From assembly GCA_948474755.1 (NCBI GenBank), contig CAOLHI010007009.1:1-64000 (forward strand): a stretch of DNA of 64,000 bases, given 5' to 3'. Shown here piece after piece: positions 1 to 64,000 of the stretch. A program made the position numbers and the translations under genes. Numbering within the stretch: position 1 is the stretch's first letter; every line of letters starts with the position of its first letter. The DNA comes from Ctenosaura bakeri (taxonomy: Eukaryota > Chordata > Lepidosauria > Squamata > Iguanidae). The notes beneath the pieces are model-generated. The model made no database searches. It saw nothing but the letters and a program-made list of their open reading frames with translations, and was not told the DNA's origin.

Positions 1-454
1 GACCACTTAGTAATCTTTTCAGCTATTTTACCAAAATGGACACAGTAGGACACACATATGTACACATACATGCGCATCCCTTAGGGAGGGCCACAGACTT
101 TTCCTCGTCTAAGCACATTCTTATTACACCTTCTTATTTCTTATCATCCAACCAGATGAGAACTTTCTATTTGATACATTCAGTCCCTCATAACTGCATG
201 GATAGTACATGGAAATCGAAGGTAACAGCACCCATCACGGGGGCCCACACAGTACTGCACGTGCCGTAACGCTACCCTCTCTCTTCGTAGGCCTCTTGAT
301 TGCTCTTTGTGGTCTGATCATGGTAGTGTCCTTCTGCAAAATTCTTCTCCTTCTACAGTCATTTCTTTGTCTTTATCCAGTCCAGTGCCTGGCACAGTCC
401 TTCTCCTTGAATCTTTCTGTGATTTTCAACATTCCCAAAGGGCAAGAATGGTGA
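1..454. other. No recognised feature
   Basis: AT-rich to mixed sequence. Short open frames occur on both strands but none shows a domain or splice-site context that I recognise. Confidence 0.5.
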
Positions 455-459
455 TTTTG

Positions 460-800
460 GCAATCCTGATAAACCTAAGAGAACCCGTGAAGTTCTTCCT
501 TCAAGTGAGAAGATGAAAGCTCTTGACTTAATAGGGAAAGAAAATAACATATGCCCTGAGGTTGGAAAATGTATGGTAAGAATGAGTCCTCCATCCATGA
601 AATTCTGAAGGAACCCATGTTGTTTTGTTGTTGCATCCCAAACAGCAAAGTTACCACCATAGACAGATGCTTACTTAAAATAGAGAAGGCATTAAATTTG
701 TGAATGGAAGGCATAAACAGAAAATGAATTCTGATTAACATCACTGTCTTGTGCCACAAAGCACTGAGGCCATGCAAAGATATCAAGAGGGCATCCCCTC
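460..800 (+). mobile_element. Tigger/pogo-type transposase N-terminal fragment
   Basis: The plus frame reads DKPKRTREVLPSSEKMKALD, then about twenty residues later an ESSIHEI-like segment (GKNESSIHEILKE). This is the layout of the CENP-B/pogo helix-turn-helix of Tigger-class Tc1/mariner elements, which recur in vertebrates as (K)VLDLI...GKNESSIREI. Further along, 'ALNL' and 'HKAL' match the next part of the same domain in shifting frames. Stops and frame changes follow and no DDE catalytic domain is visible, so this is a dead fragment. Family assignment is from remembered motif similarity, not a search. Confidence 0.65.
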
Positions 801-1079
801 AAATGAGTGCCACCAAGGCATTTGGGTTCCCACCAGCCCGCGGCGCTTCTCCCCAGCCCGGAGACAGTTTGTTCAAAAGTACGCCCCACTGTTTCCAGCG
901 GGGCTGACTCCCAAAAAAACCGTACAGTTTTTCCTTGAAAAACTTAAATCAACAATTAACCAACATGGATAGGAGCAGGATATTCATCACTTTGTCTGTG
1001 CTCGCTGGGCAACTGCGAGGCCAGTGGAAAGCCGGGAGAGGACTGAGAGACGGGGATAGCAGAGAAAACCAACAACAAC

Positions 1080-1660
1080 TGGGCTTGCAGCACTGAGAGC
1101 CGGCGACAAGGCTGCAGACCCACAAGCGGCTTCTCCGCCCTCCCCGCGGCCCATGTAGGCGAGGAGCTGCCAAAGCTCCTCCTTTTCCTGCTGGGCTCTG
1201 GCTGTAGCTACCGCCAGCCGCTGTGGGCGTATAGGCAGCGAGGGCTGTGCGGCTCTTCCTTCCTCCTCCGAGCGGCTCCGACGCCGCGGCGGCGCCTCCC
1301 CCTAAACTGCCCCAGCGCCCTCCTGCTTCACCAGGCCGGGCCGCAGGGAAGCATGCGCCGCGCACTTTTGCCAGTCCTGGGCTGTCTGGAAGCCGCCGCC
1401 GCCACCTCTCCGTTGCAGCGGCTGGGTCTCCAGCACTGCAGGGGGTGGTCTTTTTCAGTCGGCATAGCCACCGCTCTTGCTGCGGGAAGAAAGCAGCTTT
1501 GGGGCGCAGCTTATGGGAGGAGAAAGTGCTGCTGCGGCGGCCCCGGGCTCGGGACGAAGTGGATCACACCCCCAGGCCGAGAGAGTGGCGTTACGGTCTA
1601 CAACAGCCTGAGCAGGAGCAAAGAGCCGCTCATTTTGAGGAACCCCGATGTGGTGTCTTG
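1080..1660. promoter_or_regulatory. CpG-rich segment (orphan CpG island-like)
   Basis: GC-rich, CpG-dense stretch with GGCGG and GCGCG motifs, set in otherwise ordinary sequence. Open frames run through it on both strands (for example 1247-1714 plus and 949-1365 minus), but they are long only because GC-rich DNA has few stops, and they show no recognisable domain. It could be an old promoter/first exon, or a fragment carried by a transposon, like the KIFBP segment at 51.7 kb. No gene can be attached to it within the window. Confidence 0.45.
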
Positions 1661-1700
1661 ATAGACTGTTTCGGAATTAAAGTGTTGGGGGGACGAGGAC

Positions 1701-1867
1701 CATTTCCGCACTAGACTGTTATAGCGCAATGATTCCACTTTCACCATCCTGTGGAGTCCTGGGGTTTGCAGTTTAGAGAGGGGCCCCTCCCCAAACTGCA
1801 AACCCCACGATTCCATAGGATGTTGAAAATGGAATCATTGTGCTATAACAGTCTAGTGCAGAAATGG
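1701..1867. mobile_element. Palindromic MITE, full copy
   Basis: About 167 bp that fold back along nearly their whole length. The left end CATTTCCGCACTAGACTGTT is mirrored by the right end AGTCTAGTGCAGAAATGG, and inner arms with GATTCCACTTTCA and TGAAAATGGAATC pair too, leaving a short loop near 1780-1790. Other copies lie at 56489-56686 and 60813-60969, with partial ones near 2237 and 5202. It is a non-autonomous DNA transposon with no coding capacity; superfamily not determined. Confidence 0.85.
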
Positions 1868-2195
1868 CAAAAGCCTTTTGCTTGTTTGTTCCTGGTGGGG
1901 GTTTTGGGTGAACACCAACCATAAAAAAACATGCGAGTCTCCCTGGATGTGAGGATGTTATAAAGGATGAGGGCTCTGGCTTGCTGAGTTTCTGCTTGTT
2001 TCCTTACCTGTAAAAGTGTAGGGATCTTGCCAGAAGAAGGAGAGGTGGCTGTGTGTTGTGGGGCTAGCCAAATATCAACAACCTTGGAATATTAACTGTT
2101 CTCTTTTTTTTTTAAAAAAAATGAGAATAAGTCCCATTGAATTGTACAGTGATTTCTGTCGAACTGCTAAAACTACCCTGTGGAGGAGTGCTGAG
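1868..2195. other. No recognised feature
   Basis: Mixed intergenic sequence with a T/A homopolymer run near 2104-2120. Nothing assignable. Confidence 0.4.
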
Positions 2196-2310
2196 CTAGT
2201 GTGATGTAATGATTTGAACACTGGACTAGGACTCTGGGGCAATTTCCGTACTAGGCTGTTACAGCATGATAATTCCACTTTCAACATTTGTTGAAGACAG
2301 GAAGTGGAAA
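2196..2310 (+). mobile_element. tRNA-SINE head joined to a half-copy of the palindromic MITE
   Basis: 2196-2236 contains TGATTTGAACACTGGACTAG, which resembles the head (A-box region) of a squamate tRNA-derived SINE. At about 2237 it changes abruptly to TTTCCGTACTAGGCTGTTAC and then CCACTTTCAACAT, one arm of the palindromic MITE. The other arm is missing. The junction suggests insertion of a MITE into a SINE followed by loss of the rest. Confidence 0.5.
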
Positions 2311-2679
2311 CATATCTACATTTATTTTGCAGAGGATACTTCAAAGGGAACAGGGTATCAAACACATTAAACTACCGGTACATAGAATAGCATGTGAATA
2401 AGCGTTGTGCACTGTGCATTGCAATGTACAACCATGTACATTGACACTGAACTACATTGCCACATTGGTATTCAGTACAGAGGCAGCGTAACATAACTCC
2501 ACCATCAGATATGTATGCTTTGTTGAAGTGAAGTTGCACTCCACTGAGTACAAAAGCTAAAGTAGAACTTGCAAGGTGCATGTTGTCAAATTAAATGCAT
2601 CCATGTATTAGTCCAAAGTAACAACAGAAAACAAATTTAAGGACATATGTTGGATGTATACAATATTGAAATCAAATCT

Positions 2680-2822
2680 GATGTTTTTTAAATTTTTATT
2701 TGGTGTGCGTTGGAAAAGGGGTAGTCTTATACGGCGAGTATATCCCAAACTATATTTTAACTGGAAAAGTTGGGGTCGTCTTATACGCCCAGTCGTCTTA
2801 TACGCCGGGAAATACGGTAACT
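2680..2822 (+). repeat. GTCGTCTTATACG-type interspersed repeat
   Basis: Contains GTCTTATACGGCGAGTATAT followed by two nearby copies of GTCGTCTTATACG(C), ending GCCGGGAAATACGG. This wording recurs in vertebrate genomes as the terminal part of DNA transposons, probably pogo-like. An acidic reading frame follows at 3020-3240. Class assignment is tentative. Confidence 0.45.
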
Positions 2823-3019
2823 GCATTCTGTTAGCAATTGAGGCAGAGCCTGATGCAGACCTAATACAGAGCTGGAAATCTTTCACTATTGTTGATACCA
2901 TAATCTTCATCAAAGCTGCAATGGGGGTAATTAAAAGCTGAAACTGCTAATGCCTGCTGAAAAAAACTTGTGAAGTGCTGGATGATTTTTAGGTTGTCTC
3001 AGGGAACAATGGAGAAGTT

Positions 3020-3240
3020 AGGAGAATCATCCATGCAGCAAGGTGACTTTGTGGAGAAGGATTTCCTGACCTGCTGGATGAGGAAGTGGAGGAACATATT
3101 GATGGCCATGATGAAGTGTTATCCAGTGAGGGATTGGAGGAACTTGTTAAAATGTCCTCAGAGGAAGAAGAAGAAGAAAGGGAAGCAGAACTTGATGCAT
3201 TCAAAAGAGAGAGAAAACAGTTTCCGATTACAATGCTGTG
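3020..3240 (+). pseudogene. Acidic tail of a probable DNA-transposon ORF
   Basis: One plus frame reads LDEEVEEHIDGHDEVLSSEG, then EELVKM and a Glu-rich run (SSEEEEEE), before breaking. It is a low-complexity acidic segment like the C-terminal tails of pogo-like transposases and lies just after the repeat at 2680-2822. No catalytic residues are visible and the identification is weak; it could also be an unrelated acidic coding remnant. Confidence 0.3.
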
Positions 3241-3249
3241 GGAAAAGGT

Positions 3250-4580
3250 TACAGGAGAATAAAAACCCTCAGAGGATCTCCAACCATTGATATTGCCTGC
3301 TCCTGAGACAGAGATCCAACCATCGACATCATCCTGGAGCAACAGTCCAGGATCGTCTTCTCATCAGCCTCCTTCTGGTTGTGATCTGCATTCAAAAGCA
3401 TCATCATCGGGGCAATACTAGCCTACACTATGGTAGTGAGACACTGCTGTAAGGCTACAATTGACCTTCTGCATACAAAAACATTTTGGTTTTGGACTAC
3501 CTGTTAATTTTATGTTTACATAGTTGTACATTGGCTCTGGACTGCAAATAATGGCTACAAAGCATTCCTTCTTTTGGTTACTCAAGCTCTGGCCTTCCTC
3601 TTTTCCCAAATTATCAGAGGAAGACTCATCTAGTCCCACAGATTCTAAGTGCTCACTGGTGAAAAGAGAACAAATGTGGTAGCGAGGGATACAGGGCAAA
3701 AAATGTGAGAGCAATACAGGAATAACACCTCGCTGCTCTCAACGATTTCAGATCTTTGAGGCCCAACGTACCACATCCAAGATTAATAAATGGACTTGCA
3801 GGCCTTGTTTCAGAGTTTCTGTCTATACTCTTTCCAAATTGAAGAAAATAGATCCTGAGAGAATGAATATTTTCAAACGATCGATCAGCAGTATGACAGT
3901 AGCAGGAAAAGAGCTGGTGCAATTCTGAGCAAATGTATATTGCTGAGAGCAAGGGAAAGAATGCTTGTGAGGAAAGGTTGGACAGAACCTAAGTCCAAAG
4001 AAAATATACATGATTTAAAGTTTGCACCGAGAAAGACAGTGGATGATGGGTAAGAGGTGATATCTGCTGAGTCATTGGGTTATGTAACCAAGGCGGGAAG
4101 GTTACATATACTTAAAGGTTTGCTAGAGTTGCATCAGAGATGCATGTATGTTAGTGGGTGAGTTCTAGCCCACTGAGCCCCCTTGATGTCGGGAACAGCC
4201 GGAGGTTATTTTCATGTTTGGATGCTGACAACTCTGTTGGAGACTTGTATATACTGTATGTAATTTTAACTAAGATTTAAAAGCCTCCTGTTGGAAGATA
4301 AGATTTTCGTGGGAGTTTTTTTTCCTGGCTTTAGGGTTTTGTTGCTAAAGAAAACATTTGCTGGGACGTTTTCAAGCTGTGTGAGTAAACTCTGCTGTAT
4401 GGTGATTTTTAAAGGTTTGGGTTTCTGGTGAACTGTCTTTTTGCCAGAGCTCAGTGCTGGGGGGAAGTGCTACTGATTTTTTTATGACTCCCATCATCTG
4501 CCATCCCTCTGACAATGCTGCTACTCCATTTCTCTCTGACCAGACCTCACCAGGAGCGCTGTGTCTAGCTTTTGGCTCCC
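3250..4580. other. No recognised feature
   Basis: About 1.3 kb with only short open frames and no recognisable domains. 4100-4400 has a TATATAC stretch and could be part of an unrecognised repeat. Confidence 0.4.
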
Positions 4581-4589
4581 TAGTTGAAG

Positions 4590-4760
4590 AAGGGCATTGA
4601 CAAGCTGGAACATCCCCAAAAGGGGCAAACCCAGAATGGTCAAAAGTGCAGAAACTAAGCCCCTATAAGGAAAAATTGATGGAATTCTGTAAGTTTTGTA
4701 GGGATGTGTCTGACATGATAATCATACCTAACCATCTGAAGGTCTGACATGGGAAATATA
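4590..4760 (+). mobile_element. CR1 LINE 3' fragment
   Basis: Reads GACAAGCTGGAACATCCCCA then AATGGTCAAAAGTGCAGAAA and ATGGAATTCTG. This is the degenerate form of the CR1 region upstream of the 3' end (canonical sense: the element's '[10 protein letters not shown].gLe..pYeeRLrelg' coding stretch). The same segment is seen better preserved at 8320-8420. Confidence 0.55.
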
Positions 4761-5199
4761 AACCCCAGATCCAAAGTTTTCCCCATACACCGGGTTTTTT
4801 TAGTGGCTTAAAAGTTTACAAACTCCGGGGGAAACATTTCCAACACTTTTAACATTTGTATGGTTGCACCAGGTAACCAGAGAGGGGCCCCACGGTCTGC
4901 CCCCCGAAGGCCCTTTCCCTTTATGCTTTTCCTTTTTCCCGGGAGGGGGAGCAGGAAGAGATTTTTTCAGGCCCAGGGGGGAAGGTTGGAAATATCTCTC
5001 TTCTGTACCCCAAGAGAAACAAATTCCAAAAGTAAGGATGGCAAATCTGACTCTAGACTAGATTGGCTGAAGAAGCAGGGATTGCAATCTAATTCAAACT
5101 CCTGGGCCAGGTTGGATGAACTGGTCCATGAAAGAATCCTCCCACATTTACACTTATAGGAACTCCACTTCTTTTATAACCCAAAGCAAACAGAAACCA

Positions 5200-8100
5200 A
5201 GGCCATTTCTGCACTACACTTTTAGAGTGCTATCCAGAATGCCCAGGCAGTCCTATTACAACATGCTCGTCGAGAAGCCCAGGACAAGTCTCAGAGGAGG
5301 CGGGGGTTCTGGTTGTTGGGGGACTCTTTGCTCAGAGGAACCGAAACGGCAATTTGCAAACCAGAAAAGGGCTCAATAAAAGGCTGTTGTCTTCCTGGGG
5401 CCGGGAAACAACCACATAACAGAGAGGCTAACCAGGCTGGTCAAACACACTGACCATAACCCCTCATTTTGGTTCATGTCGGAACCAATGACACTGGAGG
5501 AGCAGTTTTACCACATCACAAAGGACTACGAACTTATGGGAACAAGCTTAAGGACCTTGGTGCGCAGCTGGTCATTTCGTCTCTCCCCCCTGTTCAAGGA
5601 TACGGCGCACGTGGGGGGAAAGGGCAATAGCAGAGGTCAACAACTGGCTCTGCACATGGTTCTGCCGGGCAACGGTTTGGGTTTTTGGAACATGGCCTGA
5701 ATTTCCATGACCATGGGCTTCTGGGAGGGATGGGCTCCACCTCACAAAACTGGGCAGGAATTTTTTTGCAAACAGTCTCGCGGGGAAAAGGTTAAAAAGG
5801 GTCTTTAAACTAAGTTCCACTGCGGAGGGAGACAATATTTTTGGGGGAAAGGACTTGGCGAGTACGGGGGAAGGGGCCCAAATGATACTGGAAAAGGTAT
5901 ACAAGGGGCCCCAATGATGGGAGGGGGGGGGAAACAATAGTACAGGACTTGCAGGGGGCCGGGGTATTAAGTGTCTCTACGCCAATGCACGGAGTATGGG
6001 AAACAAGCAGGATGAACTAGAACTCCTAGTACAACAAAATAAATATGATTTGATAGGCATCACTGAGACCTGGTGGGATAATCTCATGATTGGAATATAG
6101 GAAAAAGAGGGGTGTAGCCTAGTTTGTAAAAATAGACCAAACAGGGGGAAGGAAGAGCCTTGTATGTCAAGGATGTTTTCACCTGTGAAGAGATCCAGGA
6201 CTTAAACCCAGAAAGCCAGGTCGAGAGCATTTGGGTAAGAATTAAGGCAGTAGAAATAATAGGGATATCCTGGTGGGGGTTTTTCCAGACCTCCAACCCA
6301 GGCTGGGGGACTTTGATGACGCCTTCCTCAACCAAATGACTGCACATTCAAAGAGGAGAGCTACAGTAATAATAGGAGATTTCAATTACCCGGATATATG
6401 CTGGCAGTCAAACTCTGCCAAGACGGCAGATTTCCCAGCAAGTTTCTTGCTTGTCTTGCAGACAACTTCATGGTCCAGAAGGTGGAAGAGGCCACAAATG
6501 AATATTCTAAATTGATCCTGACCAACAGGGATGACCTTGTGAATGAGGTAGGGGTTTGGATTTTAGCGGGGAGGGGACCATGCCCTGTTGGAATTTGGCA
6601 TTCAGTGGGAAGGAGAAGATAAGTGTCCCCCAGACACTCATCTTTAATTTTTTAAAAAAACGGACTTCTGTAAACTTAGGGAGCTGCTGGCGGGAAATTC
6701 CGTATAAAAATAGTGAAAGGGAAAGGATTTTCAGGAGGCATGGGAGTTCCTTAAAAAGGGGGAATACTAAACGCACTTAAAACTGTGCCAATAAGGAGGA
6801 AAAATGGAAGGCGTCTAAGAAACCAGAATGGTTAACTAAAGAACTCTTAGCTGAGCTAAGTGTTAAGAGAAACATGTATAGGAAATGGAAAAAGGGGGGG
6901 AAACAAAAAAAATTTAAGCAATTTAGCCAGGAGATGTAGGGAGGAGGTAAAAAGGGCCCAAAAAGCAAACGAACTTAGGCTGGCCAGAGACTTTAAAAAA
7001 CAATAAAAAGGGTTTTTTAAAAATTTGTCCACAGCAAAAGGAAAAAGGAGACGATAGGGTCGCTGCGCAGAGAAGATGGCTAATTACTCACAGGGGGAAG
7101 AGAAAAGGCAGAACTACTTAACACCTTCTTTGCCTCCGTATTTTCCCAGAAGGATGCAAGCACTCAACCTGGCTTTGGGGGAACGGGGAGGAAGCCGAGG
7201 AAATGAGGCACATAATAGGTAGAGAGGTGGTACAGGAATACCTGGCCACACTGGATGAATTCAAGTCTCCAGGGCCAGAGGGAATTGCATCCTAGGATAT
7301 TAAAAGAGCTGGCAGAGGTCTTTTTTGGAAAACCGTTTGCTATAATTTTTAAAATTTGGAGGACAGGAGAAGTTCCAGCAGACTGGAAGAAGAAAATGTT
7401 ATCCCCATCTTAAAAAGGGGGAAAAAAAGGGGCCCCCAAAATTATCGCCCAGTCAGCCTGACATCAGTACCCGAAAAGACCCTGGAGCAGATCATTAAGC
7501 AGTCAGTTTTCCTAATCATTTAGAAAGCTAATCACGAGAAGTCAACATGGGTTTCTCAAAAATAAGTATGCCGGGACTAATTTTATCTCTTTTTATGATA
7601 GAGTTTTACATAGATGAAGGGAATGCTGTGGTTGTAGCATATCTCGATTTCAGTAAGGCCTTTGACAAAGTTCCCCATGACATTTTTGCAAAGAAGCTAG
7701 TAAAATGTGGGTTGGACAGGGCTACTGTTAGTTGGATTTGTAATTGGTTGACCGATTTGAACCCAAAGGGTGATCAGGAATGGCTGCTTTCCATCCTGGA
7801 GAAAGTGACTAGGGGAACCCCCGGGGTTTTCCTGGGCCCAGTGCTGTTCAATTTTTTTATCAATGACTTGGATAAAGGAATAGAGGGCATGCTCATCAAA
7901 TTTCCCAGGTGATCCCAAAATTTGGGGAAAAGGGTTTAATACCCCAGAGGACAGGATCAAAATTCAAAATGACCTGGAAAGATTGGAGAGCTGGGCCAAG
8001 GCTAACAAAATGAAATTCAACGGGAGAAAGTGTAAGGTCCTACATTTAGGTAGAAAAATGGAATACAGAAATTTTAGGATGGGGGACACGTGGCTGGATA

Positions 8101-8790
8101 GCAGTACGTGTGAAAGGGATCTAGGAGTCTTCATAGACCACAAGCTGAACATGAGTCAGCAGTGTGATGGGGGCGGGCCAAAGAAAGCCAATGCAATTTT
8201 TGGATGCATCAATAGGAGTATGGTGTCTAGATTGAGGGAGGTATTGGTACCGCTCTACTCTGCTTTGGTTAGACCCCATTTTGAATACTGTGTCCAGTTC
8301 TGGGCACCCCAATTAGAGGGACATGGTCAAGCTGGAGCAGGTAGGGGGGGGCGACCAAAATGGTTAGAGGCTGGAAGCCATGCCCTATGAGGATAGACTT
8401 AGAGAGCTGGGTATGTTTAGTCTACAGAAGAGAAGGTTAGGAGGGGACATGATAGCCATGTTTAAATATTTGAAGGGATGCCATATGGAGGGGGGAGAAG
8501 GCTTGTTTTCTGCTGCTCCAGAGACCAGGACAAGGAGCAAGGGAATTGGGGGCTCCCCGGGAAAAGAGATTCCACCTGAACCTCAGGAAGAACTTCCTGA
8601 CAGTCAGGGCTGTCCGGCAGTGGAATGTGCTGCCTGGAGTGTAGTGGAGTCTCCTTCCTTGGAGGTTTTTAAGCAGAGGCTTGATGGCCATCTGCTGGGA
8701 GTGCTTTGAGGGTGTTCCTGCAGGGGCAGGGGGTTGGACTGGATGGCCCGTGTGGTCTTTTGAACTCTACCTTTCTATGATTCTATATTC
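5200..8790 (+). mobile_element. CR1 LINE, near full length (copy 1), frame-broken
   Basis: Plus-strand CR1 retrotransposon. ORF1 esterase-like part: VVGDSLLRG near 5310 (GDSL block, one base out of frame) and HVGTN(D)T near 5472 (GTND block). ORF2 endonuclease: 'CLYANARSMGNKQDELELL' at about 5968 and VIIGDFNYPDICWQSNSAK at about 6368. Reverse transcriptase: [16 protein letters not shown] at about 7636, then a 'GPVLFNFFINDLDKG' stretch. The FADD catalytic motif seen in copy 2 is destroyed here (7893-7930). C-terminal region at 7983-8709. The 3' end has the TTCTATGATTCTATATTCTA tail typical of CR1. Frames are broken at many homopolymer runs. Compared with copy 2 (32762-36180, minus) many differences look like base smearing, so some breaks may be technical. 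Confidence 0.92.
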
Positions 8791-9160
8791 TATGAGTCTG
8801 CAATGCAGCTTTGTGGTTGGAGGTGGGTTTCCTGAAAGTTGAATCTAGAGCGTGGTTAGCTATTTTTAGTTTTTGGCTGAAATTAATTTTTCCGACCAAG
8901 TGGTTTAGTTTCCCTTTAAAGTATTTGGATAATTTCCTATCAGTATGGGAAAAAGCCATATCTTTAAAACTCAGATTTTATGGATTTTCTGGGGGATTTC
9001 TTTTTACATTGGGTTTTAAGGGGGGGTTCCTGAACCCTTAGACAGTGAATTATGGATATGGAGACGCGGGGCATGTTTTGGAGGCAACTTCAAATAATAT
9101 GTTAATTGACACTGCACTGATACCCTACAAGCCACTGAAATTTTTATCTACTTTTAATAT
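8791..9160. other. Probable LINE-derived sequence, unassigned
   Basis: Plus-strand frames are partly open (8811-9041) and Trp/Phe-rich, but no motif is recognisable. It lies just before a LINE ORF tail in the same orientation and may belong to it. Confidence 0.3.
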
Positions 9161-9164
9161 CAAA

Positions 9165-9500
9165 TCAACGTAGAGTTTTTACTTTTGTCCGATTAAATGC
9201 TTTGCCATCAGCAACACAAGAAGGGAAGTTTAAAAAGATTCCATATGATAAATTTAAATGCCCCTGCAATTCTGGTGAAATTAAAACAATAACTCATGTT
9301 CTTCTGCACTGCCCTTATTATTTTTGAAATCCGGGAACCTATTAAACCATATATAAAGGCATTCCCTGGTCTTCAGAGTCCTTTTATCTCTCTTATTGAG
9401 TCCGGGAAAAATCCAGGGATGTTGATAAGGATAGCAAAATTTTGTGCTGCTGCAATTAAAATTTGTAAAAAAAATAAGGTTTTAGGAAATGCTTAGGTTT
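9165..9500 (+). mobile_element. LINE ORF2 C-terminal fragment (cysteine-rich knuckle)
   Basis: The plus frame reads FVRLNALPSATQEGKFKKIP then KFKCPCNSGEIKTITHVLLH and CPYY, followed by FEIREPIKPYIKAFPGLQSP. The CxC...H...C pattern after an 'LNxLPSA..EG(R/K)' lead is the C-terminal knuckle of squamate non-LTR retrotransposons. The clade is not assigned. A one-base shift occurs near 9326. AT-rich 3' sequence follows and runs into the duplicated block that starts at about 9590. Confidence 0.6.
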
Positions 9501-10959
9501 TATTATAGGAATATGTACCTTTTATTTTTATGTTTTATATTACAAAATTTTATACGATTTATATTTATATTTATATTTTTGCTAATGCTAACAGATGTAT
9601 GTTTTCATTTCCCCATATGGCAGAGAGGCAAACAGACGATAAATAAGCCTGTGTATTACAAAATGTATGGAAGTGATGCACGTCAATTTTTGGGGGGTTT
9701 TTGAGGGGGAGGAAGAGGACTGACATTACAGACCACTCCAGCTCAGGGGAAAGGGTTTAGAAGAATTTTTTTTGGCAGCCAGATCATAAAAATTATAGAG
9801 ATATAGGGCAACCACGTTCCTTTCATCAAAAAAGCTTGAAATGGGACATAGACAAGAAAAGCAGGATCACCAGCACCAGGGTTTTCACTTTCATTTTTTT
9901 TTTGAATCAGCACCAGGAAAATTTAGAAAGAATTAACTAAGAAGGTATTAGAGCACAGTGTATCTCATGAATTTTAGAACAAACATATCCCACACAGCTG
10001 GCATTTGTACAGTTCTCTCCTTTTATTTTTCAAGTGGTTCCAAGTTCTGACTTCCAAGTTGAACATTTCCCACACTCCTGGCATTGAGGTGGTTTCTCCC
10101 CTGTGGGGAGTCTCTGCTGGCTGACAAGTGGGAGAAATTTTGAGCAATACTTCCTACACTTCTGCACTTTAGAATTCCTCCAGACCTTTAAAAAACTTAA
10201 AGAAAATAATAAATCCTAAAAAAATTAAAACGGAAGGAATTATGCTGCTAACGATAGGCCGTTTTGATAAGAGCCTGATGAACCATTAATATTCATCTTT
10301 AAGCAAAGTGCTTCCTGCACTCTGGGTTTTTTCTCCATTTTTTTTTCCACTGTAGACTGCTTAATGACTCAGAAAGTGAAACTGGTTAATTAAAACTTTT
10401 CCCTGAGGCTTTATATCTGAAACTTTTCCCCCCCACAACAGAACCTCTTGTGAAGGTCAAGAATTAATCAGAAGATCGGGGAAACACAGATTATTTCACC
10501 TCCCTTTTCGGTTCCAGCATCTGATATGGGGTATGGCAACTGGCTGCCTGAGCATGAAGCAAATACATATTTCTCCACCTCCTTCTATTTCTGCCCAACA
10601 CTAGGTTTTTCCTTTTTTCTTCTTCCACTTTTCCCAAATCCCACCAATTGGACTGTTTCCCAGACATTCTCCTGCAAAGTTCTGCAACAAGAAAATCAGG
10701 TGATAGGTTTCCTCCAGTCCTAATTCTTCCTCTGAGACCTTCCAGTCTTTTTGAATTGCTGAGGAAAACCTTTTAAGCCCCACCAAACTACCAAATTTTT
10801 TTAACATTTAAAAACAAAGCACCACTCCCTTTGATAAAAAGAGAATAAATGATGTAGTGGGGGGACTGCAGCTAAAATAAAGTAGCAGCACAGGAAAAAC
10901 ACCTACAATTCAAATATCTGGGGTCACATGCATGGCATTCAAGCATAACACAGGATCTG

Positions 10960-11640
10960 GCAGTTATAATTTCTCCCAAACCTTTTTGGGAAAACCCAGG
11001 AGAGTGGGTCTCAACACAGTGAAGATTTCCAAATGTTGTTCCAATCTTACCAGAAATTCAACATCAATCAGCAATGTGATCGAAACCCTCAAAACAGCCA
11101 GTGCAATCCCAAGCAGAGATAGACTACCGGAAACAATAGTACAAGTCTGTGCTCCTGCGGAGGCCTCCCCTGGTGTACCCTCTCCGGTACTGGACATCGT
11201 GGCTTAAAAGGCCCTTTTGACAAGCCGGTTTCATGAACAGAGCAAGGCAACCAGCCCCAGTAAAAGGTGCAGAAACTAAAGCCTCTGGGGAACAATTGAG
11301 GGAATTACACATATTTTTGTTGGGAGAGAGGTGACAGGACAATCTTTTTAACCATCTGAAGGACTGTCACATGGAACATGGAGCGACTTTGTTTTCTGCA
11401 GTTCTAGAGAACAGGACCTCAAGGCATGGATTCAAACCACAAATAGCAGATTTCCAGAAAAATATGACAGAGGACCAATGGAACAGCTTTTTAAGAAGGT
11501 GCTCTTTTCCCCTGCAACTGAGATTTCCAACAAAAGCCTAGACAGCCACATGTCATGAATGCCTTAGCGGCAGGTTTCTGCACTGCTGTAGGTAAAATTT
11601 GGGGACCCATAGCTTTATTCACATCTATTGTTCATGTTCA
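10960..11640 (+). mobile_element. Old CR1 3' fragment within duplication copy A
   Basis: Degraded CR1 3' portion: CAGCAATGTGATCGAAACCC, a 'CC.GTGCAATCC.AAGCAG' stretch, TACTGGACATCGTGGCTTAA, then ACCATCTGAAGGACTGTCAC and the 'ggtgCTCTT..CCTGCAACTGAG' region, ending near TTTATTCACATCTATTG. The same fragment occurs at 29140-29800 (B) and its 3' part at 61676-61850 (C), so this insertion predates all three copies. Confidence 0.7.
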
Positions 11641-11859
11641 TATTCTCGGATAACTCCACAACTCCAACTAGGAAGCAAAGCATTACCCACATTTCAAGTG
11701 TTTGTAATGTTTTTCCACCTCAGTAGACTATTTGGTCTTCACAAAGAATGAACAAACGTTTTAAGTCTGAGCAAATATTTAAATTCCTCCTGACAGTTTT
11801 AAAAGTTTCTCTGCTCTGTGGAGTTTCTGGTCCTTCAGAAAGGATGATTTTTAAGTAAA

Positions 11860-13425
<1,566 letters not shown>

Positions 13426-14103
13426 CTAGAAAGGAGAGGAACAAAAAAATAAAACCAAGTGAAAAGGAGTGGGAAAAGTTTAATGGGGAAAAAGTTTAAA
13501 AAAAACACACCCACAAGAAAAAAAAGATACGGGTTTTTCTTTTTCCCCTTTTTCGTGGTCTTTTAGGCTCCCCCTTTTTTTCTCTTTCTGGTATTTCAAG
13601 AGCTATATGCAAGGACTGACATCTTCGTTTTCCTACACCAAGTTACTGATTTTTAAATGGTTTTATATACTATGGTACTTTTATGTGAGATATGACATGC
13701 ACAAATAATAACAGTCATTGTAATAGTGATGGTGATAGTGCTGATGATAAGGAAAAAGGAGGAGAAAAAGAAAGAGAAGAAAAGGTCTGTCATGACATTT
13801 CCACCTGGCAAAAATCTGTGCAAGGAATGGCTCAGCTGGACTGCTGCTCTCATGTCTTGTTTGATATCTTTCCCCCAGGTCCCTGCTAGACAAAGGGAAC
13901 ACAACTGTGGATCATGGAAGCTTTGGGGGGGGGAGGGTTTGAGGGAAGGGGGGTTCCCCAGGTGCATAAGAACTTATACCATCCACCTACAGACTCACCA
14001 GGAGTAAGCCAGGCCGGTCCCAAGGTCATATGAGTATCCATAGAAAAAACACATAAACAGTCCAACGGTAAATGAAGCAAACAGTCCTGTTGTTGTCTGT
14101 TGG

Positions 14104-15580
14104 TAAATGCTTTCAAGCTGACCTTGATTTATGGCGACCCTGTGAACCAGAGACCTCCAGGTCACCCTTCCCCAAACAGGGCCTGCTGAAATCTTAAAAC
14201 CAAAGGGGCCCTGATTACTTCACTGTTTCTATCACTCTCTAATGCAGTCTCCCTTTTTTTCTACAACCTTTCACCCTAAACCCAAACCCTCACTGTCTTT
14301 TCTAGTGTGACACATTGTCTCATGATACGTGACTGTCTCTGGTTAGTCATCTCAGCTTCTAGGGAGAGGTCGGCTTCATTTTCTTTATGGACCTATTTAT
14401 TCGTCTTTTTAGCACTTCAGGGGGATTGGGGAAAAATCTTCTCCAGCACCACATTTCAAACGAGGCAATGTTTTTTTATCACCCTTCTTCACTGTCCAAC
14501 TTTCACAAACATTAGTTTCCCCCTTCATAGCTGCCTTTCCAAGTTTACAATTTTGATTTCTTTGGGGCCCGTTTTTAAATTAGACTAATAATGAGCCAAA
14601 GGTATTGAAAAATCTTATCATTTCAATGCCTCCATTGTCTGCTTTAAAGTTAAGTAAATCATCTGTGGGGCATTATTTTTGTTTTCTTAATAATCAACAG
14701 TAAACCTGCCTTTGCACTTTCCTGTCTTTTGCTAATAAAGTCCTCCTTCCCCATTCATGGGTTTGAATTTCATGGATTTGGTTCCCGGGAAAGGGTTCCC
14801 CCCTTGCCTCCCCCCTCCCCCCTCTTCATTTTTTGCCTTTTTCCTGAGTGTGCATGCCTTCCTTCTCCACGTTCCCTGCAAAAGGCAAGCAAACAGGAGC
14901 AAGGAGCCCTGCATGCACAGGGGGAGGTGTATGTGAGTCCCCTCCCCCCTTCTCCACCTCCGATGCCCTTTACTTTTGCCCTGACATCGAGAAGGAAGGT
15001 GCATGCACCCAGGCAAAAGACAAGGGAATTGGAGAGGGAAGACACATGGTGTCCCCTTTTTTGTGTCTGGGGCTGCTTCCTCCCCCTTCATTTGCCCTTT
15101 GCTCAGGCGTGGTGAAGGAAGGCACATGCGCCCAGGCAAAACGGGAAAGGGAAAAAGACAGGGGAGCCCCAGAAGGGAACAGGCTCACTCAGGGGTAGGA
15201 GCTTGTGTGGGTTTTTTTTCTTTTGCAGGGATTCTGCTCCCTGAACCCTTGTGAAAGTGGAGGGGCCACTGGGGTTGGTGTTAGGGAAATTTTTAAATTG
15301 TGTATGTTTCTTCCTCCAATTTTCATGCCTCCTTCTTCTAGGGCTTTTTAAACCCGCCCTTTTTAGAAACTTCTGTGTAAAAGTTAAACAATAGGGGGAA
15401 AACAAATGCAACTGTGCCTGATCCCCTTTTTCTGTGGGGAACTCTTATATTTCTCTGTATCCTGTTTCTGATGGTAGCCTCTTGTCTTGAGTACAGGTTA
15501 CGTTCGGGGAAGGTAAATGTTGTGTTACACCCATTTCTTTAAGAGTAAAACTAATTTTTTTATAATCCAAACTCTCCCTT
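14104..15580 (-). mobile_element. RTE/BovB LINE fragment (copy A)
   Basis: The plus strand reads as the reverse complement of a BovB 3' half: the 3' terminus at 14104 (TTTCAAGCTGACCTTGATTT then ATGGCGACCCTGTGAA), CATCTCAGCTTCTAGGGAGA (14348), CACCACATTTCAAACGAGGC (14446), CACTTTCCTGTCTTTTGCTA, GTTTCTTCCTCCAATTTTCA (15306), ATGGTAGCCTCTTGTCTTGA (15471) and TTGTGTTACACCCATTTCTT. This order is the reverse-transcriptase-to-3'UTR order of BovB on the minus strand. It is interrupted at 14745-15295 by a GC-rich insertion and degraded by indels. It lies directly upstream (in gene sense) of the finger exon and is shared with copy B. Confidence 0.8.
14745..15295. mobile_element. GC-rich insertion inside BovB, probable DNA transposon with short TIRs
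   Basis: Splits BovB at the same place in both duplication copies (36412-36945 in B). Ends resemble inverted repeats: CAGTCCTCCTTCCACATTCA in copy B at the left, and the complement of the right end begins CAGTGGCCCCTCCACTTTCA. The inside has imperfect repeats built on GTGCATGC and CAGGCAAA, with long C and G tracts. There is no credible coding sequence. The transposon class is inferred from the ends only. Confidence 0.5.
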
Positions 15581-15789
15581 TTTGGGAAATCTCTCTCCAT
15601 GATTGTTCTTTGAAATACCTTGACATCAAGGAATGACAGCTAACACCATAGCCAGGCAAAACAAGATAATATTTCCCAAAGGGCAAGATAGATATACATC
15701 CTTCAAAGGCAACAAAATCAAAACAAAACTTTTTTTTTGTTTTTTTTTTATTGTAACTTAAGGGGGAAGGGGGTTTTTATTGCCTCTAA

Positions 15790-18700
15790 GGATCTACTGT
15801 ACAACTAGTGTGAAGCAATACCACCGCCTGCAGGTCAACAGGCTATTAGAAGAGCTACAAAAAATGAGAAATAATATGATGGAAGATTTAAAAGCAACGC
15901 AGACAGAGATAAGAACAACGAGAACAGAAATAAAACAAATTTGAAAAAATAGGTAGAAAACTTGAATCAGAGTTTGCAAAAATTAACTACAGACTTATCA
16001 GCAGTGGATCAAAAAGTAGAAGATATTCGGAGGGGGGGAGCCAAAAACTGGAAAACCAGGTGGAGCAGTTGAAGAAAGAACAACAAAAAGATAAAAAAAA
16101 ACTATAATGGGATTGGAAATATGTAAAAGAAGTAATGTTTGAAATTAAGGGGTCTCCCTTAACAAAAAGAAAGGGGAATCTACATCAAAAAAGTAACTGA
16201 TATCTTTTGGGACGTTATTTGGGTTAAAGAAGAGCTGGATTTAAACATGAAATAGATAAGGTTTTTAGAATTGAATCCCCAGTAGCAAAGTGAAGAGATT
16301 TACCCCCGAGATATCGTTTGTTTATTTTACCAGGGAAAAGATCCCAAAATCCAATCATAGAAAAATATAAAAAAAAATTAATTGTTTGGAAAAAATGAAA
16401 TTAAAATCTTTAAAGATGTACTGCCAAGTGTAATGAGAAGTAAAAGAGTACGCATTCCTGGCAAAGAACCCTAATCTAGGAAGTAAGATACAGATGGCAG
16501 ATTCCAGAAAGGCTTTCTTTCTTTTTTGAAGGCAGGAGAATTTAAAAATTAAATTTTGTTGGGGGAAACCAAAAACTATTTTGAGTTTCATGGTTTTAGG
16601 CAATTTCCCCAAAATCAATCTGCAAGGCTAATAACAGTGACGTTCGGGGGCTGTTCAATTTAAAAAAAAGGAGTACGGCAAGGGTCCCCGTTATCACCAC
16701 TATTGTTTATAGTTGCTTTGGAAGTATTGTTGATTATAATAAATGAGGGTCCTGTGAGGCACGAGTGGGTTCCGGTTAAAAAATACAGTTAAGCCGAAGA
16801 AAAGGGCCGCGTGCATTGCATGAAGGTTGGATAGACTTGGACAGTGAAGTGAGAAATAAAGGAATGTTGATTTGGCCGGAGAAGAGAGTTGACAAAAAAA
16901 AGAAAGGAATTGCACAAAACAAAGTGTACTCCAAGTTACACGAACTCAAGAGGAAAAAACTGCGTGATACCGGTTTGTTTTTACCTAAACCAAGAAGATA
17001 TTGGTATGTTCTGGAACCATGGTGACTAGCAAAACATGTTCCCAAGAAGTGAGAGAAGTGGGTATAAAGAAGGGGGGGTTTTCAGCCTCTCTTTGGTGAC
17101 TCTTAACCCGCGGCAAGGGAAGTCATCCACCTTTCGGGAACATCTGATCACTGTTCAGTGAAGGGACCGTGTGTGGATATGTATGAATGCTTGTGTGAAA
17201 GAGCTCTCTTGATACTTATGTGATTTTTATTTTTTTCTCAATAAATGTTACATGAATAGTGTTAAAACCCAGATCTGGTTTCCAGCGTGTCTTGATTGAG
17301 AATCCTATAGTCTAGGGTGGCTAAACTTCTCTCTGGATCAAAAGTACCAAAAATCTCGGTGCATGACAATCCACAGATAAGAGGTTTAAAAATAAGAAAA
17401 AAAGGGAAATTTAAAAATGAAAGCTTTTGCATATGATGTCATCATATTTTTGGAGGATTCACAAGAATCAATACAGGTGCTGCTGGAAATTGTACAAAAA
17501 AATGGATTGGTTAGGATACAAGATAAATAAAGAAAAGACAATGATGCTAACATTACATATCACTAAAAAAGAGCAAGCGGATTTGGAGAGAGGATCTTTG
17601 GGTGTCAACTAAGAAAACAAAATATTTAGGAATTGATATAACAAAAAAATAAGAATTATTTGATAATAATTATTTGAAGATATGGAAAGAGAGAGAAAAT
17701 GACATGGAGAAATGGAAAAACTTAAACCTTTTCACTCTTGGGAAAAATAAATGCTTTTAAAATGTCCTTTTTTATCTTTAAACTTATGTTCCTCTTTTAG
17801 AATTTACCAATAATAGGAAGTGAGAAGGTATTTATAAATGGGAAAAAGGGTCTACAAAAATTATATTTGGCAAGGTAAAAAAAACCAAGAATAAGATTTA
17901 AAATATTTAAGGATGCAAAATAAAAAGGAGGTTTGATCTACCATCTTTGAAATCTTATTATTATGCATGTTGTTTAGATTGGATGGGGTTTGGGTTCAAC
18001 TAGAGAGAACAACTATCAAAGAACTGCAAGAAATAAACCATAGATTTGGATGGCACGGTTATCTGTGTTTGGACACATTAATAGTAAATAAAGAGTTCAA
18101 TAATCATTGCATTCGTAAAACATTGTTAAAGATCTGGATACAAATAAAGTGGAAATATTATACAAAACTTCCAATATACTTTCCCACAAGAAGCATATGG
18201 AAAAATTGGCTTTCCCAACAAAACAAAGGGGGGGGGGAGCCAGAATGTGTACAGCAGAAGAATCAAAGAAAAAAGGGCACGAGTTAAATTGGTTCCCATG
18301 GCGACAACTTAAAAGAAAGATTTAAAATGGACCAAAAATTGTACAGATTTAAAAAAGAAAATGAAGAAGATTTTTTAGATGAAGGGAGACCAAAAGAAGA
18401 GAACCTCTAAACTCTATAAATTACTGTTGAAAAGAGAAATGGAATCAGAGGTAGTTAAAGACTCAATGGTTAAATGGGGCCCGAATGTGGGACATCCCAT
18501 TGAATTGAAGTTGGGAAAAATATGAACAACTGACATAAAATTTACCCCCAAAATTTTAAAATTTTAAAAGAAAATTTTTACAAAATGCTACATAGATGGT
18601 ATATGACTAATAAGATTACAGAAGATAACTAAATCTGGGAGCGGGAAATGTTGGAAATGTGATGAAAAGATTTGATCCTTTTTTCACATGTGGCGGACTT

Positions 18701-19290
18701 GTAGAAGGGGAAGAAAATTTTGGAAGCGGATACATGATGAAATTCAAAGAATTTGTAGTCTGAATTTTGAAATGATACTGGAGTTTTATTTGTTAAAAAA
18801 TGTTTGGACAACACATACAGATAAGAAGTCCTCAGAAGATATTGTCATATTTGATAACAGCAGCGAGGCTGTTGTATGCGCAATATTGCAAAGAAAATAG
18901 AGATACAAATTTAGAAAAGTGGAAGCTAAAAGTTCTGGAGATGGTAGAGATAGAAAAATTAGCATTTTCCTTGAAAAATAAATCTATACAGAATTTTGAA
19001 AAAGGGGAAAGGAAAGGACTTTATTGGGTAAAGACATAAATGTATAAGATGTATAAGAAATGGAAATAAGATACAAATGTAAATGCTTTTTTCTTTTGTC
19101 AATGGAAATGTAACTGCTTTTCTTATGTGTAAACAGAAACAAAGGAGTTTCAACTGGAGAATATAAGTTGAAGTGGGGTAGTGGGGTGGGATACATTTAA
19201 AAATGATGTAACCCACTTGTTTTTATTATTTTGCAATTAAATAAAATATTAATTATGCAATTAAATAAAATATTAATTATGCAATTAAAA
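15790..19290 (+). mobile_element. L1 LINE, plus strand, internally deleted (first copy)
   Basis: ORF1-like coiled-coil part at 15800-16130 (MRNNMMEDLKATQTEIRTTR, then Lys/Gln-rich). ORF2 is present only from the reverse transcriptase onward: QGSPLSPLLFIVALEVLLI at about 16678, then after a nested LTR, MKAFAYDVIIFLEDSQESIQ at about 17417 and YKINKEKTMMLT at about 17520. The C-terminal knuckle is recognisable near 18640-18730 (CWKCDE...FFHMWRTCRR). The 3' end has AT-rich repeats (attatgcaattaaataaaat) and an A-run at 19287. The endonuclease domain is absent. The catalytic FADD reads FAYD. Many stops. A dead element. Confidence 0.85.
16753..17369. mobile_element. Probable solo LTR nested in the first L1
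   Basis: A 617-bp block that interrupts the L1 reverse-transcriptase frame: before it L1 reads ...VALEVLLI, after it the L1 frame resumes toward the FA(Y)D motif. It starts TGTGAGGCAC and ends GCATGACA (TG...CA rule with TGT/ACA ends). It has a TATAAA at about 17065 and an AATAAA at about 17240, the usual U3/R/U5 order. Flanks GTCC and ATCC match at three of four bases, consistent with a short target duplication. No internal retroviral genes are present. The family is unknown. Confidence 0.65.
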
Positions 19291-19309
19291 AAAAAACTCA
19301 TGGGACAAG

Positions 19310-22300
19310 ACCCCACACGCAGGAGTGAAAGAGCCAAATACACAGACAGAGGTAACATTAAGGGGTTTAAAAGGAAGAAGAATTTGATAAAATAAGAAGA
19401 GGGATGAGAAATAGAAGGAAAAAAAAAGAAGAAGAGATAGAATTTGAGAAGAAAAGAAAGGAAACAAGGGTAACAACAGAGGTAGAAAAGAAGGTATTCT
19501 ATACATAGAAATTTTAAATGAGAGACTGGGGAGAAAAAAAAACCTAAAAAGAAAAAATAAAAATGAAAATAAATCTTCTCTCTTGGAACATTAAAGGAAT
19601 CAACTCCCCTTGTAAAGGGAAGAAAATCTTTTATTATTTAGAGAAACAAAAGTTAGATATTATCTGTCTACAAGAAACACACATAAGATCCAGATATCAA
19701 ATATATGAAAAATCCAAAACCAGTCAAGATTTTCAGCAACAATACAGAAGAAGAAAAGAGGGGGTACCCAAAAATCCTTTTCCAACAGATATGAGGTAAA
19801 AGAGATTTTTAATTATCCCAATGGGAAATTAAAATTTGGAACCAAAATGCTGGAAACAAAATGGTTTTTGTTTTGGGGAAAATATGGTCCTCTAGAAAAT
19901 CAAAGTCGATTTTATGAAAAACTTTGGCAGAAGATTTTTGACTATGATTACAAAGACTTAATATTTTAGGGTGACTGGAATGGGGGAATAACTTCAGATA
20001 TAAATAGGATAGAAAAAATATAAAATTTAAGAAAAATAAAGGTAGACTCCCCAAAAAATTTATTCAATATGATGGATAACTGAAACTTGTTAGATGTCTG
20101 GAGATACCTATATGATAATTCATATTATTCAGAAGTACATAGATCCTGGTTCTGTATAGATATGTTTCTAGTTTCAAAAACTTTAAACAAGAAAGTGGAG
20201 ATTTTCCAAAAATATTTCAGATCATAATGCAATACTATTAACGTTACAAGATTTAAACAAGAATTTCTTGGAACTTAAAGAACTCAATCCTGAGAAATGA
20301 AGAAGTAATAGAAAGAGCTAAAGAAGATTTAGAACAATTCTTCCTAAAAATCTTGGCAAAGACTCTTTTATTAGATGTAATATTTGGGGAAACAAGCAAA
20401 GAGGTGATGCCATTCAACAGGAGACCCAACTCAAAAGGAAGAGCAAAAATAGAGAAAAAGGGGATACAAGAACAAATAAGAAAAAAAGATCTAAAACAAA
20501 ACCCTAAAAGTACAAATATACCCAAAAATTTAACAATCATTTCATATGAAAAACGCTCCTGAAGGTGTGGAATAAATTTAAAATTTAAACTTTATCCTAA
20601 AGTTCCACTATAGACCTCACCCCCCCGAAGCCTTTTACAGAAGAGAGAAGCCCAGGTTAAATGAATGGATAACCTATAAAGATTTATTGACTATGATGAA
20701 TATGGTCATGAAACACATCCAAAATCAAAAGAAGAACTAGCAAAAACACAGAATAACTTCGCATTGGCTACTCCACAGGCAATTAATAGAGAAAGATAAA
20801 ATAGACAAGAAATTGAAAGGCATAGAAAAAAAAAGAGAACAAACTTGATAAAATTTTATATCCTAATACTGATCATCAATTGGGAAAGATATTTTACAAT
20901 ATTGTTAAAATTAGATCTGGAGCAAGATTTGGTAAAAGAGAACATGATTAGATCGGCTCAAAATATAGGGAAAAGAGATATGCTTTGAAAATTGGGATGT
21001 TACTCCGTGGGACAAACCCTATCCCGGGGGCTACAATGGAATATTAAAATATGATTCTGTGTGTCAAAATCCCCCCAAAAAAGCACGTAGGCAGGCACGT
21101 TGAATGACCGAAAAACAGGTCAGGCCAATAAAATCCCTCCTCACGTAGGGCCCCCGGAGACCTCAAGGCCTGTAAACCTCCAATACACAAAGGGTCCTCA
21201 GCCCCTGAGAAGCCGACTTGAGGGGGGTTAGCATGTTTGCTCCCCCGTTGAGCAAATATCCTATCAGGCGATGACCAGAAGTCACACCACAAAACACAGC
21301 CAAAGATCCTGAGACTTTGGCAACACTTTGCAATCCCATCACACAAAGGAAATTACCATCGTAAGCTTTGCTATCGCTCCTAAGCCCCATTGTTCTCCCT
21401 GGGAAAGGATTAGTCCTCCAGGTACTTTTTCCCCCCACAAATAGTGCCAGTTTTTTGCAGTTCTTTGGATCACTCCCCGTCATCCCAGCAGACCATTGCT
21501 CCATCGAGTGATCCCCTTAGTCCTCTCTGTGCTGGGCCCCACTTCTCTGCTGCCTTTTTTGGACAAGGTGCAGTATTACCCCCCCGTATTTTCCTTCCCA
21601 AAACCCCTGTCCAATTTCCTCTCTTTTTTTTCTTAACAGCTCTTGGGTGCATGTGTGTGTGACTGCGTTGGTGTGTGAAACTTGCATTCAATAAAATCAT
21701 TTATTAAAATCTTTGTTTGGTTTTTGGGTTGGCCTTACCCCATAAAAAAAGGGTAAAAAGACCCCCCTAAATTTTCCCTGCCTCTCACATTGCTATTGCT
21801 TGTGCTCTGGCTAATTTTTCCCTTCCCCATCACATGGAACACATTAAAATGTCGCCCAAGGGAACCCCAAAATCAGGGTAACAGGGAGAGATCCTAAAAA
21901 TACTTTAAAATATGCAAAACCAATATCTTTTAAAAAATTATTTTAAAATGCTTCACAGATGCAAAATTTTTCTCCTACTAAAAAACCCAAAAAAAGAAAA
22001 AATAACCAGGTCAAACGCTGGAGATGTGATGAAAAAGGGTCCTTCTTCCACATGTGGTGGAAATGCAAACACATAAAGAAATTTTTTGGGAAAAATATTC
22101 ATGATTAATCACGATGGTTTTACAAATTAAACATCCAATGTAACCACAATTTTATTTACTAAACATGATTGAAGATATGCCACAAAATAAGAAAGCAGAT
22201 AAACATGTAAAAATTTTTTTACTCTATATGATAACAGTAGCTCATTAAACAGTTGCCCAATACTGGAAATACACTAATATGCCAGATATAGAGGATTGGT

Positions 22301-22560
22301 TGTTTAAATTATACGATCTGGCTGAATTAGATAAATTGATAATGATGTTATCAAATGAGAAACATAAACAATTTTGTGATATATGGAAGATAGCAGCCCC
22401 CTTATCGGAGAAGAAATGGGGCAATTTAGCTACGGTAGGAATTTTAAGATGTTAAGTATATTCGATATGATAAAATGTTGAGATTTTCCCCAATCTTTAT
22501 TGGAAAGTAATATTATAAGAAACTTTGGATTTGCATCTAGATATTTTCGATCTGTAATAT
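19310..22560 (+). mobile_element. L1 LINE, plus strand, damaged (second copy)
   Basis: ORF2 begins at 19563 with MKINLLSWNIKGINSPCKGK, then IFYYLEKQKLDIICLQETHI, the N-terminal endonuclease block of L1. Further endonuclease pieces follow at 19865-19980 (KYGPLENQSRFYEKLWQKIF, then GDWN) and 20060-20200 (NLLDVWRYLYDNSYYSEVHR, with SW and an F.ID.FLVS piece). Linker and C-terminal parts lie at 20280-21050, and after the LTR a knuckle at about 22015 (RWRCDEKGSFFHMWWKCKHI). Much of the reverse transcriptase is missing. Numerous stops and homopolymers. Confidence 0.8.
21060..21883. mobile_element. Probable solo LTR nested in the second L1
   Basis: Starts TGTGTCAAAATC and ends with GAACCCCAAAATCAGGGTAA and CA. 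The ending closely resembles that of the LTR at 25174-26054 (GGAACCCC...CAGGGTAACA), so both belong to related families. AATAAA lies at about 21691 near the expected polyadenylation position. L1 sequence lies on both sides. No clear target duplication was found and there are no internal genes. Confidence 0.6.
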
Positions 22561-23790
22561 TCTCATGTAAGATGAAAGAATTATGTACTATATATTAATA
22601 TAGCTAGTTATAGGGTGAAAATACGGGAAATACCAAGGATGAAAGTAGAATATTAACTTACAATATGATTTAGATATTAGGCAAAAGCTAAATAAGGAAG
22701 CCCCATAACTTTTGGGAGTAAGCAGTTGATAGAAGATTAAGTTAGAGACATAGAAGTTATATTTTATATTTTCCATCATTTTTGTTATATTAGATTCATG
22801 TTCTATTGCAATATCCTTTTCTTTTTTTAAAGATTTTAACCAGTAAGATTTAATAAGAATGTTCAAAGGAAAGAAGTCTCTCAGCTAGCCGGGTACCTTT
22901 TTCCCCTCCCAGCTTCCTTAGCAAGCAACACATGCTCAAGCAGTCCCGAGTGAGCCTCTGTAGGCAAGAAGAACTGATCAAAGAGCAGAACCCTCACTGA
23001 ATTAATGAAACTTGTTCTTAATTTGGAAGTCTCAGAAAGCGAATCGTCAGACACCAGAGTCAAAAGGTGGAGGCTTTCTGTACTACAAATCCCATGGTCT
23101 TTATCCTCCTCCTCAATATATGGCTGGCCCTGCTTTCAGGCAGAATGAAACCAGCTCCGGGAGCAGATGTTGAGCTTATCGGTGGCAAAGGGCAGCAGAA
23201 CTGCAAGTATTCTCTTACAGGCTCTATGCTATTTCGGCATATGTTTTGCAGTCTTCTAGGATCCTGAAACCTGAATATTAAGAGAATAAGTATATTTGTG
23301 TAGAGGAAAAGGGCCAAATCCCTGTATAAGCAGTACAAGCTTACGGTCTAGTTCTGGCCATGCAGCAACCAAACATAGAAACCAGATACGGGCAGTGAAA
23401 ACTCACATCTGCCTCCCCCACCCCGCATGGGCCCTTGAAGGTAATGTCCTCTCACCAACCTTGGAATGAAAATTCAACTGCCTGTCCAGTCAGGATCATG
23501 GGAGGGACTGGGGAAGGGGGTACAACAAGAGTCTCTCCCATGCTGCCACCTGCAGAAAAATGCCATCCAAGCACTTCATCCTAAAGGCTGATCAAATCCC
23601 TTTGTCCCCTGTGGAAATTCTCCCCCCAGCACCTCTCTTCCTCTTCCTTCCCTCGTGTTAAAGAAAGAAGAGCCCATTCAAAAGCAATCTTTGGGTTCTT
23701 TCAAGCTGAGGGCATGTTCTCCCCCTCACGGAGCCCCTCTAGCCTGAATCTTCACAGCCAGTCCCAGGCAGAGGAGACCCACAGACCCCA
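22560..23790. other. No recognised gene
   Basis: 22560-22870 is AT-rich and may be a LINE remnant (a minus frame has a Lys-rich coiled-coil look). 22880-23790 is ordinary single-copy-like sequence without convincing coding potential. Confidence 0.4.
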
Positions 23791-25173
23791 CTCTGGAACA
23801 GGGGGTAAACACAGAGGAAAACCCCACTGACTCCACACCTCTCTTGCTTTCTATTCCTATTCTTGTATTCATTTATATCCCGACTTTCTCTCAAAGCGAG
23901 ACTCCAGGCATCTTAACAGCCAATTTAAAGTGAATAGAGATTAAGGAGTCTATGGGTCTACTCTGGGGGAGAGCAGCCACAGAATTCAGGCCCCCCTCTC
24001 CCCAGTAGTCCTGTGGAAAAGGTTGGAGATTGGGACTGAGCAAACCTCAGAAGGAAAGGAATGCAGCTGTGGTGACAGTGGGAGGAGGAGGAAAAACAAA
24101 GGAGGAAAAATACAGAAAAAGAACTGACTGGGGAGGACAAGGGGACCACAATTCTCCTGTTCTAGAGGGCTGGGGGTCCTTCCCCCCCCAGCTTTCCTTC
24201 TTCTCCAGGAATCCCTCCCTCTTCCTTTAATAAACCTTCCTTACAAGCTGCTGTGTGGTTTCTTTGTGTCCATCCTGGTGCCAGATTCCCCTCCATCAGC
24301 TCTTCCTCTTCCCCTCAATTAAATTCACACCAGCCATTCTCAACTGACCTCCTTCTTCTGCAGGGTCAGGGCTTCGGAACAGAAGGAGGGAGGGAGGGAG
24401 GGATGGTTGTTTCCCATGGGCCCCTTTTAGTGGGTCTCCATTTTTCCTCCTGTTGCCATCTGGGTCCTTTCTGTGCAGTTTCCACCTCCCATCAGGTAAC
24501 CAAAGGTGAGGCCGGTTCCTGGCAGGGACGACATCAAGCCTTCCAACCAGCCTGGTGAGTAGGAGCCGGGAGCCCCTTTTGCCTGTTTGCCCTCAGGGGG
24601 AGATTTTGGGGGCGCCTCAGAAAAGCCAGATCTGCTAGGAAGAAACAGCCTCTGCGGCTCCGCCTTCCCTTCACCTTCAACCCCTTGGGTTTCCAAGACA
24701 AAAGACCCTCCTGCCCTGGGATTTCCAGAGGATTCGCCCTTTCAGTCTGTTGCTCTGGAAGAGGGGGTAAACACAGAGGAAAACCCCACTCACTCCACAC
24801 CTCTCTTGCTTTCTATTCCTATTCTTGCATTCATTTATATCCCGACTTTCTCTCAAAGCGAGACTCCAGGCATCTTAACAGCCAATTTAAAGTGAATAGA
24901 GATTAAGAAGCCCATGGGTTTACCCTGGGGGAGAGCACCCACAGAATTCAGGCTCTCATCCCCCCAGCAGTCCTGCGGAAAAGGTTGGAGATTAGGACTG
25001 AGCAGACCCCAGAAGGAAAGGAATGCAGCCGAGGCCACAGTGGGAGGAGGAGGAAAAACAAAGGAGGAGAAGGACAGAAAAAGGATCGACTGGGGAGGCC
25101 AAGGGGACCGAGGTTATCCTGTTTGGGGGCTGGGGGTCCCCCCCCCGTTTTCCTTCTTCTCCAGGAATCCCTC

Positions 25174-26054
25174 TGTTACTGCAGTCTAGGCCTACCCGGA
25201 GATAGCACTCAATATCACTTTGATATCAAACCATTTGGCTTTCCTCTGCCACTCCGCTCCACGTGTTTGTGAGGCCACCGGACAAGCACACAAACAGGCA
25301 CTGCCGATAATTGCTGGACATTCCATTCTCCACCCAGGCAGGCCAGATACAGCCGGTTTGTCGCTTCAGAGACCTCTCCAGCAAACACCTCATTGCATAT
25401 GCGCGATACTAACAAAGGCTCCATGCCCTGAGCAGGCAAGCTGACAAAGCTGTACTAAGCGCTCTGCATTTGCATACTGGCTACACTATTGTTAATTCAG
25501 CTCTGATTCAATCATGCTAAATTTTGACCTTTCCATAGCTTTGTCCCGCTCCTAAAACGCATTGTTCTCACCAAGTAAGGCATGGTCTGCAGTCACAATT
25601 CACCCTATAAAAACCCCTGATTCTGAGACCATCATCGGATCGCTCCCGAGCTCCATCCAGCCTTGCTGCCACTCTGCTTGGCGAGTTCCCCTCAGCCAAT
25701 CACACTGAGCTTCTTCATCGCACCCCAACTTCGCTCTCAAGGTCCAGAACTACGAGACAGGTGTTATATCACCCATTTCCCTCTGAAAATCCCTAAGTCA
25801 ATCTCTGATTCCTTAGTTATCTGTGTGACTGTGGTGTCTTTAATATTTGTCTGTACTTAATAAACAGCATTTTTATTTTAACCCGTCTGGCTGCTTGACT
25901 GACCTGACCCCGTAGACGCTGGGTTGCAAGATCCTGCTAAGTTACCCTGCCTTTTGCTAGCTTTAGTGAGTGCTCCAGGTAATTTTCCCCAAAGTTGTGT
26001 TGTGGTTTGGTCATTTAGGTGTCCCTCCCGGGAACCCCAGTAAACAGGGTAACA
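25174..26054 (+). mobile_element. Solo LTR with 4-bp target duplication
   Basis: 881 bp beginning TGTTACTGCAGTC and ending CAGGGTAACA, so the ends are inverted (TGTTAC/GTAACA). Directly flanked by CCTC on both sides (25170-25173 and 26055-26058). The empty-site sequence survives in tandem unit 1 near 24206, where GGAATCCCTCCCTCTTCC is uninterrupted. U3 has TATAAAAACCCC at about 25605; AATAAA lies at about 25859. No coding genes. A second copy of the same family starts at about 63502. Confidence 0.9.
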
Positions 26055-26480
26055 CCTCCCTCTTCCTTTAATAACCCTTCCTTAAAAGCTGCAGTGCAGT
26101 TTCTTTGTGTCCATCCTGGTGCCAGATTACCGTCCATCAGCGATTCATCTTCCCCTCAATCCACACCAGCCATTCTCAACTGGCCTCCTTCTTCTGCAGG
26201 GTCAGGGTTTTGGAATGGAAGGAGGAAAAGATGGTTGTATCTCACAGGCTCCTTTTAGTAGTCTCCGTTTTTCCTCCCGTTGCCATCTAGGTCTTTTCTG
26301 TGCAGTTTCCGCCTCCCATCAGGTAACCAAAGCTGAGCCCGGTTCCCAGAAGGGATGAGACCAAGCCTTTCAACCAGCCTGGTGAGAAGACAGAGGAGGG
26401 GCTGGGAGCCCCTTTTGCCTGTTTGCCCTCAGTGGAAGATTTGGGCAGCGCTGCCTCAGAAAAGCTAGATCTGCTAGGAA

Positions 26481-26789
26481 TAATAATAATAATAAAATTT
26501 ATTTTATCCCGCCTCTCCCAGTGGATCGAGGCGGCATTATAACAGTATATAAATACATTAAAAATACTAAAATGTAACCCATTCTCCCCACCCACCAACC
26601 CTTCTAACCCCCTAAAACACATCAACTATTAAAACAAATTAAAAACAAATTAAAACCAAGAGGACAATTGATGAGAGGCGGTGGAACACTAGTCTGGGAA
26701 GGCCTGTTGGAAGAGAACAATCTTGACCACTTTTTAAAGCGGTCAAGACTGGTAATATGCCGGGTCTCTTCCAGCAGGCCATTCCATAA
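26481..26789 (-). mobile_element. 5'-truncated LINE 3' end with 10-bp target duplication
   Basis: Flanked by CTGCTAGGAA at 26471-26480 and 26790-26799. Begins on the plus strand with (TAA)n, the reversed 3' tail, followed by TTATTTTATCCCGCCTCTCC and GGATCGAGGCGGCATTATAA. It ends in CAGCAGGCCATTCCATAA. A longer relative lies at 59990-60545. The target duplication and the (ATT)n-type tail indicate target-primed reverse transcription. The family name is not assigned. Confidence 0.75.
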
Positions 26790-27759
26790 CTGCTAGGAAG
26801 AAACAGCCTTTGCGGCTCCACCTTCCCGTCACCTTCAACCCCTTGGGTTTCCAAGACAAAAGACCCTCCTGCCCTGGGATTTCCAGAGGATTCACCCTTT
26901 CGGTCTGTTGCAAGAGGGAAAGGGAGAGGGGAGACCCAGCAGCACCTTCAGACCTCAGTGGAACCTTTTGCATCAAGACTCCCTAGATCTCAACCCCCTT
27001 TTTAAGAGGCACGGACAGACAGAGATTAAAGCCACAGCTTTTTACACAGAATTGCTCTGAACATGCTGACACTATTCGATCTCACACAATGCATGGATTC
27101 TTAACTGCCTAATTTTAAAATTATGCAGTCATTTAACACACTTTTAGAATGTTTCTTTTAAATGTTTGTTTTTTGTTTACAATTGTTCCATATGGCAGAG
27201 AGACAAAAAGACGATAAATAAGCCTGTGTGTTATAAAACGTATGGCAGTGATGTACGTCAATTTTTGGAGTTTTTTGAAGGGGAGGAGGAGGACTGACAT
27301 TACTGACCACTCTGGCTCAGAGCAGTGACTGAGAAGAATATTTTTTGGCAGCCAGATCATAAGAAATCCATAGCGATATATAGGGCAACCTTGTTCATTT
27401 CATCTAAAAATGTGAAATGGGACATAGACAAGAAAAGTGGGATCACCAGCAACAGGGTTTGTCACTTTCATTTCTTTTTTTAAATCAGCACCAGGAAAAT
27501 TTCAGAAAGAATTAACTAGAAGGTATTAGAGCACAGTGTATCTCATGAATTTTGAGAACAAACATATCCCACATAGCTAGCATTTGTACAGTTCTCTTCT
27601 TTCTGGACTCTCTAGTAGATTACAAGTTCTGACTTCCAAGTGGAATATTTCCCATACTCCTGGCATTGAGGTGGTTTCTCCCCTGTGGGGAGTCTCTGCT
27701 GGCTGATAAGTGGGAGCAATTCTGAGCAATACTTCCTACACTTTCTCTCCTGCAAAGAC

Positions 27760-28330
27760 TCTTCTAAACCATTAATATTCTTTTAAATTATTGATTGATT
27801 TTAACACAAATAACATAATTCACAACCAAAGCAACATACATGCAGATAAAGAAAAGGCAGAAGTAAAATTTTAAAAAACTTAAAATTTAACTAACATCCA
27901 TTTGAACGTTCTACCCAAAATTCTGGGACCACCTTAGCATATACTCTTTTATAGATTCATCTTCTCAATTTAACTTTCCTCATTTTTCTAACTCAACAGA
28001 CTCTTGTTCTTCATAACTGTCACTCCCAAATATTTAATCCTCTTTTTTCCCCAACTTTAAAAAAGGTAAGGGCAGATAATTTTCCTCTTCTGAGTGGGGA
28101 GGGAGTCTTCTTCCCAGGTACAACATGGGCCATCACAGAACCTGTTAATGTTATCATAAATCCTTGTTCGGAGCAGCTGTTTTCTAACCAAACTTGATGA
28201 ATCTTTTATGATTCTTCAGTTTTGCAGTGGGGAGCACTGTAATTTCCAGGCACATGTCCCAGCCAGACAGCCTCCCTCTCATTTATCAGTCAGGGGGTTA
28301 CCAGGAGATTGGAATTCTGCCCTTGTACAA
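27760..28330. repeat. Segment shared by copies B and C, deleted from A
   Basis: AT-rich stretch: TTTAAATTATTGATTGATTT, then CAAATAACATAATTCACAAC, TTTTATAGATTCATCTTCTC and CCAAATATTTAATCCTC. The same order is found at 61365-61640. In copy A the flanks meet near 10170-10200. It looks like old LINE-derived DNA. Confidence 0.6.
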
Positions 28331-29139
28331 TTCCTCCCGATCTTTATAAACTTAAAGAAAACAATAAATCCTACAAAATTGGAGCAGCATGTGAATTACG
28401 CTGCTAACAATAGGCCGTTTTGATCAGAACCTGATGAACCATTAATATTGATCTGCAACCAAAGTGTTTCCTGCACTCTGGGCATTTCTCCATTTTCTTT
28501 CCACTGTAGACTGCTTATTGACTCAGTGAAATTGGTTAATTAAAACTTTTCCCTGATGTTTTATATCTGAAACAATTTTTTTCCATGGCAAAGCCTCTTG
28601 TGAAGGGCAATAATTAATCAGAAGATCTGGAAGCACAGATTATTTCACCTGCTTTTCAGACTTACAGCATCTGATATGCTGTATGGTAATTGGCTGCCTG
28701 AGCATGAAGCAAATACATGATTACTCCACCTCTTTTTACTGTGCACCAGCACTCAGGTTTTCTGCCTTTCTATTCTTCTTCCACTGCTTTCCAGTCCCAC
28801 CAACTGGACTGTTTCCCAGCTATTCTTCTGCAAAGTTCTGCAACAAGAAAATCAGATGATAGGTTTCCTCCAGTCCTAATTCTTCCTCTGAGACTTCCAG
28901 TCTTACTGAATTGCTAGAGGAAGTTCATCTAGTCTGCCAAACTACCAAACTTCTTCACATTTCAAAAATAAACCACCACTCCCTTTGATGAAAAGAGAAT
29001 AACTGACGTAGTGAGGGGACTGGAGCTGAAGATAAAGTAGCAGCACAGGAAGAATAACTACAATTCAAATCTCTGAGGTCACATGCATGGCACTCAAGCA
29101 TAACACAGGATCTGGCAGTTATAGTTTCTACCTACACTC

Positions 29140-29800
29140 TTTGAGAATCCAAGAGAGTAGGTCTCAACACAGTGAAGATTTCCCAATGTTGTTCCAATAT
29201 TACCAGAAATTTGACATCAATCAGTAGTGTGATCGCAACATCAAAACAGCCAATGCAATCCTAAGCAGAGACAGACTCCCGGAAACAATAGTACAAGTCT
29301 GTGCTCCTTCGGTCATGTCTCGTCTGGTGTACCCTCTCCAGTACTGGACATCGTAGCTTAAGACAGTCATTGACAAGCCGGATCATGACCAGAGCAAGGC
29401 AACCAGCACAGTAAAAGGTGCAGAAACTAAAGCCTCTGAGGAACAACTGAGGGAATTACACATAGTTTGTTGGGAGAAGAGGTGACAGGGCAATCATATT
29501 TAACCATTTGAAGGACTGTCACATGGAATATGGAGTGACTTTGTTTTCTGCAGTTCTAGAGAATAGGACCTCAACTCATGGATTCAAAACACAAAAAGGA
29601 GATTTCTAGAAAAATATGAGAGAAGACCAATGGAACAGCTATTTAAGAAGGTGCTCTGGTCTCCCTGCAACTGAGATTTCCAACAAAAGCCTAGACAGCC
29701 ACATGTCATGAATGCCTTAGCGGCAGGTTTCTGCACTGCTGTGGGTAGAATTAAGGAGCCCATAGCTTTTATTCACATCTATTGTTCATGTTCATATTCT
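29140..29800 (+). mobile_element. Old CR1 3' fragment within duplication copy B
   Basis: Counterpart of 10960-11640. CAGTAGTGTGATCGCAACAT, AAGTCTGTGCTCCTTCGGTC, CCAGTACTGGACATCGTAGC and ACCATTTGAAGGACTGTCAC follow in CR1 order. Non-coding. Confidence 0.7.
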
Positions 29801-29989
29801 CGGATAACTCCACAACTCCAACTAGAAAGCAAAGCATTACCCACATTTCAAGTGTTTGTAATGTTTTTCCACCTCAGTAGACTCTGGTGCTTCACAAAAA
29901 ATGAACAAACGATTTAAGTGTGAGCAAATATTTAAATTCCTCCTGACAGTTTTAAAAGTTTCTCTTCTCAGTGGAGTTTCTGGTCCCTA

Positions 29990-30121
<132 letters not shown>

Positions 30122-31590
30122 CTATGGTTTCTCTCCTATGTGACTTCTTTTGTGATACACAAGCCCTGAACGGTGAGGAAAACATTTCCCACACTCCTGA
30201 CATTTGTATGGTTTCTCTCCTGTGTGGATTCTATTATGTTCCCCAAGCTCTGAACTGCGAGCAAAACATTTCCCACACTCCGGACATTGGTATGGTTTTT
30301 CTCCTGTGTGGATTCTCTTGTGAATCAGAAGGTGTGAACTGTGAGCAAAACATTTCCCACACTCCTGACATTTGTATGCTTTCTCTTCTGTGTGGATTCT
30401 TTTGTGACTCTCAAGACGTGAACTGCCAACAAAGCGTTTCCCACACTCCTGGCATTGGTATGGTTTCTCTCCTGTGTGAAGTCTCTGATGGCTAACAAGG
30501 CTTCCATTCCTGGAAAAAAATTTCCCACACTCCTGGCATTTGTATCGTTTCTCTCCTGTGTGAATTCTCTTGTGAATCACAAGCCCTGAACCATGGGCAA
30601 AACATTTCCCACACTTGTGGCATTTGTATGGTTTCTCTCCTGTGTGGATTCTCTTGTGACTCTCAAGCTGTGAACTGCTAACAAAACATTTCCCACACTT
30701 CTGACATTTGTATGGTTTCTCTCCGGTGTGGATTCTCTTGTGAATCAGAAGGTATGAACTTCGAGCAAAACATTTCTCACACTCCTGGCATTTGAATGGT
30801 TTCTCTCCTGTGTGAAGTCGCTGATGGATGACAAGGCTTCCATTCCGAGAAAAACATTTCCCACACTCCTGGCATTTGAATGGTTTCTCTCCGGTGTGGA
30901 TTCTCTTGTGAATCAGAAGGTATGAACTTCGAGCAAAACACTTCCCACACTCCTGGCATTTGAATGGTTTCTCTCCTGTGTGAAGTTGCTGATGGATGAC
31001 AAGGCTCCCATTCCGAGAAAAACATTTCCCACACTCCTGACATTTGTATGGTTTCTCTCCTGTGTGGATTCTCTTGTCAATCAGAAGGTGTGAACTGTGA
31101 GCAAAACATTTCCCACACTCCTGGGACTGGTATGGTTTCTCTCCTGTGTGAAGTTTCTGATGGTTGACAAGGCCTCCATTCTGAGAAAAACACTTCTCAC
31201 ACTCCTGGCATTTGAATGGTTTCTCTCCTGTGTGAAGTCTCTGACAGATTACAAAGTCTGAACTGTGAGCAGTGTGTTTCCCACATTCTTGGCATTTGTG
31301 TACTTTCGTTTCTTTGCAGACTGCTTGATGGCTCAGATGGGGGAATTCGTAATCAAAACCTTTTCCTGAGACTTTACATCTGCAGAGATTTTTTCCAGCA
31401 CAGAGGGTCTTATTAAACACAAGTGCCATGTTCTGGTTGAACTTTTCCCCACATATGTTGTACTTGAAAAACTTCTCTCTGGTAGACCTTTCCTCTTCTG
31501 GGCGGTCTTTCTCGTGTCTGGAAAGTTCTTGTGTGTACCCAAGACAAATTTCAGATATGATGCACGTATTTCCCTTCTTCCGGTTATCTC
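30122..31590 (-). CDS. C2H2 zinc-finger exon (last coding exon of the SCAN-KRAB-ZNF gene), copy B
   Basis: Encodes the DNA-binding part of a KRAB-type transcription factor acting in the nucleus; such proteins bind DNA through tandem fingers, and their KRAB domain typically recruits TRIM28. The exon starts after the acceptor TTCTGTTCCTCTCCTTTCTAG and begins GA GAT AAC, so the KRAB exon's trailing G completes a Gly codon. About 80 leader residues contain two decayed finger-like units ([25 protein letters not shown]). Fourteen consecutive 28-residue fingers with TGEKP linkers follow, ending at TAG (30124-30122). Twelve have all C2H2 ligands. Finger 1 has Cys for the first His (FVICQRLH). Finger 3 has Ser for the second position Cys pair (YQSQEC) and Asp for His (LLIDKRIH). 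Most carry an extra Cys (CGKCF). Fingers 4-5 and 6-7 are near-identical pairs. The exon is uninterrupted, unlike copies A and C, so it is the likeliest functional array here. Confidence 0.93.
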
Positions 31591-32761
31591 CTAGAAAGGA
31601 GAGGAACAGAAAAAAGTCAATCCAAGCAGAAAGGAGTGCGAAAAGTCTTAATAGAAATGTTGCTAAAAACAACTCACCCATGGAGAAAAGGAAGAGGTAT
31701 GGTTGTTCTTTGCCCTTTCCGTGGCCTTTTAGGCGCCCAGCTTTTTACTCTTTCTGGTATTTCAAGAGCTATATTCAAGGACTGACATCTTTGTTTTCCT
31801 ACACCAAGTTACTGATTTTAACTGAGTTTCATATACTATGGTACTTTCATGTGAGATATAACATGCACAAATAATAACAGTCATTGTAATAGTGATGGTG
31901 ATAGTAGTGATAATAAGAAGAAGGAGGAAAAAAAGAAAGGGAAGAGAAAAAAGTCTGTCATGACATTTCCACCTGGTAAAAATCTGTGCAAGCAACGGCT
32001 CAGCCGGACTGCTGCTTTCATGTCTCGTTTGATATCTTCCCTGAGGTCCCTGCTAGACAACGGGAGCAGACTGTGGATCATGGAAGCTTTGGGAGGGAAG
32101 TCTGAGGGAAGGGGGGGTTCCCCAGGTGCATAAGAACTTACACCATCTACCTACAGACTCACAGGGGTAAGCCAGGGCGGTCCCAAGGTCATATGAGTAT
32201 TCAGAGAAAGAGACACGTAAACAGTCCAACGGTAAATGAAGCAAGCAGTCCTGTTGTTGCCTGCTGGCAACTGCTTTCAAGCTGACTTTCATTTATGGAG
32301 ACCCTGTGAACGAGAGACCTCCAGGTCACCCTACCCTCAACAGTCCTGCTGAAATCTTTCAGACCGAGGGCCATGATTACTTCATTGTGTCTATCACTCT
32401 CTAATGCAGTCTCCCTCTTCTTCTACTACCTTTCACCCTACCAACCATCACTGTCTTTTCTAGTGTGACACACTGTCTCATGATACGTCCAAAGCATGAC
32501 TGTCTCTGGTTAGTCATCTCAGCTTCTAGGGAGAGGTCGGCTTCATTTGCTCATGGACCCATTTATTCGTCTTTTTAAGAACTTCAGGCTATCCGTAGAA
32601 CTCTTCAGGGTATCCGTAGAACTCTTATCCAGCACCACATTTTAAACGAGGCAATTTTCTACCTATCACCCTTCTTCACTGTCCAACTTTAACAAACATA
32701 GGTAGAAATTGGAAATGCAGTGGCATACGAAGCCCTAACTTGGTATTCAATAATCTCTCTT

Positions 32762-35700
32762 GATCATAGAATCATAGAAATGTAGAGTTGGAAGAGACCC
32801 CAGGGGCCATCCAGTCCAACCCCCTGCCATGCAGGAACACCCTCAAAGCACTCCCGACAGATGGCCATCAAGCCTCTGCTTAAAAACCTCCAAGGAAGGA
32901 GACTCCACTACACTCCGAGGCAGCATATTCCACTGCCAGACAGCCCTGACTGTCAGGAAGTTCTTCCTGAGGTTCAGGTGGAATCTCCTTTCCTGCAGCT
33001 TGAATCCATTGCTCCTTGTCCTGGTCTCTGGAGCAGCAGAAAACAAGCCCTCTCCTTCCTCTACGTGGCATCCCTTCAAATATTTAAACATGGCTATCAT
33101 GTCCCCTCTTAACCTTCTCTTCTGGAGACTAAACATACCCAGCTCTCTAAGTCTATCCCCATAGGGCATGGCTTCCAGGCCTCTCACCATTTTGGTCGCC
33201 CTCCTCTGGACTTGCTCCAGCTTTTAAATATCCTTCTTGAATTGGGGTGTCCAGAACTTGACACAGTATTCAAGATGGGGTCTAACCAAAGCAGAGTAGA
33301 GCGGTACCAGTACCTCCCTCGATCTAGACACCATACTCCTATTGATGTAGCCGAGAATTGCATTGGCTTTCTTGGCTGCCGCATCACACTGCTGACTCAT
33401 GTTCAGCTTGTGGTCTATGAAGACTCCAAGATCCCTTTCACACGTACTGCTATCCAGCCACGTGTCCCCCATCCTATATTTCTGTATTCCATTCTTTCTA
33501 CCTAAGTGTAGGACCTTACACTTCTCTCTGTTGAATTTCATTTTGTTAGCCTTGGCCCAGCTCTCCAATCTATCCAGGTCATCTTGAATTTTGATCCTGT
33601 CCTCAGGCGTATTAGTAACTCCTCCCAATTTGGTGTCATCTGCAAATTTGATGAGCATACCCTCTATTCCTTCATCCAAGTCGTTGATAAAAATATTGAA
33701 AAGCACTGGGCCCAGAACAGAACCCTGTGGCACCCCGCTAGTCACTTCTCTCCAGGATGAAATGCAGCCATTCGTGATCACCCTTTGGGTTCGGTTGGTC
33801 AACCAATTACAAATCCAACTAACAGTAGCCCTGTCCAGCCCACTTTTTACTAGCTTCGTTGCAAGAATGTCATGGGGAACTTTGTCAAAGGCTTACTGAA
33901 ATCGAGGTATGCTACATCCACAGCATTCCCTTCGTCTATCAAGCTCGTAACTCTTATCATAAAAAGAGATAAGATTAGTCTGGCATGACTTATTTTTGAG
34001 AAATCCAGTTGACTTCTCGTGATTACCACGTTGCTTTCTAAGTGATTAGAAACTGACTGCTTAATGATCTGCTCCAGGATCTTTCCGGGTACTGATGTCA
34101 GGCTGACCGGGCGATAATTGTTTGGGTCCTCTTTTTTTCCCTTCTTGAAGATGGGGATAACATTTGCTCTCTTCCAGTCTGCTGGAACTTCTCCTGTCCT
34201 CCAAGATTTCTCAAAGATTATATCAAGCGGTTCCGAAATGAACTCTGCCAGCTCTTTTAATATCCTAGGATGCAATTCATCTGGCCCTGGAGACTTGAAT
34301 TCATCCAATGTGGCCAGGTATTCCTGTACCACCTCTCTACCTATTATGTGCCTCATTTCCTCTGCTTCCTCCCCTGCTCCCCAACCGCCAGGTTGAGTGC
34401 TTGTATCCTTCTGGGAAAAAACTGAGGCAAAGAAGGTGTTAAGTAGTTCTGCCTTTTCTCTTCCCCCTGTGAGTAATTTGCCATCTTCTCTGCGCAGCAA
34501 CCCTATCATCTCCTGCTTTTCCCTTTTGCTGTAGACATATTTAAAAAAGCCCTTTTTATTGTTTTTAATGTCTCTGGCCAGCCTAAGTCCGTTCCGTGCT
34601 TTAGCCTTTCTGACTTCCTCCCTACATCTCCTGGGTACTTGCTTAAATTCTTCTTTGGTGGTTCCCCCCTTCTTTCATTTCCTATACATGTTTCTCTTAA
34701 CACTTAGCTCAGCTGAGAGTTCTTTAGTCAACCATTCTGGTTTCTTCAGATGGTTTCCATTTTCCTCCTTATTGGCAGAGTTTTAGACGGTGCCTTCAGT
34801 ATCTCCCTTTTTAGAAACTCCCATGCCTCCTGAACTCCTTTCCCTTTCACTATTCCTGACCACGGAATTCCAGCCAGCAGCTCCCTAAGTTTACAGAAGT
34901 CCACTTTTTTAAAATCTAAGATGAGTGTCTGGCTACATGTATCTTCTCCTTCCCACTGAATGCCAAATTCCAATAGGACATGGTCACTGCCCCCTAAAGA
35001 TCCAACCACTTCTACCTCATTAACAAGGTCATCCCTGTTGGTCAGGATCAGATCTAGAATATTTGATCCCCTTGTGGCCTCATCCACCTTCTGGACCATG
35101 AAGTTGTCTGCAAGACAAGCAAGAAACTTGCTGGACCTTGCTGTCTTGGCAGAGTTTGACTGCCAGCATATATCCGGGTAATTGAAATCTCCTATTATTA
35201 CTGTATCTCTCCTTTTTGAATGTGCAGTCATTTGGTTGAGGAAGGCATCATCTAAGTCCTCAGCCTGGGTTGGAAGTCTGTAGTAAACCCACACCAGAAT
35301 ATCCCTATTGTTTCTCGCTGCCTTGATTCTTACCCAGATGCTCTCGACCTGGCTTTCTGGGTTTAAGTCCCGGATTCTTCACAGGTGAAAACATCCTTGA
35401 CATACAAGGCTACTCCTCCTCCTTTCTTGTTTGGTCTGTTTTTACAAAATAGGCTATACCCCTCTATTCCTATATTCTAATCATGAGACTCATCCCACAA
35501 GGTCTCAGTGATGCCTATCAAATCGTATTTATTTTGTTGTACTAGGAGTTCAAGTTCATCCTGCTTGTTTCCCATACTCCTTGCATTAGTGTAGAGACAC
35601 TTAAGTCCCTGGGCCCTTCCTGCAAGTCCTGTACTATTGTTTCTAGTCCTCCCACCAATGGCCACTTGTCTCTTGTCCAGTATCCTTTTGGGCCCTTTCC

Positions 35701-36180
35701 CCCCTTGCGTCTCCAGTCCTTGCCCTGAAAAATTTTTCCCTCCCCGGGGAAAACATTTAAAGACCTTTAATCCTTTTGCGGACTTTGCAAAAAAACCCCT
35801 CCCCAGTTTTGTGGGTGCAGCCCATCCCCCCCAGAAGCCCTTGTTCATGGAAATTCAGGCCATCTAAAAAACCCCAAACCGTTGCCGGGGGCACCCATCA
35901 GAGCCATTTTTGCTTTGCTTTCCCCTTTTCCCTACGTTGCCATATCCTTAACAGGGGGGAGGGCAAATGACCACCCCACACCAAGGTCCTTAAGCTTCGC
36001 CCCCATAAGTCGTATTCCTTTGTGATGTGGTAAAAGCTGCTCCTCGCAGGCATTGGTTCCGACATGAACCAAAATGAGGGGCTTCTGGTCAGTGGGTTTG
36101 CCAGCCTGGATGCCTCTCCGTTATATGGTTATCCTGGCCCCAGGAAACAACAACCTCTCGATTGAGCTTGGGGATTTTAT
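32762..36180 (-). mobile_element. CR1 LINE, 5'-truncated, near-complete ORF2 (copy 2)
   Basis: Minus-strand CR1 inserted into BovB. The 3' end lies at 32762 (ATCATAGAATCATAGAAATG). The 5' end near 36180 stops within ORF1, just after the GTND block (GGTTCCGACATGAACC near 36055). ORF2 endonuclease: CLYTNARSMGNKQDELELLV (about 35610), VIIGDFNYPDICWQSNSAKT (about 35210), SDHVLLEFGIQW (about 34985). Reverse transcriptase: SPGPDELHPRILKELAEF (about 34300), KGKKEDPNNYRPVSLTSVPG (about 34140), [20 protein letters not shown] (about 33740), and intact catalytic FADDTKLGG (about 33650). The C-terminal part runs to 32843. Only a few frameshifts separate the open pieces, so it is younger than copy 1 or better sequenced. 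It is private to duplication copy B. Confidence 0.95.
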
Positions 36181-36411
36181 CTAGCTCCTTCATAGCTCCT
36201 TTTCCAAGTTTAGTATTTTGATTTTTTGAGTGCAGTTTCAATTAAACTAATGAATGAGCCAAGGTATAAAAATTCATCTATTTAATCCTCTTTTTTTTTT
36301 CTTTAAAGTTAAGGAAATCATTGTGGTTTTTTTTGTTTTCTTAATAATCAACAAACTGCCTTCGCACTTTCCTTAGTAATTGTTCAGAACCCTTTCCCTT
36401 TCTTTGGCTAA

Positions 36412-36945
36412 TACAGTCCTCCTTCCACATTCATGGGTTTGAATTTCATGGTTTGGTTGGCGCTTCCTCTTGCCTCCCCTACTCCCGCCTCTCATTTCTT
36501 TGCCTTTTTCCTGAGTGTGCATGCCTTTCTTCTCCACGCCACATGCAAAAGGCAAGCAAATGGGAGCAAAGTGCTTCAGAGGGGGGGTGTATGCAACCCC
36601 CCCCGATTTTCCACCTCCAATGCCTTTGCTTTTGTCCTGACATCGAAAAGGGAAAGGGTGCATCACCCAGGCAAAAGACGGGGGAAATGTGGGGGGGGAA
36701 GCCCCCTCCCCTTTTTTGGTCTGGGGCTGCTTTTTCCCATTCTTTTGCCTTTTCCCGGGCATGGAAAAGGGAAAGGCGTGCCCCCGGCAAAAAGGAAGGG
36801 AATGCGACAGGGGAGCCCCAAAAGGGGAATAGAGGGGCTCCTGGTGTGGGGGAAGTTATTTGTTGGGTTTTTTTAACTTTTGCGGGGATTCTGCTCCCTA
36901 ACCCTTGTGAAAGTGGAAGGGCCACTGCAGTATGGTGTGATTAGT
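36412..36945. mobile_element. GC-rich insertion inside BovB (copy B counterpart)
   Basis: Same element and site as 14745-15295 in copy A, hence older than the duplication. It starts CAGTCCTCCTTCCACATTCA and ends near GTGAAAGTGGAAGGGCCACT. It shows more C/G homopolymer runs than A. Non-coding. Confidence 0.5.
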
Positions 36946-37446
36946 ATATTTTAAATTTGAATTTTTTCGTCCAATTTTTATGCCTCCTTCTTCTAGTTAA
37001 ATCTTTATAGATTTCTTCTGTGTAAAAGTTAAACAGGGAGATCACACGTAACTGTGCCTGACTCCCATATCAGTGGGAAACTTTCATTTCTCTGTATCCT
37101 GTACTGATGGTAGCCTCTTGTCTTGGAAAGGGTTACGAAAGGACGGTCAAATGTTGCGTCACACCCATTTTTAAAAGAGCAATTAAAGTTTTTCATAATC
37201 CAAACTAATGAGGCTTTGCTACAATCTGTAAAGCATATGCTGACGTTTTTCTGAATTTTTCTTTGGCACTCTGCTTTCAAATCACGTTTCAACATGATCC
37301 CAGTGCCTCTTCCTTTCCTGAAAAGTTTGGACAGCTGGTTTTCCCATTCCATAGATGAAAAAAGTCTTTGTTGAAAAATTTTGAACATCATTTTGCATGC
37401 ATAGACATTAACGCAATAGTCCCATGGTTCTGCAATCATTTGGGGA

Positions 37447-38500
37447 TTAGTTTATTTGAGTTTTTAACTTACAGACCATTTTTTTGCTTTCCATATTTGT
37501 TGACAGTATTAGTTCAAACGGGAAACAGATTCTTCTCTGTAGTTTGAAGCAATCTTTGGTTGCCATCTTTCTGGGAGATTTTTTTCTCCCAACTGTTCTG
37601 AGTGCAGCTTCCATTTCACTTTCTAAAATTGTTGTTTCCCTTTTTTCAAATCTCTTCTTCCTAATAATTGCCATCCTTATTTTTTGACACAGTCCTTCGG
37701 TTTTGCTCCTTTTTTTTTATTTCTACTTGGTCATGTACTTTGTTCCTTGGTGATTTTACAGCCCCCCATTCTTGGTTTAAATTTCCCTTTTTTTCCTGTA
37801 CTTTCCGGAAGGGTTTTATTTTCTTTTTAAGCTCTCTTTTTTTAAAAAATTTTTTTTGTCCCTGTGGAAAAGGTTTAATTTCATATTTCTGTATGTTTTA
37901 CTTTTTTTTTATCTGTGCCTTATTGCTTGAAGTTTCATTTTTCATTTTTTGGGCCTATTTTTTTAGCTGCGAATAGTGTCTTTTTGCTTCGTCCCTGATA
38001 ATGCCCTGGCCTTCAGTACAGAATTTTAGGCCTTCCAGTCGATTACATTTAACTATGCAAATCTATTTGTTTATGTTGTTTCTAATTTTAGAGGGTATGT
38101 TCTTAGGTTCTTTTTGGCATAATGATCTGTTTAGTGTTCTTACCTTTACTCTAATTTTTATGTCCGCGTTCATGGTTGTCCACAATTCTTGGTTTTCTTT
38201 TGCAGGGAAAATGGGGGTTTCCATCTTATTTTCCAGTCATGTAGCCTTTGGTAAAAACTGGCTTTTGGTGATTCTACATATTCCTCCAGTTAGTTCCTGC
38301 AGAATTTGTTTGCAGTGAGCAAACTGTTGTCCCATAAAATACAACCAAGCACTCTCTTGTTTCTTTCTTATTTGGGCCAAATTTCCTACAATCTTGGATT
38401 CTTTTTGGTTTCCTAATTTGCATTGTAAAAAACTAAATGCATAGGATTTGGTGTGTATAATTAGACTTTAAATTTTTATTAATTTTAGATTTTTATTGAT
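37447..38500 (-). mobile_element. Probable LINE ORF1-like coiled-coil remnant
   Basis: Successive minus-strand pieces are Lys/Glu-rich: ILQELTGGICRITKSQFLPK at about 38300, NADIKIRVKVRTLNRSLCQK at about 38170, and RKKRFEKRETTILESEMEAA at about 37660. They look like one basic coiled-coil protein broken by stops and T-runs, as expected for an L1-type ORF1. No family-specific motif was found, so this is inferred from composition and setting. Confidence 0.35.
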
Positions 38501-39395
38501 TTTTATTTTTTCCCACTGACTGCTTTCCTAAATTTCCTCATTTTAAAATGCCCCCCCATTTTTTTTTAAATTTTTAATTTCCCATAAAACACTATGTGAT
38601 TATCTATTTAAAATGTCCCAATTCTGACCACTTTAGCTTGTTAACTCAAAGTTTCAATGTTACATTTCCATTTCTTTTTCACTATGGCCTTCCCTGATTG
38701 ATGTTTCTAAAATTCCATTATCCTCTACTGTGTGCTGTGGAACTTTTGACTCTTCTTTCACCTCTGAGCACATCAACACTTACATCCTTTGATTCATCCA
38801 ATTTATCGTAGCCACAGCACTGCTTGTTTGTTTTCTGTCCCGTAGCTCCTTGGTGCCTTCCAACCTGTAAGTCTCATCTTCTGATACAATATCTTGTTTT
38901 GTTTTGGACTGTCTCATCATAGGGCAATTGTTCTAAAGGACATTAAAAAGGTGTTTCCTGTGCCTCCTTCTATGCAGTGCTAACAAGCTTTAGCTATGGT
39001 GCCACTGCCGCTTTTGCTGAGACATCCCCCCCCAGTCTCGCCCTCCATTACTGCCGCTCCCACTAGCTCTTTGGCCATTTTGTTTGGCTCCTAAAAAACC
39101 TCTTTAACGGGAGACCCTCCGCTGGCACTGCTGCCATCCGCATAGCCCCCTGCCTCCAGGAGCCTGCAATCCCACCACCTCTGAAAGGTAAAACCGGAAA
39201 AAAAAAAATGCCATACCGATTCCAAAATCAAGAAACGAGCTGCCAAGGATCGGGCCAAATTCAAGCCAAGAGCCAGAGATACAGGAAACTGAGGAAATCA
39301 CACAAGGCCAACAGGAGGCACTGCAGCTATTTCCACAGTACAAAAAGGGCCCTGGCTGAGCTAATAGCTGGAAGTGAATCAGCCCAGCTGGCCTC
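38500..39395. other. No recognised gene
   Basis: AT-rich to 38,900, then GC-richer. Short open frames only. The AT part contains long T-runs of doubtful accuracy. Confidence 0.35.
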
Positions 39396-39880
39396 TTAAC
39401 TAGCATACTTTATTTTAGGAAAAAGAGCATTGCCACTGTTTCTGCTGTTGGTGGATGACGGGTGCAGAGCCTCTGTTTCCTCCTCCAACTCTACAGGTGC
39501 TGTTGGGATATGGGCTTGCTTCTGCCATAACAGGGCTGCTAGCCTCCTCTGCCTAGCTGTAATCCTCCTCCTGGTGCTTTTCTTCTCTTCCTTCATCCAG
39601 GTAAAACATTGCACCACTCCTGGAGTGGGCAAAGGGTTCATCACATCTCTTTGGCAGTGAAAAAGACGGTCTGGGGGGGGGGGTGAACTCACCGGCATTT
39701 CCCCTGTTTTTGGCTAGCCCCCTGATCCACTCAAAGAAGTACTGCAGGCAGCCCTGGAGCATCAAGGAGTCTAGTATGTCAGCAACTTTTTGATCTTCTT
39801 CCACATCCACTATCACTGGAAGTAGAAAGGCGAAAAATTCATACGATCTGAAAAAAAACCAAAAAAGTTTGGGTTTGATA
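39396..39880 (-). CDS. Unrecognised candidate coding segment, broken at a poly-C run
   Basis: Minus-strand stretch following an acceptor-like TTTTTTTTCAG near 39863 (with another, CTTTCTACTTCCAG, near 39816). It reads SYEFFAFLLPVIVDVEEDQK, VADILDSLMLQGCLQYFFEW and IRGLAKNRGNAGEFTPPP. At 39671-39684 a C/G homopolymer breaks the frame. The next frame continues DRLFHCQRDVMNPLPTPGVV, CFTWMKEEKKSTRRRITARQ and RRLAALLWQKQAHIPTAPVE, to a stop at 39398-39396. Allowing one or two bases of error in the homopolymer, this gives a continuous 150-residue C-terminal exon: acidic/amphipathic, then basic, then Glu/Ser-rich. I know no matching family. It may be host or transposon-derived. Confidence 0.35.
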
Positions 39881-42080
39881 GGCTCTGCAATAAGAGGGGC
39901 TGCTGAATTCAGGGTGGACTTAAGGGCATGTAGGCAACTGCAAGCGAAAAGTGACTGGAGTCCTCTGTGCAGTGATGGGGGCGGTGGACAACGCAGGGCT
40001 CCGTTTCCAGCAGGGATGATGAATGGCCAAAAGGTGTTTGGAGAGCAAAACACTGTCCTCTTTTTGAAGGCAGTCTTTTCTTCTCCTTGGGGGTTGGGTG
40101 AGGCCTGCTAGGCTAAATTAGTTGTTCATTTAGGAGCTGGGCAGCTTGAAGTTCCTGCCACAGCTGTTTTTTAAGACCCAAGACTAGGATTCAAATTGGG
40201 GAATGGGTGTGACTGGTACCCACAACTGGCAAAAAATGGAGTTTTTTGGGTGGAAGAAGAAAAGACTGTTCAGGGAAATTTCTGTTGGCGCAAACTCCCC
40301 CTTATCTTGTTTGAGGTTCATAAGACACTGGGGGTCTGTTAAATGGTGCACTTGTCCATCTGGATTTTTTTTTTGGTATCTTTTTAGGTTTTGCTTTTGG
40401 TTTTTTGGGTTTTTTTTTTTTTTTTTGGTCGTCTGATTTTGGGGATATGGAGAGCTGTGGTTTAAAATCTAACTGTCGCAGTACATTTTGCCAAATCAAG
40501 TGGTAAATTGGGCCCAAAACCAAAAATTCCCTTCTGTGAGACCCTGGCAAAGGAAGTTTTTTGAATGAAGAGCCTTGCAGTGTCCTTGGCATTGGTATCC
40601 AGAACAGGATCAAAATGGCCCTCTTTTTAGAAGGTCTGAACCACTGGTGGTGTATGCTGATGGAAATAGGTACATGACAAAGTCTAGACAGACTCTCTTC
40701 CGTGGTCCTGCAGGGGTCAAGAATGACTGTAGCAAGCCCGTGAACTTCCATCTGGTTGGGAAGGTGGGGAAATTTTGATGGAGTGATTTTGGGTGTGGTG
40801 CGGCCACCAAAACTTGTGAGTGATAAATGGAGCAGATATAGTTTTTAAACCCAGTGGTGGGAACCCATTCTGAAGGCCTTCCCAGAGTTTTTCCAGGCAC
40901 GGGAACAGGCTCTATAGGAAGCTTTTTTCAACACAGATGATTCTATGCCTCATCCCTACAGCATCCCCCATGAATGGGGAAAAAACAGTGGAATGATCGT
41001 TCTGCAATTACTTAGTTTCTAGGAAAGGTCAAAGGTGGTCACTTCTTAGCAAGAAACTTTTAATTTGACCTTGTTCTGATTTACAGCTTTTGGCTGTTTG
41101 ATAAAGGTTATCTTCTGTTGCTAACTTTGTACTTTGGGCACTCTGAATTCTGCCTCAGCACTGAGAGTTGGACAGTTTCCAACTGGGAGGCAACTAGGCG
41201 ATTTTTTACCGTGCTTGTTTTAAATTTTAAAAGAAGCATTTCACTTTAAAGGGGATTCTGCATTTTCTGGCGTACAAAATTCACTTTCCCCCCAAAAATC
41301 TGTTTGAAAGAGGGTTCTTATGTGTGTGTCTTTTACACCAGCAAAAAGAATTTAAAACAAGTAAGGAGACATAGAAATGTTAAAATTTTCCATCCCTTGG
41401 CTCCACTATCAAACGAAAGGGAAACTGTAGTCAGAAATGAAGGTTTAAAATTAGGAAGGGCGGGTCCAGAGCAAAGGATTTCTCCTGGAACAGCATGTCA
41501 GGATCCCCAAAATGGTTTTTGGAGTCCTGGTATGGCTGGGAAAGCTGGGGCTGAAAAAGGGGAACAGGAAAAAAAACACCTCATTTTAAGCTGGTGTGGG
41601 GGGAGCTCTTTTGTGGACAGTAAAAGGAGAAAGGTGTCAATCTGAGAGCAAATCAAGCACAAATGCTAAAAACCCAAAAAAAAAATCGAGGGAAACTTTA
41701 GCACTTTTAAAAAAAATTTCCAGCATAAGTGTTTGTACTCCAGTCACAGCCTCTGTCTAAGTGGACGGAAGTTCATGAAAACTTATGTTAGAAATTTTTT
41801 TTTCTTCGTCTAAAGGTCCCCCAGGATTCCCCAGATTTTTTTTGCTAAAAAAAGGTAACCCTGGTATGTCTTTAATACTACCTAAAAAGTGAGGCTTTTC
41901 TTTGGTCAGATCAGGAGATAACGTACTCACTGGAAAGCATGCTAATCCTGGAAGCTGCATCAGAGATTGAGGTCGACTCGAGGCACAGCCCGAGCCTGAA
42001 GGACCTGATCTGGGCTCAGGTCAGGGATTCTTGGAGGTCTCTCATTCATAGTGTTGACACATGTCCCCTCAAGAGATGGG
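39881..42080. other. No recognised gene
   Basis: 2.2 kb without assignable domains. 40370-40430 is a long T/G run. Open frames at 40302-40751 (minus) and 41304-41645 (plus) show no known motifs. Confidence 0.35.
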
Positions 42081-42084
42081 TTGC

Positions 42085-42310
42085 TCTTTATTGTTGTTAT
42101 TCTTTCTATCCTGCCTTTCTCCCAAAATTGAGACTCAAGGGGGGTTTCAATTTAAACAACCCTACAGTTAAAAGCATACAAAAAAAGAACGTTAAAGTGG
42201 AATTAAACTCTTGACAAATGAAAAAGAATTGAAACTAATTTTAAAAAAAAATAATTAAAAAATAAAAACAATCTAAACAGTTAAATTTAAACATAAAAAC
42301 CCCCAAACCC
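42085..42310 (-). repeat. Copy of the '(A/T)CC(C)GCCTTTCTCCC' interspersed repeat
   Basis: ATCCTGCCTTTCTCCCAAAA then GAGACTCAAGGGG and an A-rich stretch. Same wording as 24835-24890 and related to the LINE tails at 26481 and 59990. Confidence 0.5.
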
Positions 42311-42599
42311 TTCCTTAAAAATTTATTTTTAAAAACCTGTTGGAATAAAAGGTTTTTCTGCTAACAGATGGAAGGACAGTGGGGGAAAGGGGGATTCTAG
42401 TCTCCCTGGGAAAGGAGGTGCAGAGACTAGGGGCAGCCAACAATTGTTCCTGTGACAGTGGGGGGACAGAGAGAAAGGTCCCTTCTGTTGATCTGGCCCT
42501 GGATATTACAAGGAGGATGTTGTTTCTCCTTTTGCCGATCCCTCCCCTTAAACTTATATAGCTTCCCCGGGTTATTTCTCTGTTGTGTTGTTTTCTTTT

Positions 42600-42745
42600 A
42601 GCTATTTTCAACTTATGTCACCCTAACGCTTATCACAGGGTTTTTCCCGGGGGTGGGGGTTGTAACCTGGGTGGGCTTATGGCCAGCTGGGAATCGAACC
42701 TGGGGTTTTAGGGGCCATAGTCCAGTGCTGAAAAAACTGCCCGGG
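42600..42745 (-). mobile_element. tRNA-derived SINE, minus strand
   Basis: The minus strand reads CACTGGACTATGGCCCC, then AGGTTCGATTCCC (a tRNA B-box), GGCCATAAGCCCACC, and after a degraded middle AACCCTGTGATAAGCGTTAG and ACATAAGTTG. This order (promoter head, conserved middle, tail resembling the BovB 3' end 'GGGTCGCCATAAGTC') is that of a squamate tRNA SINE mobilised by BovB. Confidence 0.6.
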
Positions 42746-42749
42746 CTGG

Positions 42750-43045
42750 GTCCCTGCCAAATTCCATTCCCAAACAAATTTCTACACCTTCAGAATCCCT
42801 TCACGCAGGTGTGGGGTAAAAGGCCCTTGGTTTTGAACTAAAACTCCCATCATGCCTCATACTGGCCAATCTGGAGGGAGGCGGCCAGGCTCACAAGGGC
42901 CACTGAGGAGAGGGTTTAATCCCCCCTCCTGGCCTTCAGGGTTCCCGAATACTTATATTCGGGCACTGATCCCTGGGGGAAAACGTCTTTTGGCGACTGT
43001 GATTACTGCATTATAAAACAGAAATGACCATGGTAGGGGCCTTAC
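42750..43045. other. No recognised feature
   Basis: Intron 4 sequence just downstream (in gene sense) of the KRAB exon. Contains several homopolymer runs; nothing assignable. Confidence 0.35.
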
Positions 43046-43169
43046 CAAGGAGGCCACGATCCCTGGGTTCCTCCATGACCTGCGCGTGCAGGGCTCTCTG
43101 ATTGGGATCCAAAAGAACCCACTCCTCTGGGGAGAAATGGACAGCAACGTCTTCAAAGGTGATGGGGCC
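43046..43169 (-). CDS. KRAB-A box exon of the SCAN-KRAB-ZNF gene
   Basis: Encodes [20 protein letters not shown], then [20 protein letters not shown] and LG. The acceptor is a strong pyrimidine tract (TTTTTTTTCCTCCAG, exon from 43169) and the donor is CTTG|GTAAGG after 43046. 124 nt, phase 0 in and phase 1 out. The DV and EEW elements needed for TRIM28 recruitment are present, but the usual MLENYxNLxSLG end is replaced by [12 protein letters not shown] with a net loss of one codon relative to the usual 127-nt exon. The frame stays open. No KRAB-B exon was recognised; the phase lets this exon join directly to the finger exon of copy B (or of copy A). Confidence 0.92.
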
Positions 43170-43840
43170 CTGGAGGAAAAAGAAAAAAAATTCCTGCTCA
43201 CATTTCACACAAAGGCTGTCAGGCACGTGTGCAAGAGACCTTTAAGACTGAAACATCCCTTATTTTGCAAATGGACTTCAAAACAGGTATTACATGTCAT
43301 CTAAATGTAAACCAGTAAATGTAAGTGAGTATGTAACTCTTCATTGAAATTGTTATTCTACTTTTTTTTTAATATTTAATAAAAATTTTTTTAAAAAAAA
43401 AAGGACTGAAATCTCCCTATAGGCTGTTCGACAGGTTCTTTACGGGGGCACCCTCCTTTGAAAACCAGATGTTAGGGAAGCAGGACAGCACTATGGCTTA
43501 CATGCTGGGATTGCGAATTACTAGATGCCTCTGGTCAGCCCAGGTGGGAAGCTATACGGGACTAGATGGGCCTAAGGGCTGACCCAGCAGGCCCAGCCTT
43601 ACGTGCTTTCCTTTGCCAGAGAAAAACAAAGGTGAGAGTTTGGGGTTTGGGGCCCAAAGGAGGAAACTGCCATTTTGAGTACTTTTACACTCAGCATTTT
43701 TTTAATCAAGGGAATCTAAATCATCTATCTGTTAGAAGTGTGAAACTGTTAATATTCATTAACTCAGACGTCTTGGAACTGCGCGTAATTGCTGGTATTC
43801 AAGAGATATATGAACAGGTTGCTTCCTGGTGGTTTTCGAG
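43170..43840. other. Intron 3, no recognised feature
   Basis: Contains an A/T-rich patch (43360-43400) and a short GC-rich stretch (43440-43620) similar to old LINE or CR1 ends ('GCTATACGGGACTAGATGGGC' near 43552 resembles a CR1 3' end). Confidence 0.4.
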
Positions 43841-43844
43841 TAGT

Positions 43845-44010
43845 CATCTGTCCCCTTCACGCTTTAGGATTTTTTGCGCCTGCGCGGTACGTTGGAAGAT
43901 TCTAGAGTTTGGTAGCTTGGCAGGAACCCCCCCCCCCATGCTGGTACTGCGCATGCTCCTCCCGCCGGCAACGGTCTCTCCCCAGTTTGGTAGTCCGCTG
44001 TAAAACCGGG
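43845..44010. repeat. DIRS left inverted terminal repeat
   Basis: Contains GGAAGATTCTAGAGTTTGGT then AGCTTGGCAGGAACCCC and TGCGCATGCTCCTCCCGCC. The complement of 49600-49740 matches at most positions. It carries a C-run of 11 (43929-43939). Confidence 0.93.
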
Positions 44011-44090
44011 ATAAAAAAGGGGGGATGGAAGGGCGGGTATGTGTGGGGACACAGATACCACTGAAAACCACGTTACAGGTAAGCAACCTG

Positions 44091-44120
44091 TTCTTCTTCT
44101 TCGTGGTCTTGTGCCTACAC
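44091..44120. repeat. DIRS internal complementary region
   Basis: TTCTTCTTCTTCGTGGTCTT and GTGCCTACAC match the complement of the outer end of the right ITR (49741-49762: TTTCTTCTTCACGGTCTCTG then TGC). Such a region pairs the two ends in the circular intermediate of DIRS elements. Confidence 0.75.
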
Positions 44121-44199
44121 TTTGGGGGACTTTTAGCTTACCGGTCGGATGGCGGGTCAGGTCCCAAGAACGAAAGCCAACACCTCACGTCCAAACCGA

Positions 44200-44850
44200 G
44201 CATCACGGTGAGACACGCAGTCGAGCCTGTAGTGGCGCACGGAGGTCGATGGTTGGGCCCAGGTCCCACACGTCAGAGTTCAGGCAGGTCTACTCCTCTC
44301 AGGAGGGCTGCAGCCGCCACGGCCCTGGTGGAGTGGGTTCGAAGGATAGCTGGCGGAGGCTTCCTAGCAAGCTCATACGCCAGCTGAAAGGCTGTACCCC
44401 CCAATTCGAGAAGCGCTGGGTGGACATTTTATGGCCCCTTGACGCCTACCGTAGCACACAAAAAGGTGCGGAGTCTGTCTGAAGGGGGCAGTCCTTTTGT
44501 AAAAAGCGGGGGCCCACGAACATCCAGGGAGTGCAGGAACCGCTCCAACGGTGTCGTCGGTACCGGAAAGAAGGTAGTAGGATAATGTCCTGGCCGAGAT
44601 GGAAACTGGCGCCATTTTGGCAAAAAGGAAATGTCCGGCCGGGGGGCCACCTTGTCTCTGTGAAAGACGAGGTAGGGCTCGTCTGCTCGTAGAGCTGTAG
44701 CTCCCCTGCCCGCCTGGCTGGGGTGACAGCGACCAAAAAGGCAGTCTTCAAAGTAAGCAGTCTGTCGTGCAGTCGCCATCGGTTCAAAGGGCGACCCGTC
44801 ACTGCGACAGCCCCAAAGATAGAGCCACGGCGGTAGCGCGGAAATCCGGG
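44200..44850 (-). pseudogene. DIRS tyrosine recombinase, frame-broken
   Basis: Minus-strand pieces in order: LTLKTAFLVAVTPARRAGEL at about 44765-44700, with the box I Arg in the ARRxGEL motif; LRADEPYLVFHRDKVAPRPD; a 'YGRRQGAI' piece near 44445; THSTRA near 44338-44320, with the box II HxxR; and TWAQPSTSVRHYRLDCVS at about 44270-44215, with the candidate nucleophile Tyr at 44229-44231. The catalytic residues are thus visible, but the pieces lie in different frames. It would have joined the circular cDNA to the target. Confidence 0.88.
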
Positions 44851-45311
44851 GGTAAGGTGCTCATCCCTTAGAAACCGTCTAACGGTATCATCCCTGAAGG
44901 GCTCCGACAGGGACGTGGTGGTTGGTATGCCACGATTGTGGTGAGGTACACTTTAGCGACAGGAAGGCCAAACCCTGTTGCCGGAGGTGCAGTAGGAAAT
45001 GAGGAGGTAGGCAAGGCCGCAGGTGATCCGTGTCCCCTCTCCCCTCTGAAAGGGCCCAGAAGGCCGCTCTTTAGGGGTTTGCGGCGCGTCGACTCCTTCC
45101 TGGCCGAAGTAAAACTTACGGAGGAGGGGGTGGTCTATAATGATATTAACGGCTGGAGGGCCAAGAGCGGCAAGTCCGGGTGGAGCACGACCCGTCGGAG
45201 TGGGACAGCAGATCCGGCGTCGATGGGAACCTGAATCGATCGCACGCGGCCTGGAGCAGGGGTGTGAACCAGTGCTGCTTTGGCCAGTACAGGGCTAAGA
45301 ATGACGTCTGC

Positions 45312-45960
45312 TCAGTAGTGGGATCTCGATATCACCCGACCGAGGAGGGGAAACGGGGGGAATGTTAGGGAGCCCTTCGTTCCACCTGAACTGGAGGGCG
45401 TCGCCCATGGAACCTCGATCCTGACCGGCCCACGAGCAGTACCGACACTTCGCATTCTTGTTGGCTCCAAAGAGGTTGATCTTTGGTTCCCCAGCGTTCT
45501 GGATATCCGGAAGCCTCGTGGGAGAGGCCTCGTGATGAGAAGACGTTCCCTGCTGAGCATGTCTGCTGTGGTGTTCTCCTGCCCAGCCAGGTGAACCGCC
45601 ACAGGGTGGTTGAGAGGAACACACCAGTTCCAAAGGTCGAGGGCAATGCTGAGGAGGGTGCTCAAATGAGTCCCTCCTTGCCTGTTGACGTAGCAGACCA
45701 CCGTCGTGTTGTCCGTCAGGATAAAGACCGTGTGGCCAACCACAATGTGGCGGAATGCCCTCAGCGCTTTCCAAATGGCGAGCAGCTTGAGATTGTTGAT
45801 ATGGAGAACGGTCTCGGTCGCTCCAGTGGCCCTGGACTCTGAGCTCGTCGCAGTGAGCCCCCCAGCCGTGAGGGAGGCATCTGTCGTCACTGTGACCCAT
45901 GGCGCTGGCCCCCGGAAAGGCATCCCCGACAGAAGATTGTTGTAGGACTGCCAGCAGAGC
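45312..45960 (-). pseudogene. DIRS RNase H domain, frame-broken
   Basis: VTVTTDASLT (first catalytic Asp) near 45890, then a one-base shift to GWGAHCDELR. Back in the first frame: LHINNLKLLAIWKALRAFRH (Glu-equivalent region), VFILTDNTTVVCYVNRQGGT (second Asp) near 45720, then CVPLNHPVAVHLAGQENTTA and DMLSRE (third Asp). This is the order of DIRS/Pat RNase H domains. Follows RT and precedes the recombinase. Confidence 0.92.
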
Positions 45961-46229
45961 AGGGAGGGACGGATCGGGCCCGGCAGCTGTAGTCGCGGGG
46001 TCGGCTCGTCTCATGGGGGTTAAAAGCACGGACGAACCAGTGTTGGAGAGGCCTTGCGCGCAGCCGGGCGAGATAATCACGGCGGTTGTGGAAGCCTTTG
46101 CCAAGGAGGCTGGATCCTCCTGGCCGATGCGTCAGAGCATTGTACACTGCCGACGCGGTTTAGATTAACTCTGTCTGGTCTATGGAGGAGGCTCTGGCTG
46201 ATACCGAGTCCAGTGTGGCACCGATAATC

Positions 46230-46960
46230 CAGCTTCCTTGCCAGCTCGAGGTGGGACTTCTTCGGATTGACCTGGAGACCGAGACGGGTCAAAAGGTCAA
46301 AGTCCGGTGGATGTCGTCGTAAAGTCTTTTCTGGGACCCCACCAACAGCCAATCGTCCAGATAGGGATAGACGGAGAGGCCCTTCGTCCGCAGGTATGAT
46401 ACCACCGGGGCCATGCATTTGGTGAAGATCCTGGGCGCGGTGAGAGACCGAACGGTAGCACCTTGTACTGGTAACAGGTGCTGTCAACCATGAAGCAAAG
46501 GTCCCGTTGTGCTGCACGCAAATGGCGATGTGGAAAAAAGAATCCCGAGATCGATGGAGGTAACCCGTCTCCTCGACAAAGGAAAAGGCAGGATCAACAG
46601 CAGCGTAACCATCTTGAACCTTTTGGGGCGGATGTATTCGTTCACCCCTCTGAGGTCTAGGATGGGCCGCAGGGATCCGTCTGCCTTGGTCCGTGAAGTA
46701 CCGGGAGAAGAAGCCGGTGGTGCTGGCTGGGCGGGAGCCTTTTCGACTGCTCCCTTCTGAAGCGGGACTGGATCTCTTCCAGCAGGACCGAGCTGGCCGG
46801 GGTTAGAACACCTCGTGGTGGAATATCTTGAAACTCGATGGTGTAGCCAAGACAGACGATAGAAAGTACCTAAAGTCCGTGGTATGTGACGCCACTCCGC
46901 GAGATGCCTTGCCAAGCTCGGTTGATCTTGAAAGCTGTTGGGAGGCTGAAGGTTGGGTGC
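46230..46960 (-). pseudogene. DIRS reverse transcriptase, frame-broken
   Basis: KADGSLRPILDLRGVNEYIR at about 46695-46635 (finger/palm start), FMVDSTCYQYKVLPFGLS at about 46495-46440, then in the next frame PRIFTKCMAP and YPYLDDWLLVG; the catalytic YLDD is coded at 46352-46363. At least three frame changes. Intact catalytic wording in a broken frame points to moderate age. Confidence 0.92.
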
Positions 46961-46999
46961 AGCGGCGGCTGCGTAGGCGGTCAAAACCCGGACTTCGAG

Positions 47000-48900
47000 T
47001 CGGACAAAAATTTTTTTGACGACGTGGCCGGACGTCGCCTAACGATCTCCCCCAAAACCGGTGGTCGGGACTGTCCAGATTGTGTGGACCGCTGCTGAAA
47101 AAGGGCGCCGAGGATTTACGCCAAGATTGGCAGGAGCCTGAGGACCGACGGACCTGCAATGGTTGGTGCATCCCCATCTTCTTGGCGGTAAAAGCGCCTT
47201 GATGATGGAGTCCATGGTCTCTTCGGTCACGGAGTTAAAAAATCCCCCGCCATCAAAGGGGAGTTTTTATCCGCTTTCGGCTGTCCTCCTGGAGTCCAAT
47301 GATTGTAGCCAGGCATGTCAGCGGAGCGCAACCAAACCTCCCCCTCACCCTCGAAGCGACCTCCACGGCGTGCTTTGAGGAGACTATCTCTTGGTTGGCT
47401 ATAGCCATAGCCTTTGTAGAGCTGGGAGGCGGGCCATGGTTCCTCCGGAACCGTTGCCATACAGGGGCCCTGGTTAGAATATTATGCAGGTATGCCACGA
47501 TGAAGGCCTGCGTGTTGGACAGTCTAATGTGGAGCGAGCAGGCAGAATAAAAACCCCCTGGCGAAGGCGTCCAACTTCCCACCCTCGGGTCCAGCAGTGT
47601 CATATGCGCCCTGTTGCCTCCCTTGACCTGAGAACTGACAACGATCGAGTTCGGTACCCGATGACTGAAGAGGAAGCCGCCCTTTTCTTTCTGCAACCGG
47701 TACAGATGCTCCAGGTGATGTGTTCGGCTGGGCCAACGCCGGTTTTGCCCAGGGATGTTTCACGGCCTTAAGGATCTTTTGGGAAGATCGGCAGCGGAGC
47801 GGTGGCCTGCTGCTTTGGTCCACGTAGGAGAAGACGGGATCATTCTCCTCCGGTTCTGAAACCTTTAGGTCGAGGGTCGTGCCACACGTAGCAGGATCCC
47901 GGGTTTGGGGGTCCTCTGGTGACGAGTCCGGATGGCCCCAAAGCCTGATGGTGGTGGCGTGGGATGCCGGGTGGGTCCCGGGGTTCCTCGCCAATTTGTA
48001 GGATCAAAGGACAAAACTGAGACCTCTTTGGGCACCCGTTCTGGGGTTGGATCCCTGGATGCCCGCCGGGGGCACTGGCGTGTTGTCTCTGCCTGAGCAG
48101 CTGCCACCGTGCTCCGTCATGGTTGCCCTTGTCGCGGTGGCCGTCCATGATGGGCTCTTTTTCCAGGACAGCCGACCTCACCGTCTTGATCACCGCCACG
48201 GTCGTGGTCTGGCAGGCCGCCCTAGAAGTCATCGCCGCTCGTGTCGAGATCGTCTCCACCAGTCGCGTAGCGGTGGAGGTAACCATAGGTGGAGGTGACA
48301 CGGCCTGGTAGTGTGGCGAAGGCCCCTCGATCTCCAATAGTGAAGAGATGGGGAGGCGTAGGAATGGTCATACCGGCGTCGTTCTCTGGCTGAACAAATC
48401 GGGAGCGGCCATCCTGTGACCTCCCTACGCAGTGAGCGAGACCGACGGTCCTCTCTTTCCGGGGTGAGAACGCCTGTGGGCTCCCCGCGCCTGGAGTCAT
48501 GGTGGTACCGATCCCCGGGACGACGGAGAATGGGAACGGTAAGGCGCTGGACATTCTCTCCATTCAGACTCATAACGCACCTGGAATATGTGAGGCCTAG
48601 GTGTCCGCGAGTCAAGGAAGGGGGTGCTGGTCGTCATGCACCTCCCGGCGCCAAGGAGATGGTGGCACTTCTGCCCGAGGCCGAACGGTGCCTGGGCGAG
48701 GCCGGACAGTACTCCATCTCCTGCTCTCGTCGGTCAACCGCCCTGCGGTGACTCGACGGGCACTGGATCTCCGTGAGGATTGGAGGTTCCTCCAAAGGTG
48801 AGACAGGCTGATCCTTTGAGGCAAGTCCTCCTCATCAGACAGCTTGACGATCTCACCATGCTCCGACAGCTGCTCCTGTTGTTAGGGAGCTGAGTCGGAG
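47000..48900 (-). pseudogene. DIRS gag-like region, degenerate
   Basis: Upstream of RT in element sense, Arg/Ser- and Pro-rich minus-strand frames (for example MPQRISLSHLWRNLQSSRRS at 48824 and RSRSLRREVTGWP near 48500). Basic, low-complexity and frame-broken, as expected for DIRS ORF1. No diagnostic motif was seen; assignment is from position. Confidence 0.5.
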
Positions 48901-49594
48901 GTGGTGTGGGAGAACGAGTCTCCCAAGGTGGGAAACGTGGCTCTCCTTTCTTTTTTCTTCTTTTCCTTCTTCTTCTCTTTTACTCCCTCCAAAGCCGGGC
49001 GCTTTGTCTGCGCTGCTGTCAACGGCCTGGTCGGGGCCTTTTCAGCTGCGAGGTCCCTTTAGATGTCTTGGCCGCTGCCGACAGCTTGGGGATCCTCGGG
49101 ACGCGGAATGGGCGTCCTCAACGTCGGTGCCACCCCATACTGACGGAGTGGATGGCAGGGCAGGGTGCTGCCATCGATGGTTGGTCACTCTCGATGTCTC
49201 CGACATCACGGCACGTGAAGTCTCTTCCTTCACCCCACGACTGTCCCCAAAAGAATGACTTAAGTCGTGACGATAGGTTCGAAAGGGGTTTTGGGGAATC
49301 CACGGCAGATTGGGCAAGACCTGGTGTTATGGGTCCTGCCCAAGCAAAGAACACTCCCAGTGCTTTCGGAAAGCGACCTTTTGCCCACACGACGCGCACT
49401 TTTTAAAGAGCGAGACATAAAACAGAGAAGTTTAAAGTTCAAGAAGAAGACGAAGAACAACGAAGAAAAAAAGGGGGGAAAGGGAAAACCAAATACCAAA
49501 TCCGAAATCCAAAGAGAGGTAAAACGGTCCAAATTAAACAAAACGCCAAGCCAAAAGCAAAGGGAGGAAAAAGCGAAGAAACCTTCCGTTCGCA

Positions 49595-49762
49595 ACGGCG
49601 GACGGGAAATGGGCAGAGACCCTTCCTCGGCGGGAGGAGCATGCACAGTACCGGCATGGGGGAGGGGTTCCCGCCAAGCTACCAAGCTCTAGAATCTTCC
49701 GAACGCTACCGTGCAGGCGTGAAAGCTCCTAACATGTGAGGCACAGAGACCGTGAAGAAGAA
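49595..49762. repeat. DIRS right inverted terminal repeat
   Basis: GGGAGGAGCATGCACAGTAC, GGGAGGGGTTCCCGCCAAGC and TACCAAGCTCTAGAATCTTC are the complement of the left repeat. The outer end CGTGAAGAAGAAAT is the partner of the internal complementary region. Confidence 0.92.
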
Positions 49763-50354
49763 ATATTCTTTTAAGTTATCCATCCATGTCTTGTACCGCA
49801 ACATAGGGATTGTTCTCCCCCCCTTGACTGCCAAAACACTGTCTCAATGCTGGAAAGCTAACCTATGTATCCACCAGTGTGAAAATGCAAAAAAATTAAA
49901 CCAGAGTTGCACATTTCAAAGAGTGATGTATTAACTTATTTTGCAAATGGACTTCAAAACAAGTATTAAGCCTGCTTCTTCTGAAATTTATGGCAATATT
50001 TTTCTTTTTAAAGTCTCCTTATTCCTTATTGATGGGAGCCTTGCAAAGTAATGTGTAATTTTTCAAAACAATGAACAAAAACAAACAGGACTGGTTGAAC
50101 ACGCAGTTAAAATGAGCATTTTTTGAGTTCAGTGCTCAAACCTCTGGATCAGTGGGTATCAGCCTGACAGTTTTGATCTCTCTCATATTCTATATTTTAA
50201 AATCCACTTTTTTCCATTAGAAATAGGAAATATATGGACTTCTTTTTTCAAAAAACCCCAAAAAAAACTGAAACCAAGGCTATCAAGGAGGTGAGCCTGG
50301 AAGTGGGGATGCCCCCGCTCTCCATCCTCTTGTTCCACAATTCCTTATCCTTAC
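49763..50354. other. Intron 3, no recognised feature
   Basis: AT-rich non-coding sequence between the DIRS element and the 68-nt linker exon. GCAAATGGACTTCAAAACAA near 49942 repeats a phrase found at 43267 (TTTGCAAATGGACTTCAAAA), on the other side of the DIRS element, so a local duplication may flank it. Confidence 0.45.
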
Positions 50355-50422
50355 CTCAACTGGTTCCCCTCCATCACAAACAGGAAGTGGGGCCCGCCTT
50401 CTTGGTGGCTTCCTTCCAGACT
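50355..50422 (-). CDS. 68-nt linker exon between SCAN and KRAB
   Basis: Acceptor CTTCGTCTCTCCCACAG before 50422, donor GTTGAG|GTAAGG after 50355. With the single G left by the previous exon it reads ESGRKPPRRRAPLPVCDGGE then PVE. Enters in phase 1 and leaves in phase 0, fitting both neighbours. It encodes a basic Pro/Arg-rich linker of no known fold. It lies 7 kb upstream of the KRAB exon with the DIRS element in between. The small size alone would be weak evidence; the two matching phases and good splice sites support it. Confidence 0.7.
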
Positions 50423-50560
50423 CTGTGGGAGAGACGAAGGATTGAGGGGGATGTTCACATAGGTTTGCTTTAGAGGTTTCAAGTACAATCCTACATGGAA
50501 ACCTATAAGGACAGTCCGCCCTTTGAACATAGCAGCATTTCATTACTATGGACAGAACCC

Positions 50561-51260
50561 GGAGTCATCCCACTTGTCTCTTCATCCTGGAGAGGACTGA
50601 CCAGTGGGCTGCCTGAGGGTTCTCTCCCGGCCCAGTCTTCCTTAACATCTTTATTAACGATTGAAATGATGGATCGGAAGGCATGCCTATCAGGCTTGCA
50701 GGTAACAGCCAATTAGTGAGGGCAGCTGAGACCTCAGATGAGTGGAACAGAATTCAAAATTCCACTGACAGATGGGAGAGCTGGGGCAAGCCTAACAAAA
50801 TGAATTTCCACAGGGATAAACATTAAGTGTTACATCTAGGCAGGAAACATAAAATGCACAAATGTAGGATGGGTGATGCTTGGTTTAAAATTAGTACATG
50901 TGAAAAGGATTTAGGGTCTTAGGAGACCACAAGGCAAACAGGAGTCAACTGTCAGAGGCAGCAGCCAAAAAAGCCAAGGCAATTCTGGGCTGCATCAACA
51001 GGAACACAGTATCCAGATCAGTTCTGCCCCTCCATTCTGCTTTGGTCAGACTACGGTCTAAACACTAGGAAGAACTTCTTTTTACTGTAACAGCTGCTCA
51101 ACCATAGAATACATGGCCTCAGAGGGTGGCGGAATCTCCTTCTTTGGAGTTTTTTAAGCAGAGGGTGGACACGGGAGTGCCATAATGGTGGATTCCTGCA
51201 TGGCAGAAGGAACTTGGACTAGATGGCCCTTGGGAAACCTTTCAACTCTAGGATGACAGA
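50561..51260 (+). mobile_element. CR1 LINE 3' fragment
   Basis: Degenerate CR1: CAGTGGGCTGCCTGAGGGTT (PQGS...), AACATCTTTATTAACGATTG (NIFINDx), GATGGGAGAGCTGGGGCAAG (ESWAK), then AGGATGGGTGATGCTTGGTT, GCCAAGGCAATTCTGGGCTG and the 3' end GACTAGATGGCCCTTGGGAA. Plus strand, full of indels. Confidence 0.8.
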
Positions 51261-51502
51261 ATTTTGCAGACCAACAAAACGTATAGGGCACTTGGGGGTG
51301 GGACTGGGACGTAGCAAATTCCAGTTCTAGCCCCAACCAAATCATTGCATGTATAACGCATTAAACATGCATGGCGAATATCTTAGGTCAACTCAAGAGT
51401 ATCACGATAACGAGAAAAGCAAACAACAATGACATCCTATAGAAATTACACATGAAATATGAACAGCAGGTCAACAAAGAATGTAACATTCAGAAGGCAA
51501 TC

Positions 51503-51510
51503 CTCTAAAC
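51503..51510. repeat. 8-bp target-site duplication, left
   Basis: CTCTAAAC, identical to 54716-54723. Eight base pairs is the hAT signature. Confidence 0.93.
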
Positions 51511-51639
51511 CAGCGGTTCTCAACCTGGGGGTCGCGACCCTTTTGGGGGTCGAATGACCCTTTCACAGGGGTCGCCTAAGACCTCCCTTCAAGCCCTTCT
51601 CAGGTTGAGCTTCTAAAGCTCCTGAACCATCTTGCCCCC

Positions 51640-51787
51640 ATTTTAACTAAGGGAAGAAAGTCATGGTAGTGGGAGCTGGGAGCCCGTTCCCTCTTGCGTT
51701 CTCTGACCGTGCATGCGGACTAGCCGACGGGAGAGGTGAAAGTGGGCGCCATTAAAGCCCGCTGAGAGAAAGGCTGCCGAGCGAGCA
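51640..51787 (+). promoter_or_regulatory. Captured promoter/5'UTR-like segment upstream of the KIFBP start
   Basis: Moderately GC-rich, no TATA box, directly upstream of the KIFBP ATG: TTGCGTTCTCTGACCGTGCA, then GCGCCATTAAAGCCCGCTGA. ATG context GAGCAATGG is good. Consistent with a housekeeping promoter captured along with the first exon. Function inferred from position only. Confidence 0.5.
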
Positions 51788-52102
51788 ATGGAAGAAATGG
51801 CGGCGCCCCCGGAGTGGGGTTCGATCTGCGAGAAATTCCGCAGCGCCCTCAACCTCTCCTACATGGAGTCCAAGAAGGACCCGGAGACCGAGCCCTATCA
51901 CTCCAAGTATAGCGCCCGGGTGCTGCTTGAAGGCGTTAAGCAGCTGCTGGGCTCCGTGGAGGTGGGTGAGGCCGAAGGCACCCCGAGCGCGGGTGAAGAT
52001 GGAGGCAACGGCCACGGCGGCGGCGGTGGTGAGGCAGAGCGCCTGTGCGCTGTGCGGCTGGCCGTGGTCAAGTACGAGCGGGAGGTGAACAACACCGACA
52101 CC
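51788..52102 (+). pseudogene. KIFBP: Captured 5' coding part of KIFBP (KIF1-binding protein)
   Basis: The plus frame starts MEEMAAPPEWGSICEKFRSA and continues with YMESKKDPETEPYHSKYSAR and VLLEGVKQLLGS, a Gly/Glu-rich spacer, then RLCAVRLAVVKYEREVNNTD and T. Human KIFBP (KIAA1279) starts in the same order: W..VCEKF.AAL, KNPEKEPYKSKYSARALLEEVKALLG, an acidic spacer, then AVRLAVIEF...VN.IDT. KIFBP is a TPR-repeat protein that binds kinesin motor domains; only its first ~105 residues are here. The match stops at 52102 without a convincing GT donor, so the exon is cut inside or its donor is lost. The frame stays open to 52753 (321 codons), the rest unrelated. Inside the SPIN-like element, so this is a captured copy, not the native gene. 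Confidence 0.88.
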
Positions 52103-54620
52103 TCCATCCAGTCCAGTACGCGGGGAAGGCCAGGCGTGGGGCCTGCTGTCGTGGGAGTGACCCCTGGGAGGTGCACGGTGCAGCGATGGGGAGGCCGGGC
52201 AGAACCGCGGCTCCCTTCCCTGCGGGAGGGGAAGGGGCCGCCGCGGCCCATCAGGCCCCTCTCGTCGCACACACACACACCCGCTCGGGGAGCACCCTGG
52301 CCCCGCGGGCAATGCGAGGGGCTGGGGTGCTCCCGGAGCAGGCGCGCGCGCATGCAGCAACATTCTGAGCTGAGGTTGAAACTGGTCATCCCACAAAACA
52401 GTTCTGTGTGCATGTTTTTAAGAATTCACCCCAGAACAAGAAAAACCTATTCCAAATGCAGCTTATGGTCATGTTCAGAGCCGGTGAGGAGCTGGCGAAG
52501 GGGAGAGGGCGGGCGGGCGGGCGGGCGGGTGCAGGCACCCGGTCCGCCGACCCCCAACCCCTCCTCGGCTCCTTCCTCCCGCCCCGTCTCCGGTCAGCTG
52601 GCAGCGGCGGCAGCCCTCCGCCGCGCTCGCTCTCCAAGGGACTCGCCCGGAAAATGGGTATGGGACTGGATATTAACAGAAGAAGAGAAGGCAGCCCTTT
52701 ATGCTTTTTTTAAAAATGAAAGTTTTAAGAGAATAGTAAGAGCGATTCATTGAAAACGTGGATCCGAGATTTTTTTTCCTGTATACTGGCATTGCTTGCA
52801 ATGTGTTAGCCCTGTAAATGCTGTGGCATAGGATAGGTTGAGCTTTCCAAGCGTGGATCTTTAGAAATTTTACCACACTCCCTTTATTTCCCCCCAGTCC
52901 TTCATAAGTCTTCGTTTTTCCAAACTTTGCCAGGTGTTCCTTTCCTCTCACGCTCTCAAATCTCTCCTTCTCTCGGTCTTCCCCACACGAACCTTGCTTG
53001 CTCTTTCAATACACTGAAGTCCAGTCCAGCTTTTCGTTCTCAGTTCAAAAGCACAGTCCCATGATCCACCTTTGTCTCTCTTCCAGATTCTACTCTCCTT
53101 TCGTCCTTCACTGTTCAGCTCCAATTTTTCACTTCCACTCTATCCTATTTTCAGTCTTCTTTCAATTTTCTTCGTCACAATATCCAGTCTATCCCAGCCC
53201 ACTCTAACTTTCCAATGTTTCTCTTTCCTTCCTTACTCCTTTCCTTCCTTACTCTCTCCGTGTTTCCGTAGCAGCTCCCGCTTTCGTTTTTCAAGTCTCT
53301 TCCCTTTTCTCTTTCTTTCCCAGCGTCTCCCAACTGTTTTGCTTTTCCACGGACAGAACAGACAGAATTCCAGGTTAATTCTTTACTCTTAATGTTCCTC
53401 AGTCTGCTTTCAATTGTTTTCAACTGTATTCATTTTGTTTGTGGAAAAAAAAACTGATGAAAGAAGGAATAAGGGATTGCAATTTACATTGGTTTTTCCT
53501 TCTTTTTGCACTACTTTACAGCCTGCTTTATAGAGTGCTGTAGAGCAGATGACACAGCTGTGATGGGAAGAAGAAATCAGTAAAAGTGACCTCTTTACCA
53601 TCCCCCCTTTCAATGAGCAGTTTTTTTGACTGGAATTCCACTTGCAGGTGTCTGGATCCAACCTATTTGGTTTGGCATTGTGGAACCTTTGTTAAATTTC
53701 TGCAAGACATGTGAAAAATATGCATACAGGACACATGAAAATGGCATCTTGTCACTATTTCTTTTTTGTTTATTATTGAAGCAATATGTCTTTTACATTT
53801 ATTTGCCTTTTTGTAAAAGTAAACTTTGTAAGAGATTTCCAGCCATGTTTGTAATAGTACTGAAAACACAGGACAGAATAAGAATTCTAGAAAGGAAAGA
53901 AGTGAGACAAAATACTATATTAAAACTGCAGTACATGGAAATCATGTGACACTGTTTTAGATGTAGCACAATTAAAACAATTATATTTTCTGTACACTTC
54001 CTTATCTGAGGCAAGAAGTTGGCCTCTGAATCTTTAGGAACTACCATATGTTTTTTCAAGCCTGAGAAAAGTAGCATGGCCTGTGATAATTGTACTTCTC
54101 AGAAGACAAGAGAAGCAGCCCACGAGAAATGTTGCCATTGCATTGTTTTGTATTTTTCCTAAACTTTAGGAATGAATTAAATTCTGTGCAATGGCTCTTA
54201 CCCCTTTTAAAGGTGCCAGTTTCCTTAAAACTTTGGCCTAGCTGGGCTTACAGTTTCCAGTGCCTGTCATGTTTGTCTGTCCCAGTATATTTTATATTGG
54301 ATTTGTGGAGTTGGAGAGAATAAGACAAAGACATACTGTGAGAGAATTTTCTCTTGAATGTGTTCCATTTCCAGCTGTGACAACTTCTCATTGTTTGAAA
54401 AAGAAATTTCTAGCAGTGAGTATCAAGTTAAGAATAGACTCTGCTTGGTACTCATCCACTACCTGTGGATTCTGGGAGATATAATTCAAAAAATAGTAAC
54501 ATTTCCAAGTCCATTATAGTTTATGTACGTTGAAAGGCCTTCTTCCCCAGTTCTGACTGCCAGAGAGAGACTATAAAAACCTGACATTTTATTTAGTTAC
54601 TAAATAAATAAATAATAAAT
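52103..54620. other. Remaining interior of the hAT element
   Basis: 52103-52380 is GC-rich, with a short (CA)n at about 52268. 52480-52660 is CpG-rich with a (GGGC)n run at 52506-52529 that could form a G-quadruplex on one strand. 52700-54500 is mostly AT-rich or T/C-rich and non-coding. No hAT transposase (no RW, DDE or dimerisation motif) was recognised on either strand. A short (AAAT)n lies at 54601-54630. Confidence 0.6.
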
Positions 54621-54715
54621 AAATAAATAACAAAAATAATTTTATGGTTGGGGGTCACCACAACATGAGGAACTGTATTAAGGGGTCACGGCATTAGGAA
54701 GGTTGAGAATCACTG

Positions 54716-54723
54716 CTCTAAAC
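54716..54723. repeat. 8-bp target-site duplication, right
   Basis: CTCTAAAC, identical to 51503-51510. Confidence 0.93.
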
Positions 54724-55193
54724 TTACCCCCATGAGGAACATTAATTCACATTTTTATTTAATATAAAATCAATAAGCAAGACAGATAATGACTGAATAA
54801 AGAAGGCAGTACTGAAGAATCAATCTAATACAAATAAAGGAGCAAACATATGAGCTCAATGATTTGAAACAGATAAGGGTTTCGGCGATATCGGACAAAC
54901 CGCCCATTAAAAATAATAAGTAGCTACTGAGAGGGCTCTCTCCTCACCAAATACACCTCGGAAGCTGGAGGGACCAGAGAAAGGTGTTGCCTCGGAATCT
55001 TAAAATTCAGGTAGGTCATTCAGACTGTCTGGACCTCAGCCATAGCAGACTGTGTAGGCTACAACCAGACTTTTAATTTCACCTGAAAACAAACTGTTTT
55101 GCATTGATTATACTATCCAATCCCCCCCACTGAATGGCAACATTTGGCAGCCAAACACAATGAGGACTGTGCCCAGAGATGGGTTCTCCTTAC
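54724..55193. other. Intron 2, no recognised feature
   Basis: Non-coding between the hAT element and the 127-nt exon. Nothing assignable. Confidence 0.5.
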
Positions 55194-55320
55194 CCTGCAA
55201 GGTTGCAGCCCCATCTCCCTCCTGCTTGATCTCCTTCTGGTGGGGACTCCGGACGACGCCTGATGGAGACTCTCCTAATGAAGGAGGATCAGACTGAACT
55301 TCCACACAAAGATCTTTCAC
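55194..55320 (-). CDS. 127-nt linker exon after SCAN
   Basis: Acceptor CCCTGCTCTTTCAG before 55320, donor TTGCAGG|GTAAGG after 55194. It encodes VKDLCVEVQSDPPSLGESPS, GVVRSPHQKEIKQEGDGAAT and LQ plus one base. Acidic/Ser-Pro rich linker of the kind found between SCAN and KRAB in such proteins. The EIKQEGD part contains an IKQE-like sequence (psi-K-x-E), a possible SUMO site. Phase 0 in, phase 1 out; both neighbours fit. Confidence 0.8.
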
Positions 55321-55704
55321 CTGAAAGAGCAGGGAGAGGTCCAAATTCAGTGTCGAGACAGCTTAGAAAATGATAAAAGAATTGTCTTGCACAATATCAC
55401 ATGAAAAAATTAGCAATTGTAACACGGTTACTCTGCAGAGTGGGATTAGGTTACATTTCAGTGTGGATGGGAGCACATTTTACCCCTGAACCCATAGAGG
55501 GGCACAGGCCACCCCTGCTGGGTGACACAGGATGAATGGACTTGACAGTGGCTACGAGGGGGTCTTTGGGGCTGGGAAAGGGGAAAACGAACCAGATCCT
55601 GCTGACTGGCCCATATCTCGTCCCAGATTGGGAGAAACGCAAAATATTTATTCAATCCATCCATCCATCTCAGCTTGAGAGACACCAAGAGGAAATGCTC
55701 TCAC

Positions 55705-56115
55705 CTGCTCTTCCTCTTTCTTGTCTTCAGCCTGACTCAGGAGGAAACTTTCTGCCAGGGCCACTGCCTGGGAACAGCTCTCTGCCCCACATTCCCTGAT
55801 CCAGCTCCCCATCTCTGGGGGGAGGATGCTCAGGAACTGCTCCAGGATCACCAGGTCCACGATCTGATGTTTGGTGTGTTCCTTTGGCTTCAGCCACCGG
55901 TGGCAGAGATCGTGGAGGCGACTGCAAACCGCTCGGGGCCCCTGGCCCTCTTGGTAGGAGAACTGCCTGAAGCGCTGACGCTCTGTTTCTGAACTACCAG
56001 AGGCCTCACTCAGGAACTTCTGCACTGTTGCTTCCCAGAATTCCCCATGGCTCTCACCACCAATGCCATTAGGGCCTCCTCCTGTTTTGAGTCCAGCTGA
56101 CTCTGACTCATCCAT
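55705..56115 (-). CDS. SCAN-domain first coding exon of the zinc-finger gene
   Basis: Encodes a 137-residue N-terminus starting [10 protein letters not shown]. The SCAN domain (residues ~44-127) reads [60 protein letters not shown], then [20 protein letters not shown] and FLL. SCAN is a leucine-rich dimerisation domain found with C2H2 fingers. The start ATG is six bases after an acceptor-like CTTCGTCGGATACCAG, so an upstream 5'UTR exon is expected, probably in the CpG island at 57-58 kb. Donor GAGCAG|GTGAGA after 55705, phase 0. The open frame extends upstream to 56418, but that part is not SCAN-like. No disruptions. Confidence 0.93.
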
Positions 56116-56488
56116 CTTAAACTGGTATCCGACGAAGCAGAAAATGGGAGGAAAATGACTTTTTCCCACCGTCCCTTCTTTCGGGGCAACGAATCCCTGA
56201 ACACCTTTGCTACAAACTCTGCAAAGCCAAGATGTTATTGTGTTAAGAACTGCTGTACTGCAAGAAAAAAGGCAGGAATTCAGCACAAAAACAAGTCTCT
56301 CTTCCGTGAAGGAAATGATCAGAATCGGGTAAGAGAACTGGGGAGGCTTCCCACCAAGGGCCACCAAGCAAAGCCTTGTTTGGTTGAGAGTCAGAAGAGG
56401 GTGCATCTTTCCTCCCAAGCCTCTGTCTCTCTGTCTCCCGCCCCTGCCTTCCCTCCCTCAGCCTTCCACTGAGCCATCTCTTCTCTGG

Positions 56489-56686
56489 TCGTTTCTGCAC
56501 TATGTTGTAACAGTGTTATTATCCCACTTTCAACATCCTATGGAATTCTGGGGTTTATAATCTGCTGAGACCAAAGAGCTCTCTTGCTGAGAATTCTAAG
56601 TGCCCCTCCCTAAGTGCAGACCCCAGGATTCCCCAGGATGTGGAAAGTGGAATAATAGCACTATAACAACCTGGTGCAGAAATGGC
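56489..56686. mobile_element. Palindromic MITE, full copy
   Basis: GTTTCTGCACTATGTTGTAA at the left pairs with TATAACAACCTGGTGCAGAA at the right; inner arms CCCACTTTCAACATCC and GGATGTGGAAAGTGG pair too. Same family as 1701-1867. Lies between the SCAN exon and the CpG island. Confidence 0.85.
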
Positions 56687-56689
56687 CTC

Positions 56690-57115
56690 CATCCGTGATC
56701 CAGAGCCCCAACCCACACCATCCCCCCCAGGATGCCTTCCCTTCCTGCCCCAATCTCCCTGGGCCGCTTCTAGACGAAACTCCTTGACATTTGGCTAAAT
56801 GAAGGCTTTCTTTGGGTTCAGGAATTCTTCAGTTCATTATAGGCTGGTCAACAGCAACACATCAGCTGACTACTTGTACGAATAAAACCTATGTACTGTT
56901 TCTTTCCCCCCCCCTCATTTTTCCTATTACTTATGATTAAATTCTTAATAGAGTAGAAAGAACATCCATTCAAAGGCAAGAAATAAAAACTGTATAGCCC
57001 ACCGTTAAGCCCTTTATATTCTGTTCTAGAAACACTACCTTTACAGTCGGAATTCAATATTATAGGTTACAGGGTATGCTACAGTCAACGTATTACACCA
57101 GGCTTATAACACTCT
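56690..57115. other. 5' intron, no recognised feature
   Basis: Ordinary sequence between the MITE and the CpG island; presumably the first intron of the zinc-finger gene. Confidence 0.45.
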
Positions 57116-57119
57116 TTTA

Positions 57120-58330
57120 AACGACTCCGAAGCCTTCCCGCTCACTTTCCCGGGGAAACTATTCCGGCAGATGGAGGCTCTACTTCCAAGAGCCCCGGGA
57201 GAGCTGCCTCCCGGAACAGAGTCAAGGTTTCCAGAGGACCAAACCCCGCTCTTCAGGCGCCTCAAAGCGGGGGCCCCACAGCAGCCCCCCTTCCCCAGAC
57301 GCGGGGGGTCCGGAGGGGCAGCCCAGAGACCCCCTCCTCCAGCCCGCCCCCCTCCCCCTCTTTGGGGGGGCAGAGCGGCCAACCTCGCAGGCTGGGGGCC
57401 GTTTGGCCGCTTGCTCTGCGAAAGGGAGGCCTGGGAGGCGGCCCATTAAGGGAAGAGCGGCTTCTGCGTCGAAAAAGGGAGGCAAATGGCGCCGCCCAGC
57501 CCAGCCCCGGCAGCCCCCCGCCTCCAGCGAAGGAGCCCCCCGGCCGGCCGAGAGGAGGGGGGAGCGAAGGGCTCCGGCCGGAGGAGGAGGAGGAGGAGGA
57601 GGGGGGGGGAGGCCCGGAGCCCCCAAGGCCGCCACGCAGCAGGCGGGGCCCCCCAAATCCGCCTGGATCCTCGGAGCAGCCTAGGGGGATCCTCGGGGCC
57701 AGGCGGGCGGAGGGGCTCCAGCCGCCCCCAGGGAGGGCCCGCGACCCCCCCCGCCCCCCCCGCCCCAGGGAGCCCGGAGACTGGGGGCCCCGCGCCCGCC
57801 TCGGAGGGAGGGAGGGAGGGGGCGCCCGTGTCTGGCTGGGCGAAGGACCCCCGGGGCCGCCCCCCTCCTCCAGGCCTCACAGAAGGAGGGAAGGAGGGCC
57901 AGGCGGGGAAGGGGCGCCTCCCAGGACCTCCGCTCTGCCGGGGAGAATTCAGGCCCCCCTTCGGACGGGGGCGGGGGGGAGGCTGGGGAGGGGACTCACC
58001 GGACCCCGGAGGAGAGAAAGGCCGCGCAGGCCACGGTGGCGGGAGGGGGAGGAAGAGGGAGGCGGAGGCGAGGACTCCTCTGCTCTGGAGGACCGGGTCC
58101 CCCTCCCCCCCCGCGGCTTCCCTTCCTCTCTAGGAATCCGGCTCGCTGCCTTTAACCGTCTCGGCGCCGCTGGGCTTCGCTCTGCCTCCCCCTCGGAGGG
58201 AGATTCCCCCCCACCCCCACCCCCGCCCTTCTCCCCACTGTCTCCTCCTCCTCACAGGCCCGCCTTCCTTGTTTGGCTCCGAGAGAGAGAGAGAGAGAGA
58301 GAGAGGGCTGCTGAGGGGCCCGGTTCTGCC
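57120..58330. promoter_or_regulatory. CpG island, probable promoter of the SCAN-KRAB-ZNF gene
   Basis: About 1.2 kb of very GC-rich, CpG-dense sequence, 1 kb upstream of the SCAN start codon on the minus strand. It contains GGCGGG-type boxes, a (GAG)n at 57583-57602 and a (GA)n at 58281-58305. Long open frames on both strands (for example 57362-58474 plus) are Pro/Gly/Arg-rich shadows of GC content, not proteins. CpG islands of this kind often fire in both directions, so a plus-strand transcript is possible. Confidence 0.7.
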
Positions 58331-58579
58331 CTTTGCCTGGGGGAGGCTGGAACCCCTCAGCCGAAGGACTGCGTAGCCCATCACCCCTGGCGCCCTTGGC
58401 CACCTGTACCAGGCGTTGGACTCGGATACCTGCCGGTTTTCAGGCGGGAAGACAAAGTCTTGGTGGGGCCTTGAATTGCAGGCGCTTCCAGCTCAGAAGA
58501 GCCAGTGGCAACACTTCTCCTGGGCAGCCAGATTGCAGGAAACACGTGTGCTTTTTGGGGAGGAAATTAAAAATATGCA

Positions 58580-59010
58580 GGCAAGAAAAAGGTCCGCATG
58601 AACTGCAAGGATTGACCCTGGAATCCACAGTCTGTGAGGATGGCTTAGGGAGCTGGGTACGTTTAGCCACAAGAGAAGGTTAAGAAGTGATGGCCATGTC
58701 TGAATATTCGAATGGATGTCATGTGGAAGACGGACCATGCCTGTTTTCAGCTGCTCAGGAGACTAGGACATGAAGCAATGGATTCCAATGACAGTAAAAG
58801 AGATTCCACCTAACACTGGGAAGGACTTCCTGAGGGTAAGAGCTCTTCAACAGTGAAGTCTCCTGCCTGGGAGTGTGGTGGAGTCTCCTTCTTCAGAGGT
58901 TTTAAACAGAGGCCGGGTGGTCATCTGTTGGGAATGCTTCCACGGTGTATTTCTCCCCGGCAAAGGGCTGGACTGGATGGCCCTTGGGGTCTCTTCCAGT
59001 TCCAGGATGC
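58580..59010 (+). mobile_element. CR1 LINE 3' fragment
   Basis: GAGCTGGGTACGTTTAGCC, GTGATGGCCATGTCTGAATA, AGGAAGGACTTCC-type wording, GGTGGAGTCTCCTTCTTCAG, GGCTGGACTGGATGGCCCTT and GGGGTCTCTTCCAGTTCC, in CR1 3' order. Degenerate. Confidence 0.85.
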
Positions 59011-59985
59011 TTTTTTTGAAAAAAGCGGTAGGAAATCTTCAGGGGGGAAAAATCAGTCAGAGGCGGTTGCAGCGAAGACTATTTCATGAGCCTGCTGTCA
59101 GAAGGAGAAGTAAGAATGTCACCTTTGGTCAAATTTCCCTGCCTGCTCCCAGAGAGAAACTGGGGAGCCGGAAGAGGCAGGAAGGTCACCTAGTAGGACC
59201 CCCTCCCAGCACAGGAAAGCCACAGCTAAAGGCAGCCCTGAGGGGGAGCCATCCAATTTTTGCTCACAGACCTCTGCCAAGGCACAGCCAAAGCCCTCAA
59301 ATCTGGATGTAGGCCAATATTATTATAGGTTTATACAAAAGGTATAAGTATAAAAAAGTATATATCTGTTAATGATCATCTAGAGAAAATGGGGAGTGGG
59401 AGATCAATGTTCAGATACCATAGCACCATATGAAAAACTTGACATACACCAAAGATTTGCAAGCAAGTTCATTGCAGCTCCATTTGAAAGAGGCATTTCC
59501 CGCCCTATCTCTTTAGGTCAGGGGTGGGCAACTTTTAGAGGCTAGGGGGCCCCAGGAGCTCCAAGGTGTTGGGGGACCACAGCCCTGCTGGGGGAAAAAA
59601 AAGGGTTTCCCCTAAATGCCCCTTAATGCCAGTGTTTTTAGGCCTCTGGGCCATTTTAGGCCTTTTTTGGCTCAGAAGAAGGCCTTGTTTCCTCCCTAAA
59701 CCAGAAGTGGGTGTTTTAAAAAGTTGTTTCCTTGGCTTAAACTGCTGCTGTTGCTGGTATGTTTATTTATCCCCCCCTTTTGATAATGGGCTTGTCCATT
59801 ATCTGAAGAATGGAGCTGAAAGGTATAGTTTCCTCTCTGCGTAAAGAAAGGGTGAACGATATATTGCATTTAAGTTACATTTACTGGGGTCACTGTCACA
59901 AAGGACGAACAGAGATCAACAGAAACAATTGCCCAATCAGGGAGATCTCAGGGCCTGAGTGGGCATGTACAGGGTGATATGGACG
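59011..59985. other. No recognised gene; possible hAT-like terminus at about 59519
   Basis: CAGGGGTGGGCAACTTTTAG at 59519 resembles the ends of hAT-type elements in tetrapods; a matching right end was not found. The rest is unassigned. Confidence 0.3.
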
Positions 59986-59989
59986 GCCA

Positions 59990-60545
59990 AATATTGATAT
60001 CCTGTCGTTTATCCGATGATCTCAGACCGGCTTACAATAAAATCCATTTAAAACAATAATAAATGATTACATACCTTTTCCGTTTCAGAGACAATTCAAA
60101 ACCAATTGAATAATACAGCTAAAAAACATGGGCAGCCTGGATAAAATCAGTTTAGTCCAATGTGTTGAAATAAGAAGCCAGTTTTTAACTTGGTGCCAAA
60201 ATGATTCTAACATTGGTGTTAGACAGCACTCCAGAGAGAAGGAATTCCACAACCAGGGTGCCACCAAGGAAAAGGCGCTCTTCCATGGACTCCCACACTG
60301 TATTTCTCCTACTGATGGGACATGGAGGAGGGCCCGTCCAATAGATCTCAGTCCTTGGTTAGGCATATAGAGAGAAATGTGCTCCTTCGGGTATCAAGGT
60401 CCCAAGCCATTTAGGGCTCGAAATTTTATTGCGAGCACCTTGAATTCCAAATGGAAACAGACAGGCAGCCAATGCAGTTCTTCCAGAACAGATGTTAGAT
60501 ATCTGAATGGCTCCCAGAAGGTTTTGCAGCAGGTCCTAAGGCCTG
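59990..60545 (-). mobile_element. LINE 3' portion, same family as 26481-26789
   Basis: ATGATCTCAGACCGGCTTAC, A-rich stretch, then ACTCCAGAGAGAAGGAATTC, CACAACCAGGGTGCCACCAA, CAATAGATCTCAGTCCTTGG, CATTTAGGGCTC and GCAGCCAATGCAG. This is a repeat common in squamates; its class is not settled here. Non-coding on the strand read. Confidence 0.55.
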
Positions 60546-60579
60546 GGAAGGATGACTAGGTATGGAAATGACAACCATA

Positions 60580-60625
60580 ATAACAGAATCTTAGACCTAG
60601 AAGGGACCTCAGGACCATTGTGAGG
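60580..60625 (-). mobile_element. CR1 3' end stub
   Basis: TAACAGAATCTTAGACCTAG then AAGGGACCTCAGGACCAT, the complement of a CR1 3' terminus. Confidence 0.5.
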
Positions 60626-60812
60626 GAAGCTGATGGTGCAGCTAACCTGAGTGGCAAGGCAGCCCTAGCAACGGGGTGCCGTGTAACTAAATGACTCTGT
60701 ATGAGAAAAGCCCAAGCCACTGGTGAGAGGGAAGGGCTGAGGTTTGTGAGGAGAAGGCACAATTATGGAGTTTTCAGATTCTTTCAGTGAGATTTTCAGA
60801 GAGAGAGAGAGA

Positions 60813-60969
60813 CATCATTTCTGCACTACATTGTTATAGTGCTATTATTCCATTTTCAACATCTTGTGGAATTCTGGGGTTTACAATTTTTTGAGGCCAA
60901 AGATGTGCCTCCCTAAACTGCAATTCCCAGGATTCCATAGGATGTTGAAAGTGGAATAATAGTGATGGT
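60813..60969. mobile_element. Palindromic MITE, full copy with degraded right end
   Basis: ATTTCTGCACTACATTGTTA and TATTCCATTTTCAACATC on the left pair with GATGTTGAAAGTGGAATAAT on the right; the outermost right arm is degenerate (ATGGTGTGAAAT). Confidence 0.8.
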
Positions 60970-61675
60970 GTGAAATAAAAATATGGATTTTGTGAGGGGA
61001 AATCTGTCAAGTTGTAGTTAGAACATGATGGGTCATGCAATCAAATGCTCTTTGAAAAACTCATGCTAAATCCAGCTTGAGAGGGCATTATTCTTTCTTC
61101 TAGTCTTGGGAAGTGTGCCATTCTCTTTGGAATGCAGATGGGTATTGACATTGATAAAAGTTACATTTTGAAACTGGAACAATGGGAGTCTGTAGAATCT
61201 GACTGAAAATAGAATTGCAGGTGTAAGAAACCATCTGTGTCCAGTCATCTTGAAACACTGTAGTTGAGAGAGGCAGCCTAAACCAGATTGTTGGGAGGAG
61301 GCACACTTCTGGTACTGATATCTTTTTTCTCCTGCAGAGACACTCTGCTGAACCATCAATATTGTTTTAAATTATTTACTGGTTGGCTCAAATACAAATA
61401 ACCTAATTCACAATCAAGCCAACATTCATTCAGAGAAAGGAAAAGAATCTTACAATTAAGACTAAACTAAAATCCATTTAAACATTCTGCCTGAAATTTT
61501 AGCCCCACCTTAGCGTATATTCTTTTATAGATTCAACTTCTCAATTTAAGTTTTTCCTTTTTTCTTTTTTTTCCAGACTTTTTTTTGTAATTGTATTAAA
61601 AGAATAGACTATTCTTCTTCTTAACTGTTCCAAATATTTAATCCCCCTTTCTTTAAACTTTAAAACTGTAACAGC

Positions 61676-61850
61676 AGACGAGAAAAACTGAGAGAGAACC
61701 AATGGAACAGCCTTGCTTCGAAGGTGCTCTTTTCCTGCAGGTGAGGTTTCCAAAAAGCAGCTAGATGGCCACATGTCATGAACGCCTCAGCTGCAGGTTT
61801 CTGCACTACAAGCGGATAGGATGAAATGGCCCTTCCCTTTTATTCACGCC
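61676..61850 (+). mobile_element. CR1 3' remnant in copy C
   Basis: GAGAACCAATGGAACAGCCT, AAGGTGCTCTTTTCCTGCAG, CTAGATGGCCACATGTCATG. Orthologous position to the CR1 fragments in A and B. Confidence 0.6.
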
Positions 61851-61929
61851 TATGATCCTGTTCATACTCTCTGATAAGTCCAAAACTCTGACTAGGAAGC
61901 AAGGTATTTCCCACAATCCAAGTGCTTGT

Positions 61930-62735
<806 letters not shown>

Positions 62736-62861
62736 AAAGAAGGAGAGGAAGAGAGAACAATCAATCCCAGTCGAAAGGAGTGGGAAGGGTCTTAATGCAA
62801 ATATTCCTAAAAAAAACACCACCAAGAGAACCCCTCTCACTGGGCTTTTAGGCTCCAGGGT

Positions 62862-62945
62862 CAGAATCATAGAATCATACCATTGGAAGAGACCCCAAGA
62901 GCCATCGAGTCCAACCCCCTGTATATGCAGGAACACCCATCAATG
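62862..62945 (-). mobile_element. CR1 3' end stub
   Basis: TCAGAATCATAGAATCATAC, TGGAAGAGACCCCAAGAGCC, ATCGAGTCCAACCCCCTGTA and GCAGGAACACCCATCAA: the complement of a CR1 3' terminus, well conserved. Confidence 0.85.
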
Positions 62946-62999
62946 TTTTTTATTCTTCCCAGAGGAATATATTCAGGGATAGACATCTTCATATTTCTA

Positions 63000-63475
63000 C
63001 ATCACATTACTGATTTTAACTGAGTTAAACTGATGATGATAGTGGTCAGAACAAGATGACAACAATGACGATAAAGAAGAAATGTCAACCTGACAAAAAC
63101 AGTCTCTGCAGTATATTCTAATAAGAGTTCTTGCATTTTTTTATAAAATTTATCTTTGTTCTTAACTGGGGCATAAATTCCTACAATTAATGTTTTTGAA
63201 TCATGAAAGTTTACTTCTAAGCCAAGATAGTAGCCTTCTGTATCTTGAAACTTTTCCTCCATCTCGTATTTAGAATTTATATAAATGACAACACCTCCTT
63301 TCTTTTTAATGTATGTTGCTGTAAAATAGTTGCTCAATCTTGGATTTTTCAAATATTTTTTGTCCTTATCCTGAATTCTAACTTCTTGCAAACAAATTAT
63401 ATCAGAATTGGATTTCTCTAAATAGAAATTATTTTCAATTCCATTTTAATTTTTTTAAAAATTTTGTTGTTATGT
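63000..63475 (-). mobile_element. L1 LINE endonuclease fragment, minus strand
   Basis: The minus frame at 63391-63002 reads LQEV-like MQEVRIQDKDKKYLKNPRLS, YIKKKGGVVIYINSKYEMEE, then GYYLGLEVNFHDSKTLIVGI and YAPVKNKDKFYKKMQELLLE. This is the central part of the L1 ORF2 endonuclease (KKxGVVIYI...LIVGIYAP). The frame is open for 129 codons, so it is better preserved than the L1 copies at 15-22 kb. Confidence 0.88.
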
Positions 63476-63501
63476 TTTATTCAAATTGGAACATATCTCC
63501 T

Positions 63502-64000
63502 CTTACTGCAGTTTAGCCTCCTTGGAGATACCCCTAGATATCATTTTGATATCATAATTTGGCTCTCTTCCACCACCCTCTCCATGTGTTTGTGACGCCC
63601 CCGGACAAGCACAGAGCTAGGCTCGGCCACTAATTGCTGGACATTCCATTCTCCAGCCCGGCAGGCCAGAAATAGCCAGATCACTGCTTTAGGAGACCTC
63701 TCTGCAAACACCTTCATTATATATGCACACTTGTTTACAAAGGTCTCCCTGCTCCGAGCAGGCAATTTGGCAAGCTGGATACTCAAATGCCACGCACCCT
63801 GCATTTGCATACTGGCTACCTCTTTGTCAATTCGGACTTAACTCAATCATGCAAAATTTTTACCTTTCCAAAGCTCTGTCCCACGCACAAAACTCATTGT
63901 TTTCCCCAAGTACGGCATAGCCTGCAGTTACATTTCTCTCTATAAAAACCCCTGATTCCGAGACCATCCTCGGATCGCTCCCGAGTTCCAGACCGCCTTG
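63502..64000 (+). mobile_element. LTR, 5' part, same family as 25174-26054, cut by the window end
   Basis: TTACTGCAGTTTAGCC, ATATCATTTTGATATCATAA, GCACAGAGCTAGGCTCGGCC, AATTGCTGGACATTCCATTC, CTCTATAAAAACCCCTGATT and CGGATCGCTCCCGAG match the earlier LTR in order. Includes the TATA region; the end lies outside. Whether it is solo or attached to an internal region cannot be seen. Confidence 0.88.

Follow-up and report, generated by a model that had tools for sequence, protein, structure and literature searches.

The window (the whole stretch of DNA analysed, 64,000 nucleotides) contains, at positions 51511–54715, a complete element of the hAT type; it has SPIN-like ends, encloses a fragment of the KIFBP gene, and is one member of an amplified family; at least 39 other distinct places in the 1.9-Gb assembly carry the same KIFBP segment, and the native gene is located elsewhere, on contig C193. 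We are confident of the overall account developed here, that is, a non-autonomous, SPIN-ended hAT family that gained its KIFBP DNA by gap repair and was mobilized in trans.

Structure of the element

The element is delimited by an exact 8-bp target-site duplication and by 16-bp terminal inverted repeats (CAGCGGTTCTCAACCT and CAGTGATTCTCAACCT) that agree at 14 of 16 positions (Table 1); both features had been read correctly in the initial annotation, which was made from the sequence alone. The length of the duplication (exact in 14 of 19 copies) and the short inverted repeats beginning with CAG are those of a hAT element. The terminal sequences agree with what we take to be the SPIN consensus, and the duplications of the family resemble the target preference that we presume for SPIN (nTCTAGAn); among the left duplications of 19 copies, all 19 have T at position 4, 18 have A at position 5, and 14 have A at position 7. 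Membership in SPIN is judged here by the end sequences, the structure, and the target site, and we use the term SPIN-like. The best reading of the element is a non-autonomous SPIN-ended transduplicate on which a SPIN-type transposase would act in trans; a Pfam search with nine open frames chosen from the longer copies gave no match at an E-value of 0.1, and an Rfam scan of positions 51400–54800 gave no match at the gathering score. The SPIN-like ends vary in length among copies: the 5' end is ~112–117 bp in the longest subfamily, and the 3' end reaches ~395 bp in one copy (L023).

Table 1. Layout of the KIFBP-carrying element in the window.
Feature	Positions	Strand	Remarks
Target-site duplication, left, CTCTAAAC	51503–51510	+	
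Terminal inverted repeat, left	51511–51526	+	16 bp, 14 matches to the right one
SPIN-like 5' end	51511–51581	+	
Captured KIFBP promoter and 5'UTR	51582–51787	+	native locus (L031, gene orientation) 2997–3204
Captured KIFBP exon 1 codons	51788–52102	+	stops at family-wide breakpoint, native 3510
G+C-rich filler, part 1	52103–52359	+	no match in native KIFBP
Filler, 119 bp	52360–52478	+	96% to C1640:145502–145620 (L051); in the window copy's subfamily
G+C-rich filler, part 2	52479–52649	+	
Captured KIFBP intron 1, block A	52650–52869	+	native 4172–4389, 90%
Pyrimidine-rich stretch	52870–53427	+	missing in L022 and L023
Captured KIFBP intron 1, block B	53428–54163	+	native 4659–5390, 91%
415-bp piece	54173–54587	+	common to other copies
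SPIN-like 3' end	54629–54715	+	87 bp in the window copy
Terminal inverted repeat, right	54700–54715	-	
Target-site duplication, right, CTCTAAAC	54716–54723	+	

The captured DNA and its source

The frame that begins at the ATG at 51788 matches human KIFBP (PDB 6zpg, E 2e-16), in agreement with the start codon and ~105 KIFBP codons that had been read inside the ends; a Pfam search with this frame gave no match at an E-value of 1. The initial annotation had named the native KIFBP locus as one explanation that would undo its reading. This explanation is ruled out by contig C193, which contains the PF12309 exons (the larger PF12309 match includes one TAG) as well as native exon 1. The comparison with native exon 1 that had been proposed gives 87% identity over positions 51582–52102, that is, across the native promoter and exon 1; the promoter-like segment noticed ahead of the codons corresponds to the KIFBP promoter.

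The interior of the element is collinear with the native gene, from the promoter through the 5'UTR and exon 1 to a breakpoint, followed by blocks of intron 1; the captured material is therefore genomic DNA, not mRNA, and a processed pseudogene is ruled out by the promoter and intron. The earlier description of the contents as a promoter plus N-terminus was accurate for these two parts and incomplete for the whole, which also includes intron 1 and filler that is not from KIFBP. With a host gene fragment between transposon ends and the native gene elsewhere, the arrangement is that of a Pack-TYPE element or transduplicate. It is not that of an exon trap of the HelibatN3 kind, in which a captured promoter is followed by the splice donor of the captured gene: the breakpoint lies upstream of the native end of exon 1 (CAG|GTGGGG, read by eye), and the rest of exon 1 and the native splice donor are missing. 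The chimeric transcripts suggested in the initial annotation are less likely to arise by exon trapping than was implied, because that donor is not carried.

Exon 1 ends at the same native base in 36 of the 39 copies analysed (2 bases earlier in two copies and 16 bases earlier in one); this common breakpoint points to a single founder. The left SPIN/KIFBP junction is identical in 17 copies of the long subfamily, with a deletion in L019 that extends up to the junction.

The 119-bp filler derives from a third locus, on C1640. A parent for the G+C-rich filler was not found among the 40 of 55 candidates that were scored; the matches fall at places already known for the family, except for C1640 (119 bp), C1659 (L052), which is a further KIFBP-bearing copy encountered through this search, and C515 (L050), which is a relative that lacks the KIFBP segment. 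The 415-bp piece was not found in 12.6 kb of the native locus (C193:590000–602600). In the two copies that lack the pyrimidine-rich stretch, native positions 4393 and 4546 are only 6 bp apart. Separately, an unrelated SPIN-ended element is nested in one copy (L016); its interior differs, and it is flanked by a duplication of its own.

Copy number and insertion sites

Amplification had been raised as a conditional ("if amplified"), together with a count of copies in the source genome and their flanks; the family is amplified, and most of the copies tested have their own 8-bp duplication. A search with the KIFBP segment by itself gave 52 first-look candidates; 40 of the 52 were scored, and all 40, the window and the native gene included, matched. 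The count of at least 39 other places consists of the 38 besides the window and the native gene, plus C1991 and C1659, minus one duplicate (L045 and L046, which are 99.8% identical, represent a single insertion that the assembly contains twice); places found by the interior alone were left out. For the same reason, the 39 analysed copies, the window copy included, represent 38 distinct ones. The copies for which both ends were recovered range in length from 1.5 to 4.6 kb.

Nineteen two-ended copies, including that in the window, were examined for duplications; L019 and L028 were excluded because their right ends are beyond the stretch examined. The duplication is exact over 8 bp in 14 copies, matches at 7 of 8 positions in three, and is absent from two (L016 and L022). 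As a control, left and right flanks taken from different copies were exactly equal in 1 of 342 pairs. At further loci, the duplication is exact on C1017, 7 of 8 on C1474, and absent on C3138 (the latter two judged by eye); on C3106 the left end was not found. Two other ways in which the initial reading could have failed, flanks that match by chance and ends that belong to two separate insertions, are thereby removed, because duplications with different letters occur at most other copies and the two ends behave as a unit at many sites. A comparison of 21 copies over 300 bp of upstream flank gave no mutual match at an E-value of 1e-6; segmental duplication is ruled out, because the flanks differ among copies.

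Proposed origin of the family

We propose that a SPIN element excised in an ancestor of this species and that repair of the resulting gap copied ~2.5 kb of KIFBP genomic DNA, which would have replaced the transposase gene; the founder would have retained both ends, and a SPIN-type transposase would have mobilized it in trans. Repeated interrupted repair could then have removed some parts and inserted other filler, which gave rise to the subfamilies, and a later wave would have produced the younger subfamily that is close to the window copy. Capture probably occurred by template-switching repair after excision; the patchy filler and the 119-bp piece from C1640 have the appearance of template switching.

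On its left side, the captured DNA starts at a TCTAG motif (native ACTCTAGGG) that resembles the target site of the family itself. This fits as well as or better with a second model, in which the KIFBP promoter and intron 1 lay between two SPIN insertions that lost their inner ends, and transposase mobilized the outer ends and everything they enclosed; a neighbouring-insertion model is proposed for plant Pack-TYPE elements in PMC8903248. Local pairs of copies do exist (one pair on C4347, separated by ~9 kb, and one on C1017, separated by ~42 kb). However, a search of 12.6 kb of the native locus found no SPIN end, the right border (native ~5397) has no target-like motif by eye, and the filler has the character described above, so we regard two insertions as a possible but rather unlikely origin.

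Fate of the captured DNA

After capture by gap repair, the KIFBP part would have been a passenger, drifting and losing CpG as methylated DNA does. It is improbable, in our judgment, that the captured promoter or N-terminus is instead useful, that is, that it acts as a promoter for the element or its neighbors or yields a KIFBP-like peptide. All 39 copies contain the blocks from the promoter, 5'UTR, and exon 1, although that same segment was the search query; the window copy is open for ~321 codons from its ATG; and 36 of the 39 copies have a promoter motif (CATTTTAACT) in unaltered form. However, 18 of the 39 copies are open without a frameshift (17 of them with ATG at codon 1 or 4), and substitutions at codon positions 1, 2, and 3 (0.040, 0.030, and 0.030) have no bias, thus no coding constraint on the frame is apparent; across the copies, the KIFBP frame gave no sign of selection. 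The start codon is ATG in 9 copies, ACG in 19, ACA in 9, and another triplet in 2 (tallied by eye), a distribution expected from ACG, so the ATG at 51788 was probably not the founder's. Of 2184 native CpG cells, 1142 are kept in the copies and 930 are now TG or CA, which suggests germline methylation. Sites that we name NRF1-like and YY1-like are intact in 5 and 10 of the 39 copies, respectively, and the relative on C515 lacks the segment altogether.

At non-CpG sites in intron 1, the native gene differs from the majority sequence of the copies by 0.033 (block B, 10 copies) and 0.050 (block A, 16 copies), counting only those of 21 copies that cover at least 60% of the block; the mean distance of the copies from their majority sequence is 0.020 to 0.031. 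These distances are as expected from a split just before amplification in one lineage, and this degree of divergence is consistent with capture within the lineage of this species itself. SPIN transposons are reported to have been transferred horizontally among squamates (Gilbert 2012, cited in PMC7397244), and the chimeric element could have formed in another species and arrived in this way; given how close the native intron is to the copies (a comparison within this genome), such an arrival is not needed, and we consider it very unlikely.

In the tree, a younger clade of six copies (support 100/99) is nested in a clade of eight (100/98), whose other members are the window copy and L011. Of the 36 inner branches, 4 are above both support limits, and most deep branches are unsupported. 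The younger subfamily is a sign of later re-amplification, with the window copy as its near relative.

Chance assembly, that is, two unrelated SPIN-like insertions around a KIFBP pseudogene or the native gene, has a negligible probability, because the complete unit is present at many sites, bounded by its own duplications, and the native gene is on C193.

The KIFBP family may be one instance of a broader process, a "Pack-SPIN" in a vertebrate genome, in which SPIN-ended hATs would repeatedly swap their interiors for host DNA and amplify in several waves over a long period, scattering CpG-rich promoters and first exons. The KIFBP block, the C1640 piece, three more fillers, and the nested element in L016 are the basis for this extension, which we offer tentatively, as somewhat short of an even chance.

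Comparison with known systems

Gene-fragment capture of this kind is known mainly from plants, and ordinary SPIN (SPACE INVADERS) non-autonomous elements of tetrapods are short and are not known to carry host genes. The KIFBP family would resemble them in its ends, 8-bp duplication, and nTCTAGAn-like target and, presumably, in being mobilized in trans; it differs in its length and in its host DNA. In the open-licence literature, searched by titles and abstract openings, we found no report of a SPIN element that carries KIFBP or any other gene.

Among animal elements, HelibatN3 of bats, as described in PMC4778049, is likewise a vertebrate transposon that captured a host promoter (of NUBPL) and coding start and was amplified; however, it is a Helitron that retains six codons together with a splice donor and acts as an exon trap, whereas the KIFBP family is a hAT that keeps ~105 exon 1 codons and has lost the donor. 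Transduplication of protein-coding genes in animals was stated to be unknown in 2008 (PMC2572040); Turmoil-1 of C. elegans, described there, is likewise an animal DNA transposon with coding fragments, which are inside its inverted repeats, and the abstract describes no promoter capture.

In plants, the accounts of maize Ds (PMC3260210), Pack-hATs (PMC8903248), and grapevine Hatvine-6 (PMC2528002) likewise describe hAT ends around genomic gene fragments with introns and filler DNA. Gene capture by hAT elements was called rare, with none reported before, in 2011 (PMC3260210); hAT gene capture in grapevine was described already in 2008 (PMC2528002), and the largest maize clusters, with >100 elements, are hAT and PIF (PMC8903248). 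The KIFBP family is a clear vertebrate hAT capture with ~40 copies and subfamilies; its junctions make rival capture mechanisms testable, and its dispersed copies are a natural series of one CpG-rich promoter. It differs from the plant hATs in that it is in a vertebrate and in that one genome displays the gene that donated the DNA, the single breakpoint of the founder, and several waves.

The element and its copies in the genome

The initial annotation described an exact 8-bp duplication, 16-bp inverted ends with 14 matches and KIFBP-like codons inside the element, and all three hold. The two SPIN-like ends are alike at 14/16 positions, CTCTAAAC stands at both borders, and the frame from 51788 encodes MEEMAAPPEWGSICEKF..., a protein that matches human KIFBP residues 5–110 (E 2e-16). 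The element may lie in a zinc-finger cluster; the other open frames in the window are listed below.

Features of the window (open frames named by eye)
Feature	Position	Strand	Remarks
Element	51511–54715		Ends are 16-bp inverted repeats
119-bp filler	52360–52478		96% identical to C1640:145502–145620; window's subfamily
Block A	52650–52869		KIFBP intron 1
Pyrimidine-rich stretch	52870–53427		
Block B	53428–54163		KIFBP intron 1
415-bp piece	54173–54587		
C2H2 zinc-finger-like, SCAN-like open frames	12189–13495; 30122–31744; 62382–62939	-	
C2H2 zinc-finger-like, SCAN-like open frames	55648–56457	-	
LINE endonuclease/reverse transcriptase-like open frame	7884–8390	+	
LINE endonuclease/reverse transcriptase-like open frame	33224–35378	-	
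Overlapping open frames, reverse transcriptase and RNase H-like	45295–47038	-	Another retroelement

The genome examined, in which the window is C6994:1–64000, comprises 1.90 Gb in 8006 contigs (C numbers; L numbers are individual copies or stretches). A DNA search with 51511–52200 gave 41 rows for the best 40 of 1151 candidates scored, the long matches (the window itself aside) having 82–91% identity; with the KIFBP segment alone (51590–52102), 40 of 52 first-look candidates were scored and all 40 matched; and 53420–54600 (best 40 of 48 candidates) matched further contigs, some by the 415-bp piece only. In the union of the searches the KIFBP segment occupies at least 39 distinct places beyond the window and the native gene. 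The amplification first raised as a possibility is borne out within the same genome.

We compared 20 copies fetched with flanks, 18 fetched as short stretches and the window copy. Among the 19 copies with both ends (window included), 14 have their own exact 8-bp duplication, three have a 7-of-8 match and two (L016 and L022) have none; when left and right flanks were paired across different copies as a control, exact agreement was found in 1 of 342 pairs. The duplications have a TA centre in common and tend to nTCTAGAn. At four additional loci, the duplication is exact (C1017), 7 of 8 (C1474) or absent (C3138), and at C3106 the left end was looked for and not found. When the 300 bp upstream of each of 21 copies were compared with one another, there was no match at E 1e-6. 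The element has moved as a unit and multiplied; a SPIN-type transposase would move it in trans, and the KIFBP promoter would have been dispersed with it, presumably to be mostly silenced.

Several loci have individual features. L045 and L046, two contigs that share one insertion together with its flanks (99.8% identity), are probably one locus assembled twice. On C4347, ~9 kb separates two KIFBP-bearing copies of opposite orientation (L021 and L027); on C1017 the distance between two such copies is ~42 kb (L033 and L043). The right parts of L019 and L028 contain long LINE-like open frames within or just past the KIFBP-bearing copies, and their right ends were not found within the fetched stretch.

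The native KIFBP gene

A search of the genome with the KIFBP family model (PF12309) gives two matches, both on the minus strand of contig C193 within 576276–579175. Approximately 20 kb upstream, the 51511–52200 query matched C193:599091–599604 (minus strand); because this sequence is without a SPIN end and its KIFBP coding continues beyond the family breakpoint, we take it as native exon 1. The alternative that the region is itself the native locus fails, the gene being on C193 and not in the window.

The native stretch (L031, numbered in gene orientation) contains a promoter, a start codon (ATG, 3205) and an open exon; the splice donor reads CAG|GTGGGG (donor and exon end by eye). Matches of the window element keep the native order, at 2997–3510, 4172–4389 and 4659–5390; the match of 51788–52102 to exon 1 ends at 3510, inside the exon, and the genome search with 53420–54600 also recovers the native match to the right part. 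Intron 1 of L031 contains repeats (~3740–4090 and 4394–4545) that resemble later insertions. Copies L022 and L023 retain the state without the second repeat: only 6 bp separate native 4393 from 4546 in them, and 4394–4545 therefore looks like a later insertion in the native gene.

The founder and the mode of capture

The first KIFBP block ends on the right at native 3510 in 36/39 copies (2 bases earlier in two, 16 bases earlier in one), a shared breakpoint that points to one founder. The left borders fall at native 2888–2919 (17 copies), 2997 (15), 3002 (one), 3009 (one) and 3013 (five). In the 17 long copies the junction reads ...GAGACACCTAGTCTAGAGCTTGCTG, apart from scattered changes (in L019 a deletion extends up to it), where the native sequence is ...ACTCTAGGGATTGCTG; the founder thus probably had a SPIN-like 5' end of ~112 bp joined to KIFBP sequence that starts at native 2888. 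At the other end, the KIFBP block of L023 stops at ~native 5397 and is followed by ~395 bp of SPIN-like 3' sequence, opening with a short open stretch, LVRKKQSQPSH* (by eye), that could be the tail of a transposase frame. From these junctions we infer that the simplest founder would be a SPIN element with its transposase gene swapped for ~2.5 kb of KIFBP genomic DNA, also with ~550 bp of G+C-rich filler; no whole founder-type copy was seen among the copies examined.

Filler from several loci is what one would expect if the gap left by excision was repaired with template switching. The match of the 119-bp filler to C1640 is bounded on both sides by differing sequence, and on the pattern of the filler we favour this mode of capture. 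Two neighbouring SPIN insertions mobilised together with the DNA between them are a less likely source, although one in keeping with the TCTAG at the left border of the captured block.

A separate 792-bp SPIN-ended element is nested in a KIFBP-bearing copy (L016:6403–7194, GATTAGGG on both sides); its interior is unlike that of the KIFBP family, which suggests that other SPIN elements in the genome also contain foreign DNA.

Coding frame, age and relationships

Substitutions are alike across codon positions (0.040, 0.030 and 0.030). The frame is free of stops and frameshifts in 18/39 copies, and in 17 of the 18 either codon 1 or codon 4 is ATG. We therefore read the KIFBP frame as a passenger. 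Codon 1 is ATG in 9, ACG in 19 and ACA in 9 of the 39 copies; codon 4 is ATG in 38. The start codon first noted at 51788 is present in the window copy but, from these counts, probably arose by C-to-T change from ACG in the founder. CpG sites have decayed in the copies: of 2184 cells (56 native CpG sites, each scored in 39 copies), 1142 keep CG and 930 read TG or CA. The observed/expected ratio for CpG is 1.01 for the native gene against 0.62–0.90 for the copies.

At non-CpG sites of the promoter and exon block, divergence from the majority sequence (39 copies) is 0.044 for the native gene and 0.032 on average for the copies. The corresponding values are 0.050 and 0.031 in block A, for which 16 of 21 copies were used, and 0.033 and 0.020 in block B, with 10 of the 21. 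The native gene therefore split from the family only slightly before the family spread, in this lineage. A tree built from the 39 copies plus the native gene has a star-like shape, with 4/36 inner branches above both support limits. The native gene attaches to it near the midpoint root, the position of which is unsupported. Six copies (L009, L010, L024, L025, L027 and L033) form a young clade (support 100/99; end branches 0.008–0.03) and, with the window copy and L011, a clade of eight (100/98); the window copy is closer than L011 to the young clade with weak support (83/34).

Comparison with known systems

Among the titles and abstract openings listed in searches of open-licence papers, we found no report of promoter or gene capture by SPIN elements or by other hATs of vertebrates. 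Gene capture by hAT elements is described in maize (PMC3260210) and grapevine (PMC2528002), and plant Pack-hATs capture genes, some in large clusters (PMC8903248). In vertebrates, promoter capture is known for Helitrons, as in the bat NUBPL Helitron, which traps exons (PMC4778049). Chimeric transcripts had been proposed for the KIFBP elements; the native splice donor is absent from the family, so exon trapping by the NUBPL-Helitron route is unexpected here, and in this the KIFBP elements differ from the bat Helitron.
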